Below, piece after piece: positions 1 through 62,507 of a DNA stretch of 62,507 nt (position 1 is its first letter; every line of letters starts with the position of its first letter). Location: NCBI GenBank assembly GCA_026391835.1, contig JAPLDF010000010.1, forward strand, positions 1 through 62,507, written 5' to 3'. The position numbers were made by a program, and so were the translations under genes. The notes beneath the pieces were generated by a model that was not told the DNA's origin, did no database searches, and saw only the letters and a list, made by a program, of their open reading frames with translations. The stretch is from Bacteroidota bacterium (GTDB lineage: Bacteria; Bacteroidota; Bacteroidia; Bacteroidales; FEN-979).

Positions 1-79
1 CGGTACGCATTTCATCGTCAGGAATTATTTCTTCCAAACGCATTCTCTTTTCTCTCTTTTTCGATTGTTGTTTTTCCAT
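1..79 (-). CDS. partial small basic protein, 5' end only
   Basis: A minus-strand frame opens with ATG at 79 and stays open to the left edge, giving 26 residues that begin MEKQQSKKREKRMRLEEII. The start is rich in Lys, Arg and Glu and looks like a soluble, possibly nucleic-acid-binding N-terminus. Nothing more can be said because the gene runs off the window. It could be a chance frame, but about 360 bases of AT-rich non-coding DNA precede it, as expected for a real 5' end. Confidence 0.35.
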   Translation of the reverse strand, partial: MEKQQSKKREKRMRLEEIIPDDEMRT

Positions 80-438
80 GGTGGTCAAAGTTATTTAGTT
101 TTATTGATTTAACTTTGACACACTTTATTGAACATACTCAATTTTTTCATGGTTCTTTCTTTTAAGTTTTTAATATTTTTTATTCCATTAAATTGTACAT
201 TTTCAATTCCTGGCTTATTGAACCTTGCCCAGTCAAACAGCTAATTCATCTGGTTTCGGTAAGTCTGCTCTGTGAAGGAACCATATAATACTCCCAAAAT
301 TTCAGACCACTAGTTAAGTTGAAAATTTATCCTAAATTAATCGTTAAATCTTCGTTATCATCCTCTTGTACGTTGAAATTCATGAGAAAATTTTTTATCA
401 GGCATTTTGAGAGGATTTAACAAAATCATAAATTAGCG
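80..438. other. gene-free AT-rich stretch
   Basis: This stretch separates two minus-strand genes. It is AT-rich with many T-runs. I see no convincing gene, RNA or repeat in it; it probably contains the promoter of the left-edge gene. Confidence 0.5.
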
Positions 439-1281
439 TTAGTGATTGGCATTTGTTATTCCAAAGTCAAAAACCTTATTGTTTGAATACCGATCTGGCG
501 CAGCACTGGCATAAACAAAACAATATTCACCTGGTTTTAGTGGTTTTTTGAATGCTATTGAATAAATTCCCGGAGACACTTCGTTATATTCAAATGGGAG
601 TTTTACTTTTTCAGGAATACCTGATGAACCACCACTATATCCGCCTCCAGAACTTACCATGCCTGTTTGGAAAGATCGGCTTTTTTTACTTTCATTTAAT
701 TTCACTAAGGCAAATTCATTTGGTGATGTGGCAGTTGCAAACCACCAATTGCTCATCACAGGATTGGCATTTTCCTCAAAATAAAAATAAAATGTCGGAG
801 CTGTTTCATAAATTTGAAACTTACTTTCTCCTCCGGAAATATTTGATTTACTCCCACCTCCTCCTATACCATAATAGCTTGCTGCATGAGTTTCTGTGCT
901 ACCGACAACTGTAGGATCAACTTTTCTTAACTGTTTCTCAGGATCATTCGGATTGTAATAATAAATACCTGGCGCATGCATTGCATTTGGATTATTAGCA
1001 TCTTTCTGTGTCAATTCAACAGATTTATGATCTGAATTGACTTTCATCATTTCATTTATCACTTCTGCTGAAACAGAACTGTTGCCTAATTTAATTAATG
1101 CATCTGTACTTACATCAAACTTTGTAATGCTTGAATGAATCTTACTTATTATCACTGAGGGTTGTAATCCTATTTTTGATAATTGAATGATAGTCTCATT
1201 TGTAAGGATGTCTTCGTTACTTTGTGCATTAGCGAAAAATAAAAGAGACAAAAAGAAAAAAAATAAGGCTGTGGTTCTCAT
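439..1281 (-). CDS. secreted hypothetical protein
   Basis: A 280-aa protein with a clear signal peptide: residues 1-20 are strongly hydrophobic, with likely cleavage after FANA. Residues about 25-80 contain a helical repeat-like motif (LTNETIIQLSKIGLQPSVI, then a second half around FDVSTDALIKL). I associate this motif with exported Bacteroidota proteins of unknown function. The middle is Gly/Ser-rich (GIGGGGSKS near 137). The C-terminal part (about 225-275) has the pattern of a beta-sandwich, including PGEYCFVYAS. The gene is alone, with about 340 gene-free bases on each side. No catalytic motif is seen. Likely exported to the periplasm or cell surface; the function is unknown. Confidence 0.8.
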   Translation of the reverse strand: MRTTALFFFFLSLLFFANAQSNEDILTNETIIQLSKIGLQPSVIISKIHSSITKFDVSTDALIKLGNSSVSAEVINEMMKVNSDHKSVELTQKDANNPNAMHAPGIYYYNPNDPEKQLRKVDPTVVGSTETHAASYYGIGGGGSKSNISGGESKFQIYETAPTFYFYFEENANPVMSNWWFATATSPNEFALVKLNESKKSRSFQTGMVSSGGGYSGGSSGIPEKVKLPFEYNEVSPGIYSIAFKKPLKPGEYCFVYASAAPDRYSNNKVFDFGITNANH

Positions 1282-1620
1282 AAAACATAATTTTGAAGTT
1301 CCTACTCATGCGGCTTTTCGGATTCGCCCCGTTTTTTTAAGTGGGTTCTGATCTCCACTATTTATTATTCTTTTGTTGTTGAGCAAATTTTCTTCCCAAA
1401 TGAAACAAATTAAGACTTACTGAACTTTCATGGACCATCATGTATCCATTACCCAAATGAACTATTTTGTACAATTCCAAAACAGTTACTTGATGCTTCT
1501 TATTTTTTGTTGAAAAATTGAGATATTGCTGTAAAGGTATTCTGTCCGATGAGCGGAAGCAATAAAGAATGAGTGAAGCGGACGATTCAGAAGTGAACCG
1601 TCCGTTTAAGTATAAATTTG
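1282..1620. other. gene-free stretch with one hairpin
   Basis: This AT-rich gap lies between the secreted-protein gene and the two-component operon. Apart from the hairpin at 1576-1607 I see nothing in it. Confidence 0.5.
1576..1607 (-). terminator. terminator-like hairpin after the response regulator
   Basis: Arms AAGCGGACG and CGTCCGTTT pair over 8 of 9 positions with a 14-base loop. The hairpin lies just beyond the stop of the minus-strand response-regulator gene at 1621. There is no strong U-run on the minus strand, so termination is an inference from position. Confidence 0.35.
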
Positions 1621-2373
1621 TCAGCGACTTCTGAAACGACTGAGAAATTCATCCTTGTAATCCCGCGAGACAGTAAGTTGGTCATTGTTTCTCATGACAA
1701 CCAATCCGTCTTTCCCTTTGAAGTATTCTTTTACCTGATTGAGGTTTATCAGGAATGACTTATGAATCCTGCAAAAATTTGAATTTGATAACAACTTTTC
1801 ACATTCCCTTAACAATGCATTAATACATTCTTTCGAATTGTCTGTAAAATACACATATGTCTGATTGCCAGCACCTTTAAAATAAAGAATGTTGTTCTTT
1901 TCAACAGTAATAAAACCTGTCATTGTCGGTAGAGCAAAGCTGCTGAGCGAAAGCGATGAATTCTGATAAATCGATAAAAGCAGTTCAATCTGTTTTGGGT
2001 TGATTGCCCGGCTTATTCTCTTTTTATATTTTTCAATCGCCGCAATCAATTCATCTATTGCTACTGGTTTAATTAAAAAATCTACAACACTTGCCCTACA
2101 TGCCTGAATCGCATATTTGTCATAAGCAGTGGTGACAATTATTTCAAAATCAAATTTATTTAATCTCTTTAATATTTCAAATCCATTTTCATTGTGGTTC
2201 AGTTCCACGTCCAAAAACACCAGGTCGGGTAAATATTTATTGATTGAACTGATGCTTGATTCAACCGTGTCACAAACATCAAGCAATACCACATCCGGGA
2301 AGTTATTTTCTAGTTGCGCCTTCAGTATCTCGGCAGGAGCAGTTTCATTCTCGATGATAAGGATTCTGATCAT
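1621..2373 (-). CDS. LytTR-type response regulator
   Basis: A 250-aa transcription factor of the LytR/AlgR type. Residues 1-120 form a receiver domain with the acidic pocket near E9/E11, phosphoacceptor D55 (LVFLDVEL), and the conserved Lys in FLIKPVAI near 102. Residues about 150-250 form a LytTR DNA-binding domain (FITVEKNNILYFKGAGNQT; then CRIHKSFLINLNQVKEYF). Its start lies 12 bases after the stop of the histidine-kinase gene upstream, so the two form one operon and should act as a pair: the kinase phosphorylates D55 and the LytTR domain binds target promoters. Targets cannot be read from this sequence. Confidence 0.93.
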   Translation of the reverse strand: MIRILIIENETAPAEILKAQLENNFPDVVLLDVCDTVESSISSINKYLPDLVFLDVELNHNENGFEILKRLNKFDFEIIVTTAYDKYAIQACRASVVDFLIKPVAIDELIAAIEKYKKRISRAINPKQIELLLSIYQNSSLSLSSFALPTMTGFITVEKNNILYFKGAGNQTYVYFTDNSKECINALLRECEKLLSNSNFCRIHKSFLINLNQVKEYFKGKDGLVVMRNNDQLTVSRDYKDEFLSRFRSR

Positions 2374-2385
2374 AGAAAGATGGTT

Positions 2386-4527
2386 TTACAAGGGAATGCC
2401 TAATTGCACTTTCATTCCGTCTATCACCGGAATAAGTTCCATGTACCATATACTCCTTTTTTCTTTTGAAAGCAGATACAGTCGGTCCCTGCTGATTTTA
2501 AGTCCGAATGATTTTTCTTTTTTCGCCGCTTCTAATTCTATCATCTGAGCCCCTGAACAATAATTTTCCACAACACACTTAAGAATCTTTTCTTCCCTTG
2601 AAACATGGATGGAAATTTTCCCCTTTTCTGACCGCCCTGCAATGCCATGCCAGATAGCATTTTCAACAATTGGCTGAAAAATAAGCGGGGGTACTTTTAC
2701 AGCGTCAGGATCAACAGATGAATCAATCGTAAATTCATAGTTAAATCCGTTGTTAACTCGTAAAGATTCCAGGTCCATATATTTTTTCAACATTGAAAAT
2801 TCATCCTCCAGCGAAACCGTTTCCAGCTCTGAATTAATAAGTACTTCTCTCATAAGGGTGCTGTACTTGTCAAGATATTCTTCGGCAACCTCCGGGTGCT
2901 GACGAATATAATTCCTAATTGCCAGCAAAGCATTACAGATAAAATGCGGTTTTAACTGAGAACGCAGAAATTTCATTTCCATTTTCTGAATCTGTAAGTT
3001 GTACTTTATTTTCCGTTGCCTTGACAATAGGAAGAAGATGATCGCTGCTAAAAAAAGCAGTATGGCAATGAAGGCAATCAACAGGATGCTTCTGGATTGC
3101 TGCAATATTTTCTTTTCGCTGACCAGTTTGTAGTTATTCAGCATTAAAATCTTGTTGTCTTTTTTCTTGGTTTCATATTTTGTTACCATTTCTTCCAAAA
3201 GACGTGCATTTTGTGCAATCATAATGGTGTCGTCCGCCGCTATAAAATATTTCAGGTATTCATATGCTTTGGCATCATTACCAGTGGTATGAAAGATCTC
3301 AGAGAGTGTCATAGAGGCCGTTTTAGATGCCTGATAATTTTTCAACGTATCAGCCAGGCGAAAAACTTTTCCACCGACTGATTCTGCCATTTTGTATTTT
3401 TTTTGTTTCATCAGCACAATTGCCAGGTAATTTCCTGAAAATAACATGCCCTCGCCATCATTGGTTTCAGAAAATTCCAGGAATGCTTTTTGCAAATAGG
3501 ACTCCGCCTGTCCATAGGCTGATTTATCACATAGTATTCTCCCTTTAATGCTATAAGCTGCTGCAAGGCCATGCTTAAACTGGTTTCTTTCTCCCCGTTC
3601 AATCGCCATTTCGGCATAAAAAGCAGCACTGTCATTTAAATTCAGGTCCCTGAACAGATCGGCAATACTTACCAGTAAGTTTACTGTCTTTGTTTCATTA
3701 TGTGCTTTCGTAAATGATTCTATTCCGATTTTTAGATAATGAATTGCCTTTTCATTGTTTTTTTGGATATTATAGGCAGAAGCAAGGGTGGAATAGCAAT
3801 CTCCAAGATTCAGGAAGTCTTTCCTCTTTTCATTTATCGAAATTGCCTTCATTAAGTAATTAATCACAACGGAATCTGAAATACCACGGTGTAAACGAAT
3901 TGAAGCGATGTTGTTGTACAACATAACCATGCTTTCTGTGTCCCCAAGTGCGACAGATTGCTTTAATCCAGACTGAAAATAGAACTCTGACGAGTCATAT
4001 TGCGAGAAATAATATAAGTTATTCCCTTTATTGATATATAAATCGCATAATTGTTTCTTATCATCATATTTCTTTGCAATCTTTATTCCTAGGTCCAGGA
4101 TTAAATTGGCCGAATCAAATTGAGAAAAAGTGGTAAGGTCATTTCCCAAGTTCACGCAAATATTCAAAATGTTCTTATCATTTCCTGATAAAATAGCCTC
4201 TTTTAAGCACTTTCTGTCATAATACAAAGCCTCCTTCATGTTGTCAAGGTTGGAGCTGGCACTTCCTATATTTTTGTAAGCGCCGTACATTAAATTATGC
4301 GAATTTATTATTTTTGAAATATTTAATGCTTTAAAAGCGAACTCTTTACATTTGGCAGGATCATCTGACCAGTATTCGCTGCTTATTTTTAAATATAAGT
4401 GGGCCTTAATGGAATCGATTTTAGTTTGTTGGGCAAGGTTTGATAAAGAGTCAATTCTGTGTTTGTTTTGAGAATAAGCAATCAACTGGAACAACACTAA
4501 AATATATACAATTAAGCGTTTTAACAT
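2386..4527 (-). CDS. TPR-containing sensor histidine kinase (LytS/YehU class)
   Basis: A 713-aa membrane sensor kinase. Residues 1-19 are a signal peptide. Residues about 25-440 are a chain of tetratricopeptide repeats placed in the periplasm. One membrane helix follows (about 478-502, LLIAFIAILLFLAAIIFFL), then a short cytoplasmic coiled linker and a His_kinase (PF06580) dimerisation domain with phospho-accepting H528 in LKPHFICNALLAI. The ATPase domain carries the N-box VENAIWHG (N623) and a late FGLKISRDRL segment. This layout, TPR sensor plus internal histidine kinase plus LytTR partner, is widespread in Bacteroidota. The signal sensed is unknown. The gene is first in a two-gene operon with the LytTR regulator. 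Confidence 0.93.
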   Translation of the reverse strand: MLKRLIVYILVLFQLIAYSQNKHRIDSLSNLAQQTKIDSIKAHLYLKISSEYWSDDPAKCKEFAFKALNISKIINSHNLMYGAYKNIGSASSNLDNMKEALYYDRKCLKEAILSGNDKNILNICVNLGNDLTTFSQFDSANLILDLGIKIAKKYDDKKQLCDLYINKGNNLYYFSQYDSSEFYFQSGLKQSVALGDTESMVMLYNNIASIRLHRGISDSVVINYLMKAISINEKRKDFLNLGDCYSTLASAYNIQKNNEKAIHYLKIGIESFTKAHNETKTVNLLVSIADLFRDLNLNDSAAFYAEMAIERGERNQFKHGLAAAYSIKGRILCDKSAYGQAESYLQKAFLEFSETNDGEGMLFSGNYLAIVLMKQKKYKMAESVGGKVFRLADTLKNYQASKTASMTLSEIFHTTGNDAKAYEYLKYFIAADDTIMIAQNARLLEEMVTKYETKKKDNKILMLNNYKLVSEKKILQQSRSILLIAFIAILLFLAAIIFFLLSRQRKIKYNLQIQKMEMKFLRSQLKPHFICNALLAIRNYIRQHPEVAEEYLDKYSTLMREVLINSELETVSLEDEFSMLKKYMDLESLRVNNGFNYEFTIDSSVDPDAVKVPPLIFQPIVENAIWHGIAGRSEKGKISIHVSREEKILKCVVENYCSGAQMIELEAAKKEKSFGLKISRDRLYLLSKEKRSIWYMELIPVIDGMKVQLGIPL

Positions 4528-5164
4528 AATATTCAGGTGTTAGGATTCAGGTCTTCAAATTAAAGTGTATTATATTCAGCATTATAAATAAAAGTGTAAT
4601 TCAACAAACTTACATAATAATTTTAATGATTCTAATACTCAGCATCATGAGTGTTCGCCAAAAAAAAACAATACCTCGTAATAACTTGATTTTGTGCAAA
4701 ATAATATATAAACCATGCCCACGATTTGAATTTTAATTTTGACTTCAAAGGTAAAAATGAGCTATGAGCAGCGGGAAATATGTGTTCGCACAATTGATCG
4801 AGTTTCTTCCATAAAAAAGCATTTCAGTGTTTGGTCATGAGATTGGAAAACCGGAGCCCTTGACCACCTCCTGCCGATTTTTATGACCACCTCAACAGTT
4901 TAACAACCAATGCTCAGGGCTGATCAATTTATTCCGGCGAAGGAAGGTCAGCGTGAGCGCTTTTTTCCCTGTAACCTCACACAATCGCCCCTGACGGTTT
5001 TTAAAGCAAATACCAACACTGCATTCTTTTTTGTACCATTTGCTTCCTCGTGTAGAAACTGACGAGCAAGAAAACCTGATCGATTAGGTAAGGTGTTTTT
5101 ATTGCTACGAGAGCAGGCTCAATCACGAATAACATGTTACCTTTACTCATAAATAGCCATCCCA
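4528..5164. other. intergenic stretch containing an insertion-element-like repeat
   Basis: The first 300 bases are AT-rich and probably contain the promoter of the kinase operon. From 4847 to 4969 lies the first copy of a repeat annotated separately. Between 4970 and 5164 I see no gene; the start of the next gene at 5165 is clear. Confidence 0.5.
4847..4969. repeat. direct repeat copy 1, IS21-end-like
   Basis: This 123-bp block matches 7018-7140 in the same orientation at roughly nine bases in ten, with no large gap. Read on the minus strand it contains two spaced copies of GGTGGTCA, each followed by a CGG-type motif. On the plus strand it contains TGATCA...CCGG and GGTCAGCG. Spaced GGTCA/CCGG modules of this kind resemble the multiple internal repeats at the ends of IS21-family elements; that assignment is from memory. 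No transposase gene lies nearby, so this is a relic at most. Confidence 0.6.
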
Positions 5165-5707
5165 ATGAAAACAACCTTATTCTCGATAATCCTCATGTTA
5201 TTTACAAATCTGGCATCTGGACAGACGGACAGCAAAGAAGCCTTGTCAATCGGCGATCATTATGGAGGGGGAATCATATTTTCCATCGATTCAAAGGGCC
5301 AGCATGGTCTCATTGCACTTCCTTCAGATCAACCAATAAAGACTTGTTGGGGGGATAAAGGGCTTACCAATGCTACGCTTATGAATGAGGGCGCATCAAA
5401 TACTGAGAAAATAGTCGCTTTTGTGAAAAAGAGTCGGTGGCCAGGATGTGAAGTTCCGGTAGCTTGTCTGTGTGACACATTAACATCAGGTGGGTATCAG
5501 GACTGGTACCTTCCCGCAATTAACGAGTTGAAGGAAATGTATGACAAGCAAAAATTGATTGGAGGTTTTGCGGCGATGAATTATTGTAGTTCAACCGAAA
5601 GTACCAATGTTAAATGCTGGAGTATCCATTTCATGCCAAATAGGAAAATAATTTTTGAGGGGTTGAAATCTGAACTGTATTATGTGCGCTGCATCCGAAA
5701 GTTTTAG
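5165..5707 (+). CDS. secreted DUF1566 (Lcl C-terminal-like) protein, copy 1
   Basis: A 180-aa protein with a signal peptide (residues 1-19, cleavage after LASG). The rest is one DUF1566-like domain: it opens with GDHYGGGIIFSIDSKGQHGL (about 30-49), passes through a DWYLPAINELKEMY core (about 117-130), and ends with a YCSSTES block and YYVRCIRKF. These are hallmark positions of the family, which is used in surface or adhesive proteins and shares a C-type-lectin-like character. Four or more cysteines suggest disulphides outside the cytoplasm. It is a paralog of the gene at 6312. The pair is bracketed by the direct repeat at 4847 and 7018. The role is unknown. Confidence 0.85.
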   Translation: MKTTLFSIILMLFTNLASGQTDSKEALSIGDHYGGGIIFSIDSKGQHGLIALPSDQPIKTCWGDKGLTNATLMNEGASNTEKIVAFVKKSRWPGCEVPVACLCDTLTSGGYQDWYLPAINELKEMYDKQKLIGGFAAMNYCSSTESTNVKCWSIHFMPNRKIIFEGLKSELYYVRCIRKF

Positions 5708-6311
5708 ATAAATATAGTCACATGAACATGATACTTCCACCGACAGTAAAGCAGATAAATACAGGGTACGAATCCGACCAATATATGTGGTCAAAAGGAC
5801 CCGGTAGCAGTCTTACCGACCTTTATGACTCTTTAACCATGCCATGCTGACCTAATTATGGCACACCAGGAGCTTGACAAGGCGGTTTGCCTATGTTACC
5901 GGCCACAGCCCTTTATGAGTGAGACCAAGCGTATAGAGAACCATTTTGAGTTGTATGTAAGTATACGGAGGGGTTGTTCGCGGTGGAGAAAAAGGGGAAA
6001 AGAGCTAAGGGATAATGAGATATAGCCATGGTTTGAAGCACCAGTTTAAGAAACGATATGCTCATGTAAATCCCAAGGTCTGCAAGGCCTATAATTTCTG
6101 ACACTCTGTAAAGACTGGACTAAAGTAGGCCTCCTGATCAAGGTTAACATTGATAGATTTGTATCGTTTATAAATTACTTGGTTGATAATCATCAAGATA
6201 CAAACATTTAACCAATCATCTGGTAGATTATAATTTAGTTATGAATGTTCTTATTAACAATTTTCATCTTCTTTAATAAATCAAAACAGTTTCTAATAAA
6301 AAACACCACTA
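5708..6311. other. intergenic stretch with a decayed methyltransferase end
   Basis: Apart from the methyltransferase scrap (5785-5960), this stretch has no supportable gene. From about 6140 on it becomes strongly AT-rich and leads into the promoter region of the second DUF1566 gene; a TAGATTTG box sits at 6154-6161. Confidence 0.5.
5785..5960 (+). pseudogene. C-terminal scrap of a type IIL/IIG DNA methyltransferase
   Basis: One frame (5800 on) reads PGSSLTDLYDSLTMP and then hits a stop. Shifting the frame by one base continues as ADLIMAHQELDKAV, then CLCYRPQPF and ETKRIENHFELY. In MmeI-like and PglX/YeeA-like restriction-modification enzymes the last 60 or so residues read much like this: PGSSLADLYDPLTMP, AHQxLDKAV, then a CYRPQPF-like block and RIEFLFELYE. 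Only this C-terminal end is present; the catalytic NPPY part is absent, and the reading frame is broken near 5842. It is a remnant of a restriction-modification gene lost from this site. The family match is from memory of conserved sequence and was not searched. Confidence 0.7.
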
Positions 6312-6914
6312 ATGAAAACAATAATTTTCTCAATTATCCTCACTTTTTTCCTCAACAGTGCCATCGGTCAACCCGATACTGTACAAACCTTATCAATTGG
6401 GTCCCATTGTGAGGGAGGGGTTATATTTGCTCTTGACTCAAAAGGCAAGCATGGTTTTGTTGCCGCCCCATTTGATCAAGCGACAAATGCAATGTGGGGG
6501 CATTCTGGCTATACGAACGCTACTTATATGAATGATGGGGAAAAAAACGCAGGAATGATCATCTCATTTATCCATGATATTACCATACAACCTGAAAAAA
6601 TTAAAAATATAGAGAAAAGTGTTACATCGAAAAAGGGGTCAGTCATTTATTCAGAAAATGTTGCAGCCTGCATATGTGACACAATGATGCTAGGAGGTTA
6701 TAACGATTGGTACTTGCCATCAATAAACGAATTAAAAGACATGTACGATAAGCAACAGTTGATTGGAAATTTTGTAGCCGGGGACTATTGCAGTTCTACT
6801 GAGTGTGGATTTAAGGACTGCTATAATATTCATTTTAGGCCCCACAATAAAATAATTTTCCAATATAGAAAATACAGTAATATATATGTAGTTAGGTGTA
6901 TTCGTAAGTTTTAA
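6312..6914 (+). CDS. secreted DUF1566 (Lcl C-terminal-like) protein, copy 2
   Basis: A 200-aa paralog of the 5165 gene, with the same signal-peptide type (residues 1-19, ending SAIG) and the same domain landmarks: HCEGGVIFALDSKGKHGF near 32-49, NDWYLPSINELKDMYDKQQ, DYCSSTE, and YVVRCIRKF at the end. It carries about 20 extra residues in the middle (Lys-rich, about 95-115, around EKIKNIEKSVTSKKG) that copy 1 lacks, and the two are clearly diverged. The tandem arrangement suggests duplication followed by divergence of a surface protein; the function is unknown. Confidence 0.85.
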   Translation: MKTIIFSIILTFFLNSAIGQPDTVQTLSIGSHCEGGVIFALDSKGKHGFVAAPFDQATNAMWGHSGYTNATYMNDGEKNAGMIISFIHDITIQPEKIKNIEKSVTSKKGSVIYSENVAACICDTMMLGGYNDWYLPSINELKDMYDKQQLIGNFVAGDYCSSTECGFKDCYNIHFRPHNKIIFQYRKYSNIYVVRCIRKF

Positions 6915-7017
6915 TTTAAAGGCATTGTTTTCGCCGCCGGTAGAACGCCCCCTGGTTAGCATGTCAAACCCTTTCAAAAAAGTGGCATAATACTGCCGCC
7001 CTTCCCCCTGTAGGTCG

Positions 7018-7140
7018 AAAAACCGGAGCCCCCGGCCACCTTCTGCCGATTTTTATTGACCACCTCAACAGTTTAACAACCAATACGCAGGGCTGATCAA
7101 TGTATTCCGGCGAACGCTGGTCAGCGAGAGCGTTTTTCCC
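7018..7140. repeat. direct repeat copy 2, IS21-end-like
   Basis: The second copy of the 4847-4969 block, same orientation, starting GAAAAACCGGAGCCC and ending CGTTTTTCCC. Together the copies bracket 2.05 kb containing both DUF1566 genes and the methyltransferase scrap. Copies in the same orientation are not the two inverted ends of one simple element. They would fit two decayed insertions or a duplicated unit. Confidence 0.6.
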
Positions 7141-7157
7141 AAATTGTTGCCAAATAC

Positions 7158-8825
7158 TTAAAATATTTCAGGATAAAGAGCTTCAATAAGTCTGTCACAA
7201 TCGAAATTCTGAGGTGGCATGTTCTTGTATAGCTGTTCTAGTTTCCTCTGAAAGGTTCCCTTTTTGTCAAGAATGATTAATTTATCCCAAAGGCCATAAT
7301 GCTTAAATGCAATTTCTATATATTCCCAATACTCCTTGTAATGTTCAATTGAATTATTTGCAAAAGCAATCCATTCTGTTGGTTTATACTTAAATCCAAT
7401 AATTTCACCGGATTTTGAAGAATCAATGATATGGATCAGGTTAGAATGGCTAAACATTAAACTAACCAAATCCCTATTAACCAATTCATTGGCATGGCGA
7501 AATAATGACAGTTCACGTTTTATTTCTGCTTCATCATGAATCCAGTTCATGAATGACTGCTCATCTTCGGTACGTAATTTATAGCCGCGTTTGACAAGTT
7601 CAATTAAAACACTTTTTGGGTTAAGTAAATTGGTGTTTGATATCACTTCCTGAAATGCACTGCGCTCCTGTGAATCGAGCGCAGTGATATCAAATTCTAT
7701 TTCCTCGCATGTCAAAATAAATTCAAGAAATGTCTCATCCTTTTCCTTTGCAGTTTCAATCCACAAGTTTACCGGAGGCTTCCTGGATTTGGAGGCTATT
7801 AAATTAAGTTTTTGATTTAGCAGGGAGATTTCAGCATCGTCAAGATTGTTAATCAATTTAGTAACCTGAGTGTATGAATAAGCATGTCTGTTTTTAAAGT
7901 TTTTAATCGTATCAATAATCTTATTAATTTTCGGGATCGTATTTGCCGACCATTGTTCTTCAAATCTTATCTTTTCAACTTCTCTTTTCTCATTAAAAAT
8001 CATGTTCTGCTTTTCTTCCAGATTTGCTTTGTGAGAACCAAAATCATAATAATAAATTTGATATGATTCATAGGAGAACTTAATTTCCGTAAGTGCCAGG
8101 GATTTGTTTATCCACTTTGTGATTAGCTTGTTTTCCGGAGTTAAGAATACGAATTTGTAATCACAAGCCAGGCGAAACTGTTCAGAATCCTCATCAAGTT
8201 TAAAGAAATTCTGATATTCCGTCAAGTATTTAATATCTCGTTCAAGTTGCGTTTGGCCATGAATGTTAAAATTATCCAGAATCCAAATTAAAAACATTCC
8301 ATGTTTCCTGTAGAACTCATACCTGCTAAGGATATATCTGAGAGACAAATCAGAAAGCTGAATTTCAAAAACCAGTTCTTTGTCATTGTATTTGCAGTAC
8401 ACATCAGGCTTTCTTTTATCATTGCCTCTGATGATGAATTTGTTATCAATGGCAATTGATTGGGGATCGACCCCCTGGACCATTGATAGTTTCTGGCCAA
8501 TTTTATTCTTTAACTCAAAATGTCTGTCACTTTCTTTGGCAATCAAAATTTTAGTTATTTTCTCCAATTCCTCAGGGGAAATCCCTTCACTTTTGAGAAT
8601 ACAATCGTTTGATTTTGGCTGGTGTTTAAAATGCAACCGATCATATTTACTGGTCGAAACATTCAACTTCTGATCACACTCGCAACAATATAGTTCTACC
8701 TCATCCGTATGAAATTGCTTTCGTAGAATAAAACCGTCCTTTTTATCGTCAAAAATTTGATCAGCTTCAAGTAATTCACCAGATATTTTATCGAATGCGA
8801 TTTTTATTGAACGGTCTTTAATCAT
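7158..8825 (-). CDS. CoiA/DUF6035-like putative nuclease
   Basis: A 555-aa cytoplasmic protein without signal peptide or membrane helix. Residues about 45-80 hold a zinc-binding-like knuckle: YCCECDQKL, then FKHQPKSNDC. Residues about 135-185 contain RKPDVYCKYNDKELVFEIQLS, an Asp...Glu-x-Gln pattern typical of restriction-endonuclease-fold (PD-(D/E)xK-like) cores such as CoiA and DUF6035. It is followed by a YEFYRKHGMFLIWIL strand-helix-strand. The C-terminal 300 residues are helical, charged and not recognised. The zinc knuckle plus nuclease core suggests a DNA-processing or defence role. The gene sits alone beside the repeat-bracketed DUF1566 segment, in an accessory setting. Activity is inferred from motifs only. 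Confidence 0.7.
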   Translation of the reverse strand: MIKDRSIKIAFDKISGELLEADQIFDDKKDGFILRKQFHTDEVELYCCECDQKLNVSTSKYDRLHFKHQPKSNDCILKSEGISPEELEKITKILIAKESDRHFELKNKIGQKLSMVQGVDPQSIAIDNKFIIRGNDKRKPDVYCKYNDKELVFEIQLSDLSLRYILSRYEFYRKHGMFLIWILDNFNIHGQTQLERDIKYLTEYQNFFKLDEDSEQFRLACDYKFVFLTPENKLITKWINKSLALTEIKFSYESYQIYYYDFGSHKANLEEKQNMIFNEKREVEKIRFEEQWSANTIPKINKIIDTIKNFKNRHAYSYTQVTKLINNLDDAEISLLNQKLNLIASKSRKPPVNLWIETAKEKDETFLEFILTCEEIEFDITALDSQERSAFQEVISNTNLLNPKSVLIELVKRGYKLRTEDEQSFMNWIHDEAEIKRELSLFRHANELVNRDLVSLMFSHSNLIHIIDSSKSGEIIGFKYKPTEWIAFANNSIEHYKEYWEYIEIAFKHYGLWDKLIILDKKGTFQRKLEQLYKNMPPQNFDCDRLIEALYPEIF

Positions 8826-9248
8826 GATTTTATCCCCGGTTGTGATGAAGAGGCAAAATTATCCCTGGCTTTTGCCACAATAGTTTAAGATTTCAGAAAT
8901 TAGGATGATATCGGATTTCAACGATTTTCATTTTATGCAAAGTAAAAGAAAAAGTACGCCATACTGTGACGTGGTGTTGCGTTTGATTGGTCCATCTGCC
9001 CACCATACGCCGATTTATATAAACCATTGCATCTGATAATACTGCATAACAACGGGTTATAACGAGCTGCATTGGATTGATAAAGTTATCAGTTTGCCCC
9101 CCCTTCGCCCTTGTATGCTGCATCAACGAATTCAGACATTACATCGCGGTTTCCGAAAAGCTGTTGCGCAGGTAAGGCAGAGCGTGAAAGGATGCATGCG
9201 GGGTGACATCCTTTTTCCCCCGGAAGTTGTCTCCGATATACCATGAAC

Positions 9249-9391
9249 GGACTTTAAAGGGACTATAGAGGGACTATAGAGGTAGAACAAACGTTCAGCC
9301 GATATTCTTTGGATATTCCGCCGATACAGGATCGATACAGGATTGATCTGTGTTTGATATAGCACGCATATAGCATGCATATGGAAAGCGC
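9249..9391. repeat. degenerate 11-bp tandem periodic array (13 units)
   Basis: Thirteen consecutive 11-base units can be laid out without a gap. The first three start GGAC at 9249, 9260 and 9271 (GGACTATAGAG twice in a row). Two intermediate units follow. Then units ending in GAT or CAT come every 11 bases from 9303 to 9380, including ACAGGATCGAT/ACAGGATTGAT and ATAGCACGCAT/ATAGCATGCAT. Sequence drifts along the array while the period holds exactly. An 11-base period is close to one helical turn and is not a multiple of three, so it is not a protein repeat. Confidence 0.7.
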
Positions 9392-9459
9392 GCAGGGGGG
9401 TACCCCTTTTTTCCCCTTGAAGGGCCCGTTCAGGGCTGAAGGCTGCTGCATGCCTCTTT

Positions 9460-9483
9460 CCACGGGTGGAACCCGTGGTTTTT
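9460..9483 (+). terminator. hairpin with T-run, terminator-like
   Basis: CCACGGGT and ACCCGTGG pair perfectly over 8 bases around a GGA loop, followed at once by TTTTTCC on the plus strand. This is the form of an intrinsic terminator for plus-strand transcription. No plus-strand gene precedes it, so it would end an RNA from the periodic-array region, or it is simply a repeat-derived hairpin. Confidence 0.45.
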
Positions 9484-9557
9484 CCTGACCTCTGACGCTT
9501 CTCTATTTTAGTGTGGTTCACCGCGAAGTACGAAGTACAACGTACTAAGACAGATGC

Positions 9558-10112
9558 TTATTTTGGCCGCCAATACGGATCAAACTCCTTCACCTGCCCG
9601 CCAATATTCCCGATGTCATAAGAAACCGCATCGTCCCCGTGCCTCTTGCTTTTATGATTGTCAATGATCAGGCAAAAGGCGATGATCAGTTCATGGTTGC
9701 AGTCATTGTCGGCGGTGATGGCGTAGTTGTCGCCTTCGAACCAGCTGACGGCTTCTTTTTCCCACCAGGCAACCTGGGTATTGTTCCGGTAAACCGAAAA
9801 TTTTCTTCCCCGATGGCCATACAGATGATAAATGTCGGGACTGCAATGACACTGATAGTGCATGTCCCACCATGAATCCGCCCTGAATTCAACGGTACTG
9901 TTGTCGTGAAGCCGGATCGTATATTTCGGTTTCCAGAAAAACCATTGCTTGCTGATCGTGACCCTGGCCCCGGAGTCATCGTTCCTGAACAGGTTGATGA
10001 CCGACAGCAGCCTGAACAGTTCATTGGATGCCCTGTATGCCGGTTGGCCATCTATGAAGATTTGATATTTATCACCAATGGCAATTTTCTTCTGGTTAAT
10101 ATCTATGCGCAT
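9558..10112 (-). CDS. LURP-one/tubby-like domain protein
   Basis: A 184-aa soluble protein without signal peptide. It has the alternating beta-strand pattern of the LURP-one-related (tubby C-terminal-like) fold: KYQIFIDGQPAYRASNE near 15-31, a Trp-rich middle (ISKQWFFWKPKYTIRL), a later KFSVYRNNTQVAWWEK block (about 103-118), and a hydrophobic final helix around LIIAFCLIID. In that fold the central helix is buried in a 12-stranded barrel. Bacterial members have no established function; scramblase-like lipid binding has been proposed for relatives. The gene is last in the minus-strand cluster, 36 bases after the 677-aa gene, so co-transcription is likely. Confidence 0.55.
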   Translation of the reverse strand: MRIDINQKKIAIGDKYQIFIDGQPAYRASNELFRLLSVINLFRNDDSGARVTISKQWFFWKPKYTIRLHDNSTVEFRADSWWDMHYQCHCSPDIYHLYGHRGRKFSVYRNNTQVAWWEKEAVSWFEGDNYAITADNDCNHELIIAFCLIIDNHKSKRHGDDAVSYDIGNIGGQVKEFDPYWRPK

Positions 10113-10148
10113 TTGTACACAGTTTTTTTACAAAGATATGCGGATAAG

Positions 10149-12182
10149 TTACTTTTTCGACTTCGTATAGAAATTGAAAACCGGGATGTCAACGACCAGC
10201 GCAGCACTGAAGCGCCAGTAAACATTGTCCTGGTAGCTGTTGATATAGGTGCCGGGATTCTTCTTGTCCTCCACATATACGCTTCTCAGGTTGGGGCCAA
10301 CCTGTGCGCCGAGGTTGAACGACAGCGGACATTTCGGAAGCCCGATGGAGAGGAACAGGCCGGGAGAAAAAATATCCTGCAGCTTGATCGTCGGAACCTG
10401 CGCGACCGAGTCGCTGTTCTGAAACCTGAAGGAGGCAACGGCGCCGATGTCGACCAGGGAGATAAAGGCCGAATAGGACCAGTGATGCACCCCGGTGCTG
10501 ATCGCAACGCCGATCGGCGCAGCCACGCCATAGTTGTTGATCATATGTTTGTCGTTAACGCCCACAATCATCTCGTGTGCCACAAACAACCCGGTATATG
10601 CATTCAGGGAGACATTAAAAGGCGTTTCCCGCTTGATCCGCGAACTTCCTGAAGGAAGGGCGGCCGTTTCAATGGCTTTTTCAACTTCATCGGCATTCTG
10701 CGCCTGGACCACAGATGCCATGAATGAACCAAATTTAAGCAGGCTGTTTTTGAAGTCATCGGTTTTCCCGTTGAGCAATTTCCTGTCCTCCAGGAGGGAT
10801 GCTGCGGCTTTTTGCTCTTCCGGGGTTTTGGTTTTGTCGGAAATGATGCTTTCAAGTTTGCCGTTATCGCCGCCAAATGCGGTGTTATACAGCGTATAAA
10901 CATTGATAACGGCCGAACTGTAATTCTTCCGGTTGATGTCGAGGGCGATGTTGCCGCCCGTCCGCCCGATGATCATGTACCTGTTGAAATCCTTCGGGGG
11001 CTTCAGTGCAGCCAGGCCCGGCAGCTGGTAAGCCTCGGCGGCATACCCGATGAGGTCGAGGGATGCATTGTAAAAATTAAAGTAGTCGGTAAAGGTTAAT
11101 TTGTCCTGTTCCCTGCCTGACAGGTTTTTAATGTTCGCGGAAACCACAGCTGCTTTTGCAACGAATCCGGTAAGATAGGTGTCAAAATCATGGATGGCTG
11201 CAATGCTTTTCCCGAATTTCTCCTGTATGGTGGTATTGTCGTCCAGCCTGATACCGCTGACTTCCTGGTAGACCAATCCAAGATAGAGCCGGAGCGTGAG
11301 ATCGTCTTTCATAACCATCTGCAGGGAGTCGGCCGGAATCCAGTACTGGCTGGTTCCCCTCGAACGTACGGATTCGGAAAAAACCTGCAGCACTTTAACC
11401 GCCGCTTTTACATTGTTCGGCTGGCTTGCCAGGAGCTTGCCGGGATCGTACCCTGCGATGATCTGGCCGGGATGAACCTTGTTCAACAGCCCGTTCCCGA
11501 TATAGACGGAAGAAAGGCAGGCATCTTTCAGCTCGCCATGTTTGTTGAAAAACGGGGTATAGTCACTGTTGTTGATTACATCCGGCAAACTGGTCAGCAA
11601 TCCGGTCAAATCTTTTTCGAATGCTTCCCGCAGGGAATTCATATAGGCCTGGTAGTTGTATACCTCATCTCCAATGGCCTGCAGTGTCGCATACGTCTGC
11701 GGAAACAGGATCATGGCATCCTTATGCTTCTCCAGGAAGGTTTTCAGGCGGTCAAAGAAGGCAACGTTCATCTCTTCCCTGGTCCGCTTAACCAGGAATT
11801 TCGCAAACTCATCGGCAATGCTGGTGACATCGAGGTTGCCAACATCGGCAAGAATCGATTTTGCAGATATATTGGTCACACCCAATGGTACGGCGACATT
11901 CAGGTAAGGGGCAATAAATGGATTGTAATTGTTGTTGCCCGGGTTATTGGTGGTGATGGCACTGATGACGTTGTGGTAATCGGTGTTGTCGGGAAGGTCG
12001 TGGCAATACTTTAAAAGCACCTCCGACACCGCTACCAGTGAAGCCCTGTCATTTTTAAAAACGGGAGGGGAGGCCTGCCTGTCAATAAAGGATGCCAGCC
12101 TGGCGGCATCGTAATAAGCTATCTGCCCAAAGGAGAAGCTGGCAAACAGGCACACCAGGCCGGATAAGATCAGTTTTTTCAT
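10149..12182 (-). CDS. secreted protein with helical body and probable beta-barrel C-terminus
   Basis: A 677-aa protein with a signal peptide (residues 1-19, ending SFSFG). Residues about 20-510 are mainly helical and soluble, with no motif I recognise. Residues about 520-677 alternate hydrophobic and polar residues in short strands: FNVSLNAYTGLF, then SYSAFISLVDIGAVASF, then GLFLSIGLPKCPLSFNLG, then WRFSAALVVDIPVF. That is the pattern of an outer-membrane barrel or barrel-like sheet. It starts 4 bases after the subtilase gene stop. This suggests an outer-membrane component working with the protease and membrane protein encoded upstream. The family is not recognised. Confidence 0.75.
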   Translation of the reverse strand: MKKLILSGLVCLFASFSFGQIAYYDAARLASFIDRQASPPVFKNDRASLVAVSEVLLKYCHDLPDNTDYHNVISAITTNNPGNNNYNPFIAPYLNVAVPLGVTNISAKSILADVGNLDVTSIADEFAKFLVKRTREEMNVAFFDRLKTFLEKHKDAMILFPQTYATLQAIGDEVYNYQAYMNSLREAFEKDLTGLLTSLPDVINNSDYTPFFNKHGELKDACLSSVYIGNGLLNKVHPGQIIAGYDPGKLLASQPNNVKAAVKVLQVFSESVRSRGTSQYWIPADSLQMVMKDDLTLRLYLGLVYQEVSGIRLDDNTTIQEKFGKSIAAIHDFDTYLTGFVAKAAVVSANIKNLSGREQDKLTFTDYFNFYNASLDLIGYAAEAYQLPGLAALKPPKDFNRYMIIGRTGGNIALDINRKNYSSAVINVYTLYNTAFGGDNGKLESIISDKTKTPEEQKAAASLLEDRKLLNGKTDDFKNSLLKFGSFMASVVQAQNADEVEKAIETAALPSGSSRIKRETPFNVSLNAYTGLFVAHEMIVGVNDKHMINNYGVAAPIGVAISTGVHHWSYSAFISLVDIGAVASFRFQNSDSVAQVPTIKLQDIFSPGLFLSIGLPKCPLSFNLGAQVGPNLRSVYVEDKKNPGTYINSYQDNVYWRFSAALVVDIPVFNFYTKSKK

Positions 12183-12186
12183 TTAC

Positions 12187-13308
12187 TCAGGATTTTTTGT
12201 TGATTAAACTCAGCGCTGCCGGCGGATCAAGGATTCCCCAGCCAAAATCGACGGTGTTGTAGTTTCCCGCGACGTTGATGTCGGCGCTTCGTTTCAGGAT
12301 ATCATATAACTCCATGTTGGTCAGCGAAATGTTCTTGTTTTTTGCAACGGCCTTCAATATGGCGACCACACCGGCAGCGAATGGTGCTGAGAAGCTTGTT
12401 CCGCTTATCCGTTCACCTGTATCGAATACCGATTTCAGATTCTCACCCGGGGCCATCAGGTCCAGGAAATTGCTTTTTGCCGAATTTATACTTCTTCTTC
12501 TCGTCCTGTCGATTCCGCCAATGGAAAGCGATTCAGGGAAAGATGCCGGGTAACTGTCAACAGGAAAATTCAATGCGCCGCTGTCGCCTGCGGAAGCCAC
12601 AACAGCAATATCTTTTTGATAAGCCTCTTTAATTTTGGCGTAAATATCGGCAAAATATTGATCATCCTTCCCTATGCTGAAACTTAACGAGATTACATCG
12701 GCCCGAAGTTCGATTGCTTTTTCCAGCCCGTTGAGAATGGCAGCCGGGAGCCTTTCTCCCTTCTCGTTGGTTATTTTAATAACGAGCAGGGTGATTTCGG
12801 GGGCAACACCGAAGAGTACATTCCCCTGCGCACACAGGATGCCTGCACAATTTGTCCCGTGTCCGTCGGCATCATCCAGGCAATCGGTGGCGTTCGCGGA
12901 ATCATTCACCGCGTTATAGTAAACGATGCCCTGCTTGTTTTTAAAATCAGGCAGGTTGTAATTCAACCCCGAATCAAGCACAACCACCCGGATGTCATTG
13001 CCTTTTGATGATTTCCAGAGTTCTTCAATCCTGAAATCAATAAATCCCCAGTCTTTTGAGTCTGTATGAGATATCAGCGGGAGTCTTTCGGCAGGGCTGC
13101 TTACCTCGGTAAGCCCTCCTCCCCAGTAATAGTAGCCGTCCCGGTCTTTAATCCACTTGCCAAGTGCATTGGCAAGTTCCGGCACTTCAGTTCCTTCAAA
13201 GGTGAACCCGCTGTCGACCACGCCGGCAATATTCGATTTATCAGTGAGGCTGGAGGCCGGGAACTTCCTTTTGTTCAGGTGGGCTAGGTTAACCATATAT
13301 TTTGCCAT
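12187..13308 (-). CDS. subtilisin-like serine protease (S8)
   Basis: A 373-aa protein with a complete S8 triad: D112 in VVVLDSGLN, H150 in DGHGTNCAGIL, and S305 in GTSFSAPFAAG. The oxyanion-hole position, usually Asn in an AGN motif, is Asp here (D242 in ASAGDSG), as is known for proprotein convertase 2. There is no signal peptide, so the enzyme is cytoplasmic or exported by another route. The first 90 residues are not a classical inhibitor propeptide and include KWIKDRDGYYYWGGG (51-65), a Trp/Tyr/Gly motif. The gene sits 3 bases downstream of the membrane-protein gene and 4 bases upstream of the 677-aa gene, so the three are one operon. Confidence 0.92.
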   Translation of the reverse strand: MAKYMVNLAHLNKRKFPASSLTDKSNIAGVVDSGFTFEGTEVPELANALGKWIKDRDGYYYWGGGLTEVSSPAERLPLISHTDSKDWGFIDFRIEELWKSSKGNDIRVVVLDSGLNYNLPDFKNKQGIVYYNAVNDSANATDCLDDADGHGTNCAGILCAQGNVLFGVAPEITLLVIKITNEKGERLPAAILNGLEKAIELRADVISLSFSIGKDDQYFADIYAKIKEAYQKDIAVVASAGDSGALNFPVDSYPASFPESLSIGGIDRTRRRSINSAKSNFLDLMAPGENLKSVFDTGERISGTSFSAPFAAGVVAILKAVAKNKNISLTNMELYDILKRSADINVAGNYNTVDFGWGILDPPAALSLINKKS

Positions 13309-13311
13309 GAC

Positions 13312-14760
13312 TTAACCTGCAGCCTCCTCGCCGGGTTTTTGGGTGTTTACCGTCACACTTACCGGCGCCGAGGCAGGTGCGGGGGTTGAGGGCGTGGGGG
13401 CTGTGGTTCCACCCGTTTCTTTCTTGCCGGCATTCCGCATATTGACCAGCTTGTTCAGCAAATCAAACCAGAAGGGCGCCCCCAGGGAGATGGCAAATGC
13501 GAAAATCAGGAATCCAAGGAACTTCTTCCCGCGCGCAGATTCCCTGATGACATAGCCGACCTTGTATTTTATCCAGTGCTCGTCATACAAACGGTCCAGG
13601 ATCTTTTGCGCACATTTGATACTGTCGGATTTTGATAACCTGGGAATAACCGGGCAGCAGGAATCCAGTTTCCCGTTTTCAATCAATACGGCTTTCCCGT
13701 TTTTTTGCTTTCCGTAATCTCCCCAGCCAATTGCCAGGATTTCATTTGTTGACGCTATCTCGCCCCGGAGCAGGTTTCGTACTGAATCAAATTTAGCCTG
13801 GTATTGCTTAAAGATGGAGTCGTTATGGGAATTGGCTGCTGATGCAGTATCGGGGACCAATGTACCGTTCTTCGTCTCTACTTTTTTTACCCGGGGATCG
13901 TCCTTGTATTTATCCACAGCCTGGATTGACAGCTGAACCAGCTTGTCCCTGGCGTCTTTGTCTTTTGACAGCGTGCCGGCAATCCGGATGATGTCGACAT
14001 TGAAGATGACCGCCAGGATTATCCCGATGAAAAATGTAATGATTGCGGCCTGCCGCTTATACCAGCCCCCCACCCGGACCATGGAATCGTCGTACCAGTT
14101 TTCGATTTTCCCGGTAAAAGTTTCGAGGTTATAACAGCTGTCACGCAGGTGCATCTGGAGTATCTGCAGGGTTTCAAGGTCGATTTCCGGTTTTTTGGCT
14201 GGAATAATCCCTGTTGCATAAATGGTATCGTAATAGTTAAACAGTTCCATCAGTTTGGCAACATCTGAACTGCTCATGAGATCCTGCCTGATTGTGGCCA
14301 GTTTACTTATATTGTCCGGGTTTTTGAATTTGGACAGGGCAATGTCATCGACTTTTGCGTTAAATACATTTTTCAACTGGTCGATTAAGACGGCCGAGAA
14401 GTTTTTCGTCGGTATGTACGACGGTTTTGAAAAGATCCTCCCCGAACCATAATTTTTTATGATGGGGTGGTCAAAAAACTTGTGCCCGATGCTGTTGGTG
14501 TCAGTTTTTATAAAACTCTTTCCAAGGAGCATCCTGACAATTTCATCCAGGGTCCGGAGAAACCCTTTAACAATGCTTGCCCACCGGCCGTCCTTTGAAG
14601 TATCGGACAGCATGCCGACAACAATGGCGTTTTTCAGCATCCTGGCCCGCAGGCTAAAAAGCGATGCAATACTCTCGTTTATGGATGTGGCCAGTAAACT
14701 GTACAACAGGAAGATGAATACCAGGCCGATGGTAACATCCAGCAAGGGTGAATTGAACAT
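13312..14760 (-). CDS. membrane protein of unknown function
   Basis: A 482-aa protein with three predicted membrane helices: an N-terminal one (about 8-35, IGLVFIFLLYSLLATSINES), a central one (about 240-262, ITFFIGIILAVIFN) and a late one (about 415-437, FLIFAFAISLGAPFWF). The opening DVTIGLVFIFLLYSLL...INE is a pattern I associate with a widespread uncharacterised bacterial family. Residues about 445-482 form a Pro/Thr/Ala-rich tail. Between helices two and three lies a polar domain of about 150 residues, probably periplasmic. It is the first of three tightly packed genes with the subtilase and the 677-aa protein. It could anchor or be a substrate of the protease; that is inference. Confidence 0.75.
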   Translation of the reverse strand: MFNSPLLDVTIGLVFIFLLYSLLATSINESIASLFSLRARMLKNAIVVGMLSDTSKDGRWASIVKGFLRTLDEIVRMLLGKSFIKTDTNSIGHKFFDHPIIKNYGSGRIFSKPSYIPTKNFSAVLIDQLKNVFNAKVDDIALSKFKNPDNISKLATIRQDLMSSSDVAKLMELFNYYDTIYATGIIPAKKPEIDLETLQILQMHLRDSCYNLETFTGKIENWYDDSMVRVGGWYKRQAAIITFFIGIILAVIFNVDIIRIAGTLSKDKDARDKLVQLSIQAVDKYKDDPRVKKVETKNGTLVPDTASAANSHNDSIFKQYQAKFDSVRNLLRGEIASTNEILAIGWGDYGKQKNGKAVLIENGKLDSCCPVIPRLSKSDSIKCAQKILDRLYDEHWIKYKVGYVIRESARGKKFLGFLIFAFAISLGAPFWFDLLNKLVNMRNAGKKETGGTTAPTPSTPAPASAPVSVTVNTQKPGEEAAG

Positions 14761-14857
14761 GGTCCGACGATTCTTTTAGCCTACTCTTTATACCGGATTT
14801 TCGGCAACTCCGTATCTAAGATGCGTAAAGGCCAGGTTTTTCCAAACACCACGATAT

Positions 14858-14924
14858 ACCGCGAAGACGCTAAGACGCAAAACGTAGAGAATTTTAATTA
14901 TTTGCGTCTTTGCGTCTTTGCGGT
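14858..14924. repeat. long imperfect hairpin, repeat family A
   Basis: Arms 14858-14881 and 14901-14924 pair at 22 of 24 positions around a 19-base AT-rich loop. Each arm is itself built of ACGC(A/T)AAG-type units (GCGAAGACGCTAAGACGC). The same hairpin family recurs at 59696-59774. It lies between the TIGR02594 gene and the membrane-protein gene. Such palindromic units are typical of dispersed REP-like elements in Bacteroidota. Confidence 0.8.
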
Positions 14925-14963
14925 GAGTATGGGTTTTCAGACCAATGAAAAAGCCTTCCCGGG

Positions 14964-15512
14964 TCAGAATTCCTTTCCAGAAAGCTCCCCTGATTCAGGA
15001 AGTATGATCTGTCTTACATTCGCCGGTTGCACATTGTAAGGCGTGCGCCGGGCAATATAAAGCTGGCTCTTGTCTTTTCGTACAATGCAAACCCTGTCGG
15101 ACTGGTTGCCTCCCAGGATATGGTAGCATTTTGAGTCCTCGCCCACATACATGGCCACATGGCCGGCTTTTTTTCCGTCGGCTGTTGTACGGGTGAAAAC
15201 GAGGATGTCGCCAAGCATCGGTGTTTCAGTGTGGGTGCCGAATGTTCCCCAGTTCAAGGCCCACAGGGGGTCTTTGACAACCTCTTTGCCGGCTCTTTTG
15301 GCAATGACGGCGATGAACAGTCCGCACCACGGAATTTCATCCGACTTGTACACTGATGCAACATTGGCGCCGATTTCAGCCGCCCACGAGATGATCACAG
15401 GATTGTTGGCAGTGCCCGGTGATTCGATCACGTCAATCAGTTTTAATGCTTCAACCAGCATTTTGGGTCCTCCTTCGGCTGCAAGCCATTGATATTCTTT
15501 CTTTAGTGGCAT
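14964..15512 (-). CDS. TIGR02594-type NlpC/P60-like peptidase
   Basis: A 182-aa protein matching the TIGR02594 family: a helical start, then the catalytic block EIPWCGLFIAVIAKRAG with Cys near residue 63, a LGDILVFTR strand, GHVAMYVGED with the catalytic His near 117, and ILGGNQSDRVCIV near 132. Members are papain-like, CHAP/NlpC-type enzymes thought to cut peptidoglycan peptides, and occur in phages and bacterial accessory clusters. No signal peptide is seen. It lies upstream of, and on the same strand as, the membrane protein/subtilase/barrel cluster, separated by 203 bases with a hairpin. It has its own good promoter (15580-15610). Confidence 0.82.
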   Translation of the reverse strand: MPLKKEYQWLAAEGGPKMLVEALKLIDVIESPGTANNPVIISWAAEIGANVASVYKSDEIPWCGLFIAVIAKRAGKEVVKDPLWALNWGTFGTHTETPMLGDILVFTRTTADGKKAGHVAMYVGEDSKCYHILGGNQSDRVCIVRKDKSQLYIARRTPYNVQPANVRQIILPESGELSGKEF

Positions 15513-15579
15513 ATAATCATGTTTTAGGTTAAAATTTTGAAATTGATTGAGTTATTGCAATTCAGTCTAAATACTAGGA

Positions 15580-15610
15580 CAAAGATAATGTTAAAAAAGA
15601 AAAAGTCAAG
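15580..15610 (-). promoter_or_regulatory. Bacteroidota-type promoter of the 15512-to-9558 cluster
   Basis: Read on the minus strand, CTTG (-33 element, consensus TTTG) is followed by a 19-base spacer and TATCTTTG (-7 element, consensus TAnnTTTG). The start codon lies about 68 bases downstream at 15512. Confidence 0.5.
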
Positions 15611-15918
15611 ACCATGACATGAATATATTTTTTTCGATAAAAGCTATAGCCATAAACATTTTCAGGGTTCACCCGGAAAAATAGAATCGCGTTTTCACTA
15701 GTTAAACAGCAGCCTATCATCTTCATATACAAGCTGGCTGGCTGTTCGGTTGAATCTGCCGGTTGACCGGGATTCGATTTGAACATTTTGAGACCGTTAA
15801 AATTTCATAGTTTACAGGGTTCAAATCTGATAAAAACGATTTACCTTGTTTGTAAACTGCTGAACATGATCACTCCCCGGCTCTCCTTGAAGGCTACTCT
15901 TTATACACATCTTTTTTA

Positions 15919-16102
15919 TTACACAGAGTCACGGAGAAGTCATAGAGAACCACAGAGTTTTTTTCTGTAAGCATTTTTTGTGAACCGAAAATATGACTTA
16001 ACCGTCATCGAAAAGTTGGCAGATTTCACAACCATCCTGATAACATTCCCTGTCTGTTTTTCTCTGTGTTTCTCTTTGACTTCTCCGTTGTCCTCTGTGT
16101 AA
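15919..16102. repeat. long inverted repeat, family B
   Basis: The arm 15919-15957 (starting TTACACAGAG, ending CCACAGAG) is the imperfect reverse complement of 16062-16102. Together they enclose a 104-base centre. Arms are built around ACACAGAG, GGAGAAGTCA and AGAGAA blocks. No open frame spans it, so it is probably a non-autonomous dispersed hairpin. A loosely similar single arm (CCTTTGTG units) lies near 54505-54540. Confidence 0.75.
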
Positions 16103-16247
16103 CTATTTGTTAAGCATGCTTTTATTGAATCTCTTATTAATATCAAACAAATAATATGGAATAAATGAAAGACTGATGCCATTAAGCCCGTAAAAAGATG
16201 TGCATAAAGAATAGACTCCAGAGGGATGGGGCATTATGAAAAAGGAA

Positions 16248-16279
16248 TTTGATAAAAATTAAACAATCTCTTAATTTTG
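16248..16279 (+). promoter_or_regulatory. Bacteroidota-type promoter for the HD gene
   Basis: A perfect TTTG (16248-16251), a 20-base spacer and a perfect TAATTTTG (16272-16279) match the TTTG/TAnnTTTG consensus. The start codon follows at 16320. Confidence 0.6.
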
Positions 16280-16319
16280 CGGTTGTATTCATTGGATTCA
16301 CCAGACAAACCGTATCATC

Positions 16320-16880
16320 ATGAAACTTGACCGTTCCGCTGCATTGAGCCTGCTTCAGAAGTATGTAAAAAACGAGAAGATGATCTTTCACTGCCTGGCC
16401 TCGGAGGCGGTTATGCGGGGTCTGGCCGTCAGACTGGGTCGCGATGAGGAAGCCTGGGGATTGGCCGGTCTGCTGCATGACCTTGACGTGGAGATCACCA
16501 ACGCCGAACCAACCGTGCATGGCACCCAAACCGAAATGTTGCTGAAGGATTATGAGATAGATCCCGAAATTCACGATGCCATCCGGATGCACAATGAGTG
16601 TTCGTCCGGAAAAGAGCGAACCACCGAATTCCAGCACGCCCTTGCGGCAGGGGAGACCATAACCGGGCTGATTTTTGCCACTACCTATGTTTACCCTGAG
16701 AAGAAGCTGGCTGTGGTCAAACCAAAATCTGTTGTTAAAAGAATGAAGGAGAAAATGTTCGCAGCCTCTGTCAAACGCGAGAACATCCTGGAGTGTGAAA
16801 AAATCGGCATCCCGATCGATGAGTTTGCCGCTATTGCCATTGAAGCGATGCTGCCTGTTGCCGGGCAGATTGGGCTGTAG
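16320..16880 (+). CDS. HD-domain metal-dependent phosphohydrolase
   Basis: A 186-aa cytoplasmic protein of the HDIG type. Metal-binding candidates are H24 (IFHCLASE), the H53-D54 pair (LLHDLDVE), H85 and H91 (EIHDAIRMHN), and a late acidic site in AAGETITGLI (about E112) where most relatives have Asp. The length suits small HDIG proteins, which often act on nucleotides or short oligonucleotides; the substrate here is unknown. The gene has a strong promoter immediately upstream and is followed by an octamer-repeat hairpin. It is a single-gene unit, convergent with the M28 peptidase. Confidence 0.85.
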   Translation: MKLDRSAALSLLQKYVKNEKMIFHCLASEAVMRGLAVRLGRDEEAWGLAGLLHDLDVEITNAEPTVHGTQTEMLLKDYEIDPEIHDAIRMHNECSSGKERTTEFQHALAAGETITGLIFATTYVYPEKKLAVVKPKSVVKRMKEKMFAASVKRENILECEKIGIPIDEFAAIAIEAMLPVAGQIGL

Positions 16881-16884
16881 AAAA

Positions 16885-17024
16885 GGGTAAACGGGTAAGC
16901 GAGTGAGCAGGTAAACAGGTAAACGGGAAAACGGGTAAACGGGTGAGCAGGCTAACATGAAACGGGATATGTGGCAAAAAGGGATTTTTCCCGTTCACCA
17001 GTTTACCCGTTTACCCGTTTACCA
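16885..17024. repeat. octamer array in inverted arms (GTAAACGG type)
   Basis: From 16885 to 16955 units like GGGTAAAC and GGTGAGCA repeat at about 8-base spacing. From 16991 to 17024 the complementary form (GTTTACCC) repeats. The two halves can pair into a long hairpin. The stop codon of the M28 gene (17019-17021) is supplied by the last octamer of this array. The same family is at 38352-38488 and inside the gene at 42400. Confidence 0.85.
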
Positions 17025-18410
17025 ATTCTCATCAAACAACCACACCAATGCGGTCATGGCCGCAGCTCCCAGCTCGAGTTCCCTGGCGTTGACCTTGTCA
17101 AAAGTATCGTTGGCTGAGTGGTGGTAGTCAAAATACCGCTGCGAATCGGTTACCAGTGCGACCAGGATCGCACCCTGCGATTTCAGGTCGCGGATATCGA
17201 CACCGCTTCCGCTTTTTTCGAAAGACCAGATGCCGTAAGGTGCAAGCAAGGGTTTCCATGCAGCGATCCTCTTCATTGCCGCATCAGGGGCATCGAATGA
17301 GAAACCTTGTGGGGTTGTTCCCCCGCGGTCGGCCTCGATGGCAGCGATGTGTTTTTCAGTCCCTGCATCACCCCTGCGTTTTGATTCGCCGGCATATACC
17401 CCGGCCCCGGTTTGCCCGTATTCCTCATCCATGAAAGCCACCATCCTGACCGTGTGGGCAGGTTTGATATTCATTGCCTTAAAAAGCCTCAGCACATCGA
17501 TGCACTGCACAATGCCGGCACCATCATCGTGGGCTCCCTGGCCGATATCCCAGGAGTCGAGATGTCCGCCAACCAGGATGACCTCCTCAGGGTGTTTAGT
17601 TCCGCGGATTTCCCCGATGACGTTATAGCTGACAGTTTCGGGATGCAGGGTGCAGGAGGAGGATAAAAACACCCTGAGCCCGGCGTCGGTTTTCAGCCAT
17701 CCCGACAGGCTGTCGGCATCGTTTGTACTGATACAGAATGCCGGGATTGCTTTTACCGAATCGGCATAGTGCTGGTTGCCCGTATGCGGGAAGTCATCAT
17801 GGGCCGGTGTTGCCGAACGAACGATGACGGCAGTTGCCCCATACCGGGCAGCATGCATGGCTCCGCGGGCACGCTGATCAACCGAACCCCCGTAAGCATC
17901 GAACGTATAAAAAGGTGTGGGATCGGCACTCCTGTTGAAGAAAACGATCCTGCCTTCGATTTTCGACCGCCCCAGCATCTTCAGCTCTTCAAAACTTTTT
18001 ACTTCAACCAGGTTAGCCGTGATCCCGTTCACGGGTGTGGCAACTGACCCCCCGATGGCGCAGATATGCAGGTTTTTCTTTCCGCACTTTCCGGATATGA
18101 CCTTCCCGGTTTCCCTTTTCCCCCGTTCCCAGTGCGAAACCGTCACAGGTTGCAGATAAACCGTATCCAGCCCCATCCCGTCAAGCACTTTTTTTGTCCA
18201 CAGAACAGCTTTTTCAGCCTGGGGTGAACCGCACAACCGGCCGCCGACCTGGTTGCACAGGTAGTCGAGGTTGCGGTAGGCTTCCGGGTTCGAAAGCGCT
18301 TCGGAATATATCTTCCGGATCAGCAGCGAATCGCCGCCCTGGGCGGAAACCGGCAAAACAACCAGATGAAAGGAGAACAGAAGTATAAACAGGAACAGGT
18401 TGCGCATCAT
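17019..18410 (-). CDS. secreted M28-family metallopeptidase
   Basis: A 464-aa zinc aminopeptidase-like enzyme. I place the start at 18410 (MMRNLFLFILLFSF), which gives a signal peptide with cleavage after VSA, and a TATTTTTG promoter box lies just upstream. The frame is open to 18593, but that extension is translated tandem octamer DNA (GGRADGRTGG) and is rejected. A PA-like insert spans about 120-250. The M28 core has GGHLDSW and GAHDDGAG (zinc ligands His, Asp), DEEYG (catalytic Glu pair), EADRGG, and the final zinc His in YHHSANDT. Likely exported and active on peptides. It ends within a repeat array; the gene is divergent from the giant T9SS gene. Confidence 0.9.
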   Translation of the reverse strand: MMRNLFLFILLFSFHLVVLPVSAQGGDSLLIRKIYSEALSNPEAYRNLDYLCNQVGGRLCGSPQAEKAVLWTKKVLDGMGLDTVYLQPVTVSHWERGKRETGKVISGKCGKKNLHICAIGGSVATPVNGITANLVEVKSFEELKMLGRSKIEGRIVFFNRSADPTPFYTFDAYGGSVDQRARGAMHAARYGATAVIVRSATPAHDDFPHTGNQHYADSVKAIPAFCISTNDADSLSGWLKTDAGLRVFLSSSCTLHPETVSYNVIGEIRGTKHPEEVILVGGHLDSWDIGQGAHDDGAGIVQCIDVLRLFKAMNIKPAHTVRMVAFMDEEYGQTGAGVYAGESKRRGDAGTEKHIAAIEADRGGTTPQGFSFDAPDAAMKRIAAWKPLLAPYGIWSFEKSGSGVDIRDLKSQGAILVALVTDSQRYFDYHHSANDTFDKVNARELELGAAAMTALVWLFDENW

Positions 18411-18427
18411 CGAAAAATTTGAAAGGC

Positions 18428-18435
18428 CAAAAATA
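18428..18435 (-). promoter_or_regulatory. -7 box of the M28 gene
   Basis: On the minus strand this reads TATTTTTG, a perfect TAnnTTTG. It would start transcription about 10 bases before the ATG at 18410, leaving a very short leader and placing the octamer array upstream of the message. No good -33 element is seen. This supports the shorter start. Confidence 0.45.
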
Positions 18436-18448
18436 CAATAAATAACCC

Positions 18449-18520
18449 GTCCGCCTGTCCGCCTGTCCGCCCGTCCGCCCGTCCGCCCGTCCGCCCGTCC
18501 GCCCGTCCGCTTGTCCCCTA
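18449..18520. repeat. octamer tandem array (GTCCGCCC)
   Basis: Eight full units of GTCCGCC(C/T) or GTCCGCTT run head to tail from 18449 to 18512, then a decayed unit. It lies between two divergent genes, in the place where their promoters would be expected. Confidence 0.9.
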
Positions 18521-18579
18521 AAAAGTTATCAACACCCCCACACCATTCCCACACAAGTACGATTAAGCAGAAAAACATC

Positions 18580-21500
18580 ATGAAAAAGATCATTTATTCA
18601 TTATGTATGGTGATCCTGGCCAGTCTTTCAGGACAATGCCAGATCGCCGCCTGGGATTTTTACGGGCAATCATTTCCGGTAACCTGCGCCGCCACCACCT
18701 TTCACATGAACCTGGAAGCAACGGGCGGTGCGAACAACATCACCCGTGGCTCCGGGGCGCCTGCGTCGGGTGGCGTAAACTCCTTCAGGACCACAGGATT
18801 TCAGAACAACGGGATCTCAACGGCAGCAAATGATTATTTCCAGGTTACTTTGCGGGCAATTCCCGGGTATAAGTTGTCCCTGACAACCCTGGATGCGAAA
18901 TTCAACGGAACTGCCAGCTTTTTTTCCAGTCCGGGCGTTACCTCGCAATTCGCGTACAGTCTCGACGGAGTCACGTTTATACTGATCGGGAACCCCCTCC
19001 AGTCGACCGCATTGACCATGGCACAGGTCGACCTTTCAGGAATTGCTGACCTTCAGAATGTGTACTCCACGACAACAGTCACCCTGCGGTATTATGCCAG
19101 CGGGCAGACCACCACCGGCGGATGGGGATTTTATTCCGGTTCTCCGGGAACGAACGGACTGGCCGTTGGCGGAACAGTGACGGAAGCGATTGTTATGGCA
19201 CCCTCACTGCAGGCCTCGAACATCACTTTCAGCAACGTCCAGCAAACCCGGATGGGCGTTTCATGGACGCCCGGAAATGGTGAAAAACGGGTGGTGATGA
19301 TCAATACAACAAACAGTTTCACCGACCCTGTGAATGGTACTGACCCTGCTGCCAACCCTGTTTATGCAGGAAGCGGGGAGCAGGTGGTGTACAACTACTC
19401 CGGTTCGTCGATCCCGTCGGTGTCGGGACTTGTTGCCGGTATGAATTACTGGTTCAGGATTTACGAATATAACGGATCGGGCATACTTACGGTTTACAAC
19501 GACCTGCCCGCCGCGAACAACCCCAAAAGCCAGGCAACATCCGGCTTGTTGCTTGCGCCGTCGGTCATTTCGCCTTCGGCCACCCAGGTAACGACTTCCG
19601 GAGCCATCCTTGGCGGGCATATCACCTCGGATGGCGGCACCCCGGTAACTGAACGGGGAACCCTCTGGAAAACCTCGGCACCGGTGACGATCGGCGACAA
19701 TAAGCTTTCCGACGGCCTTACAGATACCGGTTTTTTCAGCCATCCAAGAACCGGCCTTCCATCCGCCACTCAAATCCATTACGCGGCCTATGCAACAAAT
19801 GCTGCAGGCACGGCATTGAGCCCGGAGGCGACATTTTTTACACTGGCCGCCGAGCCGCCGTCGCATGTAACCGGGTTTTCTGCGACATCCGCAGGAACCA
19901 CCTCCATCCAGCTATCCTGGAACCCTTTGATAACCGGTGCCGACGGCTATCTCATCCTGCAAAAGCAGGGAACAGTTCCTCCTGCAGGAATGCCCGCCGA
20001 TGCGAGCCAATATGCGAATGGCTCCGGCGTCGGGGATGCAACTGTTGCTGCAAACATCACCGTGGGAACAACGGGAATAAAGAACATCACCGGGTTGTCG
20101 CCCGGAACATCATATGCCTTTTCGATTTTTCCATATGCATGGGATGGCGTCAACCAGCAGACCACGAATTATTATACCCAGTTGCCCGTTCCGGGAGCAA
20201 CCGCCACAACAGGCATACCCGCGGTGGTGACCTATCATTGGACCGGAACCGCCGGCAATGACTGGAATACGGCCGGCAACTGGAACCCGTCGCGCACCAT
20301 CCCTGCGTTGAACGACATCCTCGTCTTTGATGCCGGAGGTGTATGGACCATCATCAATGTTCCTGCTCAAACCATTGGCCAGCTGCACGTTTTGGGGAAT
20401 ACGGCAGTAACCCTTCAGGGTGTTGGCCCGCTGAACGTTGCCGGGGATGCCGGGGAAGATCTGGCAGTGTCATGGGGCTGCCAGCTCAATATCTCCGGCT
20501 CCGGCGCGATCAGCATCTCCCTTGCGGCAGGCGCAGCCGGCGTTGTAAGCGGATCGATGACCTTTTCAGGCGGAGGGCACCGGCTGCTTGCAGCTTCTGC
20601 CGGCGGGGTGGATTTTACCTCCGGCAGCATATTCAAAGCAGGGAGCGGGTTCACAGGGAATCCATTTGGCACAGTCAACCTGAACTCCGTAATATTCAAC
20701 GCAGGGTCGGTGTACGTGAGCCAGGCGGGGGGAAACCCCTTTGGTGCCGCTGCCCCGGCTTCCGTGGTGGTCTTTCAGCCGGGAAGTTTATACAGAATTG
20801 ATGCATATTCAGTTCCGTCGTTCGGGGGGCGAACCTATGGCAATTTTGAGATGAACTATCCCGGGTCCATTACGGCAACAGGATCGTCAGCCGTATCCAT
20901 TGACAATTTCACAGCAACACAGGGGACTTTTTACCTGAACATGACCGGCTCTCCCGGGCATTCCATAAGGGGGAATATCTCCATCGCCAATGTTGCCACC
21001 CTGATCGTTGCTCCTGCAACTGCCGGCACGGTGATGCTAAACGGTACTTCTCCGCAGGCAATATCGGGTAGCGGGTCCTTCATGGCCGGAACCTTTTCTA
21101 CCATCGGTATCAGCAACAGTTCAGGTGTTACCCTCAGTATGAACGCCAGGTTCAACAATGTGACGGTCGCCGCGGGCGGCCTGTTTACCATTGCCCCGAA
21201 TGCGGAACTGACCGTGACGGGTAACCTGGTGAACGGGGCGCCGGCTACCGGCTTCGTCATTGAATCCGATGCGTCGGTGATACACAACAGCAGCGGGGTA
21301 CCTGGAACCGTGAAGCGCAATATTCCTGCTGCAACCTGGAGTGACTGGCAGGATGGCTGGCACCTTCTTTCCACACCTGTTGCAGGCCAGTCAATCAATG
21401 AAGCGGGGGGATTTGTCACAACAGGTGCCGGAAATGATTTTGATCTGCTGGCATGGTGGGAGCCCGGTAATGAGTGGGTGAATTTTAAAAACGCCACAAT

Positions 21501-22578
21501 TCCGCCCGTTTTTTCTGAAATCAACGGCAGCGGGAACTTTGAATTGGGTAAAGGGTACCTGGCGGCCTACCAGCAACCCGGGGATAAAATATTTACAGGA
21601 GATTTGAATGTGGCGGATATCCAGGTTGTTAACCTAACCAGTACAGGTGCAACAGCCTCAAATAGGGGATGGCACCTGCTGGGAAATCCTTTTCCCTGTG
21701 CATTGAACTGGTATACCGGATGGACAACAAACAACATTGGAAGTATTGCCTATATCTGGAATGAGACGGGGATGAGTTATACCCCGCGAAATCCCGGTGA
21801 AGCGATTCCTGCCTGCAATGGATTCATGGTCCAGGTGACAGGCAGTCAGGGAGTTGCCGGCTCACTGACCATACCGGCATCACAACGCATCCATGACAGC
21901 CAGGCCTGGTTTAAGGAAAATGAGGTTCCCGTCATAAAACTATTTGCCAGGAGCCTCGGGCAGCCGTCATTCCAGGAGAGCCAGGTTCGTTTCAACCCAT
22001 TGTCAACCATTGATTTTGATCCCGGATTCGACGGAAGGTTCCTTCCGGGGTATGCCCCGTTGTTTTATTCCCGGGCAGGAGGAGAAAAATTGGCCGTAAA
22101 TGTTATTCCGAAACCTGAATTGAACCAGTGCATTCCATTCTCTTTTGAGAAAAATTCCGGGGTTCACTTTCAGATCGAGGCACAAATAACGGGAGAGATG
22201 CCCTCCATGGTGTTGCTCCTGGATAAGAAAACAGGTATAGTACATAACCTGACAATCAACCCGTTGTACGAATTTTCTTCCGAAGATGGCGATTCTCCCG
22301 ACCGGTTCGGAATCATGTTCAGCCAGGCGGGTACGGGCGAGCCTCCCGGAGCAAAAACGCATGTGTTCTCTTTCGGAAACTGTCTGGTTGTGAGGCATTC
22401 TGAAAACACACGGCTGGAAATATTCAGCATTACCGGGCAACCAATGGTTATGCGTGACCTGAAGGGGACAGGGACCGGGAAGGTGGTTCTTGATGTTCCT
22501 GCCTCCTGGTACCTTGTCAGGGTAACCACAGGAAAGAATGTTGAAGTCACAAAGATTTTTGTTCAATCATCACATTAA
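18580..22578 (+). CDS. giant secreted multi-domain protein with T9SS sorting domain
   Basis: A 1332-aa protein. The start at 18580 (MKKIIYSLCMVILASLSG) gives a signal peptide; the upstream in-frame extension is rejected. After it come a beta-sandwich (about 20-205), two or more fibronectin type III-like modules (about 207-325 and 425-545, with a further beta module between), a filamentous-haemagglutinin-like beta-helix section starting at YHWTGTAGNDWNTAGNW (about 550-915), then a second region around GWHLLSTPVAGQSIN. The last 70 residues (LEIFSITGQPMV...VLDVPASWYLVRV) are a type A T9SS sorting domain, so the protein should cross the outer membrane and attach to the surface. It is followed 12 bases later by a PID-CTERM-like gene. 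Likely an adhesin-like surface protein. Confidence 0.85.
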   Translation: MKKIIYSLCMVILASLSGQCQIAAWDFYGQSFPVTCAATTFHMNLEATGGANNITRGSGAPASGGVNSFRTTGFQNNGISTAANDYFQVTLRAIPGYKLSLTTLDAKFNGTASFFSSPGVTSQFAYSLDGVTFILIGNPLQSTALTMAQVDLSGIADLQNVYSTTTVTLRYYASGQTTTGGWGFYSGSPGTNGLAVGGTVTEAIVMAPSLQASNITFSNVQQTRMGVSWTPGNGEKRVVMINTTNSFTDPVNGTDPAANPVYAGSGEQVVYNYSGSSIPSVSGLVAGMNYWFRIYEYNGSGILTVYNDLPAANNPKSQATSGLLLAPSVISPSATQVTTSGAILGGHITSDGGTPVTERGTLWKTSAPVTIGDNKLSDGLTDTGFFSHPRTGLPSATQIHYAAYATNAAGTALSPEATFFTLAAEPPSHVTGFSATSAGTTSIQLSWNPLITGADGYLILQKQGTVPPAGMPADASQYANGSGVGDATVAANITVGTTGIKNITGLSPGTSYAFSIFPYAWDGVNQQTTNYYTQLPVPGATATTGIPAVVTYHWTGTAGNDWNTAGNWNPSRTIPALNDILVFDAGGVWTIINVPAQTIGQLHVLGNTAVTLQGVGPLNVAGDAGEDLAVSWGCQLNISGSGAISISLAAGAAGVVSGSMTFSGGGHRLLAASAGGVDFTSGSIFKAGSGFTGNPFGTVNLNSVIFNAGSVYVSQAGGNPFGAAAPASVVVFQPGSLYRIDAYSVPSFGGRTYGNFEMNYPGSITATGSSAVSIDNFTATQGTFYLNMTGSPGHSIRGNISIANVATLIVAPATAGTVMLNGTSPQAISGSGSFMAGTFSTIGISNSSGVTLSMNARFNNVTVAAGGLFTIAPNAELTVTGNLVNGAPATGFVIESDASVIHNSSGVPGTVKRNIPAATWSDWQDGWHLLSTPVAGQSINEAGGFVTTGAGNDFDLLAWWEPGNEWVNFKNATIPPVFSEINGSGNFELGKGYLAAYQQPGDKIFTGDLNVADIQVVNLTSTGATASNRGWHLLGNPFPCALNWYTGWTTNNIGSIAYIWNETGMSYTPRNPGEAIPACNGFMVQVTGSQGVAGSLTIPASQRIHDSQAWFKENEVPVIKLFARSLGQPSFQESQVRFNPLSTIDFDPGFDGRFLPGYAPLFYSRAGGEKLAVNVIPKPELNQCIPFSFEKNSGVHFQIEAQITGEMPSMVLLLDKKTGIVHNLTINPLYEFSSEDGDSPDRFGIMFSQAGTGEPPGAKTHVFSFGNCLVVRHSENTRLEIFSITGQPMVMRDLKGTGTGKVVLDVPASWYLVRVTTGKNVEVTKIFVQSSH

Positions 22579-22590
22579 AAAAGCAATTTT

Positions 22591-22824
22591 ATGAAAGCAT
22601 TAAGAAGACTATGCCTGTTAATGTTATTTTTATTGGGTGGGTTCTTTATCCCCGGGATGTCGGGTGATCCGCCATCCGATCCGCCACCACCCCCCGGCGG
22701 TCATGGTGAAGGAACCAACCAGCCTCCGGCAGGAGCCCCGATCGAAGGTGGATGGGGGATCCTCATTGTTCTGGGGTCAGTGTTTGCCGGGGTCAGGTAT
22801 TACAGAACCAGGGCGGAACATTAA
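22591..22824 (+). CDS. PID-CTERM-like small membrane protein
   Basis: A 77-aa protein with an N-terminal signal (residues 1-22), a Pro/Gly-rich central stretch (SDPPSDPPPPPGGHGEG type), and a C-terminal tripartite tag: APIEGGWGILIVLG, a hydrophobic segment, then the basic tail RYYRTRAEH. This corresponds to the PID-CTERM sorting signal of Bacteroidota (usually aPIDGG, here PIEGG). Tag proteins of this type are small and are thought to be handled by a dedicated sorting enzyme. It begins 12 bases after the giant T9SS gene, so the two are probably co-transcribed. Confidence 0.75.
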   Translation: MKALRRLCLLMLFLLGGFFIPGMSGDPPSDPPPPPGGHGEGTNQPPAGAPIEGGWGILIVLGSVFAGVRYYRTRAEH

Positions 22825-22899
22825 GACTGATACCTGTATAGTTGAATTCAGCCTGCCCTGAATCCGGGATGGTGTGTACCCTGGCTTGTGTGAATTGAT

Positions 22900-22907
22900 T
22901 ATCTTTG
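22900..22907 (+). promoter_or_regulatory. -7 box upstream of the endonuclease gene
   Basis: TATCTTTG matches TAnnTTTG perfectly, 90 bases before the chosen start. The -33 side is weak. Confidence 0.4.
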
Positions 22908-22996
22908 CATTTGATACGGATCTGGTGAATCAGTTAATGCCTGATTTCAACAAATCAGTATGTTAAACAAGGTAATCACCATTCAATACCTCAATT

Positions 22997-24922
22997 TTGC
23001 CGGACACCAGCCATCACCTAAAACATCGCCTGCGTGCAGGTTTTTTACTGGCATTTCTGACCCTTCTTTTTTCTGCTGCATCGGGAGGGATCCCTCCCGG
23101 TTACTACGACCCGGCTGCGGGAAAAACCGGCGAAGCACTGCAGATAGCCCTGTATAACATCATCAAGGGACATACTGTAGTCAGCTATACACCCGGTGTA
23201 TGGGAGGCCTTATATTCTACGGATCCAAAGCCAAACGGGAAAGTCTGGGACATGTATTCCGATGTTCCGGGAGGAACACCGCCCTATGAATTCACCTTTG
23301 GCACCAACCAGTGCGGCGTTGGAGGCGGCGGTGTCGAAGGCAACTGTTACAGCCGCGAACATTCATTTCCGAAGAGCTGGTTCAATGACCTGTCGCCGAT
23401 GGTCACCGACCTGTTTCATATTTTCCCCACCGATCAGTATGTAAACAACATGCACAGCAACTATCCTTTTGCAGTGGTGGGAACGCCCACGGCCATTTCG
23501 TTGAATGGCAGCAAAAAAGGGAGTTGTGCCACCCCCGGATATTCGGGAATCGTTTTTGAACCGATTGATGCCTACAAGGGAGACTTTGCCAGGGCATATT
23601 TTTACATGGCAACCCGGTATGAGAACATCATCGCTACCTGGTACGCCAACGATCCGTTTGCCGATGCCGTTCTTGACGGAACTTCGTATCCTGCTTTCGA
23701 AACATGGTACCTGAATTTGCTTCTTGCATGGAACAGCCAGGACCCCGTTTCGGCAAAGGAGATCGCCCGGAACGACTCGGTTTATAAAATCCAGAACAAC
23801 AGGAATCCATTTATTGATCATCCCGAATATATTACTGCCGTCTGGATGCCCGCAGGACCCAAGCCGGAACCCTCGGCACATGTTACCGGTTTCACTTCGG
23901 CGGCCGGCACACCCGCCTATAGCGCAATTCAACTCACCTGGACGGATGCAACAGGTGCGGTTATCCCGGATGGATACCTCATCAAGGGCAGCAGTGCCGG
24001 TTTTTCTGCCATCGTTGCCCCGCCGGATGGAACTTCGGTACCTGACGGGGGATTGAATAAAAATATCGGGTCGGGCGTTCAATCCTGTACATTTTCGGGT
24101 TTGTTGTCAAATACCACGTACTATTTTAAAATATATCCATACACCAATGCCGGCAGTATCATCGATTATAAAACCAGCGAACCTGTGCCAGGGGCAACCG
24201 GGACCACTACCAGCGGGGTAAGTGTTCTGCAGGCTGGTGACATTGCCATCATCGAATACGCGTCGGTCGATACAGACCGTGTGTCGTTTATTACCTTCAG
24301 GCAGTTGAACGCAGGGACTGTGATCAATTTTACCGACAACGGGTTCACCAGCCCGACCACGGTGAGGGTGAACGAAGGATTCCTCGTGTACACCGCACCC
24401 GCCGTTATCCCGGCTGGTACCGTGATTTCGTGGCACAATGGCATGACGATCACCGGCACCGGCTGGAATTCAGCCACCCCCAGCTTGTTTGCGTTTAATG
24501 AATCGGGGGATCAGCTGTTTGCCTACCAGGGAACCTGGGGAACGAGCCAGTTGTTATTATGCGGGATGAATGCCGGGAATTCTGGGTGGATCACCAGTGG
24601 TACAGCATTATCGACAACCTCCTATTTCCCGGTCGGTCTTACCAATGAGGTCAACTCACTTACTTTTCCTGAAAAGAACGGCAATTACAACTTAATTGCA
24701 ACCGGCACTGCCAATGCCCTGGGAAGCCTGGCGGCCAACCCGTTGAACTGGACAAGGAGCAACCCGGTTTTAGCTACGCCTGCCTGGGGTTTCAGCCTCA
24801 ACAACAACACCGACATCAATCAGAATGCAACGGTTTTTCATATTACAGTCGGAACCGGTGAAGTCCTGACCATTCAGCCGGGGATTTCCCTTACCGTGAC
24901 GGGGAACATCACCATTTATTAA
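22997..24922 (+). CDS. secreted endonuclease I-family nuclease with FN3 and C-terminal beta domains
   Basis: A 641-aa protein. The only plausible start in frame is a TTG at 22997; an in-frame stop sits at 22973 and no ATG lies between. Residues 10-30 form a signal peptide. Residues about 35-285 are endonuclease I (EndA/Vvn type): NCYSREHSFPKSW with the R120-E121-H122 active site, VTDLFHIFPTD with H141, and NNMHSNYPF carrying the Mg-binding Asn. A fibronectin III-like module follows (about 290-395), then a beta-rich C-terminal domain. The end, GISLTVTGNITIY, is not a recognisable T9SS sorting domain. Likely degrades extracellular DNA; possibly periplasmic or released. It is convergent with the receiver gene after 15 bases. 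Confidence 0.85.
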   Translation: MPDTSHHLKHRLRAGFLLAFLTLLFSAASGGIPPGYYDPAAGKTGEALQIALYNIIKGHTVVSYTPGVWEALYSTDPKPNGKVWDMYSDVPGGTPPYEFTFGTNQCGVGGGGVEGNCYSREHSFPKSWFNDLSPMVTDLFHIFPTDQYVNNMHSNYPFAVVGTPTAISLNGSKKGSCATPGYSGIVFEPIDAYKGDFARAYFYMATRYENIIATWYANDPFADAVLDGTSYPAFETWYLNLLLAWNSQDPVSAKEIARNDSVYKIQNNRNPFIDHPEYITAVWMPAGPKPEPSAHVTGFTSAAGTPAYSAIQLTWTDATGAVIPDGYLIKGSSAGFSAIVAPPDGTSVPDGGLNKNIGSGVQSCTFSGLLSNTTYYFKIYPYTNAGSIIDYKTSEPVPGATGTTTSGVSVLQAGDIAIIEYASVDTDRVSFITFRQLNAGTVINFTDNGFTSPTTVRVNEGFLVYTAPAVIPAGTVISWHNGMTITGTGWNSATPSLFAFNESGDQLFAYQGTWGTSQLLLCGMNAGNSGWITSGTALSTTSYFPVGLTNEVNSLTFPEKNGNYNLIATGTANALGSLAANPLNWTRSNPVLATPAWGFSLNNNTDINQNATVFHITVGTGEVLTIQPGISLTVTGNITIY

Positions 24923-24937
24923 GGCCGTGACCTTTAT

Positions 24938-25381
24938 TTACCCGTTGAGTTTTCCCTCAAGTTCATTCTTGTATTTCAGCAGCTGGTTCTCAAGTGTTTT
25001 CTGGTAAACTGCCAGCCTGATACTTCCCAGGGCCTGTTGAATATCAAATGGTTTGATGAGGAAAACCTGGGGTTTGTTTTTAAAAACGCCTTCGAAAACA
25101 TCCATCTGGCTCATCCCTGTGAGAAAAACGAGGGCAAAATCATATTCCTCCATCATGATCTGGGCGGCTTCGATACCGGTCATTTTTCCGGCCAGGGAAA
25201 TATCCATCAGGACAATGTCGGGAAGATTTTCAGGCTGTGTGATCTCTTTAAAGGCTTTCAGCCCGTCCTCCGCCTTGCGGAATATCGCAATAACTTTATA
25301 ATTGAATTGTTCTATCTGCCGTTTTAAATCATTGGCCAACAGGAATTCATCTTCAAATATGGCAATTTTTAGGGGGGGCAT
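24938..25381 (-). CDS. stand-alone receiver-domain protein (CheY-like)
   Basis: A 147-aa single receiver domain: acidic residues E10/D11/E12, phosphoacceptor D60 (DIVLMDISLAG), T88 (FLTGMS) and K110 (FLIKPFD). I use the ATG at 25381, preceded by a promoter box. The frame reaches further upstream, but the extension overlaps the neighbouring gene and is not receiver-like. A helical tail of about 25 residues follows. No DNA-binding output domain is present, so it acts through protein contacts or feeds a phosphorelay. No histidine kinase is adjacent. Confidence 0.85.
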   Translation of the reverse strand: MPPLKIAIFEDEFLLANDLKRQIEQFNYKVIAIFRKAEDGLKAFKEITQPENLPDIVLMDISLAGKMTGIEAAQIMMEEYDFALVFLTGMSQMDVFEGVFKNKPQVFLIKPFDIQQALGSIRLAVYQKTLENQLLKYKNELEGKLNG

Positions 25382-25398
25382 TGTAATGTATCTTAATG

Positions 25399-25426
25399 CA
25401 AATATACATAAAATACGTATAACAAA
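25399..25426 (-). promoter_or_regulatory. Bacteroidota-type promoter of the receiver gene
   Basis: On the minus strand, TTTG at 25426-25423 is followed by 16 bases and TATATTTG at 25406-25399. Both boxes are perfect matches, with spacing slightly short. Confidence 0.5.
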
Positions 25427-25430
25427 TCCT

Positions 25431-26312
25431 TCAAATTGAAAAATCAGGTTTTTTAAAAACCGGGGTCTCACCCGGGGGATATTCACGGATCTCTTTCAGC
25501 TGAAGGTTATTCAGCCCTTCGGGTTCCTGTCCGGTGGATTTACACAGGAAATAGATCTTTGATGATTTTGCAAGAATATCAAGGTTGTCAAAGGCTTCTG
25601 ACAGCGTCCTGGCAACGGTCATACAGCCATGCTTCTCCCACAGGACCACCTTATGGTTCTCAAATCCTTTCAGGGTAGCCATGGCAATGCTTTCGGTACC
25701 CGGAATGGTATATGGTATAAAACCCACCCCGTCGGGAAGAAAAAGGATGGTTTCGGGGTGCATCCCCCACAGCAGTGAATTCACAGCCTTTTCCGAAGTG
25801 AACTGCGCAAGTTGTGTAAGAGCAATCAGTTCGGTAACATGGGCATGCAGGACGACTTTGTCCGGCGATTTTTTTTGCAACAGCTGCTGCTGTATTGCCA
25901 GGTGCGTTGGCAGTTCTGAAGTTGGTCTTGCAGAAGTGTCGCCGGGATTTTCGTCGATGAGGTGGTAGGCGGATCCCGACTCATTTACATAAACAAAACA
26001 GACATTTTCAACAGGATTATTGGCCATATCGCGCATCCGCGTTCCTGTGCCGCTCAGTAAAAACAAGGTACGGGCCAGGTCGGGATATTGTTTTACCAGA
26101 GGGAAGAAAGGGTAGAAAGAGAGGCAGTCAAGTTCTTTGGTGGTAAACAGCCCGGTGACATTGATCGAAAAATTGCCGGCATTTCGCTCTGCCCAGCCAC
26201 GATCCCACAAAATCTGCGCGATGGCGGAAATCTGCAGGAATTCGGCCGCAAGTTCATTTTTCTGAAAAATGTCGTTCGCGGGGCTTATCTGGCGTTCGAT
26301 CTTTCCACTCAT
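25431..26312 (-). CDS. rhaD: class II aldolase, rhamnulose-1-phosphate aldolase type
   Basis: A 293-aa zinc aldolase resembling RhaD of E. coli (274 aa). Matching features are WDRGWAERNAGNFS near 36-49, the SGTGTRMRD loop, catalytic E133 in RPTSELPTH, the zinc ligands H156 and H158 (HAHVTELIALT), H228 in LWEKHG, and LPDGVGFIPYTIPGT. RhaD cleaves L-rhamnulose 1-phosphate to dihydroxyacetone phosphate and lactaldehyde. No rhaA, rhaB or rhaT gene is nearby, so it may be an orphan or act on a related sugar phosphate. It overlaps the tadA gene by four bases (26309-26312), so translation is coupled to tadA. Confidence 0.8.
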   Translation of the reverse strand: MSGKIERQISPANDIFQKNELAAEFLQISAIAQILWDRGWAERNAGNFSINVTGLFTTKELDCLSFYPFFPLVKQYPDLARTLFLLSGTGTRMRDMANNPVENVCFVYVNESGSAYHLIDENPGDTSARPTSELPTHLAIQQQLLQKKSPDKVVLHAHVTELIALTQLAQFTSEKAVNSLLWGMHPETILFLPDGVGFIPYTIPGTESIAMATLKGFENHKVVLWEKHGCMTVARTLSEAFDNLDILAKSSKIYFLCKSTGQEPEGLNNLQLKEIREYPPGETPVFKKPDFSI

Positions 26313-26767
26313 GACCGTTTGTTTTTAAAAAAATTCTTAAGAAGAAGGCTGCACTCTTCAGCCAGCACCCCCGAGGCAACTTGCGTTTTCGGATGCAACA
26401 AGGGATACCCTGCCAGGAGATATCCTCTTTTTTCATCGGAAGTGCCGTAAATAATTCCACCGAGTTGCGTCCAGAAAGCTGCTCCTGCGCACATCACGCA
26501 AGGTTCCAATGTTACAAAAAGCGTGCATTCGTCAAGGTATTTTCCACCCAGGTATCCGGCGGCGGCTGTAAACGCCTGCATCTCGGCATGGGCGGTTGCG
26601 TCGTTGAGCGTTTCGGTAAGGTTGTGGGCCCGGGCAATGATCGTGCGGTTGCACACAACCACGGCACCCACAGGGACCTCGTCTCTGTCGTAGGCTTTTT
26701 GAGCCTCTTTCAGCGCTTCGTTCATGTAATATTCCGGAGAGAAGATCGGGTAGGTTTTTATGCTCAT
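26309..26767 (-). CDS. tadA: tRNA-specific adenosine deaminase
   Basis: A 152-aa zinc deaminase. H60 and E62 (ATAHAEMQAF) and the Cys pair C90/C93 (EPCVMCAGA) are in the correct order, and VPVGAVVV precedes them. TadA converts A34 to inosine in tRNA-Arg. It reads into the RhaD-type aldolase gene with a four-base overlap. A heptamer array lies upstream, between it and the beta-propeller gene. Confidence 0.93.
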   Translation of the reverse strand: MSIKTYPIFSPEYYMNEALKEAQKAYDRDEVPVGAVVVCNRTIIARAHNLTETLNDATAHAEMQAFTAAAGYLGGKYLDECTLFVTLEPCVMCAGAAFWTQLGGIIYGTSDEKRGYLLAGYPLLHPKTQVASGVLAEECSLLLKNFFKNKRS

Positions 26768-26771
26768 GACA

Positions 26772-26820
26772 ACATTACAAGTGACAAGTTACAAATGACA
26801 AATGACAAGTGACAAGTGAT
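26772..26820. repeat. heptamer tandem array (AAGTGAC type)
   Basis: Seven units of seven bases run head to tail: ACATTAC, AAGTGAC, AAGTTAC, AAATGAC, AAATGAC, AAGTGAC, AAGTGAT. The array fills almost the whole gap between two minus-strand genes. Confidence 0.9.
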
Positions 26821-26822
26821 CG

Positions 26823-29588
26823 TTAATAAAGGATTGTTTTGCGGCTGACCAGGGTTTTTTCGTCGTTTTTCAGTATTACAAGGTAGGTTCCTTTCGGTAG
26901 GCTTTCAATGTTGACCTGTTTGCTGAAATAACCGGCCGATGCGGCCTGTGTTTCCTGGTAAACCATTTTGCCTGTCAGGTTGGTCACCGACAGGTTCACA
27001 TTGCCCGGCTGATCAAGGAATGCTGAAATCCTGACCTGCCCCTTCGATGGATTCGGGAACACAGATAAGGCTTCTTCCAATTTCTCCTGGCGGCCGGTCG
27101 AAATATCCCAGGTCATGGTAAACAGGCCACGACCGTGTGTGGCTGCAAGTACCATGTTGTCGGATTTCCTGATCTGAAGCATGTCAACCCGCACATTGGC
27201 CATTCCGTAGTTAACCGGTGTCCAGATGACAGGTGTCCTGAAAAGGCCGGTGCATTCCCATACACCTGTTTCGGTAGCAAGTAGTGCCTGGCTGTTGTTT
27301 TGCGGATGAAACAATCCCCAGCGCACGGGCATGTCGGGAAGGTTGCCTTCGATGTCCTGCCATGATTGCCCCCCATTGGCAGTGATCCAAACCGATGCAA
27401 CGCCGTAGTTTGAAAGTGTGACCATAAGCGTATCCTCCGATTTGCCAATGGCGATGGATGAAATGCTTGCAGCCGGAAAGGCAGTCCCGCCGATTTCGGT
27501 GACCACCGGTGTGTTGGTCTGGGCGTCCATGACTTTGAACAGCCTGCCCGATTCAGAACCCACGAACAAGGTTGATGTCCCGGAAGGCGAAAACGGTGAA
27601 TATTTGAGTGCAGTGAAGAATACTGTTGAGCCGGTGTTGAGGCTGACAAACGTTCCGTTGGTATTGTTGGGCAAATTGTCGAGCCTGAGAATTTTATCCT
27701 GGTAGTTGCCAACATAATCGGCCGCATTGCAGAACAGGAGTTTCAGCTTGTAATCCAGGTCGGCCGGGCTGACGAATGTTCCGCTCTGCCAGTTTCCAAT
27801 GGAGTTCTGAAAATTGCCATTGTTGAAAACCGTGTAGTTGTTATAATAATACGAAGTGATCGACATGGCCGGATCGGTTTCATCGAAAAAACAATAGGCG
27901 CCATCCCCGCCGGTTACCATGTCATAGATTGTAAGCGGTGTTCCGTTGTACAGGAGGCTGCCGTTATCCTGCAACCCGCCATAATATTTATCGATGCCCG
28001 CACCGGGATGAATCGCACAGGTGTAGTATTGCAAGGTGGAGTATTCCTTGTTGTGTTCTTCAATGACGGGTGCGGGACTTGTGCCGCCTGATGTATAAAA
28101 TACACCTCCGTCGGTGCCAAATAACATTTCGGTTGACGAACCGGGTTTATACACGATGGTGTGCTGGTCGGCATGGATGTATTGCGGACCCCCGCCACTG
28201 TACATCAGTGACCAGTCGGAAACCCTTTTCCAGCTGGTTCCGCCATCAGTTGATTTATGAACATCAAGTCCGCCGATATATAGGCTGTTGGCATTGTTCG
28301 GGTCCACGGCAATGTCGAGGGCATGCCAGGCGATGGTTGCAAAGTTGCTGCCTGAAGTGAGATCGAGCGGCAATGATTTTTTCACCCAGGTTGCTCCCTT
28401 GTCTCCCGACCTGAGAATATGGTCGCAGTTGAAATAGTTAAATCCATTGGCTGGATTTACATAACCGCTTGCGATCAATGCATATACAATGTTTTCGTTG
28501 GACGGTGCCGTTCCCAATACCACCCTGCCGGGGATGTTGTTGGTGCCGCTGGCAAGGATTTCTGCCTGGTACTGGCTGTTTACGGTCCATTGAAGGCCAT
28601 CATCGGAGGATAAAAGCACGGCAGCGCCTTTGCCGTCGAGGTTGGGGCGGGTGCCCACATAGAGCCGGTTGTCTGCGCCCAGCGCGATGTCGGAGACACA
28701 ATATGGTACCGTTGAACCCGGAATGAATGGCAATACCTGCTGCCATGTGGCACCCCCGTTTACCGACCGGAACAATCCGTCGGAAGGGGTGCCCTGATGC
28801 TGGCTTCCCATGTACAAACCTGAAGCGACGCCGGCATAGATCACGCTGAAGCCATTTTCGTTGCGCACAACGATATCGGTTACATAGGCAAACTGTTCGG
28901 TGCCTGCGAGGTGATACCACGACGCTCCTCCATCATCGGAACGCCCGATGCCAAAGCCCAGCCCTGAACTTTCCCGGTAGGTTTGCATGGCGGTTTCCAC
29001 CTCCCCGGTACCAACGAAAAAAGTCTGCGGATGGTTCGGATCATATGCCAGGCAACGAATGGCGAGGGTACCCCAGAAATCACCCACCGGCACCCACGGA
29101 CTAATGGCACTTTCAATATTGTTGTTATACCACAAGCCGCCTGTGACGCCGCCGGCCCACACTTTTTTATGGGTGGCATCATTTGGATCGTACATGATCG
29201 CACGGGTACGGCCTCCCATGTCGGAGGGATATCCCTGCCAGGTAACCTGGCTGCTTTGTTTCATGGAGGAGAGATGCCGGGTGGTTTCCATTGCAGCAGT
29301 AAGCCGCTGGCGGGGCACGGTGCGCGTTGAGGGGTCAAAGGTCATCAGGAAATCATGAAATGCCGCGATATCCGGTTCATCGGCAGCCTTTTCTTTTTCC
29401 GGGTCACAAACAGCCATTGCCGGTGCCGACATGTTCAGCTTGTTCAGCATCAGCTCCTGTTTTTTGCGCTTATCCCCGTCGGTCCGTTTATGCCGGTTCA
29501 GCAAGATGAATCCGGCACTCAGAATAAACCAGACGATCAGTCCCGGAATAATGATCCGTGTTAAAAAAAAGATAAAATTCTTTTTCAT
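26823..29588 (-). CDS. sortilin-like beta-propeller surface protein with T9SS sorting domain
   Basis: A 921-aa protein. A hydrophobic N-terminal helix (residues about 9-30) acts as signal or anchor. Residues about 100-840 form BNR/VPS10-type repeats with recurring S-x-D-x-G-x-x-W motifs (SDDGGASWYHL, SVNGGATWQQV, SGDKGATWVKK), one or two beta-propellers. The last 75 residues (SVFPNPSKGQVRIS; VTNLTGKMVYQET; SLPKGTYLVILK) are a T9SS type A sorting domain. The protein is exported through the outer membrane and is probably an adhesive or glycan-related surface protein. Ligand unknown. Confidence 0.85.
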   Translation of the reverse strand: MKKNFIFFLTRIIIPGLIVWFILSAGFILLNRHKRTDGDKRKKQELMLNKLNMSAPAMAVCDPEKEKAADEPDIAAFHDFLMTFDPSTRTVPRQRLTAAMETTRHLSSMKQSSQVTWQGYPSDMGGRTRAIMYDPNDATHKKVWAGGVTGGLWYNNNIESAISPWVPVGDFWGTLAIRCLAYDPNHPQTFFVGTGEVETAMQTYRESSGLGFGIGRSDDGGASWYHLAGTEQFAYVTDIVVRNENGFSVIYAGVASGLYMGSQHQGTPSDGLFRSVNGGATWQQVLPFIPGSTVPYCVSDIALGADNRLYVGTRPNLDGKGAAVLLSSDDGLQWTVNSQYQAEILASGTNNIPGRVVLGTAPSNENIVYALIASGYVNPANGFNYFNCDHILRSGDKGATWVKKSLPLDLTSGSNFATIAWHALDIAVDPNNANSLYIGGLDVHKSTDGGTSWKRVSDWSLMYSGGGPQYIHADQHTIVYKPGSSTEMLFGTDGGVFYTSGGTSPAPVIEEHNKEYSTLQYYTCAIHPGAGIDKYYGGLQDNGSLLYNGTPLTIYDMVTGGDGAYCFFDETDPAMSITSYYYNNYTVFNNGNFQNSIGNWQSGTFVSPADLDYKLKLLFCNAADYVGNYQDKILRLDNLPNNTNGTFVSLNTGSTVFFTALKYSPFSPSGTSTLFVGSESGRLFKVMDAQTNTPVVTEIGGTAFPAASISSIAIGKSEDTLMVTLSNYGVASVWITANGGQSWQDIEGNLPDMPVRWGLFHPQNNSQALLATETGVWECTGLFRTPVIWTPVNYGMANVRVDMLQIRKSDNMVLAATHGRGLFTMTWDISTGRQEKLEEALSVFPNPSKGQVRISAFLDQPGNVNLSVTNLTGKMVYQETQAASAGYFSKQVNIESLPKGTYLVILKNDEKTLVSRKTILY

Positions 29589-29634
29589 GAGGAGAGCTCC
29601 GGTATTTGTTACAACATCTTGAAAATTTGAAATA

Positions 29635-29642
29635 CAAATTTA
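29635..29642 (-). promoter_or_regulatory. -7 box of the beta-propeller gene
   Basis: On the minus strand this reads TAAATTTG, a perfect TAnnTTTG, about 47 bases before the start codon at 29588. Confidence 0.4.
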
Positions 29643-29665
29643 GTGATTTTTTGTCGGTGCTTGTC

Positions 29666-29715
29666 GGGGTGGGTTCATAACCCACCCCGATATGGGTGGG
29701 TTATGAACCCACCCC
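29666..29715. repeat. near-perfect 50-bp palindrome, cruciform-capable
   Basis: Two 22-base arms (29666-29687 and 29694-29715) are exact reverse complements around a six-base CGATAT loop. Each arm is itself a small hairpin: GGGTGGGTT, CAT, AACCCACCC. It lies just after the truB stop (29727, minus strand) and upstream of the next gene, where it could act as a terminator or mRNA stabiliser; there is no T-run, so termination is uncertain. Confidence 0.9.
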
Positions 29716-29726
29716 TGCTGACTATT

Positions 29727-30452
29727 TCAATGAATTGTCGTGGTATCGGGTAGCATCTTTTCAAAATCGCTGAGGTCATATGCATCCCGGAGGTGGAAGG
29801 TGCCGATCCGGGTGCGGCAGAGGGCGGTCAGGTAGGCCCCGGAGCCCAGCAGTTCACCGAAATCGCGGGCAAGCGAGCGGATGTAAGTTCCTTTGCTGCA
29901 GACCACCCTGAAGTCGACATCCGGCAACTCAACCCGGGTAATTTCAAATGCCGAAATTGTGACCTGCCGCGCCTTGATCTCCACGCTGATATCCTTTCGT
30001 GCCGATTCATAGGCGCGTTTCCCATCGACTTTTATCGCGGAAAACTGGGGTGGCACCTGGTCAAACGTGGTGGTGAAGTGTTCTGCCGCATCCTGGATCA
30101 TCTTCCTCAACGCCAGGGTGTCGCAACCCGTCAGGTTATCAAGAGGGTAGGTGTTGTCAATGGGTGTTTCGAGATCGAACGAAGGAGTGGTAGCCCCCAG
30201 CCGAAAGGTGCCGGTGTACTCTTTCTCGAGCCCCTGGAATTCATCGATGCGCCGTGTGAATTTCCCGGTGCATAGGATAAGCAGGCCAGTGGCAAGCGGG
30301 TCCAGTGTGCCGGCATGGCCGATTTTTATCTTCCGGACACCCATGCGTTGCCGGATCACACTGCGCAACTTACCAACCACATCAAAAGATGTCCAGGTAT
30401 AGGGTTTGTTGATCAGGAGGATCTCTCCCTGTTCAAACTGAAAAGACATCAC
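29727..30452 (-). CDS. truB: tRNA pseudouridine-55 synthase
   Basis: A 241-aa enzyme with the catalytic Asp in [14 protein letters not shown] (D51), the [11 protein letters not shown] start motif, [15 protein letters not shown], and [16 protein letters not shown]. It makes pseudouridine at position 55 of the T-loop in tRNA. Its start overlaps the uppP stop by four bases, so the two are translationally coupled. It is the last gene of the envelope operon. Confidence 0.95.
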
Positions 30453-31255
30453 TGGATCATTAGGCTGTGGCCTGTCAACAGGAAAACAATGAGGAACAGG
30501 CCAACCACGATGCGGTAATAACCGAATGCCTTGAATCCGTGTTTTGTCAGGAAGGTGATGAATGCCTTGATAGCCACGATGGCTACCAGGAAGCCCACCA
30601 GGTTTCCAAGGGCAAGCAGTTGAATGTTATGGGCGGTAAGCACGTCAGGATTTTCTTTCCAGGTATCCCACAGGCTTTTGGCAAAAGCGCCGGCCAGCGT
30701 GGGAACGGCCAGGAAAAAGGAGAACTCTGCGGCTGTTTTTCGTGTGAGTTTCTGCTGCATCCCGCCGATGATGGTTGCCGCGCTTCGGCTGAACCCGGGA
30801 AAGATGATGGAGAGCAGTTGAAATATCCCGATCCAGAGGGAGTTTTTGTAGGAAATATCCTCTTCCCGGTCGATGGTTGGCTTGTTGAACCACTTGTCGA
30901 CAAACAGGAGCAAAAACCCTCCCAGGAATAACACAATGGCAATAAAAAGCGGGGTTTCAAGTACCCGGTCTATGTGTTTCTTAAGAAGGATCCCGACAAA
31001 GGCCGCAGGCAAAAAGGCGATGAACAGCTTCAGGTAGAAACTGAATTTTTTGAAGTCCAGGAATTTTCGCCAGTAAAGAATGATGACAGATATAATGGTG
31101 CCAAACTGTATGTTTTCAATAAAAAGCTTGGTGAAAACACTCTTCTCGATCCCCAGGATGGCAGATGTAAGTGCCATATGGCCTGTGGAGGAAATTGGCA
31201 GGAATTCGGTAATTCCTTCAACGATGGCAATGATGATGGCCTGGATGACAGACAT
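30449..31255 (-). CDS. uppP: undecaprenyl-diphosphate phosphatase
   Basis: A 268-aa polytopic membrane enzyme that dephosphorylates undecaprenyl diphosphate so the carrier lipid can be reused in wall and O-antigen synthesis. It has the BacA family motifs [15 protein letters not shown] (residues 14-28) and [14 protein letters not shown] (about 156-169) with the conserved Glu and Arg. There are seven to eight hydrophobic segments. Its ATG overlaps the DUF3098 stop by one base (TAATG) and its stop overlaps truB. Confidence 0.95.
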
Positions 31256-31560
31256 TAATCTTTTGGTCTTTTCATGATGGCAAAGATCTCGATGACATAC
31301 CCGGTAAGGATAAGGATCGGGGCAAGGGTGATCCGCCGGAAACTGAAAATTTCGGGGTTGAACTTATTGGGATCGGTTGAACCGCCTCCAACCATCAGCA
31401 GGAAACCGGCTACGATGATTGCAAGTCCGATCAGCATGAGCTGGTAATTTTCTTTGCCGAAAGCAAATTCACCCACATTGGCCGGTTTCACCGTTTGTTC
31501 TTCACTCCTGGCTGGTTTTGCTGTTACCGGGGTTTTTGTTTGTGTCGGTTTTTTATCCAT
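31255..31560 (-). CDS. DUF3098 small membrane protein
   Basis: A 101-aa protein: a charged Lys/Thr/Pro-rich N-terminus (1-30), [19 protein letters not shown] starting near 34, and two membrane helices (about 39-58 and 78-95). The FGKENY and [21 protein letters not shown] signatures mark DUF3098. It sits between ftsX and uppP, a common Bacteroidota arrangement. No function is established. Confidence 0.88.
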
Positions 31561-31606
31561 GATTCAAATGAAATTGGGGAGCAAAATTACAGAAAATTTA
31601 AGAATA

Positions 31607-32518
31607 TCAGGTATATAATAAATCGGTACGAATGCGGAGGTACTTGCGGACAGCCAGCCAGGTGGAAAACCAGGAGATCATGGCTCCCAGGATGAAAATG
31701 AATGCCACAAGGGCGATGAGCATGAAGGGATCCTGGAGTTCGACCAGTTCCGGGATCTCCTCGAGGGCAAAATAGGTGAGCAGCATCAGCATGAGCAGGG
31801 CGATGAAAGCGCTGATAAGTCCGTGAAGGATGCTGCGCCAGAGCATAGGCCGCCGGATGAATCCTTCGGTTGCCCCTACCAGCTGCATGCTTCGGATGAT
31901 AAACCGCCTGGAATACACAGCCAGCCTGATGGTGTTGTTGATGAGCACGATGGCGATGAACAGCAGGATGCCGCTGAATCCCAACAGGATAAGGCTGATC
32001 TTCTCGATGTTTTTGTTGATCGCATCCACGAGCGATTTCTGGTAATAGACCTCCTTGATTTCGGGGTTTGCCAGAAGCCGTTTTTCGATGACACGGAGCG
32101 TATCGGCATTGGCATAGGGGGCTTTGATCCGCAGGTCGATGCTGGGCAGCAATGGGTTATATCCGAGGAACCCAATAAAATCTTCGCCGAGTTCGGTCTT
32201 CAGCTTTTCAGCGGCACGCTCACGGGGAATGTATTCGCTAGACTTTACATAGTATTTTCCGTCGAGCGTCTTCTTCAGTTGCAAAATTCCTGCTTCATTA
32301 ACCCCTTCGCGGATCAGGATCGAAAAGCCGATGTTTTCCCTTACGTAATCCGACAGCATCCTGGCATGCAGGATGATCAACCCCAGCAATCCCATCAGGA
32401 AGAGGACCAGGGTGATGCTGATGATGGTGGTAAGCTGTGAGGTGGCGATCCGGCGCCGGTAATACCGTTCTTCGTGCTGACTCATGTGTGGCTTTAAATG
32501 CGAGCTAAAATTACTCAA
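31607..32518 (-). CDS. ftsX: cell division permease-like protein FtsX
   Basis: A 303-aa membrane protein with one N-terminal helix (about 28-52), an extracytoplasmic domain (about 55-170, with VIEKRLLANPEIKEVYYQ), then three helices in the FtsX/MacB permease fold (ILLGFSGILLFIAIVLINNT; LLMLMLLTYFALEEIP; ALVAFIFILGAMISWFSTW). It partners FtsE to control peptidoglycan hydrolases during division; ftsE is not in this window. It follows the AsmA-like gene by five bases and precedes DUF3098 by 46. Confidence 0.92.
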   Translation of the reverse strand: MSNFSSHLKPHMSQHEERYYRRRIATSQLTTIISITLVLFLMGLLGLIILHARMLSDYVRENIGFSILIREGVNEAGILQLKKTLDGKYYVKSSEYIPRERAAEKLKTELGEDFIGFLGYNPLLPSIDLRIKAPYANADTLRVIEKRLLANPEIKEVYYQKSLVDAINKNIEKISLILLGFSGILLFIAIVLINNTIRLAVYSRRFIIRSMQLVGATEGFIRRPMLWRSILHGLISAFIALLMLMLLTYFALEEIPELVELQDPFMLIALVAFIFILGAMISWFSTWLAVRKYLRIRTDLLYT

Positions 32519-32523
32519 AAATC

Positions 32524-34329
32524 CTACTGCTTCTTCTTTTTTTTCTCCTTCTTCTCCTGCTTGTTCGGCTCCTTCTTGCTCGTATCCTTCTTGTTGGCCT
32601 CCTTCTTCTCCTTCCTGTTCGCCTCCTTCACCTGCTGTTTTTCATCCCTGATCATATCTTTCTGCGCTTTGGAGTTAAATCCCATCGTGGATTTTAACCC
32701 GCTCAGTGCGCTTTTCCACAAAAAATTGATGATGCCTTTTTCCTTATCCCTGCTGAATTGTATGACCCCGGTTTTCATCTTCCCCGCTTTGGATGGGTTG
32801 CTGTTGTTAATGATCAGGTCGTTTGCCGCAAAATTGATGACGCCGGTTTTTATTTTGGTCCAGACCGTCTGTTTTTTATCGAGTACATCGACCGACAGGT
32901 TGTCATAATAGAAAAGAAGTTTTCCCGTTGAAACGTCTTCATTGGCATACACGAGGGGAACCTCGAGCTTTACCAGTTTGCCGCTCACCACCCTTGCAGG
33001 CAGCAGGTTTGAGAGCATCGGGTTGATTTCTGTCAGGTCAAGTGGTCCCATTGTGGCGGAAAAGGTAAAAGTATTTCGTTTGTCACCGAAAAAGAAGCGG
33101 ACCGAAATGTCAAGCTTCCCTTTTCCCATCAGGCTGGCAGTTCCCTTCAATTCTGAAACCAGTCCTGCATTCAGCAATACCGAATCGTTGGTCAGGCCGG
33201 TCAGGGAGGCGCTCATGTTGTCAAAGAAAAGAGTTCCGGGCGTTTCGCCTGTTTGCTCAGCATAGGATGCTTTTCCGTGTTTCAGCACCAACGTGTCGAT
33301 GCGGAGGTACGTTTTCAGGTTCCTGACAGCGTCCTGGGGCATGGGGGGCTTAAAACCGGGCCGGGGAGCAATGCGTTTGTCGCGGTAATCGTCGAGCAGC
33401 AGGGAGTCAATTTCAACCAGTTCCGCCTGCATCTTTCCTTCAAATAAAAGCTTGCGGAAGTTCATATGATGAAACCGCAGGTGGTTGATGCGTATGTCCA
33501 TCCAGTCGGTTTGATAGCCCAGTTTCCGCGTATAATCATGCTTGTTAAACATGGGCTCCAGGTGGAAATCCTTTATATAAACATCTTCAGATCCCGAAGA
33601 AAGCCCGATCTCGCCAAACGAAAGTGTGTTCATCCCGTTCTTCATAGGCAGGCTGTACGCCCCCAGCGTGATGCTGATATCATCGGCATTGAAAAGCCTT
33701 TTCTGTCCCTGGTGCGCCGAATCAACAAGTATGTTCCTTACGGAGATGTTGCAGACGGGAAACGAATTCCGGGTGATTGAATCCTTGCTGCAATCGACAA
33801 AATCAAGTTTTGCATTTTCGATGAGGAACTCCTTTACCGCGATGGATGTCAACCCTTTGGGCAAAGGAATGGACGTCATTTTCTCCTTTTTCTTGTCTTC
33901 ACTGCTTTTCGGAGGGATCCGCATGCGAAACACGGTGATTTCGGGGCCGATGAACCGGATGCGCTGCATTTCGATCTTCCGGTTCTTCACGGCATCCATC
34001 ACATGGAAACCCCTGATCCGGAACTGGTTGATGGTAAGGCGGATCAACAGCGGAGAAAGGGTGTCGGTAGTTGAATGCGCCCGGTAAAAGGCGGTATCGG
34101 GCAGCAGGGAGAACCGGTCGATGGTGAGGTTCCCTGCAACAAGGTTCAGGTAGAGGTTCCCGATTTCAGCCTTGTAGAGGCCGTTACTCTCCCGGCTTAC
34201 TGTTTCGGTGATGTAGTTGCGGAGGATCTTTGCATAATAGAAATATCCAACGGCAAAAAAGGCGCCGGCCAGAAGTATCAATACAGCCAGGACCCAGAGG
34301 ACGATTTTACGAATCGTTTTTCCTTTCAT
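32524..34329 (-). CDS. AsmA-like protein, short paralog with Lys-rich tail
   Basis: A 601-aa protein anchored by one N-terminal membrane helix (about 10-32), followed by a long beta-strand-rich periplasmic part with short repeated hydrophobic/polar strands, as in AsmA/DUF748 proteins. The C-terminal half is homologous to the neighbouring 1316-aa protein: YAEQTGETPGTLFFDNM here versus YEEQTGDEPGRVFFDRM there, and FLWKSALSGLKS versus FVWKSLLSGIKS. The last 45 residues are almost pure Lys/Glu/Asn (KEANKKDTSKKEPNKQEKKE), an unusual tail. It overlaps the preceding gene by four bases (34326-34329). AsmA proteins are thought to bridge the periplasm for lipid transport or outer-membrane maintenance. 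Confidence 0.8.
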   Translation of the reverse strand: MKGKTIRKIVLWVLAVLILLAGAFFAVGYFYYAKILRNYITETVSRESNGLYKAEIGNLYLNLVAGNLTIDRFSLLPDTAFYRAHSTTDTLSPLLIRLTINQFRIRGFHVMDAVKNRKIEMQRIRFIGPEITVFRMRIPPKSSEDKKKEKMTSIPLPKGLTSIAVKEFLIENAKLDFVDCSKDSITRNSFPVCNISVRNILVDSAHQGQKRLFNADDISITLGAYSLPMKNGMNTLSFGEIGLSSGSEDVYIKDFHLEPMFNKHDYTRKLGYQTDWMDIRINHLRFHHMNFRKLLFEGKMQAELVEIDSLLLDDYRDKRIAPRPGFKPPMPQDAVRNLKTYLRIDTLVLKHGKASYAEQTGETPGTLFFDNMSASLTGLTNDSVLLNAGLVSELKGTASLMGKGKLDISVRFFFGDKRNTFTFSATMGPLDLTEINPMLSNLLPARVVSGKLVKLEVPLVYANEDVSTGKLLFYYDNLSVDVLDKKQTVWTKIKTGVINFAANDLIINNSNPSKAGKMKTGVIQFSRDKEKGIINFLWKSALSGLKSTMGFNSKAQKDMIRDEKQQVKEANRKEKKEANKKDTSKKEPNKQEKKEKKKKKQ

Positions 34330-37300
34330 TTTCCCTGAGGTTTAAGGTGTTTTTTTATCTCTTTCTGTGTTTTTGTGTTGACACCGACACTTGACTTGAT
34401 GCCACTCAGCAAACTTTTCCATACAAAATTAAAAAAACCTTTTGACTGATCGCGTTCAAAATAGATGACCCCGGTGGTCAGTTTGCCATTTTCGTCCGGG
34501 TTGGCATCTGCAAGCAGGAGGTTTGCCAATACTGTCAGCAACGACTGTTCAACCCTGTTCCATGTTCCTGGCTTCGTTGGTTGAAGCGATATGAAAAGGT
34601 TTTTATATTGGAACTGCATTAGTCCGTGGGATTTTGCATTGTTGGCATTTATGTGGATGATTTCAGTTGCGGTGGCAGTCCCCCGCGTGATGGCAACAGG
34701 CATCAGTTTTGAAAGCATGGGATTGATGGCGGTCAGATCCAGTTCGCCGATGGCGCCCCGCAGGGTAAATGTATCCCTTGGATGGTTGATTTGAAAATGA
34801 ACCCATGCCTCGGCGGGTGCAACACCCATCAGGCGGAAGGTGCCATGGAGTTCGAGGTCCCTGGTGGTGCACCCCTTCATGGTGGAGAACCCGGTAAGGG
34901 TGGCGTTCATCCGGTCAAAAAAGACCCTTCCGGGTTCATCCCCCGTTTGCTCCTCGTAGGAGGCAAAACCATCCGACAGGGTAATCGTATCAATGCAAAC
35001 CGGGAATTTGATGCCGGCGATCATCCGGCCCGGCATCAGCGGGTGTTTCAGGGAGTCGAACGGGATCCTTTTGTCGAGGTAATCCGCAAATTGCACCCTG
35101 TCGAGCTTCACGCCGGACGCAAATAGCTGCCGGTCGCTTAACAGTTTCCGGAAATCAATTTGTGAAACTGTCACCCGGGGAATTTTTACATCAATCCGGT
35201 CGGTCTGGTATCCCGATTTGCGGGAGAATTCCTGCCTGTCAAAATACGGAGTGACAGAAACCGAATCCAGGAACAGCCTGCCCAGTGCGGTTGACACACC
35301 AAACCTGCCGATCCTGCAGGAATACATGCTGTCGGGGGTGGCCCATCTGAAACCTGGCGCCACCAGGGTAATATCATCGGCATTGAACAATGGTACAGCC
35401 GCCGGATTTGACCGGGTAGCCGAGTCAACCCTGAACCGGGTAATTTCGAGCATCGCATCTGCCAGCGCATAGGATTGGGATTGCGCAGGGCGGTGAATGA
35501 TCAACCCTGTATTGGCCCCGGCGATGGTTACTTTGTTTACCGCCACGGTTTTCATGAACGCCGGAATCCTGATGAAATCAGCGGGATCAACATGTCGGGA
35601 ATTACCGGCGCCGGGCCCATCGCTGCTGATCTCTGCATAAATGGATGGATGATCGATGTAGAGGGATTCCAGCAGCCATTGATTGTCGAAGATGGCCCTG
35701 TCAAAGAAAAATCCGTTAAACCGCATTTCGGGAATGGTGATGGTCGCCATATTTTTTCTGCCCGGCACTGCGCTCCACGTCTGCAGCGGAATAACTTTTA
35801 TGCCCTGCAGGATGATGTCGGCAGGATAGGAGTGAACCTCCAGGCTCCGGGCTTCGAGGGCATACGTACTGTCGGCGATTACGGCACGCAAAGGGAACAC
35901 CTTCAGGCGAAGGGAATCGAATTTGATCACACCGTCGTGTACCCCCTTTTCGGGGATGTGAACGGTTGCGCCGACAACAGCAAAATCAATGTCTTTCAGC
36001 GAGAAGTAGGACGCCTTGCGGTCCTCCCCGCCATCATACGAAAGAGCGCCTTTTCGCACCAGGCACCGGCCGATTTCAAAAGTCCGGACAAATTTGTCGG
36101 CCACAAGGAGCCTGGACTCCTCCGGTGGCCCTTCGGGTTGCAGGTTGTTGCTTGTTTTCAGGTATAGCGACGGGTTGTCGAGCACAATCTGGTTGGCTTT
36201 GAGGATTTTTTCCAGGAAGAGTTTTTTATGGTTCAGCCCTGTAAGTTGAAACTTTCGCAGTGAGAATTCGAGTGCCAGTGATTGCCGCCTGTTCAGCCCG
36301 GGGCTGACCTGGCCCGGGCCGGCTGATTTAAAAACCCTGATGTTTTCAGCTTCGATCAGCGAATCGCGGGTGGCAATGTGCACCAGGTCTGCACGCAGGT
36401 GTTTCAGGCTGTCGGGTGAAACAATGGAAACGGACTGAAGCCTAAGGTCAAAATCACGGCTGTAAAAGTAACCCTGTTCATTCATCCCGTGAACCGAATC
36501 GATGAGAAAATCCTCCATCGACAGGTCAAAACTGCTCGTGGCAAGGGGTTTCTCAAAGCCGTTCTGGTCAATGCTGAATTTTACAAGCCCCTGGTGAATG
36601 TCGATCTCGCGCCCCCTGATCACCCACAGATACTTTTTTAACAGGTCGTATACCACCTCTTCATTCTCTGTGTCGAAAAAATCCTCCGGTTTTTTAAACC
36701 GCGGATCGGGGTTTTTCGGTGGCCTGAAACGGGTGTAACCAACTTCAGGCTCATTGATGATAAGCCTGTCGAAATCAAGGATCCGCCTGTTGAATACTTT
36801 TTTAAGGTCGATCCCGGTGAAGGTGAGCTGCGGCAGGTTGACGAACATCGTGTTGCGGCGGTTTGCAGGCTGAAGCAGGTTCTTTTTCCGGTCGGGAAAA
36901 ATGCTGGCCTCGTGGATGTCGATCAGCGATTTCCGGGTGGAGAAATTGATGGACGATGCATTGACACAATGGATGCCATCACGCAAAAACAGCGTGAAAC
37001 GCGCTACCTCCAGCTCTATGGCCCGGGAGTAGAAAATGCGCGACGGATCCATGTGAGAAAGGGAATCGAGGCGGAACTGGCTCAGTTCAAGGTCGACTTT
37101 CCCAACGCGCAGTTCGGGTGTTTTGTCGGAGATACTGCCATAATATTCAAATGAACCGTTTGCCAGGTGCAGGGAGTCGATGCCGATAAAACGGAGTTCT
37201 TTGGCAACAACGGTATACAATCCGGCGAGGCTTATTTTTTTCTTTGACTTTTTGATGACAGCAGTTTCATGCGAATTTATATTCCGGTATACCCGTACAG

Positions 37301-38276
37301 AAAAATCGTTGAGGTCCAGGGCTGAAATTTCCACTTCCCGGTCGGTGGTGGCCCGGTAAAGGTCTATTCCTTTGATTGAAAATGCAGGAAGGTCAATCCT
37401 GAACAAATCGCCGCTGTGCATCTCCCTGATTCTTTTGGAACTGAAATCCGGCACCAGGGATGCTTTTTTCCCGTAAAGGATGGATTTTGTCAGTGAAAAA
37501 CCAATCTCCTCCGCTTTGAGCAGGTATAGGCTGTCGGCAAGCTGGGATTCGAAATTGTGAACAACCAGGTCGACATCGCGGGAGTAAAAAACCCGGTCCT
37601 TGTTATAATAGCTGAACGGATTCACCGCAACATCCTTCAGTACGGAACTGAATTCATATTCACCGGTCGACTTTCTGCCCGTTTTCTGACTGAAAGAGGT
37701 ATACAGAATTCCATGGTTAACCTTTACCGAATCGATGTGGAAATCGTTGAAAAAACCCGAAACAGCCGGGTAAAGATCCTCATAAATCACCCGCCATTTG
37801 TTGCGTTTGGCAGCAAGGGTATCAGGATAACCCACGATGCTGATCAGGGGATGTTGAATGGTCAGCTGGCGGAAGTTGATGCGCTTTCCGGCATAGATTT
37901 GCCTGAAATGAACTTTATCGATGGTAAGGGATGAAAATGATATCCGGTACAGCGCCCTGGCAACTCTGCCATGTTCCTTCATGCGTTTGTATTTCAGCGT
38001 ATCGGGCACAAGGTCAAAACTGTCGACCACCACTTTGCCCGTGAGGATATTTACGTGAAGCGATTTAAAATCGGCACGGTACAACCCCTTGCTCGAAACA
38101 CGGATTTTTTCCTGGAGGTAGTTTCTAAGGAAGCGTTCGCCAAAATAGTTGAAGCCCATGAAAACCCCAAAAAAAGAAGCAAGCAGCAGGAAAACGGAGA
38201 CAGGTATAATGATCGTCCGTGGGCGCAGCCTTTTTTTTTTCGGCAGTAAGCTGTTTTGAAGGTCCTTATCGGCCAT
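34326..38276 (-). CDS. AsmA-like protein, long paralog
   Basis: A 1316-aa protein with one N-terminal membrane helix (about 18-42, IIIPVSVFLLLASFFGVFMG) and then about 1270 residues of beta-rich periplasmic sequence. There are repeated modules with recurring LxxxDSVxVxH strands, each with an IDSVHG/DRLIINEP-like motif (for example IDKVHFRQIYAG; FDRLIINEPEVGYTRF). The C-terminal 400 residues match the shorter neighbour, so the pair arose by duplication. The length would allow it to span the periplasm as a lipid-conducting groove; that is an inference from the family. First gene of the envelope operon; promoter at 38299-38330. Confidence 0.82.
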   Translation of the reverse strand: MADKDLQNSLLPKKKRLRPRTIIIPVSVFLLLASFFGVFMGFNYFGERFLRNYLQEKIRVSSKGLYRADFKSLHVNILTGKVVVDSFDLVPDTLKYKRMKEHGRVARALYRISFSSLTIDKVHFRQIYAGKRINFRQLTIQHPLISIVGYPDTLAAKRNKWRVIYEDLYPAVSGFFNDFHIDSVKVNHGILYTSFSQKTGRKSTGEYEFSSVLKDVAVNPFSYYNKDRVFYSRDVDLVVHNFESQLADSLYLLKAEEIGFSLTKSILYGKKASLVPDFSSKRIREMHSGDLFRIDLPAFSIKGIDLYRATTDREVEISALDLNDFSVRVYRNINSHETAVIKKSKKKISLAGLYTVVAKELRFIGIDSLHLANGSFEYYGSISDKTPELRVGKVDLELSQFRLDSLSHMDPSRIFYSRAIELEVARFTLFLRDGIHCVNASSINFSTRKSLIDIHEASIFPDRKKNLLQPANRRNTMFVNLPQLTFTGIDLKKVFNRRILDFDRLIINEPEVGYTRFRPPKNPDPRFKKPEDFFDTENEEVVYDLLKKYLWVIRGREIDIHQGLVKFSIDQNGFEKPLATSSFDLSMEDFLIDSVHGMNEQGYFYSRDFDLRLQSVSIVSPDSLKHLRADLVHIATRDSLIEAENIRVFKSAGPGQVSPGLNRRQSLALEFSLRKFQLTGLNHKKLFLEKILKANQIVLDNPSLYLKTSNNLQPEGPPEESRLLVADKFVRTFEIGRCLVRKGALSYDGGEDRKASYFSLKDIDFAVVGATVHIPEKGVHDGVIKFDSLRLKVFPLRAVIADSTYALEARSLEVHSYPADIILQGIKVIPLQTWSAVPGRKNMATITIPEMRFNGFFFDRAIFDNQWLLESLYIDHPSIYAEISSDGPGAGNSRHVDPADFIRIPAFMKTVAVNKVTIAGANTGLIIHRPAQSQSYALADAMLEITRFRVDSATRSNPAAVPLFNADDITLVAPGFRWATPDSMYSCRIGRFGVSTALGRLFLDSVSVTPYFDRQEFSRKSGYQTDRIDVKIPRVTVSQIDFRKLLSDRQLFASGVKLDRVQFADYLDKRIPFDSLKHPLMPGRMIAGIKFPVCIDTITLSDGFASYEEQTGDEPGRVFFDRMNATLTGFSTMKGCTTRDLELHGTFRLMGVAPAEAWVHFQINHPRDTFTLRGAIGELDLTAINPMLSKLMPVAITRGTATATEIIHINANNAKSHGLMQFQYKNLFISLQPTKPGTWNRVEQSLLTVLANLLLADANPDENGKLTTGVIYFERDQSKGFFNFVWKSLLSGIKSSVGVNTKTQKEIKKHLKPQGK

Positions 38277-38298
38277 TTACACAACATGGTTTGTGAAT

Positions 38299-38330
38299 CA
38301 AAGGTATACATTTTCGCGGTTCGGCCGAAA
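38299..38330 (-). promoter_or_regulatory. Bacteroidota-type promoter of the envelope operon
   Basis: On the minus strand, TTTCGG (38330-38325) is followed by 18 bases and a perfect TACCTTTG (38306-38299). The ATG of the long AsmA-like gene is 23 bases downstream of the box. The -33 element is imperfect. Confidence 0.45.
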
Positions 38331-38351
38331 TCGCTAAATTTGCAGTGAAGT

Positions 38352-38488
38352 GGTAAACGGGTAAACGGGTAAACGGGTAAACGGGTAAACAGGTAAACGG
38401 GTAAACAGGTTAACTGTTCACCCGTATACCCGCTCACAAGTTCACATGTTTACCCGCTCACAAATTCACCCGCTCACCCGTTCACCCT
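38352..38488. repeat. octamer array in inverted arms (GTAAACGG/CGTTCACC)
   Basis: From 38353 units GTAAACGG or GTAAACAG repeat every 8 bases seven times. From about 38417 the complementary-type units (GTTCACCC, GCTCACCC, GTTTACCC) repeat. The halves can fold on each other. The array lies between the divergent envelope operon and leuS. Confidence 0.9.
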
Positions 38489-38515
38489 TTTTAATAAACT
38501 AACCGTCACAACCCA

Positions 38516-41329
38516 ATGGATTACAACTTCCCCGAAATCGAAAAAAAATGGCAGAAATACTGGGTGGATCATAAGACTTTTAAAACAATAACTGATCCAA
38601 CCCGTCCAAAATATTACGTACTCGACATGTTCCCTTATCCTTCGGGGGCCGGGTTGCATGTCGGTCATCCGCTTGGATACATAGCTTCCGATATCTATTC
38701 ACGGTACAAGCGGCTGAAGGGATTCAACGTGCTTCACCCGATGGGATACGATGCCTATGGACTTCCTGCCGAACAATACGCCATCCAGACCGGCACCCAT
38801 CCTGCTGTGACCACCGAAAAGAACGTGGCCCGCTACCGCGAACAGATGGACAAGATCGGCTTCTGCTATGACTGGGACCGTGAAGTGAAGACCTGCGATC
38901 CCGATTATTACAAGTGGACACAGTGGACATTCATCCAGCTCTTCCATCACTGGTATAACAATAAAACCCAAAAGGCTGAAGCAATTGCTGAACTGGTGAA
39001 GGTTTTTGAATCGGAGGGCAATGCCGCGGCCGATGCCTCCATGACACAGAACTGGTATAAGGACCTGGTGAAAAAGGATCCCGTTTTCGGGGCAAAATGG
39101 AATGGCATATTTTCGGCGGATCAATGGAATTCCTACACCGAAAAACAGCAGCATGATATCCTGATGAACTACCGCCTCGCCTATCTTTCCGACGCGATGG
39201 TGAACTGGTGCCCCGAACTGGGAACCGTGCTGGCAAACGACGAGATCGCCAACGGCTTTTCGGTGCGCGGCGGCCACCCGGTCGAACGCAAACTCATGCG
39301 GCAGTGGTTCCTGCGCATCACGGCATATGCCCAGCGCCTGCTCGACGGACTTGAACAGGTCGATTTCTCCGATTCGCTCATGGAGATGCAGCGCAACTGG
39401 ATCGGCCGGTCGGAAGGCGCAGAGATCCATTTCCCCATCAAAGACCAGGAACTCAGCCTCAGCATCTTTACCACCCGTCCCGACACCATTTTCGGGTCGA
39501 CCTTTATGGTACTCGCACCTGAACATGAGCTGATTGCCAGGATCACCACGCCCGATCGCAGGGAGGCCGTTGAACAATACCTGCTCCTGTCGAAGAACCG
39601 TTCGGAGCGGGAACGCATGGCAGAGGTAAAAAAAGTGACCGGCGAATTCACCGGTGCTTACTGCCTCAACCCGTTCAACGGGACACCCATCCCGATCTGG
39701 GTTGCCGATTATGTGCTTGCCGGGTATGGAACCGGCGCCATCATGGCCGTTCCGGCGCATGACAGCCGTGATTACGATTTTGCGAAACATTTTGGGCTTC
39801 CCATCGTGGAAGTCGTTGCCGGTGGCGACATTACAACAGGTTCATACGATGCCAAAGACGGCGTGCTCATAAACTCCGACTTTATCAACGGGTTGCAGGT
39901 GAAAGCCGCGATTAGCGCGGTAATCCACAGGGTAAACGAGATGGGTATCGGCAAAGGCACCGTCAATTTCCGTCTCCGCGACGCGATCTTCAGCAGGCAG
40001 CGATACTGGGGCGAGCCATTCCCGGTATATTTCAAAGATGGGATCGCGCATACGCTGGACGTAAGCGAACTTCCGCTCCGGCTGCCCGAAGTCGACGCCT
40101 ACCTGCCTACGGCAACCGGCGAACCGCCGCTGGCGCGGGCAAAAAACTGGACCACCAAAGAGGGCTACCCGCTCGAAACCAGCACCATGCCCGGCTTTGC
40201 CGGATCCAGCGGCTATTACCTCCGCTACATGGATCCGCGCAATGACAAGGAGTATTTTTCGAAGGAAGCAGTTAACTACTGGCAGGATGTGGATCTCTAC
40301 ATCGGGGGTGATGAACATGCAACCGGGCACCTGATCTATTCCCGCTTCTGGAACAAGTTCCTCTTCGACACCGGCATGTCGGTGAAGGAGGAGCCCTACA
40401 AAAAACTGATCAACCAGGGAAAGATCCAGGGACGATCAAGCCTGGCTTACCGCGTCAGGGGAACCAATACCTTCGTTTCGGCCGAGTTGAAAGACCTGCA
40501 TGAAACAACCGAAATGCATGTCGATGTAAGCATTGTCGACAACGACATCCTTGATACCGATGCGTTTTGCAGGTGGCGTCCCGACCTTGCCGGCTCTGAG
40601 TTTATCCTCGAGGATGGCAAATATCACTGCGGGTACGCGGTGGAGAAGATGTCGAAATCGCTCTACAATGTTGTCAATCCCGACTACCTGATTGAAAAAT
40701 ATGGCGCCGACACCTTCCGCCTGTACGAGATGTTCCTCGGGCCGCTGGAACAGTCAAAACCCTGGGATACCAACGGTATTGAAGGCGTGTTCCGTTTCAT
40801 GCGCAAGCTGTGGCGGCTGTTTCACGATGACCAGAACAATTTCAGGGTGACCGGGGAGCCTTCCGAACCGGCAGAATTGCGTGTACTCCATAGAACCATC
40901 AGGAAGATCCAGGAGGATATCGAACGGCTTTCGCTGAACACAGCCGTGAGCACCTTCATGATCTGCGTGAATGAGCTCACCGACCTGAAATGCAAGAAAC
41001 GCGGCATCCTCAGCGACCTGGTGGTACTCATCGCCTCGTATGCCCCGCACATTGCCGAGGAGCTGTGGAACTTACTCGGACACACCGGGAGTGTTTCCGT
41101 GGCCGTCTTCCCCCAGTTCAACCCGGAGTACCTTGTCGAAAACACCTTTGAATACCCGGTTTCGTTTAACGGTAAAACCCGTTTTAAAATGGAATTGCCT
41201 ACCAGCCTCACGGTTCCGGAAATTCAAAAGGCCGCGCTTGAAGCAAAAGAATCAGAAAAATGGCTGCAGGGAAATCCGCCAAAGAAGGTGATCATTGTGC
41301 CGAACAAGATCATCAACATTGTGATTTGA
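38516..41329 (+). CDS. leuS: leucyl-tRNA synthetase
   Basis: A 937-aa class I synthetase charging tRNA-Leu. The HIGH-equivalent HVGHPLG is at residues 48-54, and KMSKS is at 711-715. The editing domain lies between ([37 protein letters not shown]). An insertion (about 146-220) follows the first catalytic segment, and a second (about 640-705, [15 protein letters not shown] then [17 protein letters not shown]) precedes KMSKS; both match the Bacteroidota pattern as I know it. No frameshift. The gene is a single unit preceded by the octamer array. Confidence 0.97.
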
Positions 41330-41362
41330 TCCTCTCAGCGCAGACGGAATTTTTTCTTACGA

Positions 41363-42253
41363 TTAAAATTTCAACCCCAGCCCGGCTGCAATGTTGAACA
41401 CGCCGTATTTTTGCTTGTAACCGGAAAAATCGATAACCGATCCGTCGCCAAAACTGCAGGGATAGCCGCCAATTTTGTAATTGCCGAACAGGTAATCGGC
41501 ATTCACGAAAAATTCCCAGTTAGCATTGATTGAGAATGCAAGCCCTGCCGTGACATCAAATATAAAGGCTCCCCCGCCTCTCTTACCCACCTTTATCCAC
41601 CCGGATTGCGTCCCGTTAGATATCATATATGTCGTTTCCGGGATGCCGAGGTATTCATAGCCAATGAGGACACCCCCTTTAATTGAAAGAACGTCTACCG
41701 GGATCGTAAACACAGGCCCGGCCAACCCCCCGATTGTTTGATACTTAACATCATTGGCGGTGACTGAGGAACTGAAGATTGAGCTGTAGTAATCTTCAAT
41801 TTTCTCTGTCTTGAACTTGTTTGAATTGTACAACGCTTTAATTGTAATCCCGAAAAACGGTTCAAACTGATGTGACAGGGTCAAGTTGACATTAAGCCCG
41901 TCCCCTGCAAATCCGGCTTCTTCGCTGGAGAGATCATCGCTGGCAAAAATCCCTGTGGCGAGGCTCACACCCCCTGAAAATGCGACACAGTTGCGATGCT
42001 TCCTGGTTGACGATCCGGCGGGGCTGGTGCCTCCGGGAACCTGGTCATAATAATGGACAACCTGCACGTAATTGCTGCCGACAGAAGTATGCCGCACATT
42101 CTTTTTCCCGGTGAGATCGTAATACACGAAAAGGCTGTCAACCTTCGTAACTTTGCAAGGAATTTTTACCCCGGTTGTTAAGACAATCGTATCCTGGGCA
42201 TTTGCAAAAAACGGAAGGACCGACAACACAAGAATGAAGAGGTATGTTTTCAT
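41363..42253 (-). CDS. outer-membrane beta-barrel protein
   Basis: A 296-aa protein with a signal peptide (1-19, ending FANA), a short N-terminal segment DTIVLTTGVKIPCKVTKVDS (20-39) of the type that precedes many Bacteroidota outer-membrane proteins, and about ten amphipathic strands. It ends in Phe (AAGLGLKF), as expected for a barrel inserted by BamA. It lies between leuS (convergent) and the macroglobulin gene (divergent). No specific function. Confidence 0.78.
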   Translation of the reverse strand: MKTYLFILVLSVLPFFANAQDTIVLTTGVKIPCKVTKVDSLFVYYDLTGKKNVRHTSVGSNYVQVVHYYDQVPGGTSPAGSSTRKHRNCVAFSGGVSLATGIFASDDLSSEEAGFAGDGLNVNLTLSHQFEPFFGITIKALYNSNKFKTEKIEDYYSSIFSSSVTANDVKYQTIGGLAGPVFTIPVDVLSIKGGVLIGYEYLGIPETTYMISNGTQSGWIKVGKRGGGAFIFDVTAGLAFSINANWEFFVNADYLFGNYKIGGYPCSFGDGSVIDFSGYKQKYGVFNIAAGLGLKF

Positions 42254-42399
42254 AAAGAACGATCTTTTGCATGGCTAAAGATACGAAAAAAAAGCTATAA
42301 ATAACCAGCGAACTATTTTAAACTTCCGGTATAATCTTTGTTGTAACCACTCCTTTTGCTAATATTGTATTTGTTTTTACCAGAGCCAAACCTTTCCCC

Positions 42400-45300
42400 A
42401 TGAAAATCACGTTTCCCTTCCCGTTTTTTGCCTTCCTGTTCATGTTCTTAACCTTTTCTGCCATTGGGAATCCGCAGAAACCGCAGCGCCGGCAAAGCAT
42501 CAACCCGGTAAGCGTTACTTCCATAAGTCGACAGGCTAACCCGCTCACCCGTTCACCCGCTCACCTTTTTGAACGGTTATGGAAACAGGTTGATTCGCTT
42601 GCCGGCGCCGGCCTGCCAAAGTCAGCCCTGGAGATCGTGAATAACATATATGCGCAGGCGAAAGCCGGTAAAGATGACCCCCAGGTGATCAAGGCCATCA
42701 TCTACCGCATCCGCCTGAATTCCGAATTCCAGGAGAACTTCATGACAACGACCATCGCCGGCCTGAAAAAAGAGATCTCAGGATCCGGGCAACCGCAGAA
42801 ACAGGTGCTGCAATCAATCCTGGCGGAGGTTTACTGGAAATATTACCAGAACAACCAATATCGTTTTCGCAACCGTACCCGGACAACCTCAGTTCTGCCC
42901 GACAGCATTGAGACCTGGGACCTGGCAACCATCTCCGGCACAATCATCCGCACCTACCTCCTGTCGCTCGGGCAGGCCGACACCCTGCAGCGCATACCCA
43001 TCGGAAATTATGACGCCATACTGGAGGACGATGCCTACAGGACCGGCATGCGGGATACCATATCCGGGCATACGGCCAAATTTATTCCCACACTTTATGA
43101 TTTTCTTGCAAACCGTGCCCTTGACTATTTCACCTCCGGGGAGAGGGGAGAGACATTGCCCGCAGAGCGTTTTGAAGTCGACCAGGCATGGTTTTTCGCA
43201 CAGCCATCCGCCTTTGCCAACAGCAGGATGATGATCGCAGCCGATCCGGCTGCACCCGCAAGCTATGCGCTGCGTATTTTCAGGGACCTTGCGGCTTTTC
43301 ATTTAAAGGACCAGGATCCCCGGGCACTGATCGAATCGGAGCTGAAACGCCTGGCGTTTGTCCATGAAAAATATATACTTCCCGGGAAAGACAGCCTTTA
43401 CCCGGATGCACTCCGGCAATTTGAACAGGCCGCGATTGCTTCACCATGGAGCGCCACCATTTCACATGCCCTTGCAACATTTCTCAACAGCCAGGGACAA
43501 CTCTATCAGCCACTCGTATCCGACCTCCACAAGTGGGACATCCGCTCGGCCATGGAAGTATGTGATAAAACCATGCAACGGTTTCCCGGTTCGGAGGGTT
43601 CGAAAAACTGCAAGATCCTGTCGGACATGATCAAAGAGCCCTTCCTGCAGGTTACGGCCGAAACGGCCGTGCCGGTTGACAAACCATCGCTTGCCCTGGT
43701 TGGAATCAAGAACCTTCAGCAGGTGTTTTTCCGGCTTGCAAAGGTTGACCCGGAAACATATTCAGAAAAATCATTTTCAATGGACCAGCTGGGATACTTC
43801 AAATCTCTCTGGGAACTGCCTGCCGCAAAATCATGGGAGCAGAAATTTCCCAGTGACGGAGATTACCAGAAACACCAGGCTGAAATTGAGGTTTTCGGGG
43901 TTCCTGCCGGATTTTACGTCCTGTTGTGCTCTCAAACCAAAGATATTTCCGTTTCGAAGCCGGTTTTTGCCTTCACCAGCTTCTGGTCAACACAGATCAC
44001 CTATGTCAGCAAACTCAACCGCGATGGCAGTTATGGCTACTATGTGCTGGATCGTGAAACGGGGATGCCACCGAAAAATGCGCGGGTGGAAGCCTGGCAA
44101 AAGAACTATAACAGCCTGGATCGCAAATACGAGCAGAAAAAACTCCGGGATTATACCCCTGACGAACAGGGATTTTTCCTGATCACCTCGCCCGTGAATG
44201 ACCGGGGCCTCACAAACCAGTTCCTGAAGATCTATGTGAAAGATGACTATTTCACCACCGATAATTTTACGCAATACAGGATGTTCAAACGGCCGGAATA
44301 CAATGCAATCCGGACCATGTTCTACACCGACCGCGCCATTTACCGGCCAGGGCAGATCGTATATTTCAAGGGGATCATGCTGGAGGTGACCGGCGACAGA
44401 TCAGAGATTAAACCAAACTTCGCCACCTGGGCCGAGTTCAGGGATGTCAACGGGCAACGGATTGCCTCAGTGAACCTTACGACCAATGAGTTCGGCTCTT
44501 TCAATGGCTCCTTCATTGCACCAACCGGGGTATTGCCCGGCCAGATGACCATCTCAAACCAATTCGGTTCCGCATCCATTTCCGTGGAAGAATATAAACG
44601 CCCCACCTTTGATGTCTCCTGCGATCCGCTCGAAGGAAACTACAAACTTGGAGAGACACTCACGGTCACCGGGAAAGCCGCCGCCTTTGCCGGGAACGCC
44701 ATCGATGCCGCCGCGGTAAAATACCGGGTGGTCCGCACTGCACGCTTTCCCTTCTGGGATTGGGGCTGGCGCTGGCCGATGCCTGCATCCCCCGAGGTGG
44801 AAATTGCCAATGGTACCTCCATCACCGATGCCGGGGGGAAATTCATCATTTCATTCAGGGCGATCCCCGATGCCGGCATAGATAAGAAGAGCTGGCCGGT
44901 ATTTGATTTCTCAATTTATGCCGATGTGACCGACCTCAACGGCGAAACCCAGTCGGTTGAACAGCATGTATCCGTCGGCTTCAAGGCGCTGCTGATCGGA
45001 ACGAACATCCCCGAAATGGTCAACCTGGCTGCAGATACACTGGTAAAGGTAACCACCACCAATCTGAACGGGCGGTCAACGCCGGCAATGGTTTCCATTA
45101 GCCTGCAACGGCTTCGCCAGCCCGGCCGGGCATTCAAAACAAGGTCGTGGGAACGCCCCGACCTTCATGTCACGACACGCGATGAATTCCGGTCAGCGTT
45201 CCCGAATGATGCGTATGATGATGAAAACGACCCGGGAAGCTGGACCCGGGAAGAAATTGTATTTGAAAAAACGATCAATACGCGCAACGATTCAACGCTG

Positions 45301-48300
45301 AACCTGCTGAACCCCGAATTGCGGATCCCGACCCCCGGGTCGTATCTGCTGCTGCTGAAATCCACCGATCCTTTCGGAGAGGTGGTTGAAGTTAAAAAGT
45401 ACCTGACGGTATTCTCCCCCGTATCGAAAGAGGTTCCCGTTGATGCGATCAGCTGGTATGTGCCTTTGAAGACATCATGCGAGCCGGGTGAAGCCGCGCG
45501 TTTTCTCATCGGGTCCAGGGAGGACAATGTCAACGTGATTTACGAAATCCGGCTGGATGACAGCCTTGTTTCACGCCAGTACATCAAACTCAACAACCGG
45601 GCGATGCTGTTTGAAATTCCTGTCAAAGAGGAATATCGCGGAAATTTTTCGGTTAATTTTTTCTTTGTCAAACACAACCGGGTTTTCCAGAACAGCCAGC
45701 TGGTTAACGTCCCCCTTACCAGCAAAAAACTTGGCATTGCATTTGAAACATTCCGAAGCAAACTTGACCCGGGATCAAAGGAGCGCTGGAAAATAAAAAT
45801 ATCCACGGCGAAGGGAAAACCGGCTGATGCCGAATTTCTTGCCACGATGTATGATGCCTCGCTCGACCAGTTCCGGTCGAATGAATGGGCCTTCAGCCTT
45901 TATGAGCACTATACCGGCATGACGCCATGGGATGTTAACAACGCTTTTCGCACAGCCTCCGGACAATGGTATTCATTGATGCACGACAATGTGGATTTTA
46001 TCATACATCCCGGGTTAAAACTAAACTGGTTTGGTATAAATTACTTTGACGGGTCAATGCAGAATATACGGTTCAGGGGCGGCGCTCAATACGGGAGGAT
46101 GGGCCTGGTAGCCATGGACAGTCCCGTGACGGCCTCGGAACAATCCCCGGGCAGTGCAACGCCCCGGTTGAAACAGGATGTTTCAGCCGAAAAGGCCGTT
46201 TTGCCTGAACCTCAGCCGCGCCCCGGAAAAACGCAGGCCGAACCTGTCATGCAAATCCGCCGTGATTTCCGTGAAACGGCATTTTTCTATCCTTCACTTC
46301 ATACAGATTCGGCGGGAAGCCTGGTCCTGGAGTTCACGGCACCCGAATCGCTCACCAGGTGGAAATTTCTCGGGCTGGCCCACACAAAAGCGCTTGACAA
46401 CGGGCTGATCGGAAAGGAACTGGTTACCAGCAAGGAGATGATGGTGTTCCCCAATACCCCCCGGTTCGTAAGGCAGGGCGATACGTTGATTTTCAGCACC
46501 AAGATTGTGAACCTCTCCGACCGTGACCTTGACGGCGAAGTTACGCTTGCCTTGACCGATGCCATCACCCTGCAATCCTTCAACAACCTGGTCGACACCA
46601 TCCCCGGTACCGGGTATGGGAAACGTAACCAGGTTTTTTCCGTTAAAAAAGGGCAGAGCACCGTGGCTTCCTGGAGGCTTTTCATCCCCGCCGGTTCCGC
46701 CCCGGCTGTACTTCAATACCGGATGACGGCACATTCGGGAAACTTCAGCGACGGGGAGGAGAAAGCGATTCCCGTGCTCACCAACCGGATGCTTGTGACA
46801 GAATCGTTGCCTTTGCCCGTCCGTGGAAAAGGAACCTTTGATTTTTCATTTGACAAGTTGTTGCAATCCGGCTCAACGGACCAGGCAAATATCACGCTTA
46901 AAAACCACAAACTCACGCTGGAATTCGCCTCGAATCCGGCCTGGTATGCCATCCAGGCGCTTCCTGCCCTGAACGACAGGCAATATGACAATGCCGATGC
47001 CATTTTTGCGGCATTCTGGGCCAACAGCGCCGCGGGTTTCATCGCCAATTCAAACCCGAAAATCAAAACCGTTTTTGAATCCTGGAAAAACCTCACCCCC
47101 GATGCGCTGCAATCGAACCTTGCAAAAAACCAGGAACTGAAATCAGCGCTGCTGCAGGAAACGCCGTGGGTAATGGAAGCCGCAGGTGAAAGCGGGCGAA
47201 AACAAAAGCTGGGACTCTTTTTCGACCAGGATAACCTCAGGGCAAACCTGCAGGAGAATCTCCTGAAATTGCAGAAACTGCAGGCCCCCAATGGAGGGTG
47301 GACCTGGTTTGCAGGGATGCCCGAAAACCGCTATATCACGCAAAATATCGTTACAGGACTTGGGAAACTGTCCCATCTTGGCATCACGAACATCCTCCAT
47401 GAGCCATCCACCCGCGACATGGTGATGAAAGCAATCGGTTACCTGGATGTGGAAATGCAAAAAGATTACGAAAATCTGAAAAAATACCAGGCAAAAAACA
47501 TCGAAGGCAATCACCTTGGCAGTTTGCAGATCCAGTATCTCTATGCACGGTCCTTCTTCATGGCCGACCCGGCATTCCGTATCCCCGATCCCGGTGCAAA
47601 TTTTGCCGAAGCGTTCGACTTCTATAAAAAGCAGGCCTCCAGGTACTGGCTGCAAAACGACCGTTACCTCCAGGGAATGATCGCCCTGGCACTGAACAGG
47701 CTCGGCAGCAAAGAGGCTCCCGTGCAGATACTTAAGTCGCTTTCGGAAAAAGCGATTCATTCAAACGAAATGGGAATGTACTGGAGCGGAGAGCAGGGAT
47801 ATTTCTGGTACCAGGCTCCCATCGAAACCCAGGCGCTGATGGTTGAAGCCTTTGACGAAATACAGCAGGATAAAAATACCGTGGATGAGTTGAAAATATG
47901 GTTGCTGAAGCAAAAGCAGACGCAGGACTGGCGCTCGCCGCGCGCGACCATCGAAGCCTGTTACGCATTGCTGCTCAGGGGAACCGACCTGCTTTCTGAT
48001 GATCCCGGCGTGAAAATCTCGCTTGGTAAAGAGAAGGTCAGCTCCGACAAACTCACTGACGTGAAAAAAGAGGCAGGCACCGGGTATTTCCAGCTCTCCT
48101 GGTCGGGAACTGAGATAAATCCTGACATGGGAAAAATATCGGTTTCAAAGTCAGGCGACGGTGTGGCTTGGGGTGCGGTTTACTGGCAGTATTTCGAGAA
48201 CCTCGATAAAATTACTCCGGCATCAACCCCGATGCACCTTGAAAAGAAACTGTTTGTTGAAAGGAACACGGCTTCGGGACCGGTGCTGGAACCAATTACG

Positions 48301-48735
48301 AATGACGAATTACGGATTACGAATGGGGGGAAACCAGGTACACCCGCTTCACCGTCCGCCCGTTCACTGAAAACCGGGGATAAGATCGTTGTGCGCATTG
48401 TGTTAACGGTGGACCGCGACCTTGAGTTTGTTCACATGAAAGACATGCGGGCGAGCGCATTTGAACCCCGCACAGCTTCCGCAAAACAGGGAGGCGGATC
48501 AGGTGAAGGTTTGTCGGGGTACCGCTACCAGGACGGGCTTGGTTACTACCAGGGTACGACCGACCAGGCAACGAATTTCTTCTTCGACAACCTGCCGAAA
48601 GGCACTTATGTGTTTGAATATGCGTTGACTGTAAATGCAGCCGGTGAATATTCCAACGGCATCACAACCATCCAGTGCATGTACGCCCCGGAATTTTCGG
48701 CTCATTCCGAGGGAATCAGGATTCGTGTGAAATAA
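42400..48735 (+). CDS. alpha-2-macroglobulin family protein lacking the thioester
   Basis: A 2111-aa exported protein. The signal peptide is residues 1-24. Helical repeats follow (about 55-400), then macroglobulin MG domains with the MG2 landmark RTMFYTDRAIYRPGQIVYF (about 634-652), the A2M domain at about 1285-1345 (FYPSLHTDSAGSLVLEFTAP), and a helical thioester-domain-like region (about 1500-1860). The canonical CxEQ thioester site is replaced: the aligned segment reads YDNADAIF near residues 1529-1536, where typical relatives read YECAEQTF. The protein could still trap proteases by shape change but not covalently. Two low-complexity repeat relics interrupt the frame (residues about 45-56 and 632 onward from the C-terminus, at nt 48295-48368). 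Confidence 0.88.
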   Translation: MKITFPFPFFAFLFMFLTFSAIGNPQKPQRRQSINPVSVTSISRQANPLTRSPAHLFERLWKQVDSLAGAGLPKSALEIVNNIYAQAKAGKDDPQVIKAIIYRIRLNSEFQENFMTTTIAGLKKEISGSGQPQKQVLQSILAEVYWKYYQNNQYRFRNRTRTTSVLPDSIETWDLATISGTIIRTYLLSLGQADTLQRIPIGNYDAILEDDAYRTGMRDTISGHTAKFIPTLYDFLANRALDYFTSGERGETLPAERFEVDQAWFFAQPSAFANSRMMIAADPAAPASYALRIFRDLAAFHLKDQDPRALIESELKRLAFVHEKYILPGKDSLYPDALRQFEQAAIASPWSATISHALATFLNSQGQLYQPLVSDLHKWDIRSAMEVCDKTMQRFPGSEGSKNCKILSDMIKEPFLQVTAETAVPVDKPSLALVGIKNLQQVFFRLAKVDPETYSEKSFSMDQLGYFKSLWELPAAKSWEQKFPSDGDYQKHQAEIEVFGVPAGFYVLLCSQTKDISVSKPVFAFTSFWSTQITYVSKLNRDGSYGYYVLDRETGMPPKNARVEAWQKNYNSLDRKYEQKKLRDYTPDEQGFFLITSPVNDRGLTNQFLKIYVKDDYFTTDNFTQYRMFKRPEYNAIRTMFYTDRAIYRPGQIVYFKGIMLEVTGDRSEIKPNFATWAEFRDVNGQRIASVNLTTNEFGSFNGSFIAPTGVLPGQMTISNQFGSASISVEEYKRPTFDVSCDPLEGNYKLGETLTVTGKAAAFAGNAIDAAAVKYRVVRTARFPFWDWGWRWPMPASPEVEIANGTSITDAGGKFIISFRAIPDAGIDKKSWPVFDFSIYADVTDLNGETQSVEQHVSVGFKALLIGTNIPEMVNLAADTLVKVTTTNLNGRSTPAMVSISLQRLRQPGRAFKTRSWERPDLHVTTRDEFRSAFPNDAYDDENDPGSWTREEIVFEKTINTRNDSTLNLLNPELRIPTPGSYLLLLKSTDPFGEVVEVKKYLTVFSPVSKEVPVDAISWYVPLKTSCEPGEAARFLIGSREDNVNVIYEIRLDDSLVSRQYIKLNNRAMLFEIPVKEEYRGNFSVNFFFVKHNRVFQNSQLVNVPLTSKKLGIAFETFRSKLDPGSKERWKIKISTAKGKPADAEFLATMYDASLDQFRSNEWAFSLYEHYTGMTPWDVNNAFRTASGQWYSLMHDNVDFIIHPGLKLNWFGINYFDGSMQNIRFRGGAQYGRMGLVAMDSPVTASEQSPGSATPRLKQDVSAEKAVLPEPQPRPGKTQAEPVMQIRRDFRETAFFYPSLHTDSAGSLVLEFTAPESLTRWKFLGLAHTKALDNGLIGKELVTSKEMMVFPNTPRFVRQGDTLIFSTKIVNLSDRDLDGEVTLALTDAITLQSFNNLVDTIPGTGYGKRNQVFSVKKGQSTVASWRLFIPAGSAPAVLQYRMTAHSGNFSDGEEKAIPVLTNRMLVTESLPLPVRGKGTFDFSFDKLLQSGSTDQANITLKNHKLTLEFASNPAWYAIQALPALNDRQYDNADAIFAAFWANSAAGFIANSNPKIKTVFESWKNLTPDALQSNLAKNQELKSALLQETPWVMEAAGESGRKQKLGLFFDQDNLRANLQENLLKLQKLQAPNGGWTWFAGMPENRYITQNIVTGLGKLSHLGITNILHEPSTRDMVMKAIGYLDVEMQKDYENLKKYQAKNIEGNHLGSLQIQYLYARSFFMADPAFRIPDPGANFAEAFDFYKKQASRYWLQNDRYLQGMIALALNRLGSKEAPVQILKSLSEKAIHSNEMGMYWSGEQGYFWYQAPIETQALMVEAFDEIQQDKNTVDELKIWLLKQKQTQDWRSPRATIEACYALLLRGTDLLSDDPGVKISLGKEKVSSDKLTDVKKEAGTGYFQLSWSGTEINPDMGKISVSKSGDGVAWGAVYWQYFENLDKITPASTPMHLEKKLFVERNTASGPVLEPITNDELRITNGGKPGTPASPSARSLKTGDKIVVRIVLTVDRDLEFVHMKDMRASAFEPRTASAKQGGGSGEGLSGYRYQDGLGYYQGTTDQATNFFFDNLPKGTYVFEYALTVNAAGEYSNGITTIQCMYAPEFSAHSEGIRIRVK
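42534..42565. repeat. octamer relic inside the macroglobulin frame
   Basis: Four 8-base units GGCTAACC, CGCTCACC, CGTTCACC and CGCTCACC belong to the array family seen between genes at 16885 and 38352. Here they are translated as ANPLTRSPAH just after the signal peptide. Confidence 0.85.
48295..48322. repeat. heptamer array inside the macroglobulin frame
   Basis: Four heptamers ATTACGA, ATGACGA, ATTACGG and ATTACGA are translated as ITNDELRITN. They are followed within 20 bases by a decayed octamer stretch (48341-48368, CACCCGCT type). The reading frame is kept through both. Confidence 0.85.
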
Positions 48736-48777
48736 CGGCCTTTTTAACATATCTTTACAAGATCAATACCAGGAGAA

Positions 48778-49785
48778 ATGAACATTCAAGCTTCGATACA
48801 GGAAACGCTTTTTCAATCGATCAAGAGTAAGTTAGCGCCAAACATTTCATTTGTTCATGAACTTTCGGAGATCCTGGAGATCAGCTACGACAGCGCCTAC
48901 CGAAGGCTGAGGGGGGAGAAGGAGCTTTCGCTTGAGGAGTTGAAGACCATCTGTGTCCATTACCGGATCTCGGCCGACGCACTCTTCAATCTCAAAACCA
49001 GTCATGTGATATTTAACTCACTTGCCATCGGGGAAGATGGTTTTGACATTGAAAACTGGCTGCAATCGCTGCTTGTTGCAATTAAACAGATTCACGCCGC
49101 AAAAGAGCACGAAATTATCTATGCGGCCAAGGATATACCGGTTTTTTATTATTTTGAGTTTCCGGAGATAGCGGCGTTTAAGATTTATTTCTGGAACAAG
49201 GCGCTCATCCCCAGGAGCGGGTATGAAAACATCAAACTGACGCTGGAGGCACCCGCTTCATTGTATGAAACCGGGCGCCAGTTGCTTTGCCATTACGTTA
49301 AAATCCCTACCACCGAGATCTGGAGCGAAGAAACGATTTCCAGTATCCTGAGGCAGATAGAATATTGTTTTGTGTCCGGCTTTTTCACCCGGATCGATGA
49401 TGTTTTCAGGTTGTGCGATGTGCTGGAATCGTGGCTCGATCACGTACAGCGCCAGGCGGAGTGCAGCTCCCAGCTGATGGTTGGCTCCACCTGCGAAGGA
49501 CTTGAAAACAGCTACAAGTTGTTCCACAACGAAGTCCTGGTCACCGACAATACCATTCTTGTAAAAACAGATGGCCAGATGACTTCCTACAACACCTACA
49601 ATGTCATCAACCAGTTGATCACCGCCAACCCGGTATTTTGCACCCAGGTTGAAAATTCACTGCGAAACCTGATGCAGAAATCAACCATGATCAGCGGAAC
49701 CTCTGCCAAGGAACGCTACCGGTTTTTCAACATTCTTCACGAAAAGGTGAAAACGCTCAGAACCCACATTGAACGGATGAGCTGA
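48778..49785 (+). CDS. HTH transcriptional regulator
   Basis: A 335-aa cytoplasmic protein. Residues about 24-62 form a helix-turn-helix of the XRE-like type (FVHELSEILEISYDSAYRRLRGEKELSLEELKT, HTH core at ISYDSAYRRLRG). The long C-terminal part (about 80-335) is helical and may bind a ligand or partner. It begins 42 bases after the macroglobulin gene and could be co-transcribed. A TATCTTTA box at 48750-48757 is a weak promoter candidate. It may regulate the macroglobulin or its own operon; that is inference from position. Confidence 0.72.
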   Translation: MNIQASIQETLFQSIKSKLAPNISFVHELSEILEISYDSAYRRLRGEKELSLEELKTICVHYRISADALFNLKTSHVIFNSLAIGEDGFDIENWLQSLLVAIKQIHAAKEHEIIYAAKDIPVFYYFEFPEIAAFKIYFWNKALIPRSGYENIKLTLEAPASLYETGRQLLCHYVKIPTTEIWSEETISSILRQIEYCFVSGFFTRIDDVFRLCDVLESWLDHVQRQAECSSQLMVGSTCEGLENSYKLFHNEVLVTDNTILVKTDGQMTSYNTYNVINQLITANPVFCTQVENSLRNLMQKSTMISGTSAKERYRFFNILHEKVKTLRTHIERMS

Positions 49786-49820
49786 CCCGCGGGCTGTTTC
49801 AAAAAAAACCGGCTGTTGCA

Positions 49821-50351
49821 TTACCTTACCGAATATGTTTTCAGAAGGCTTTTCTGCTGTTCAAATTTACGGAGGTTCCCGTTGATTGAAATGTTGATCT
49901 TTACCGGGATCATTGCCCCGATCAGGGCGCCGATTCCGGCGGTCAGAATGCCGCCAAGCAATGCCTCCCCCGCAATATATTCGTAGCTGTTGCCGCATAC
50001 CAGGAAATCATACACGCCTGCCGCCCCTCCAAGGACGAACCCGGTATAAAAAGCAATTTTTGTTCCTTCCCAGCTTTTGAAGCCTGTCCTGATCGTAATT
50101 TTATCGATCATCCGGGCATCCAGGGTCGTATAATCGAAAACACTGTCGAAATAATCCTTTTTATTTGTTGAATATGACACCATGACTGAAGTATACCTGA
50201 TATCATAAATTATCCCTGTTATTTTTCGTTTTTCTCCTGTCAGCGTTATCCGGGTTTTATAAAGTTTCTGCGGAAAGAGCGGATCCCCCTGCGCTCGTGC
50301 TGCAAGAACAACTGCCAGGAAAAAAAACGAAATTAAAATAGATGTCTTCAT
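49821..50351 (-). CDS. secreted or membrane hypothetical protein
   Basis: A 176-aa protein with a signal peptide (1-20, ending AARA), a beta-rich middle, a hydrophobic helix around IAFYTGFVLGGAAGVYDFLV (about 109-128) and a glycine-zipper-like stretch LLGGILTAGIGALIGAMIP (about 139-157). The end is basic. It may be an inner- or outer-membrane-associated protein. Family not recognised. Convergent with the regulator gene. Confidence 0.72.
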   Translation of the reverse strand: MKTSILISFFFLAVVLAARAQGDPLFPQKLYKTRITLTGEKRKITGIIYDIRYTSVMVSYSTNKKDYFDSVFDYTTLDARMIDKITIRTGFKSWEGTKIAFYTGFVLGGAAGVYDFLVCGNSYEYIAGEALLGGILTAGIGALIGAMIPVKINISINGNLRKFEQQKSLLKTYSVR

Positions 50352-50665
50352 GATAATCTTATCATCAGCCGGAATTTTAAATTCATGGTAAAAATACCAT
50401 TGGATTTTTTTTTTTCAATATTGAATTAGCCTGTGGAAATAAGGATTTTTGCAATATTCCGGCCGGTAACAGGCAGAAAGGCATGCTGCGCTCATTTTTT
50501 CATGAAAATGGGTGTCCGGCCACTGTTATTATTGATTTCTGCAAGAAAATAATGCCGGATTTGCAAATAATCCCACACAAAAGGGGGCGGGAATTTTTTC
50601 GGCCCGGGAAGTTCCCCTTATCTTTGGTGTACTTCAACCTCATGGAAACAATCACGCGATAGAAC
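50352..50665. other. divergent intergenic stretch
   Basis: It contains a small hairpin near 50384 (ATGGTA...TACCAT) close to the minus-strand gene and the promoter listed separately. No gene is seen. Confidence 0.5.
50597..50626 (+). promoter_or_regulatory. promoter of the EEP lipoprotein gene
   Basis: TTTC (imperfect -33, 50597-50600) is followed by 18 bases and a perfect TATCTTTG (50619-50626), with the ATG 40 bases downstream at 50666. Confidence 0.5.
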
Positions 50666-51799
50666 ATGAAGCGTTACAAATGGCATTATCTGTCCCGGCG
50701 AAGGCCGCTGCTTACGGCAGCCGTCATCACTTCGTTTTTATTGCTTATCGCAGCCTGTGAGCCATTGGCGACAGAATTCGATGATGTCGAAGATGCAGAT
50801 TATTATACTGCTGCAGCGGTTGTACCGGTGCCAGATACCTTTACCGTAGTACGGGTGATGACCTGGAATATTCGTTTTGGCGCCGGAAGGCTGCCCTGGT
50901 TCGGCGATGCATGCGGCAACCGCGTCATTCTGACGGAAGAGGAGGTCTATAGCTCCCTGCAGATCATTGCCGACAAGATCAATGCTGTGAAACCGGATGT
51001 GCTTTTGCTGCAGGAGGTGGACCTTAATTCAAAACGCTCAGGGTACATCAACCAGTTGCGCTGGATACTGAATCATACCTATTTCAACTATGCCGCTTAC
51101 GGCTCCCAGTGGAAGGCCCAGTTCATCCCGAGCGATGGCCTGGGGCGGATGGATGAAGGGAATGCAATTCTTTCCCGCTGGAAAATAAGTGATGCCAAAA
51201 GGATCCAGCTGGCGCTCCGCAGCGACCAGGACAAACTGACCCGTTATTTTTATGAACGGTGCTGCATGGTTACCGGGAGGATTGAAATACCACATGTGAA
51301 CAACCTGTACGCGGTGAATATTCACGCTTCCGCATTTGCAACAGACGATACCAAGCACAAACACCTCGTGCAGTTCAGGGACGAACTCGGCCGGATCGGC
51401 AGCAGCGGCGGATGGTTTGTTGCGGGCGGTGACCTGAACACCCTTCCCCCCGGTTCTGATACGACGGATTATTGCATCCAGGATATGTGTCCCTCCGAAT
51501 CATTTCACGGGGCAGGCGATAACCCGATGCACAAGGAGGGGAGCAACTATGATCCCGAGAAACACTGGCTGGATTCGCTTTATACGGACTATCACAGCGC
51601 GGTTCCCACAGAAATGTATGCAGCCAGCCAGTTCCGGTATTTTACGCATACTACAAGGGGAACACATTTCTGGGACCGAACGCTCGATTATCTTTTTACA
51701 AACAACCAGTGGGTTGCCAATTCTGTTGTCACCCACCAGGATGCAACCAGAGCGTCGGATCATGCCCCGGTAAGCGTACTTTTTATTTTACCCAAATAA
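50666..51799 (+). CDS. exported endonuclease/exonuclease/phosphatase-family lipoprotein
   Basis: A 377-aa protein. A lipobox LLIAAC gives lipidation at C31. The EEP core is complete: VRVMTWNIRFG (metal Asn), LLLQEVDL (metal Glu), HASAF with the His, VAGGDLNTLP (catalytic Asp/Asn) and the final SDHAPVSVLF (Asp-His). Members cut phosphodiesters in DNA, sphingomyelin or inositol phosphates; the substrate here is unknown. It should sit on a membrane facing the periplasm or the surface. The outer-membrane-like gene starts 9 bases after its stop, so the two are an operon. Confidence 0.88.
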   Translation: MKRYKWHYLSRRRPLLTAAVITSFLLLIAACEPLATEFDDVEDADYYTAAAVVPVPDTFTVVRVMTWNIRFGAGRLPWFGDACGNRVILTEEEVYSSLQIIADKINAVKPDVLLLQEVDLNSKRSGYINQLRWILNHTYFNYAAYGSQWKAQFIPSDGLGRMDEGNAILSRWKISDAKRIQLALRSDQDKLTRYFYERCCMVTGRIEIPHVNNLYAVNIHASAFATDDTKHKHLVQFRDELGRIGSSGGWFVAGGDLNTLPPGSDTTDYCIQDMCPSESFHGAGDNPMHKEGSNYDPEKHWLDSLYTDYHSAVPTEMYAASQFRYFTHTTRGTHFWDRTLDYLFTNNQWVANSVVTHQDATRASDHAPVSVLFILPK

Positions 51800-51808
51800 C
51801 GGAGCCGG

Positions 51809-52591
51809 ATGAAAAAAGTGCTTTTTTGCCTTATCGGGTCGTTCATTTCCGGCCAGTTGTTTTCGCAGGATCCGCCGGCAATGAACTACTGGACCGACGG
51901 GACAGCCTTTAACATTCCGAAGCGCCGGTGGGAACTCGGGCTTTTTACCGCATCCCGGTACGGAATATCCGACAAGCTGGAACTTTCGGCCCACCCGATG
52001 ATGTTTTTCCTGATGCCACAGGTAAAGGTGAAAGCCGGCTGGGGTGAATATTCCGGGTTCCGGCTGGCAACGGAACATGGCATCTTCTATCCGACCCTGT
52101 TTATGCGCCTTGTGGCAACCGAAGGAACCGGCGGGCTGATCTCCCCTGAATTTACCATCCCGCAGATGTTTGCCCTCTCCAACAGGTTCCTGGTCTCTTA
52201 TCGCCCGTTTAAAGAGGCCCTCCTTACCGCCCATGCAGGAATAACCTTCGCAGTCAAATTCGGGCCGCTCGACAAACGAACTACAATCGACCTTCCGGTC
52301 ATCTACCCGAGGCTTGCCGTGTTTTACAACGAACCCGAATTCGACGTTGGCATCGACTTCCGCGGGTATTTCATCCCCCGGCTTGGATGGCTTTTCAACA
52401 TCGAAAATTTTATCATCTGCGGAACAGAGGAGAACTATTTCGCTGAAAATAAGTTTGTGCTTGCATATACCTCAAAAAAAGAGACGCTCCGGATCGAAGC
52501 CGGGTACAAACTCTGTTTCGGAAAATACCCGGCCGGCCCGCAATGGCATTTGCTGCCTGTGCTGGACCTGGTTTTCGGGATCGGGAGGTAA
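51809..52591 (+). CDS. probable outer-membrane beta-barrel protein, partner of the EEP lipoprotein
   Basis: A 260-aa protein with a signal peptide (1-19, ending LFSQ). It is rich in short amphipathic strands (WELGLFTASRYG; KLELSAHPMMFF; FVLAYTSKKETLRIEAGYKL), as in an outer-membrane barrel. It follows the EEP lipoprotein by 9 bases. The pair may act on or import a phosphorylated substrate; that is inference. Confidence 0.7.
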   Translation: MKKVLFCLIGSFISGQLFSQDPPAMNYWTDGTAFNIPKRRWELGLFTASRYGISDKLELSAHPMMFFLMPQVKVKAGWGEYSGFRLATEHGIFYPTLFMRLVATEGTGGLISPEFTIPQMFALSNRFLVSYRPFKEALLTAHAGITFAVKFGPLDKRTTIDLPVIYPRLAVFYNEPEFDVGIDFRGYFIPRLGWLFNIENFIICGTEENYFAENKFVLAYTSKKETLRIEAGYKLCFGKYPAGPQWHLLPVLDLVFGIGR

Positions 52592-52629
52592 TGGCTTTCG
52601 CTGGAATCTACGGCCCACTGTTGTCAGGA

Positions 52630-52662
52630 ATTGGGAGTTGCGATTTTTTATCACTAATTTTG
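52630..52662 (+). promoter_or_regulatory. promoter of the TPR-HTH gene
   Basis: A perfect TAATTTTG -7 box (52655-52662) lies 60 bases before the start at 52722. An ATTG at 52630-52633 is a possible -33, with a 21-base spacer. Confidence 0.4.
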
Positions 52663-52721
52663 TTCATTCAACAAGGTGCTGGTTTGAACTGCTATTTCCT
52701 TTCAACTGATTCAAGTTTCCA

Positions 52722-54449
52722 ATGAGATTGTGTCTGCCCGGATTTCTTTTATTTCTTTGTATACTCGGTGCTCAAACCTTTGCAGCCCAGGGACTGATCA
52801 GGACCGACAGCCTGGATTCGGCATTAAGAACCGTGAAAGATCCAAATAAAAAAGTTGATCTGATCCTCGAATTTCTCGAAAAACCCGAAAATCAATATCT
52901 TGATCATTCAGTTGATATTGCGAACAGGGCTTTTACAATAGCGCAACAAAACAATTATGCTTCCGGCAAGATCAGATCCATGATAAAGTTGGGCAATTCC
53001 TATTTCAGAAGCAGTGACTATAAGAAAGCAATGGAATTCGCCATGAAATCGAAGGAATTATCTGAGGACCTGAATTTTAACAGGGAATTGGCCAATTCTT
53101 TAAGTCTTATCGGCACAATTTATTCTGAACTTGGAGACTATGATTACAGCTCTCAGAACTTCTTTAAAAGTTTGAGAATTTTCGAAAAACTTAAAGATCA
53201 ATACGGGATATCGCATTCACTGGGTGATATCGGCAAAGTCTTTTATAGCCAGCAGGATTATAACAAAGCCCTGGTATATTTCAATAAATCTTTGTCCATT
53301 GCAACCACAATCAATAACATGGCGGAAATAAAACGCCAATATAATAACATTGCTGTTGTTTACGGGGACCTGCAAAAGTATGATACTGCAATCATCTTTC
53401 TTCGCAAGGCGTTGGTGATAAGTATTAACCTGGGGGATAAGCTTGGCCAGGGAATCAACATTATGAATATCGGTTACGATCAGATGAATACAGGAAATTC
53501 TGACGAAGCGTTGAAGAGTTTTCATCAATCACTAGACCTGTTCAATGGCCTGAATAACCGGATTCAAATAGCCAAATGCTATATAAATATTGGTTTTTGC
53601 TATTATAATGATAAAAGGATGCAGGAAAGTGTGGCCTATTTCAAAAAAGCTTTAAGCGAAGGACAAACGAATGGGTATTACATTGTGATTAAATCAGCTG
53701 CAAAAATTCTCAAGGAAATTTATACCGGTGAAAAAGATACCCTGAAGGCATTCAGATACGTCACCCTTGAAAAAATCGCAGATGACAGCCTGTTTGCCTT
53801 CCAGAAGCAGAAACTTATTTCAAAGCTTGAACTTCAGTATATATACGAGGAAAAGGAATTCCAACGAAAACTGGCCCAGCAAAGCAGGAACAATGTCATG
53901 CTGATCATTATTTTCAGCCTGGTCTTCAGTCTCATTATCCTTGCACTGATGTTATCAAGATATCGCCTTAAATCAAAGTTCATCCTTCTTGAAAAGGAAA
54001 AAATACAATCGGAATTGAATATTAAAAACAGGGAGCTGACAGTCAATCTGCTGGCATTGATTAAGAAAAATGAAATGCTCTCTGATATTTCCAATAAACT
54101 GGTTCAACTTGAACTCAATGCAAAGGGAAGCGAAACAAAAGAAACAATAACAAAAATAAGCCAGGACCTGAGAAACAGGACTGATGACAAGATGCTCAAT
54201 GAATTTTCGATGCGCTTCCAGGAGGTGCATGCAGGTTTTTATGAAAAACTGCTGAAGTCCTATCCTGATCTTACTCAAAACGAATTAAAACTGTGTGCGT
54301 TTTTGCGCCTGAATATGTCAACCAAGGATATCTCGGAATTGACCGGACAGCAACTTGCGTCAATTGACCATGCGCGATACCGTTTGCGGAAAAAAATAGG
54401 TCTGTCAAATTCTGAAATAAACCTGGTCACCTTCCTGTCGCAGATTTAA
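52722..54449 (+). CDS. membrane-anchored TPR protein with LuxR-like HTH
   Basis: A 575-aa protein. The signal peptide is 1-22. About eight TPRs cover 30-350 (IGTIYSELGDYDYSSQNFFK; IGKVFYSQQDYNKALVYFNK) in the periplasm. One membrane helix follows (about 390-412, VMLIIIFSLVFSLIILALM), then a coiled-coil linker (about 415-500), and a C-terminal LuxR/GerE-like HTH (TQNELKLCAFLRLNMSTKDI then ASIDHARYRLRKKIGL). This single-polypeptide layout senses outside the cytoplasm and binds DNA inside, without a kinase step. No target is evident; the neighbouring beta-propeller genes are candidates. Confidence 0.88.
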   Translation: MRLCLPGFLLFLCILGAQTFAAQGLIRTDSLDSALRTVKDPNKKVDLILEFLEKPENQYLDHSVDIANRAFTIAQQNNYASGKIRSMIKLGNSYFRSSDYKKAMEFAMKSKELSEDLNFNRELANSLSLIGTIYSELGDYDYSSQNFFKSLRIFEKLKDQYGISHSLGDIGKVFYSQQDYNKALVYFNKSLSIATTINNMAEIKRQYNNIAVVYGDLQKYDTAIIFLRKALVISINLGDKLGQGINIMNIGYDQMNTGNSDEALKSFHQSLDLFNGLNNRIQIAKCYINIGFCYYNDKRMQESVAYFKKALSEGQTNGYYIVIKSAAKILKEIYTGEKDTLKAFRYVTLEKIADDSLFAFQKQKLISKLELQYIYEEKEFQRKLAQQSRNNVMLIIIFSLVFSLIILALMLSRYRLKSKFILLEKEKIQSELNIKNRELTVNLLALIKKNEMLSDISNKLVQLELNAKGSETKETITKISQDLRNRTDDKMLNEFSMRFQEVHAGFYEKLLKSYPDLTQNELKLCAFLRLNMSTKDISELTGQQLASIDHARYRLRKKIGLSNSEINLVTFLSQI

Positions 54450-54795
54450 TCTCACTTCTCTTCTTATATCAAAGTGGTTGATCGCGGGACCTGATTCTTC
54501 GGCGCCTTTGTGACTCCTTTGTGTGCCTTTGTGGTTAAACTTTCAAGATGCCAATGTAACTCTCAGAGGGATTTTCACAGTAAAAATTAGTGGCATGATT
54601 CCGATTAATCCGAGATATCAATGATTAATCCGATTTTCGAATAAATTCATATTGTATTTATATACAGTGATATAAGCATTATTGTCCATATATTGTAGGG
54701 ATGGTTTTCATCCCTGGTAACTACTTTGTAGGGGCAGAATATTTGTTTTGGGTAGTGGTACGGGTCATATTTGCAGCTTAATCCTATGCAACAAA
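54450..54795. other. intergenic stretch with repeat-like and hairpin segments
   Basis: Around 54505-54540 lies a CCTTTGTG-type degenerate repeat resembling a single arm of the hairpin families seen elsewhere. At 54698-54714 GGGATG/CATCCC forms a short hairpin. No gene seen before 54796. Confidence 0.45.
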
Positions 54796-55014
54796 ATGCC
54801 TAAGAAAAAAACTCCTCCTGCTGAATCACAAAATGAAGGCTGCCCTGAAGAGTCAGAAAACATTCTCGAAAACGTAAAATACATTAATAAACTGACCTTG
54901 CAGCGAATCGTGCTTAGCAGGCTCGTTGAGGTTGAACTTCAACCAGATGCTAATAAAAATATTACAGAGACGGAAAGTCCTGAAAAAGCAACTAAAACTA
55001 AAAAACATGAATAA
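54796..55014 (+). CDS. small charged protein overlapping the beta-propeller gene
   Basis: A 72-aa frame starting MPKKKTPPAESQNEG, rich in Lys, Glu and Thr, with a predicted helix in the middle (NVKYINKLTLQRIVLSRLVE) and a Lys-rich tail. Its stop (55012-55014) lies 8 bases inside the next gene's start (55007), so the two would be translationally coupled. It may be a small cytoplasmic protein or only a leader that tunes translation of the large secreted protein. Confidence 0.45.
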   Translation: MPKKKTPPAESQNEGCPEESENILENVKYINKLTLQRIVLSRLVEVELQPDANKNITETESPEKATKTKKHE

Positions 55015-57940
55015 GGTAAAAAGTTTTACAGTATTGTTGAGTATTTCAATGGTCTTATTCTTTGGCAATGAAGCGAGCCATGCTCAAAACTGGGAATCAA
55101 CCAATGGCCCCTATGGCGGACCGGTGCAATGTTTCACGGAAAATTCCGGCTTTCTTTTTGCAGGTACCAGCGGCAATATATTTGGCAAAGGAATATTTCG
55201 TTCTGCCAATCACGGGGCAACATGGACAACAGCCAATACCGGGTTGAATCCAACAGGCCAGGGATTGCATGTGCAGGCTATGGAAAAAAGTGGTTCATAT
55301 GTCGTTGCATCAACAGGTACTGGCATTTACCGTTCAGGCAATGATGGTGGCATGTGGACTGTCTGCGGGAGTACAGGTACTTATGCGTTCAACGACTTTA
55401 TAACTGCCGGATCTTATCTCTATGCAGGAGGCTATTCGGGATTATACGTTTCAACAGATAACGGACTTACCTGGACAGCCCAGAACAATAATTTTCCTGG
55501 GGTCATACCTCCAAACGTTCCGGATATTCAGTCTTTTGCAATCAGCGGATCCTATCTTTACGCATCTACATACGGCTATGGGATTTTTCGTTCTGCCGAC
55601 AACGGCCTTACATGGGGATCAGTTAACAATGGTTTGGGTTCTCCGGTCAGCAGCAGAAACTATCGCACGCTCGGGGTGTATGGATCGGATGTTTTTGTTG
55701 GAACCAGTGGTTATGGAGTATATCGTTTGCTCAACAACGGCACCACCTGGACCCAGGAGATTACGGGTTTGCCCGCAGGCCAGGCCAGGTATGTAACCTC
55801 TTTGCTTGTAAAAGACAATTCTGTTTATATAGGTTGCAGCGATGGAATCCTTTACCAGTCCGGCAATGCTGGAACGATAAGCTGGTCACCTTCTGCCGGC
55901 AATCAAACCAGCCTGAGATTCGGAACACTTTTTCAAAGCGGATCAGATATTTTCTCTGCAACAGACAAGGGGGTCCAGATTTCCACTGACAACACCGCAA
56001 CCTGGAGTGCAGTTAACCAGGGAATACTGGGTTTGCTTATCACAAGTATCGCCCCGGGAAGTGGAACGGAACTTTTTGCCGCAGCCACATCAGGAGTTGG
56101 CAGCACTTATTTCTACCGGTCCGTTGATTTTGGAACAACCTGGGTGATGGGAAATAAAACCGGGATGCCTTATTTATGTAACAACTACCTTTTTATCTAT
56201 CAAACCAACTTAGGTGTATACCGTTCAGCCGATAATGGAGCAACATGGCAATTTATTTATGATTTTGGAACACTTTGCAGCTTTTATTCGATGGGTACCA
56301 GGCTTTTTGCCACAATTACCTGTTGTGAAACCATATACTTTTCCGACGACAATGGCGAAACATGGACACCTTCTACACTTCTGGACCTGGGCGGATTCTG
56401 GGGCAATGTAATTCTTTCCCTGACAAATGACGGCACAAATATGTATGCCGGGACACTCAACAGCGGGGTGCTGAAATCCACAGACCATGGCGAAACCTTT
56501 ACTGCCCTCAATCCAACCATGGGCAATATCCCCATCCGGTCCATAGTGACAAACGGGACTTATATTTTCGCAGGAACCAGTAATTATTACGAGGATCCCA
56601 ACATTCAGGCGGTCGGAATATATCGTTCAGGGGATAACGGATTATCCTGGGCACTTGTAAATAACGGGCTGACCAGCCTTGATATCGGCTCAATGGTGAT
56701 CAGCGGAACAGACCTGTATGCCGGGACGAAAGCGGGGGTATATAAATCAACCAACAATGGAGTTACCTGGACATCCGCGAATCTGGGGTTCGTTACGCCT
56801 CCCAACACAACCTCGCTGGCAGTATCGGGTAACTATTTATTTGCGAATAATTGGGTAATTTCCCTGGGCGATCCGGTGTTCCGGCGTGAATTGTCGGGAA
56901 CTGCACCAGTGTTGCCGGGCGCCATCAATGGTTCAACAGCCCCCTGCATCGGTTCATCTCAAACATATTCGGTTCCCAATGTACCGGGAGTTACTTACAC
57001 ATGGCAGTTTCCTGCCGGTTGGGCAATAACCGCCGGGGGAATCACCAATTCAGTTACCGTTACCGTTGGAAGTACCGCGGGCGTTGTACTCGTTACTCCT
57101 ACCAATGGATGGGGCAGCGGGCCCGCCCAATACATGATCGTATTCCCGAATTCCAATTCTCCGGCGCAACCATCGGTGATATCAGGAAAGGTGAACCCGC
57201 TTGAAGGCACCACCGAAAACTACAGTGTGACAAATGACCCCGGCACGGCATATACCTGGAGCTTTCCGGCAGGCTGGGTGCAAACTGCCGGCGGCACGAC
57301 CAGTTCCGTGACAGTTATAGTTGGCGCCGGGTCTGGCAATATCCAGGCAACTCCTTCAACACCTTGTGGAACAGGGCCATCCCGCACCCTGGCTGTTACA
57401 ACCGGACCTGCAAATATTTCGGTGACCGGCATCATCATAGCCGGCGGGCAGACCAGGTGCTATAATGCCTCCGGCACCATTGTGGTTGCCGGGAACGGCA
57501 ACTCGTTTGTTGTTCAAAATGGCGGCCATGCGACCTTTATTGCAGGGCAAACGATCTCCTTCTTGCCCGGAACGACAGTAGAGCCGGGAGGGTATCTGCT
57601 GGGTACCATTACTGCCACAGGTCAATACTGCGGTGCGCTTGCACCGGTAATGATGGCCGTTACAGGAACAGAAGAGCCTGTAACTGATTTGAAATCACAG
57701 CAGGTCCGTGTTTATCCGAACCCGACTGCCGGGGCAATCACAATCGAAGTCATGCAAGATCATGCCTGCAAGGAATTACAGGTGGATATCTATGACATGA
57801 TGGGTTCAAGGATCATATCGGGGCAAATCACCGGGGAGAAAAAACATCAGTTCATGCTCGGTGAAGTTCCGGCAGGGATCTACCTGGTAAGGATTGTTAA
57901 CGGGGGAATGGCCAAAACGGTTAAGATTATCAAAAAATGA
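55007..57940 (+). CDS. long beta-propeller surface protein with Ig-like modules and T9SS sorting domain
   Basis: A 977-aa protein. I use the start at 55007 (MNKVKSFTVLLSISMVLFFG), giving a signal peptide ending SHA. Residues about 25-630 carry BNR/sortilin-like repeats with the recurring S-x-D-x-G-x-T-W motif (STDNGLTWTAQ, SADNGLTWGSV, SGDNGLSWALV), forming one or two propellers. Two PKD/Ig-like modules follow (about 640-800, ending TPSTPCGTGPSRTLAV), then a beta domain (YNASGTIVVAGNG) and a type A T9SS sorting domain (RVYPNPTAGAITIEVM...GEVPAGIYLVRIVNGG). It is closely paralogous to the gene at 59847. A surface-exposed binding protein is likely; ligand unknown. Confidence 0.87.
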   Translation: MNKVKSFTVLLSISMVLFFGNEASHAQNWESTNGPYGGPVQCFTENSGFLFAGTSGNIFGKGIFRSANHGATWTTANTGLNPTGQGLHVQAMEKSGSYVVASTGTGIYRSGNDGGMWTVCGSTGTYAFNDFITAGSYLYAGGYSGLYVSTDNGLTWTAQNNNFPGVIPPNVPDIQSFAISGSYLYASTYGYGIFRSADNGLTWGSVNNGLGSPVSSRNYRTLGVYGSDVFVGTSGYGVYRLLNNGTTWTQEITGLPAGQARYVTSLLVKDNSVYIGCSDGILYQSGNAGTISWSPSAGNQTSLRFGTLFQSGSDIFSATDKGVQISTDNTATWSAVNQGILGLLITSIAPGSGTELFAAATSGVGSTYFYRSVDFGTTWVMGNKTGMPYLCNNYLFIYQTNLGVYRSADNGATWQFIYDFGTLCSFYSMGTRLFATITCCETIYFSDDNGETWTPSTLLDLGGFWGNVILSLTNDGTNMYAGTLNSGVLKSTDHGETFTALNPTMGNIPIRSIVTNGTYIFAGTSNYYEDPNIQAVGIYRSGDNGLSWALVNNGLTSLDIGSMVISGTDLYAGTKAGVYKSTNNGVTWTSANLGFVTPPNTTSLAVSGNYLFANNWVISLGDPVFRRELSGTAPVLPGAINGSTAPCIGSSQTYSVPNVPGVTYTWQFPAGWAITAGGITNSVTVTVGSTAGVVLVTPTNGWGSGPAQYMIVFPNSNSPAQPSVISGKVNPLEGTTENYSVTNDPGTAYTWSFPAGWVQTAGGTTSSVTVIVGAGSGNIQATPSTPCGTGPSRTLAVTTGPANISVTGIIIAGGQTRCYNASGTIVVAGNGNSFVVQNGGHATFIAGQTISFLPGTTVEPGGYLLGTITATGQYCGALAPVMMAVTGTEEPVTDLKSQQVRVYPNPTAGAITIEVMQDHACKELQVDIYDMMGSRIISGQITGEKKHQFMLGEVPAGIYLVRIVNGGMAKTVKIIKK

Positions 57941-58054
57941 TGCCTGCAATTAACAAATTGCAACAAATACGGTAAATAAACTTGCTACCCAAACTAAAAA
58001 AGCTTGCCCTACAACAAATCCTGATAGTATAAACACAATCCTAAAACATTAAAC

Positions 58055-59623
58055 ATGAAAAAAGTATCCTTACTTCTTTTTGCGCTCCTGATAACAGGTG
58101 TCTCCCGGGGGCAGCTTACCGGCATTAAAACCATTAAAACTTCCGGCGGGGATTATTCAACATTCACCCAGGCCATCACAGCCCTAAACACTTCCGGGGT
58201 GGGTGCAGGGGGTGTTACGTTTAATGTTGATCCTGGTTTTGTTTCAGTGGAGAATTGCCCTGTCATCACTGCAACCGGGACCCTGGCAAATTCTGTCGTT
58301 TTTCAGAAGTCAGGCACAGGTGCAAATCCAATCATAAAGCCCACCGGTACTGCTGCAGGAACCGCGGATGCCGGGATAGCAATAAAGGGCGGTGATTACT
58401 TTACATTTGACGGAATTGATGTTGTCATCAACACCGGGTCTTATGTGGAGTATGGATACTATATATTCAATTTTAACGGTATCAACGGGTCCCAGCATAT
58501 CACAATAAAGAACTGTGCGATAACTTTGAATCGCAACAATGCAAATTCGAAAGGTATTTATCAATGGACAGCAATCACTGTAACCAGTGTGAACGGAGCA
58601 AATTCATACAACACCTTCGACAATATTGTTGTACAGAATTCGGCGGGGGGAATATATTTAAAGGGCTTTAACGCTTATCCCGATCTTTCCTGTATTGTAA
58701 AAAACAGCACAGCAGGTGCCGGCACATCCAATGATCTTACAGCCAACGGGATCAGCATTTCCGCATCTTCCGGCGTCAAGGTCTTTAACAATGAGGTCAG
58801 GAACATTACCGGCAATTCTGCAGTGAATGGTTTATATTTTGAGTTTATCAAAGGAACCACGAACGCTGTTTATAACAACAAAGTGCATGACCTCAACAGC
58901 ACCAGCGCATCCTATTCCGCAGTCGTATATGGCATACAAATCAAGGGCCTGTCGGGCATGTCCTGCATGGTGTATAACAACATGGTATATAACTTATTCC
59001 ATGAAACAATTGCGCAATTGGGATCACAGGTTATCCAGGGAATGTCTTTTTCAGGATCGGCCACGGGAAATTTCTACTTTAACTCCGTCCGGATTGAAAC
59101 AGATGACATGACAGCGTCAACCTGTTTTAGCAATGCAGGAACGATTAATTTTCAAAACAATATTTTATCCAATTTCTCGCCTTCCGATCCTTCAGCAACT
59201 GCATCAAAATATTGTATCAGCAGTACCGGGACCATATCTGTTGCGGATTATAATGATTATTACATAGTTCCCGGACTAAATAATTTTATTGGACTTTTCG
59301 GTAGTTCTTATACAGCACTGGCCGACTGGCAGGCAGGCACAAGCCTGGATTCACACAGCGTGAGCGCCGATCCTATGTTTGTTTCTCCGAACGACCTGCA
59401 CATTCAGCCAATGGCTTTTTCGAAAGTCAGAAACGCTGGTCTTACAGTTCCCCCGATAACGGATGATATTGACGGGAACATCCGTTCAAACCCGCCCACG
59501 ATCGGAGCCTCCGAAGCTGCCCCGTTTACTGCACCCATTCCGACAGTTTCAGAATGGGTTCTGATCCTGCTTGGCCTGGCACTTCTTGGTATTGGAACAA
59601 CCTATATTCTTAAAAAAGGTTGA
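58055..59623 (+). CDS. secreted beta-helix protein with IPTL-CTERM-like tag
   Basis: A 522-aa protein. The signal peptide is 1-19 (ending SRG). Residues about 25-470 show right-handed parallel beta-helix repeats with Asn ladders (GSQHITIKNCAITLNRNN; SYNTFDNIVVQNSAGGIYLKG). The C-terminus, PIPTVSEWVLILLGLALLGIG then TTYILKKG, has the tripartite IPTL-CTERM-like form (IPTxSEW, hydrophobic helix, basic tail), implying a sorting route different from the T9SS type A tags of its neighbours. It lies between two paralogous beta-propeller genes. Confidence 0.82.
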   Translation: MKKVSLLLFALLITGVSRGQLTGIKTIKTSGGDYSTFTQAITALNTSGVGAGGVTFNVDPGFVSVENCPVITATGTLANSVVFQKSGTGANPIIKPTGTAAGTADAGIAIKGGDYFTFDGIDVVINTGSYVEYGYYIFNFNGINGSQHITIKNCAITLNRNNANSKGIYQWTAITVTSVNGANSYNTFDNIVVQNSAGGIYLKGFNAYPDLSCIVKNSTAGAGTSNDLTANGISISASSGVKVFNNEVRNITGNSAVNGLYFEFIKGTTNAVYNNKVHDLNSTSASYSAVVYGIQIKGLSGMSCMVYNNMVYNLFHETIAQLGSQVIQGMSFSGSATGNFYFNSVRIETDDMTASTCFSNAGTINFQNNILSNFSPSDPSATASKYCISSTGTISVADYNDYYIVPGLNNFIGLFGSSYTALADWQAGTSLDSHSVSADPMFVSPNDLHIQPMAFSKVRNAGLTVPPITDDIDGNIRSNPPTIGASEAAPFTAPIPTVSEWVLILLGLALLGIGTTYILKKG

Positions 59624-59695
59624 TTTACAGGGCAGATAAATGTTAATTTCTCTTTTGTATTTGTGTTTGGTTGGAGGTTGTCTCAAAAGTCAAAT

Positions 59696-59774
59696 TTCAC
59701 CGCGAAGACGCAAAGACGCGAAAAATAAAATTATTGATAATCAATTCTTTGCGTCTTGGCGTCTTCGCGGTGAA
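59696..59774. repeat. long imperfect hairpin, repeat family A
   Basis: Arms 59696-59722 (TTCACCGCGAAGACGCAAAG) and about 59746-59774 pair over most of their length around an AT-rich centre. It is the same family as 14858-14924 and lies in the gap before the last gene. Confidence 0.8.
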
Positions 59775-59846
59775 CATAAGGTTTCATGCTTTTAAGACAG
59801 CCTCTTTTTATAAGATTTATAAATCATAAACTAACAAAAAAGTAAA

Positions 59847-62507
59847 ATGATCAGAACGTTAAAAGTTGCGGCATTTTTCCTTGTGTTTACCTGTTTTTTC
59901 CAAAGCCCTGAAACTGCTTTTACACAAACCTGGGCACCAACAAACGGCCCCTTCGGAGGCGGTATTTCCTGTCTTGCAAAAAGCAACACCTATCTTTTTG
60001 CAGGAGCAGGCGGTGGCGGAATATACGGGAACGGGGCATACCGTTCGGCAAACAATGGTGCAAGCTGGACTCCCATAAATGGGTTGTCCACGTTAAATGC
60101 ATTCGTTGTAAGCGGATCATACCTGGTCGCTGCATCAGGGGGAAGTATTTACCGTTCGGGAAACAATGGCGATACTTGGTCGCAGTGCAACTATGCCGGC
60201 ACGAGCGTTCCCAATGCTTTAATAACTGACGGAACAACCGTATTTGCAGGAGGCTATTCAGGCTTTTTCATTTCAACGGATAACGGATTGACCTGGACAG
60301 CCAGCAATGCCAATTTCCCCGGGATCGTTGCTCCGAATGTTCCTGATATCTGGTCGTTTGCCATTTGCAGTGGCTATTTGTATGCCGGAACCAGTCAGCA
60401 GGGAATTTTCCGTTCCTCCAACAACGGGGCAACCTGGAGCGCCGTCAATGGCGGGATCGTGACCAACCCCTTGCAGCTGGCCTACTATACTTTTGCCAAT
60501 CTCGTAACAAGCGGAACCGATGTTTTTGCAGGGGCCATCGGGCAGGGTATTTATCGTTTAACCAACAACGGCACAACATGGACCAAAGAAAGTACCGGTT
60601 TATCGGCAAACGCAAAGAGTGTGTTGTCACTAATGGTCAAAGATGATCTTCTCTATATCGGAGGCAACGATGGCTTGTGGAGTTCAAACAACAGCGGAAC
60701 CATCAGCTGGACGCAGATCAAAGCAGGTGAGCAGTTTGGCAAACTCCTGCCAAGCGGCTCGAATATTTTTGCCGGGTTAAGTACAAAGGGGGTATACCTG
60801 TCAGCTGACAATGGCTATATGTGGACACCGGTAAACCAGGGACTGGGAAGCGTGAGCACCCGCAAGATCACAAAAGGGAACGGGTCGGAAATACTGGCTG
60901 CAACCTACGAAGGCTATTTATACAGTTCTTCCGATGAGGGGGCAAACTGGACCGTTGGAAACATTCATTTAGAAACCGGACCGTGTTTGCATGGAACCAC
61001 CCTGTTTGCGGGGACTGATGGCAACCTGTTCCGCTCAACCGACAACGGGGCTACCTGGCAGATGCTGCCACAGTTTTATGAACTGACAATGGGGCCTGCC
61101 ATGGCTTTCTATTCAAAAGGAGATACGATTTTCGCAGGTGCAGGAGGAGTGACAGGAATGTATTACTCCACCGACAATGGCGATACCTGGAATGAAACTT
61201 CGGGCATCTGGAACCTGAACCCGAACGGAGGCTACCCAACGGTTATTTCAATTACATCTGTCGGATCAACCATGTATGCAGGAACAATCAACGGCGTGTT
61301 TAAATCAGTGGACAATGGCCTTACCTGGACATCATGCTATCCCGCCATGGCCAACATTCCGATCAGGTGCCTGGCTTCCAGGGGGAGGTGTCTTTTTGCC
61401 GGAACCAGTGACTTTTATGAAGATCCAAACCTTCCGGCAATAGGCGTATATCGTTCCGAAGATAATGGTGCCAGCTGGGTTGCAGTAAATTCCGGCCTGG
61501 GGAACCTGGATATCGGTTCATTGGTTGTTTACGGGGCGGATTTGTATGCAGGAACCCACTCCGGGGTGTTTAAATCAACAAATGACGGGGCAACCTGGAC
61601 AGGATTCAACGAAGGATTTTCGGTTGTGCCCAACGCAACCTCCTTATATATCCAGGGAAATTATATTTATGCAAATAACTGGCTGATCACCACGCCGGTG
61701 AGCCGGCGGGCCCTGACAGGTTCCGCCCCTGCTCTTCCAGGCGCCATAGTTGGCTCAGCGGCCCCATGTATTGGCTCATTACAAACTTATAGTGTAACCA
61801 GTGTTCCGGGAGTGACCTATTCCTGGCAGGTGCCATCAAACTGGACCATCACCGCCGGAAGCGGCACAAATTCAATCACCGTAATCGTCGGGAGCTTCCC
61901 GGGGCTGATTCTTGTAATCCCTGCGAATGGCTGGGGCACCGGCCCGGCCCAATACCTGATCGCCAGTCCGAATACGCTCGGGCCGAATCAACCCAGTTCC
62001 ATAACCGGGACAACAAACCCGCTTGAAGGAACCAGCCTGGTTTATAGTGTGGTGTCTGATCCCGGTGTTTCATATGCATGGGCCTTCCCCTCCGGTTGGA
62101 TTCAGACAGCAGGTGGCACAACAAACTCAGTAACGGTTACCGTTGGTGCAGGCTCGGGAAATATATCGGTTACACCATCAACGCCGTGTGGTACCGGAAC
62201 CTCTCGAACCCTGGCAGTTGTGACAAGTCCTGCGAATATTTCGGTCAGCAACATCACCATTGTCAACGGGCAGGATCAATGTTACAATGCATCAGGCACC
62301 ATCATCGTTGCCGGTGGTGCAAACACCTTTCTCGTTCAGAACGGAGGCCAGGCAACCTTCATTGCAGGCCAGATGATCTCTTTCCTGCCTGGGACCAAAG
62401 TTGAAACGGGCGGATACCTGTTGGGAACCATCACCACCACCGGACAGTATTGCGGCGCGTTGCCGGCAGCCAAGTCAGTTGCTATGGCTGCAGAAGGCCT
62501 TGCACCC
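59847..62507 (+). CDS. partial long beta-propeller surface protein, paralog of the 55007 gene
   Basis: A frame starting at ATG 59847 (MIRTLKVAAFFLVFTCFFQS) stays open for 887 codons to the right edge. It has a signal peptide, then S-x-D-x-G-x-x-W beta-propeller repeats along the same order as its paralog (SANNGASWTPI, STDNGLTWTAS, SSNNGATWSAV, STDNGATWQML). The two Ig/PKD-like modules (TPSTPCGTGTSRTLAV) and the YNASGTIIVAGG domain follow. The expected T9SS sorting domain lies beyond the edge. The final 250 residues are closest to the 55007 protein, suggesting a fairly recent duplication. Confidence 0.87.
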   Translation, partial: MIRTLKVAAFFLVFTCFFQSPETAFTQTWAPTNGPFGGGISCLAKSNTYLFAGAGGGGIYGNGAYRSANNGASWTPINGLSTLNAFVVSGSYLVAASGGSIYRSGNNGDTWSQCNYAGTSVPNALITDGTTVFAGGYSGFFISTDNGLTWTASNANFPGIVAPNVPDIWSFAICSGYLYAGTSQQGIFRSSNNGATWSAVNGGIVTNPLQLAYYTFANLVTSGTDVFAGAIGQGIYRLTNNGTTWTKESTGLSANAKSVLSLMVKDDLLYIGGNDGLWSSNNSGTISWTQIKAGEQFGKLLPSGSNIFAGLSTKGVYLSADNGYMWTPVNQGLGSVSTRKITKGNGSEILAATYEGYLYSSSDEGANWTVGNIHLETGPCLHGTTLFAGTDGNLFRSTDNGATWQMLPQFYELTMGPAMAFYSKGDTIFAGAGGVTGMYYSTDNGDTWNETSGIWNLNPNGGYPTVISITSVGSTMYAGTINGVFKSVDNGLTWTSCYPAMANIPIRCLASRGRCLFAGTSDFYEDPNLPAIGVYRSEDNGASWVAVNSGLGNLDIGSLVVYGADLYAGTHSGVFKSTNDGATWTGFNEGFSVVPNATSLYIQGNYIYANNWLITTPVSRRALTGSAPALPGAIVGSAAPCIGSLQTYSVTSVPGVTYSWQVPSNWTITAGSGTNSITVIVGSFPGLILVIPANGWGTGPAQYLIASPNTLGPNQPSSITGTTNPLEGTSLVYSVVSDPGVSYAWAFPSGWIQTAGGTTNSVTVTVGAGSGNISVTPSTPCGTGTSRTLAVVTSPANISVSNITIVNGQDQCYNASGTIIVAGGANTFLVQNGGQATFIAGQMISFLPGTKVETGGYLLGTITTTGQYCGALPAAKSVAMAAEGLAP

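Follow-up and report, generated by a model that had tools for sequence, protein, structure and literature searches.

The DNA analysed, referred to here as the window, is a contig of 62,507 nucleotides from a member of the Bacteroidales (GCA_026391835.1; JAPLDF010000010.1). It carries a run of five minus-strand ORFs, A to E (Table 1). According to the ORF coordinates, 203 bases separate A from B, 3 separate B from C, 4 separate C from D and 36 separate D from E, so that the strand and the tight spacing of the last four genes given in the original prediction are exact.

Table 1. Genes and features of the locus (window coordinates).
Feature	Position	Strand	Description
E	9558..10112	-	184 aa; judged outside the module
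D	10149..12182	-	677 aa, secreted; helical body followed by a barrel-like C-terminus; partner associated with the protease
Barrel-like C-terminal domain of D, residues 522-674	10161..10619	-	nine model strands
Linker of D, residues 508-520, ALPSGSSRIKRET	10623..10661	-	between helical body and barrel; conserved, low-confidence
C	12187..13308	-	leaderless subtilase (S8), 373 aa; candidate cargo enzyme
SH3-like adaptor domain of C, ~residues 1-68	13105..13308	-	heads other enzymes elsewhere
B	13312..14760	-	482 aa; inner-membrane protein with three TM segments; proposed dock and constant component of the module
C-terminal tail motif EEAAG of B	13315..13329	-	proposed docking peptide
A	14964..15512	-	TIGR02594-type peptidoglycan hydrolase; optional neighbour upstream of B

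The order and spacing of B, C and D are found in many genomes, above chance, and comparison of the sequences indicates that these three of the five window genes form a recurring module. The earlier proposal that protease and membrane protein belong together is thereby borne out, and that of an undescribed system applies to B-C-D only, an apparently undescribed recurring module. The five genes do not, however, make up one unit. Gene A, whose identification as a TIGR02594-type peptidase is secured by 90.9 bits in NCBIfam against a cut-off of 70.55, is an optional neighbour: A-like genes lie on the strand of B at five other non-duplicate loci, upstream in L034, L038, L078 and L109 and downstream in L074, and a copy 86% identical to A occupies the same HD/M28 site in G001, a genome with no match to B. 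Gene E, described previously as LURP-one/tubby-like, gives no match in Pfam or NCBIfam at E ≤ 1. Apart from the window genome, 10 of 60 relatives contain a match to it, the most similar at 88% identity; nine of these regions were inspected, and none has a neighbour with a match to B, C or D; E and B lie on separate contigs in G005, G016, G018 and G027. Membership of E in the module was consequently rejected, since its copies in relatives stand apart. The possibility that homologues occur apart, which would argue against a functional unit, is thus contradicted by B and C, and by D with the protease among loci gathered through B, but it is realised by E and in part by D: of 17 genomes with a D-profile match in the phylum sample, 8 have no match to B, and in two of the remaining nine the B match is weak or fragmentary.

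Gene B was found in 12 of 61 genomes of the set of relatives (window genome included), in 32 of 395 genomes sampled across the phylum of the window and in 71 of 348 genomes of one order, as well as on plasmids of Pseudomonadota, Cyanobacteria and Bacteroidota. One scan confirmed at least 576 relatives among at least 591 pattern matches. Compared with the syntenic backbone, the B-C-D cassette is much more diverged; at the syntenic site of G014 a highly diverged version is present, with B and C only 30% identical. Among the training loci, L050, L089 and L120 were removed as duplicates of L037, L038 and L040, and hold-out loci L197, L198, L202 and L252 as duplicates of training loci; L238 and the training locus L068 have no called B. 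The Pfam scan of neighbours covered 71 of 130 upstream or further-downstream operon entries, chosen by hand.

The hydrophobic peaks of B, at approximately residues 6-24, 240-258 and 414-432, each fall within a helix of a confident structural model (mean pLDDT 85.9), in agreement with the three-helix membrane protein originally proposed. Net positive charge peaks in the segments following TM1 (+2.43) and TM3 (+2.67). This fits a C-in topology, although the excess is limited, the second loop also having slightly positive flanks (+0.76 and +1.45), and the C-terminal tail is predicted to be cytoplasmic. Across loci the protein measures mostly about 290-570 aa and contains a large soluble loop. Searches of Pfam, NCBIfam and PHROG gave no family for B above cut-off or at E ≤ 0.01; PADLOC gave no model at E ≤ 1 and the PDB no fold at E ≤ 0.001 (best 0.27), and sequence searches of solved structures with the B and D profiles returned weak matches only. 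When 75 B proteins were scanned against NCBIfam, each family named was hit weakly by a single member. A phage origin of B was considered and rejected, since 50,697 phage records contain no match at E ≤ 0.01 and PHROG is also negative. The first B profile contained trypsin tails and miscalled L087_11176, an SH3-trypsin protein, as B; this protein was left out of the D table and of the codon, Mantel and tail-motif counts, and kept among the 96 spacing places.

The assignment of C as a leaderless subtilase is confirmed by a PF00082 match (8.4e-39), an intact Asp112/His150/Ser305 triad, the combination that defines peptidase S8, and the absence of a hydrophobic leader. Its nearest PDB sequences are intracellular serine proteases (residues 91-340, best E 2.9e-30), which are leaderless subtilases as well; unlike them, C begins with an SH3-like domain, and its gene follows that of a membrane protein at a distance of 3 bases. 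The position that C occupies, directly after B (+1), is filled elsewhere by other enzymes, and this exchange is apparent from domain content: among 77 such genes there are 21 S8, 7 GH25, 7 GH46, 4 Amidase_2, 4 DUF900 and, more rarely, C1 (2), GH19 (2) and patatin (1). A suspected dead subtilase in L047 was discarded because the aligned Ser is present; the Asp-His-Ser triad occurs in 33 of 34 aligned rows, the exception, L119, being a trypsin. The Hymenobacter locus L032 carries a gene annotated as a nuclease, together with an S8 protein in which a trypsin-like part was recognised by eye. An unsystematic look recognised neither an immunity gene nor secretion machinery.

The first ~68 residues of C form a domain that also heads GH25, GH46, GH19 and alpha/beta hydrolase proteins (Pfam tally) and trypsin and VanY proteins (by eye). 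It is named SH3-like only, because the Pfam models SH3_3 and SH3_5 match three of five relatives below cut-off (E 0.03 to 0.16) and neither the other two nor the window copy. The gene after B carries the domain in 43 of 77 cases. In 97 loci (one duplicate), 51 of 1573 ORFs contain it, 44 at +1 and 6 at +2 of B, a placement that is partly circular since the profile was built from +1 genes; the ORF scored at position 0 is L087_11176, which lies just after its own B. The fair tests are the hold-out and genome-wide searches. In the hold-out set, nine domains lie at +1, one at +2 and none elsewhere. The genome-wide search gave 17 matches in 15 of 24 B-bearing genomes, 15 of them directly downstream of B by coordinates and two (G186, G758) one gene further; it missed copies among the nine negative genomes, which include G097, positive by the training profile. 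Placement of the domain beside B is therefore recovered in both.

The tail of B follows the same partition. Whereas the window copy ends in EEAAG, other members of the family end in EEAVG, NRVG, LNREG or DIKG. Among training loci, Gly is the final residue of 40 of the 44 B proteins with an SH3-like-domain gene next, versus 6 of 43 without; the corresponding hold-out counts are 9 of 9 and 4 of 39. A detected SH3-like partner is thus lacking for 43 of 87 unfused B proteins in training and 39 of 48 in the hold-out. These counts omit L036_9346, L063_12257 and the hold-out loci L241 and L248 (no FW motif) as well as L055 (contig end), and set apart fused or long B proteins (>600 aa; five training, five hold-out). 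Where a trypsin is fused to the B tail the motif is absent, as seen in L040, L043, L044, L067 and L123 (trypsin by eye) and, in the hold-out, in L207 (by profile) and in L231 and L233 (by eye); in G018, G020, G027 and G313, which carry trypsin-fused B, no SH3-like domain was detected in the genome-wide search. Tail residues also covary with the SH3-like domain beyond the similarity of the B core (partial Mantel r 0.44, p 0.0005, 52 pairs, additionally without L042 and L073), although this p-value, like others here, is too small because the loci were gathered via B similarity and are phylogenetically non-independent, and the covariation may reflect joint inheritance because the DNA encoding the tail end adjoins the beginning of the following gene. 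Recognition of the tail as a Pro-rich SH3 ligand was rejected, as its Pro content is alike with (0.072) and without (0.084) a partner. The attention that the original prediction drew to the tail is justified, but the cleavage target that it suggested is unsupported: the conserved feature is the last residues, which track the SH3-like domain of the next gene.

The N-terminus of D resembles a signal sequence, with a hydrophobic peak at 4-22, and a model of mean pLDDT 73.7 shows a helical body followed by nine strands between residues 522 and 674, as expected for the secreted protein with a barrel-like end that had been predicted. No Pfam or NCBIfam family matches it above cut-off, and when 28 D proteins were compared with Pfam, each family reported was a weak match to just one of them. 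Foldseek gives no match at E ≤ 0.001; the barrel bears a weak likeness to small outer-membrane barrels (PagL probability 0.41, Ail 0.23). Within the linker, Pro510 and Ser513 are identical in 28 of 28 proteins, and mean conservation over residues 505-520 is 0.63 versus 0.40 overall, while residues 508-513 are modelled at pLDDT <50; a helical stretch at ~115-140 is conserved even more. Within the B loci, D accompanies proteases: 34 of the 39 loci that have a serine protease nearby contain it, as against 0 of the 54 that have none. The raw hold-out table, taken before inspection, is weaker (both 8, protease only 4, D only 4, neither 39). The protease class is the union of S8 and trypsin, so that the table is independent of the call between the two; the trypsin L119 sat in the S8 seed set. 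In L117, L203 and L204 the place of D is taken by a sequence-unrelated protein that is secreted and barrel-ended by eye. D is best read as the envelope partner of the protease.

With a slight leaning rather than firm conviction, we favour an explanation in which B is a membrane dock, its tail peptide recruits leaderless envelope hydrolases, and D is the envelope partner of the protease. B would sit in the inner membrane with its C-terminal tail in the cytoplasm, where the peptide at the tail end would bind the N-terminal SH3-like domain of the leaderless enzyme encoded by the next, closely coupled gene. Such docking is supported by the comparative sequence data, from which we infer physical binding. 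The docked enzyme would be swappable, drawn from a range that can act on cell walls, lipids or proteins, being a subtilase in the window and elsewhere a trypsin, a GH25 muramidase, a GH46 or GH19 enzyme, a VanY-like peptidase or an alpha/beta hydrolase. Upon a signal, it may act on an envelope, either at the membrane or after passing through it, the setting being most likely conflict or lysis, and a protease cargo would be accompanied by D, the latter perhaps serving as substrate or activator via the conserved linker before the barrel. A bolder version, possible but held with more doubt, is that B, its tail peptide and the SH3-like cargo tag constitute an undescribed machine that sends tag-selected leaderless folded hydrolases across the inner membrane and in which D-type proteins would be the envelope partners specific to proteases; this tag-based export or toxin-arming would be distinct from known secretion systems and from effector-associated domain (EAD) conflict systems.

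Part of this reading overlaps with programmed self-lysis or lytic release, in which a holin- or gate-like B lets leaderless wall hydrolases reach the wall of the producer and release its contents or accompanying enzymes. Phage holin-endolysin cassettes and type 10 secretion likewise place a membrane protein beside leaderless wall hydrolases. The leaderless amidase, GH25, GH46 and GH19 cargos, which have their substrate on the outer side of the membrane, the matches of A to PHROGs of tail lysozyme and endolysin, and the part of the type 10 secretion literature available point in this direction. B, however, is large, with a big soluble loop, and at 482 aa and PHROG-negative at E ≤ 0.01 it is no small holin-family protein; judged against the same partial literature, its cargo-associated tail motif and its protease and lipase partners set it further apart, and subtilase, trypsin and patatin cargos are atypical of lysis, which makes this explanation rather unlikely. 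An intracellular defence role, with membrane-docked enzymes sensing invasion and killing the infected cell by analogy with protease-activated gasdermins, is quite unlikely. The patchy distribution of B, the exchangeable toxic enzymes, the pairing of a protease with a second protein and the diverged G014 cassette would suit it, but no PADLOC model matches A, B, D, E or the gene at 7158-8825 at E ≤ 0.05, and C finds only a generic subtilase model (1.4e-18), other matches, such as a weak one to IetS (0.036), having E ≥ 0.03; moreover, wall hydrolases have no cytoplasmic substrate. As far as the accessible text on gasdermin-protease pairs goes (PMC10989679), of which fungal HET-Q1/HET-Q2 is an example, the module resembles them in that a subtilase gene adjoins a possible membrane-active partner. 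D, unlike a cytoplasmic gasdermin-fold protein, is secreted, helical in its body and barrel-ended, the protease seems tied to an inner-membrane dock, and no gasdermin appears among the best 50 of 531 Foldseek matches of D.

The tail motif might instead be an artefact of translation coupling or hitchhiking between genes that are merely co-transcribed. Both Glu codons are GAG in 15 of 15 two-Glu tails, which could be a ribosome-binding signal, and 49 of the 77 +1 genes begin within -4 to +3 bases of the B stop. Against this, tightly spaced genes in which no SH3-like domain was detected seldom follow a tail ending in Gly (1 of 9 in training, 0 of 6 in the hold-out), and B proteins with a fused enzyme lack the motif; Arg at position -3 uses six codons and the Val and Gly codons vary too, so that conservation acts at the protein level. 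Such an artefact is improbable, more so than a defence role. Least probable, and very much so, is envelope maintenance, in which a regulated protease would serve quality control together with an outer-membrane protein: the triad of C is kept and the linker of D conserved, but wall and lipid hydrolases occupy the same slot, the distribution is patchy and the divergence of the cassette is far above that of the backbone.

Type VI effectors comprise amidases, muramidases, phospholipases and nucleases. The module draws on similar enzyme classes (one of 71 neighbours matched a Tle1-like Pfam model), but A to E include no type VI component or immunity gene. Among the closest topics in the literature, surveyed through titles and the beginnings of abstracts outside subscription papers and preprints, are the EAD conflict systems, and the combination found here is undescribed within that survey. 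In the portions of Kaur et al. (2020; PMC7159879) available, a small adaptor recruits swappable effectors (trypsin, lysozyme-like, papain-like) and S8 occurs too; System 3 comprises NucA, trypsin and subtilisin, the same EAD is borne by core protease and effectors, and NTPases are present in some systems. In the module, by contrast, the SH3-like domain is seen on the cargo side only and is proposed to pair with the free C-terminal peptide of a membrane protein, B ending in a short peptide. General Pfam models give A to E no match to an EAD-named family at E ≤ 1, and no NTPase, vWA or nuclease core was found in A to E by Pfam, NCBIfam or PADLOC. No B-like protein was seen in the part of the Lipocone superfamily paper (PMC12419801) available.

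The module may be a new bacterial way of arming or lysing cells. If the docking explanation is true, the widespread protein B, which belongs to no searched family, would be the component common to all versions of a modular weapon or lysis system, and the finding would explain why subtilases, trypsins, muramidases and lipases share a slot beside unnamed membrane proteins. The docking rule would then allow new cargo enzymes to be found from the final residues of B together with the initial 70 residues of the protein that follows.

Five ORFs, A to E, are present on the minus strand at the positions and spacings of the original prediction. A is a wall hydrolase of the TIGR02594 type (NCBIfam), B (482 aa) contains three hydrophobic regions, C is a subtilase with an intact catalytic triad and no leader, and D combines a signal-like N-terminus with a helical body and a barrel-like end. 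B, D and E reach no Pfam or NCBIfam family above cut-off, no PHROGs match at E<=0.01 and no PADLOC model at E<=1; the LURP-one/tubby-like identity proposed for E is not borne out, as E matches no curated family (Pfam, NCBIfam).

The idea that the five genes act as one functional unit has to be given up, because the E matches inspected elsewhere lack B, C or D neighbours and a copy of A occurs without B. B is matched in 11 and E in 10 of 60 relatives of the window genome; in four genomes the two lie on separate contigs, and none of nine E regions inspected contains a B, C or D match among the neighbours of E. Judged from its distribution, E is a bystander. Five further non-duplicate loci have an A-like gene on the strand of B, which in four of them precedes B, and genome G001 carries an 86% identical A copy at the same HD/M28 site without B, followed by a hydrolase-like gene (by eye). 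What does recur is B-C-D, in conserved order in the near relatives L038, L041, L042 and L047, and in many further loci of a scan covering one genome per species, where at least 576 of the 591 pattern matches listed are confirmed B relatives and the best 80 were kept. The CoiA-like gene beside the module has no match in 20 sampled relatives and is therefore probably a recent arrival. Genes similar to the two plus-strand window proteins in the table are found near E in G018 (L191).

Coordinates of genes and regions in the window and in sampled loci (L-numbers)
Sequence	Coordinates	Feature
Window	5165-5707	plus-strand protein, Lcl_C match below cut-off
Window	6312-6914	plus-strand protein, Lcl_C match below cut-off
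Window	7158-8825	CoiA-like nuclease protein (DUF6035, DUF7829, DUF7830)
L031	8001-10101	amidase cargo
L032	8001-10005	amidase cargo
L032 (Hymenobacter canadensis plasmid)	1994-16321	two amidases, M19-like hydrolase and non-specific nuclease adjoining B
L117	12496-14361	second secreted, barrel-ended family (by eye), after tagged trypsin
L203	4600-6750	same family (by eye), after tagged trypsin
L204	4965-7166	same family (by eye), after tagged trypsin
L263	2240-6277	caspase-like protein (by eye) adjoining D-like secreted protein; no B

B is scored at 96 non-duplicate places, a few of them doubtful, and at 77 of these a same-strand gene (+1) follows at most 130 bases downstream. The Pfam tally of the 77 comprises S8 (21), GH25 (7), GH46 (7), Amidase_2 (4), DUF900 alpha/beta hydrolase (4), papain (2), GH19 (2) and patatin (1), with D itself as the +1 gene in four. 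Among 71 further operon genes, hand-picked out of 130 entries, patatin (8), CHAP (4), PG_binding_1 (4), S8 (3), metallophosphoesterase (3), Peptidase M15 (2), VanY (2) and M19 (2) are found, together with single Tle1-like, phage lysozyme, caspase, nuclease and lipase matches and unrelated families. The gene set of L032, which also includes an S8 protein whose N-terminal part looks trypsin-like by eye, recalls System 3 of Kaur et al. (PMC7159879). In L090, L101, L118 and loci like them, the genes after a B variant, whose order varies, encode a protein of 108-114 aa, an amidase or papain, and a small lipoprotein (by eye); neither the tag described below nor D is detected there, and a different envelope partner is perhaps used. 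On the Alphaproteobacteria plasmids L033, L258 and L259, a vanadium-dependent haloperoxidase gene lies upstream of B.

An SH3-like tag of ~65 residues is carried by 43 of the 77 +1 genes, usually at the N-terminus (internal in L073), joined to differing enzymes at one and the same gene position. Its likeness to bacterial SH3 domains is weak; Arg14, Trp52 and Trp62 are invariant across 27 aligned copies. All 51 copies among 1573 ORFs of 97 loci adjoin B or lie one gene beyond, the profile having been built from those +1 genes, so that the hold-out and whole-genome searches are the fair tests of placement. In the hold-out set, 10/10 copies occupy +1 or +2, and across 24 whole B-bearing genomes 15 of 17 matches directly follow B and two lie one gene beyond. 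Nine of the 24 give no match: G018, G020, G027 and G313, where a trypsin is fused to B, and G003, G005, G097, G198 and G752. This search misses some copies, since that of G097 is found by another profile. The hold-out and genomic placement therefore indicates, on this evidence, a tag reserved for B.

The tail of B follows the presence of the tag. With a tagged gene next, the last residue is Gly in 40/44 training and 9/9 hold-out loci; with none, in 6/43 and 4/39. Two of the four hold-out exceptions retain D and protease traces (L232, in another frame; L205, degenerate), and among the training exceptions L037 has a tag trace downstream, while in L077 the profile overlooks a start that by eye resembles the tag. 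Tight spacing without a tag seldom yields the motif (1/9 training, 0/6 hold-out). The conserved Arg, Val and Gly are variably encoded; where tails contain two Glu, both codons are GAG in 15/15, so the Glu stretch may have a ribosome-binding role. Covariation of the tail residues with the tag exceeds what B-core similarity explains (partial Mantel r 0.44, p 0.0005, 52 pairs); joint inheritance could contribute to it, since the DNA of the tail adjoins that of the tag. The motif is absent from tails that have a trypsin fused to them (L040, L043, L044, L067, L123, L207, L231, L233), where fusion seems to take the place of docking. For amidase cargos there may be a second, separate docking pair: B carries the tail LPAAQGG, LPAAEGG or LPQAEGG (LPxAxGG) in L031, L032, L240 and L244, and the following protein opens with WLP...AGLKV...GWE.RG, both common to Pseudomonadota and Bacteroidota.

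A protease (S8 and trypsin profiles) lies near B in 39 of 93 loci, and D accompanies it in 34/39 versus 0/54 of the others (Fisher 2e-20, a figure that shared ancestry inflates). Of the five exceptions, L044 ends 1.2 kb downstream of B, L117 encodes another secreted protein with a barrel end, L123 shows none, and L032 and L094 have S8 genes that lack the tag. The raw hold-out table gives both in 8, protease only in 4, D only in 4 and neither in 39; a closer look finds a protease after all in L231, L232 and L233, the alternative protein in L203 and L204, degeneration in L205, and untagged S8 genes in L215 and L242. The second barrel-ended family (L117, L203, L204) has no sequence kinship with D. 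Across 395 sampled genomes of the phylum, D is matched in 17, B in 32 and both in nine (B weak in G202, fragmentary in G250); the D matches without B count against strict linkage to the module. Among nine regions examined, D-like proteins are found in other contexts, and D is a member of a wider family, one branch of which serves this module.

Neither C nor the other tagged enzymes have leaders, although peptidoglycan is the substrate of many of them. In the simplest model, B, with its C-terminus predicted inside, would hold the cargo enzyme at the membrane through its tail peptide and deploy it upon a signal. Because D is found only with protease cargo, it is more likely a substrate, activator or guard of the protease than a general exit pore; the linker that precedes its barrel combines conservation with low model confidence and would suit a cleavage site. 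Docking and every other step are a proposal drawn from sequence.

At the syntenic site of G014, identity to the window is 64 to 92% for backbone genes, ~30% for B and C, and for D ~35% in the body and 76% in the barrel end. The low identity of B and C relative to the backbone therefore points to a cassette that changes faster than the DNA around it, by diversification or by exchange. Effector-associated domain (EAD) conflict systems already show the principle of an adaptor that serves interchangeable effectors (Kaur et al. 2020, PMC7159879). A membrane protein paired with a leaderless wall hydrolase is likewise a feature of lysis cassettes and of type 10 secretion. From both, the present module appears to differ in its components and in its peptide-to-domain arrangement. 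A literature search by titles and abstract openings found no description of this arrangement, and there is a fair chance that the system is categorically new.
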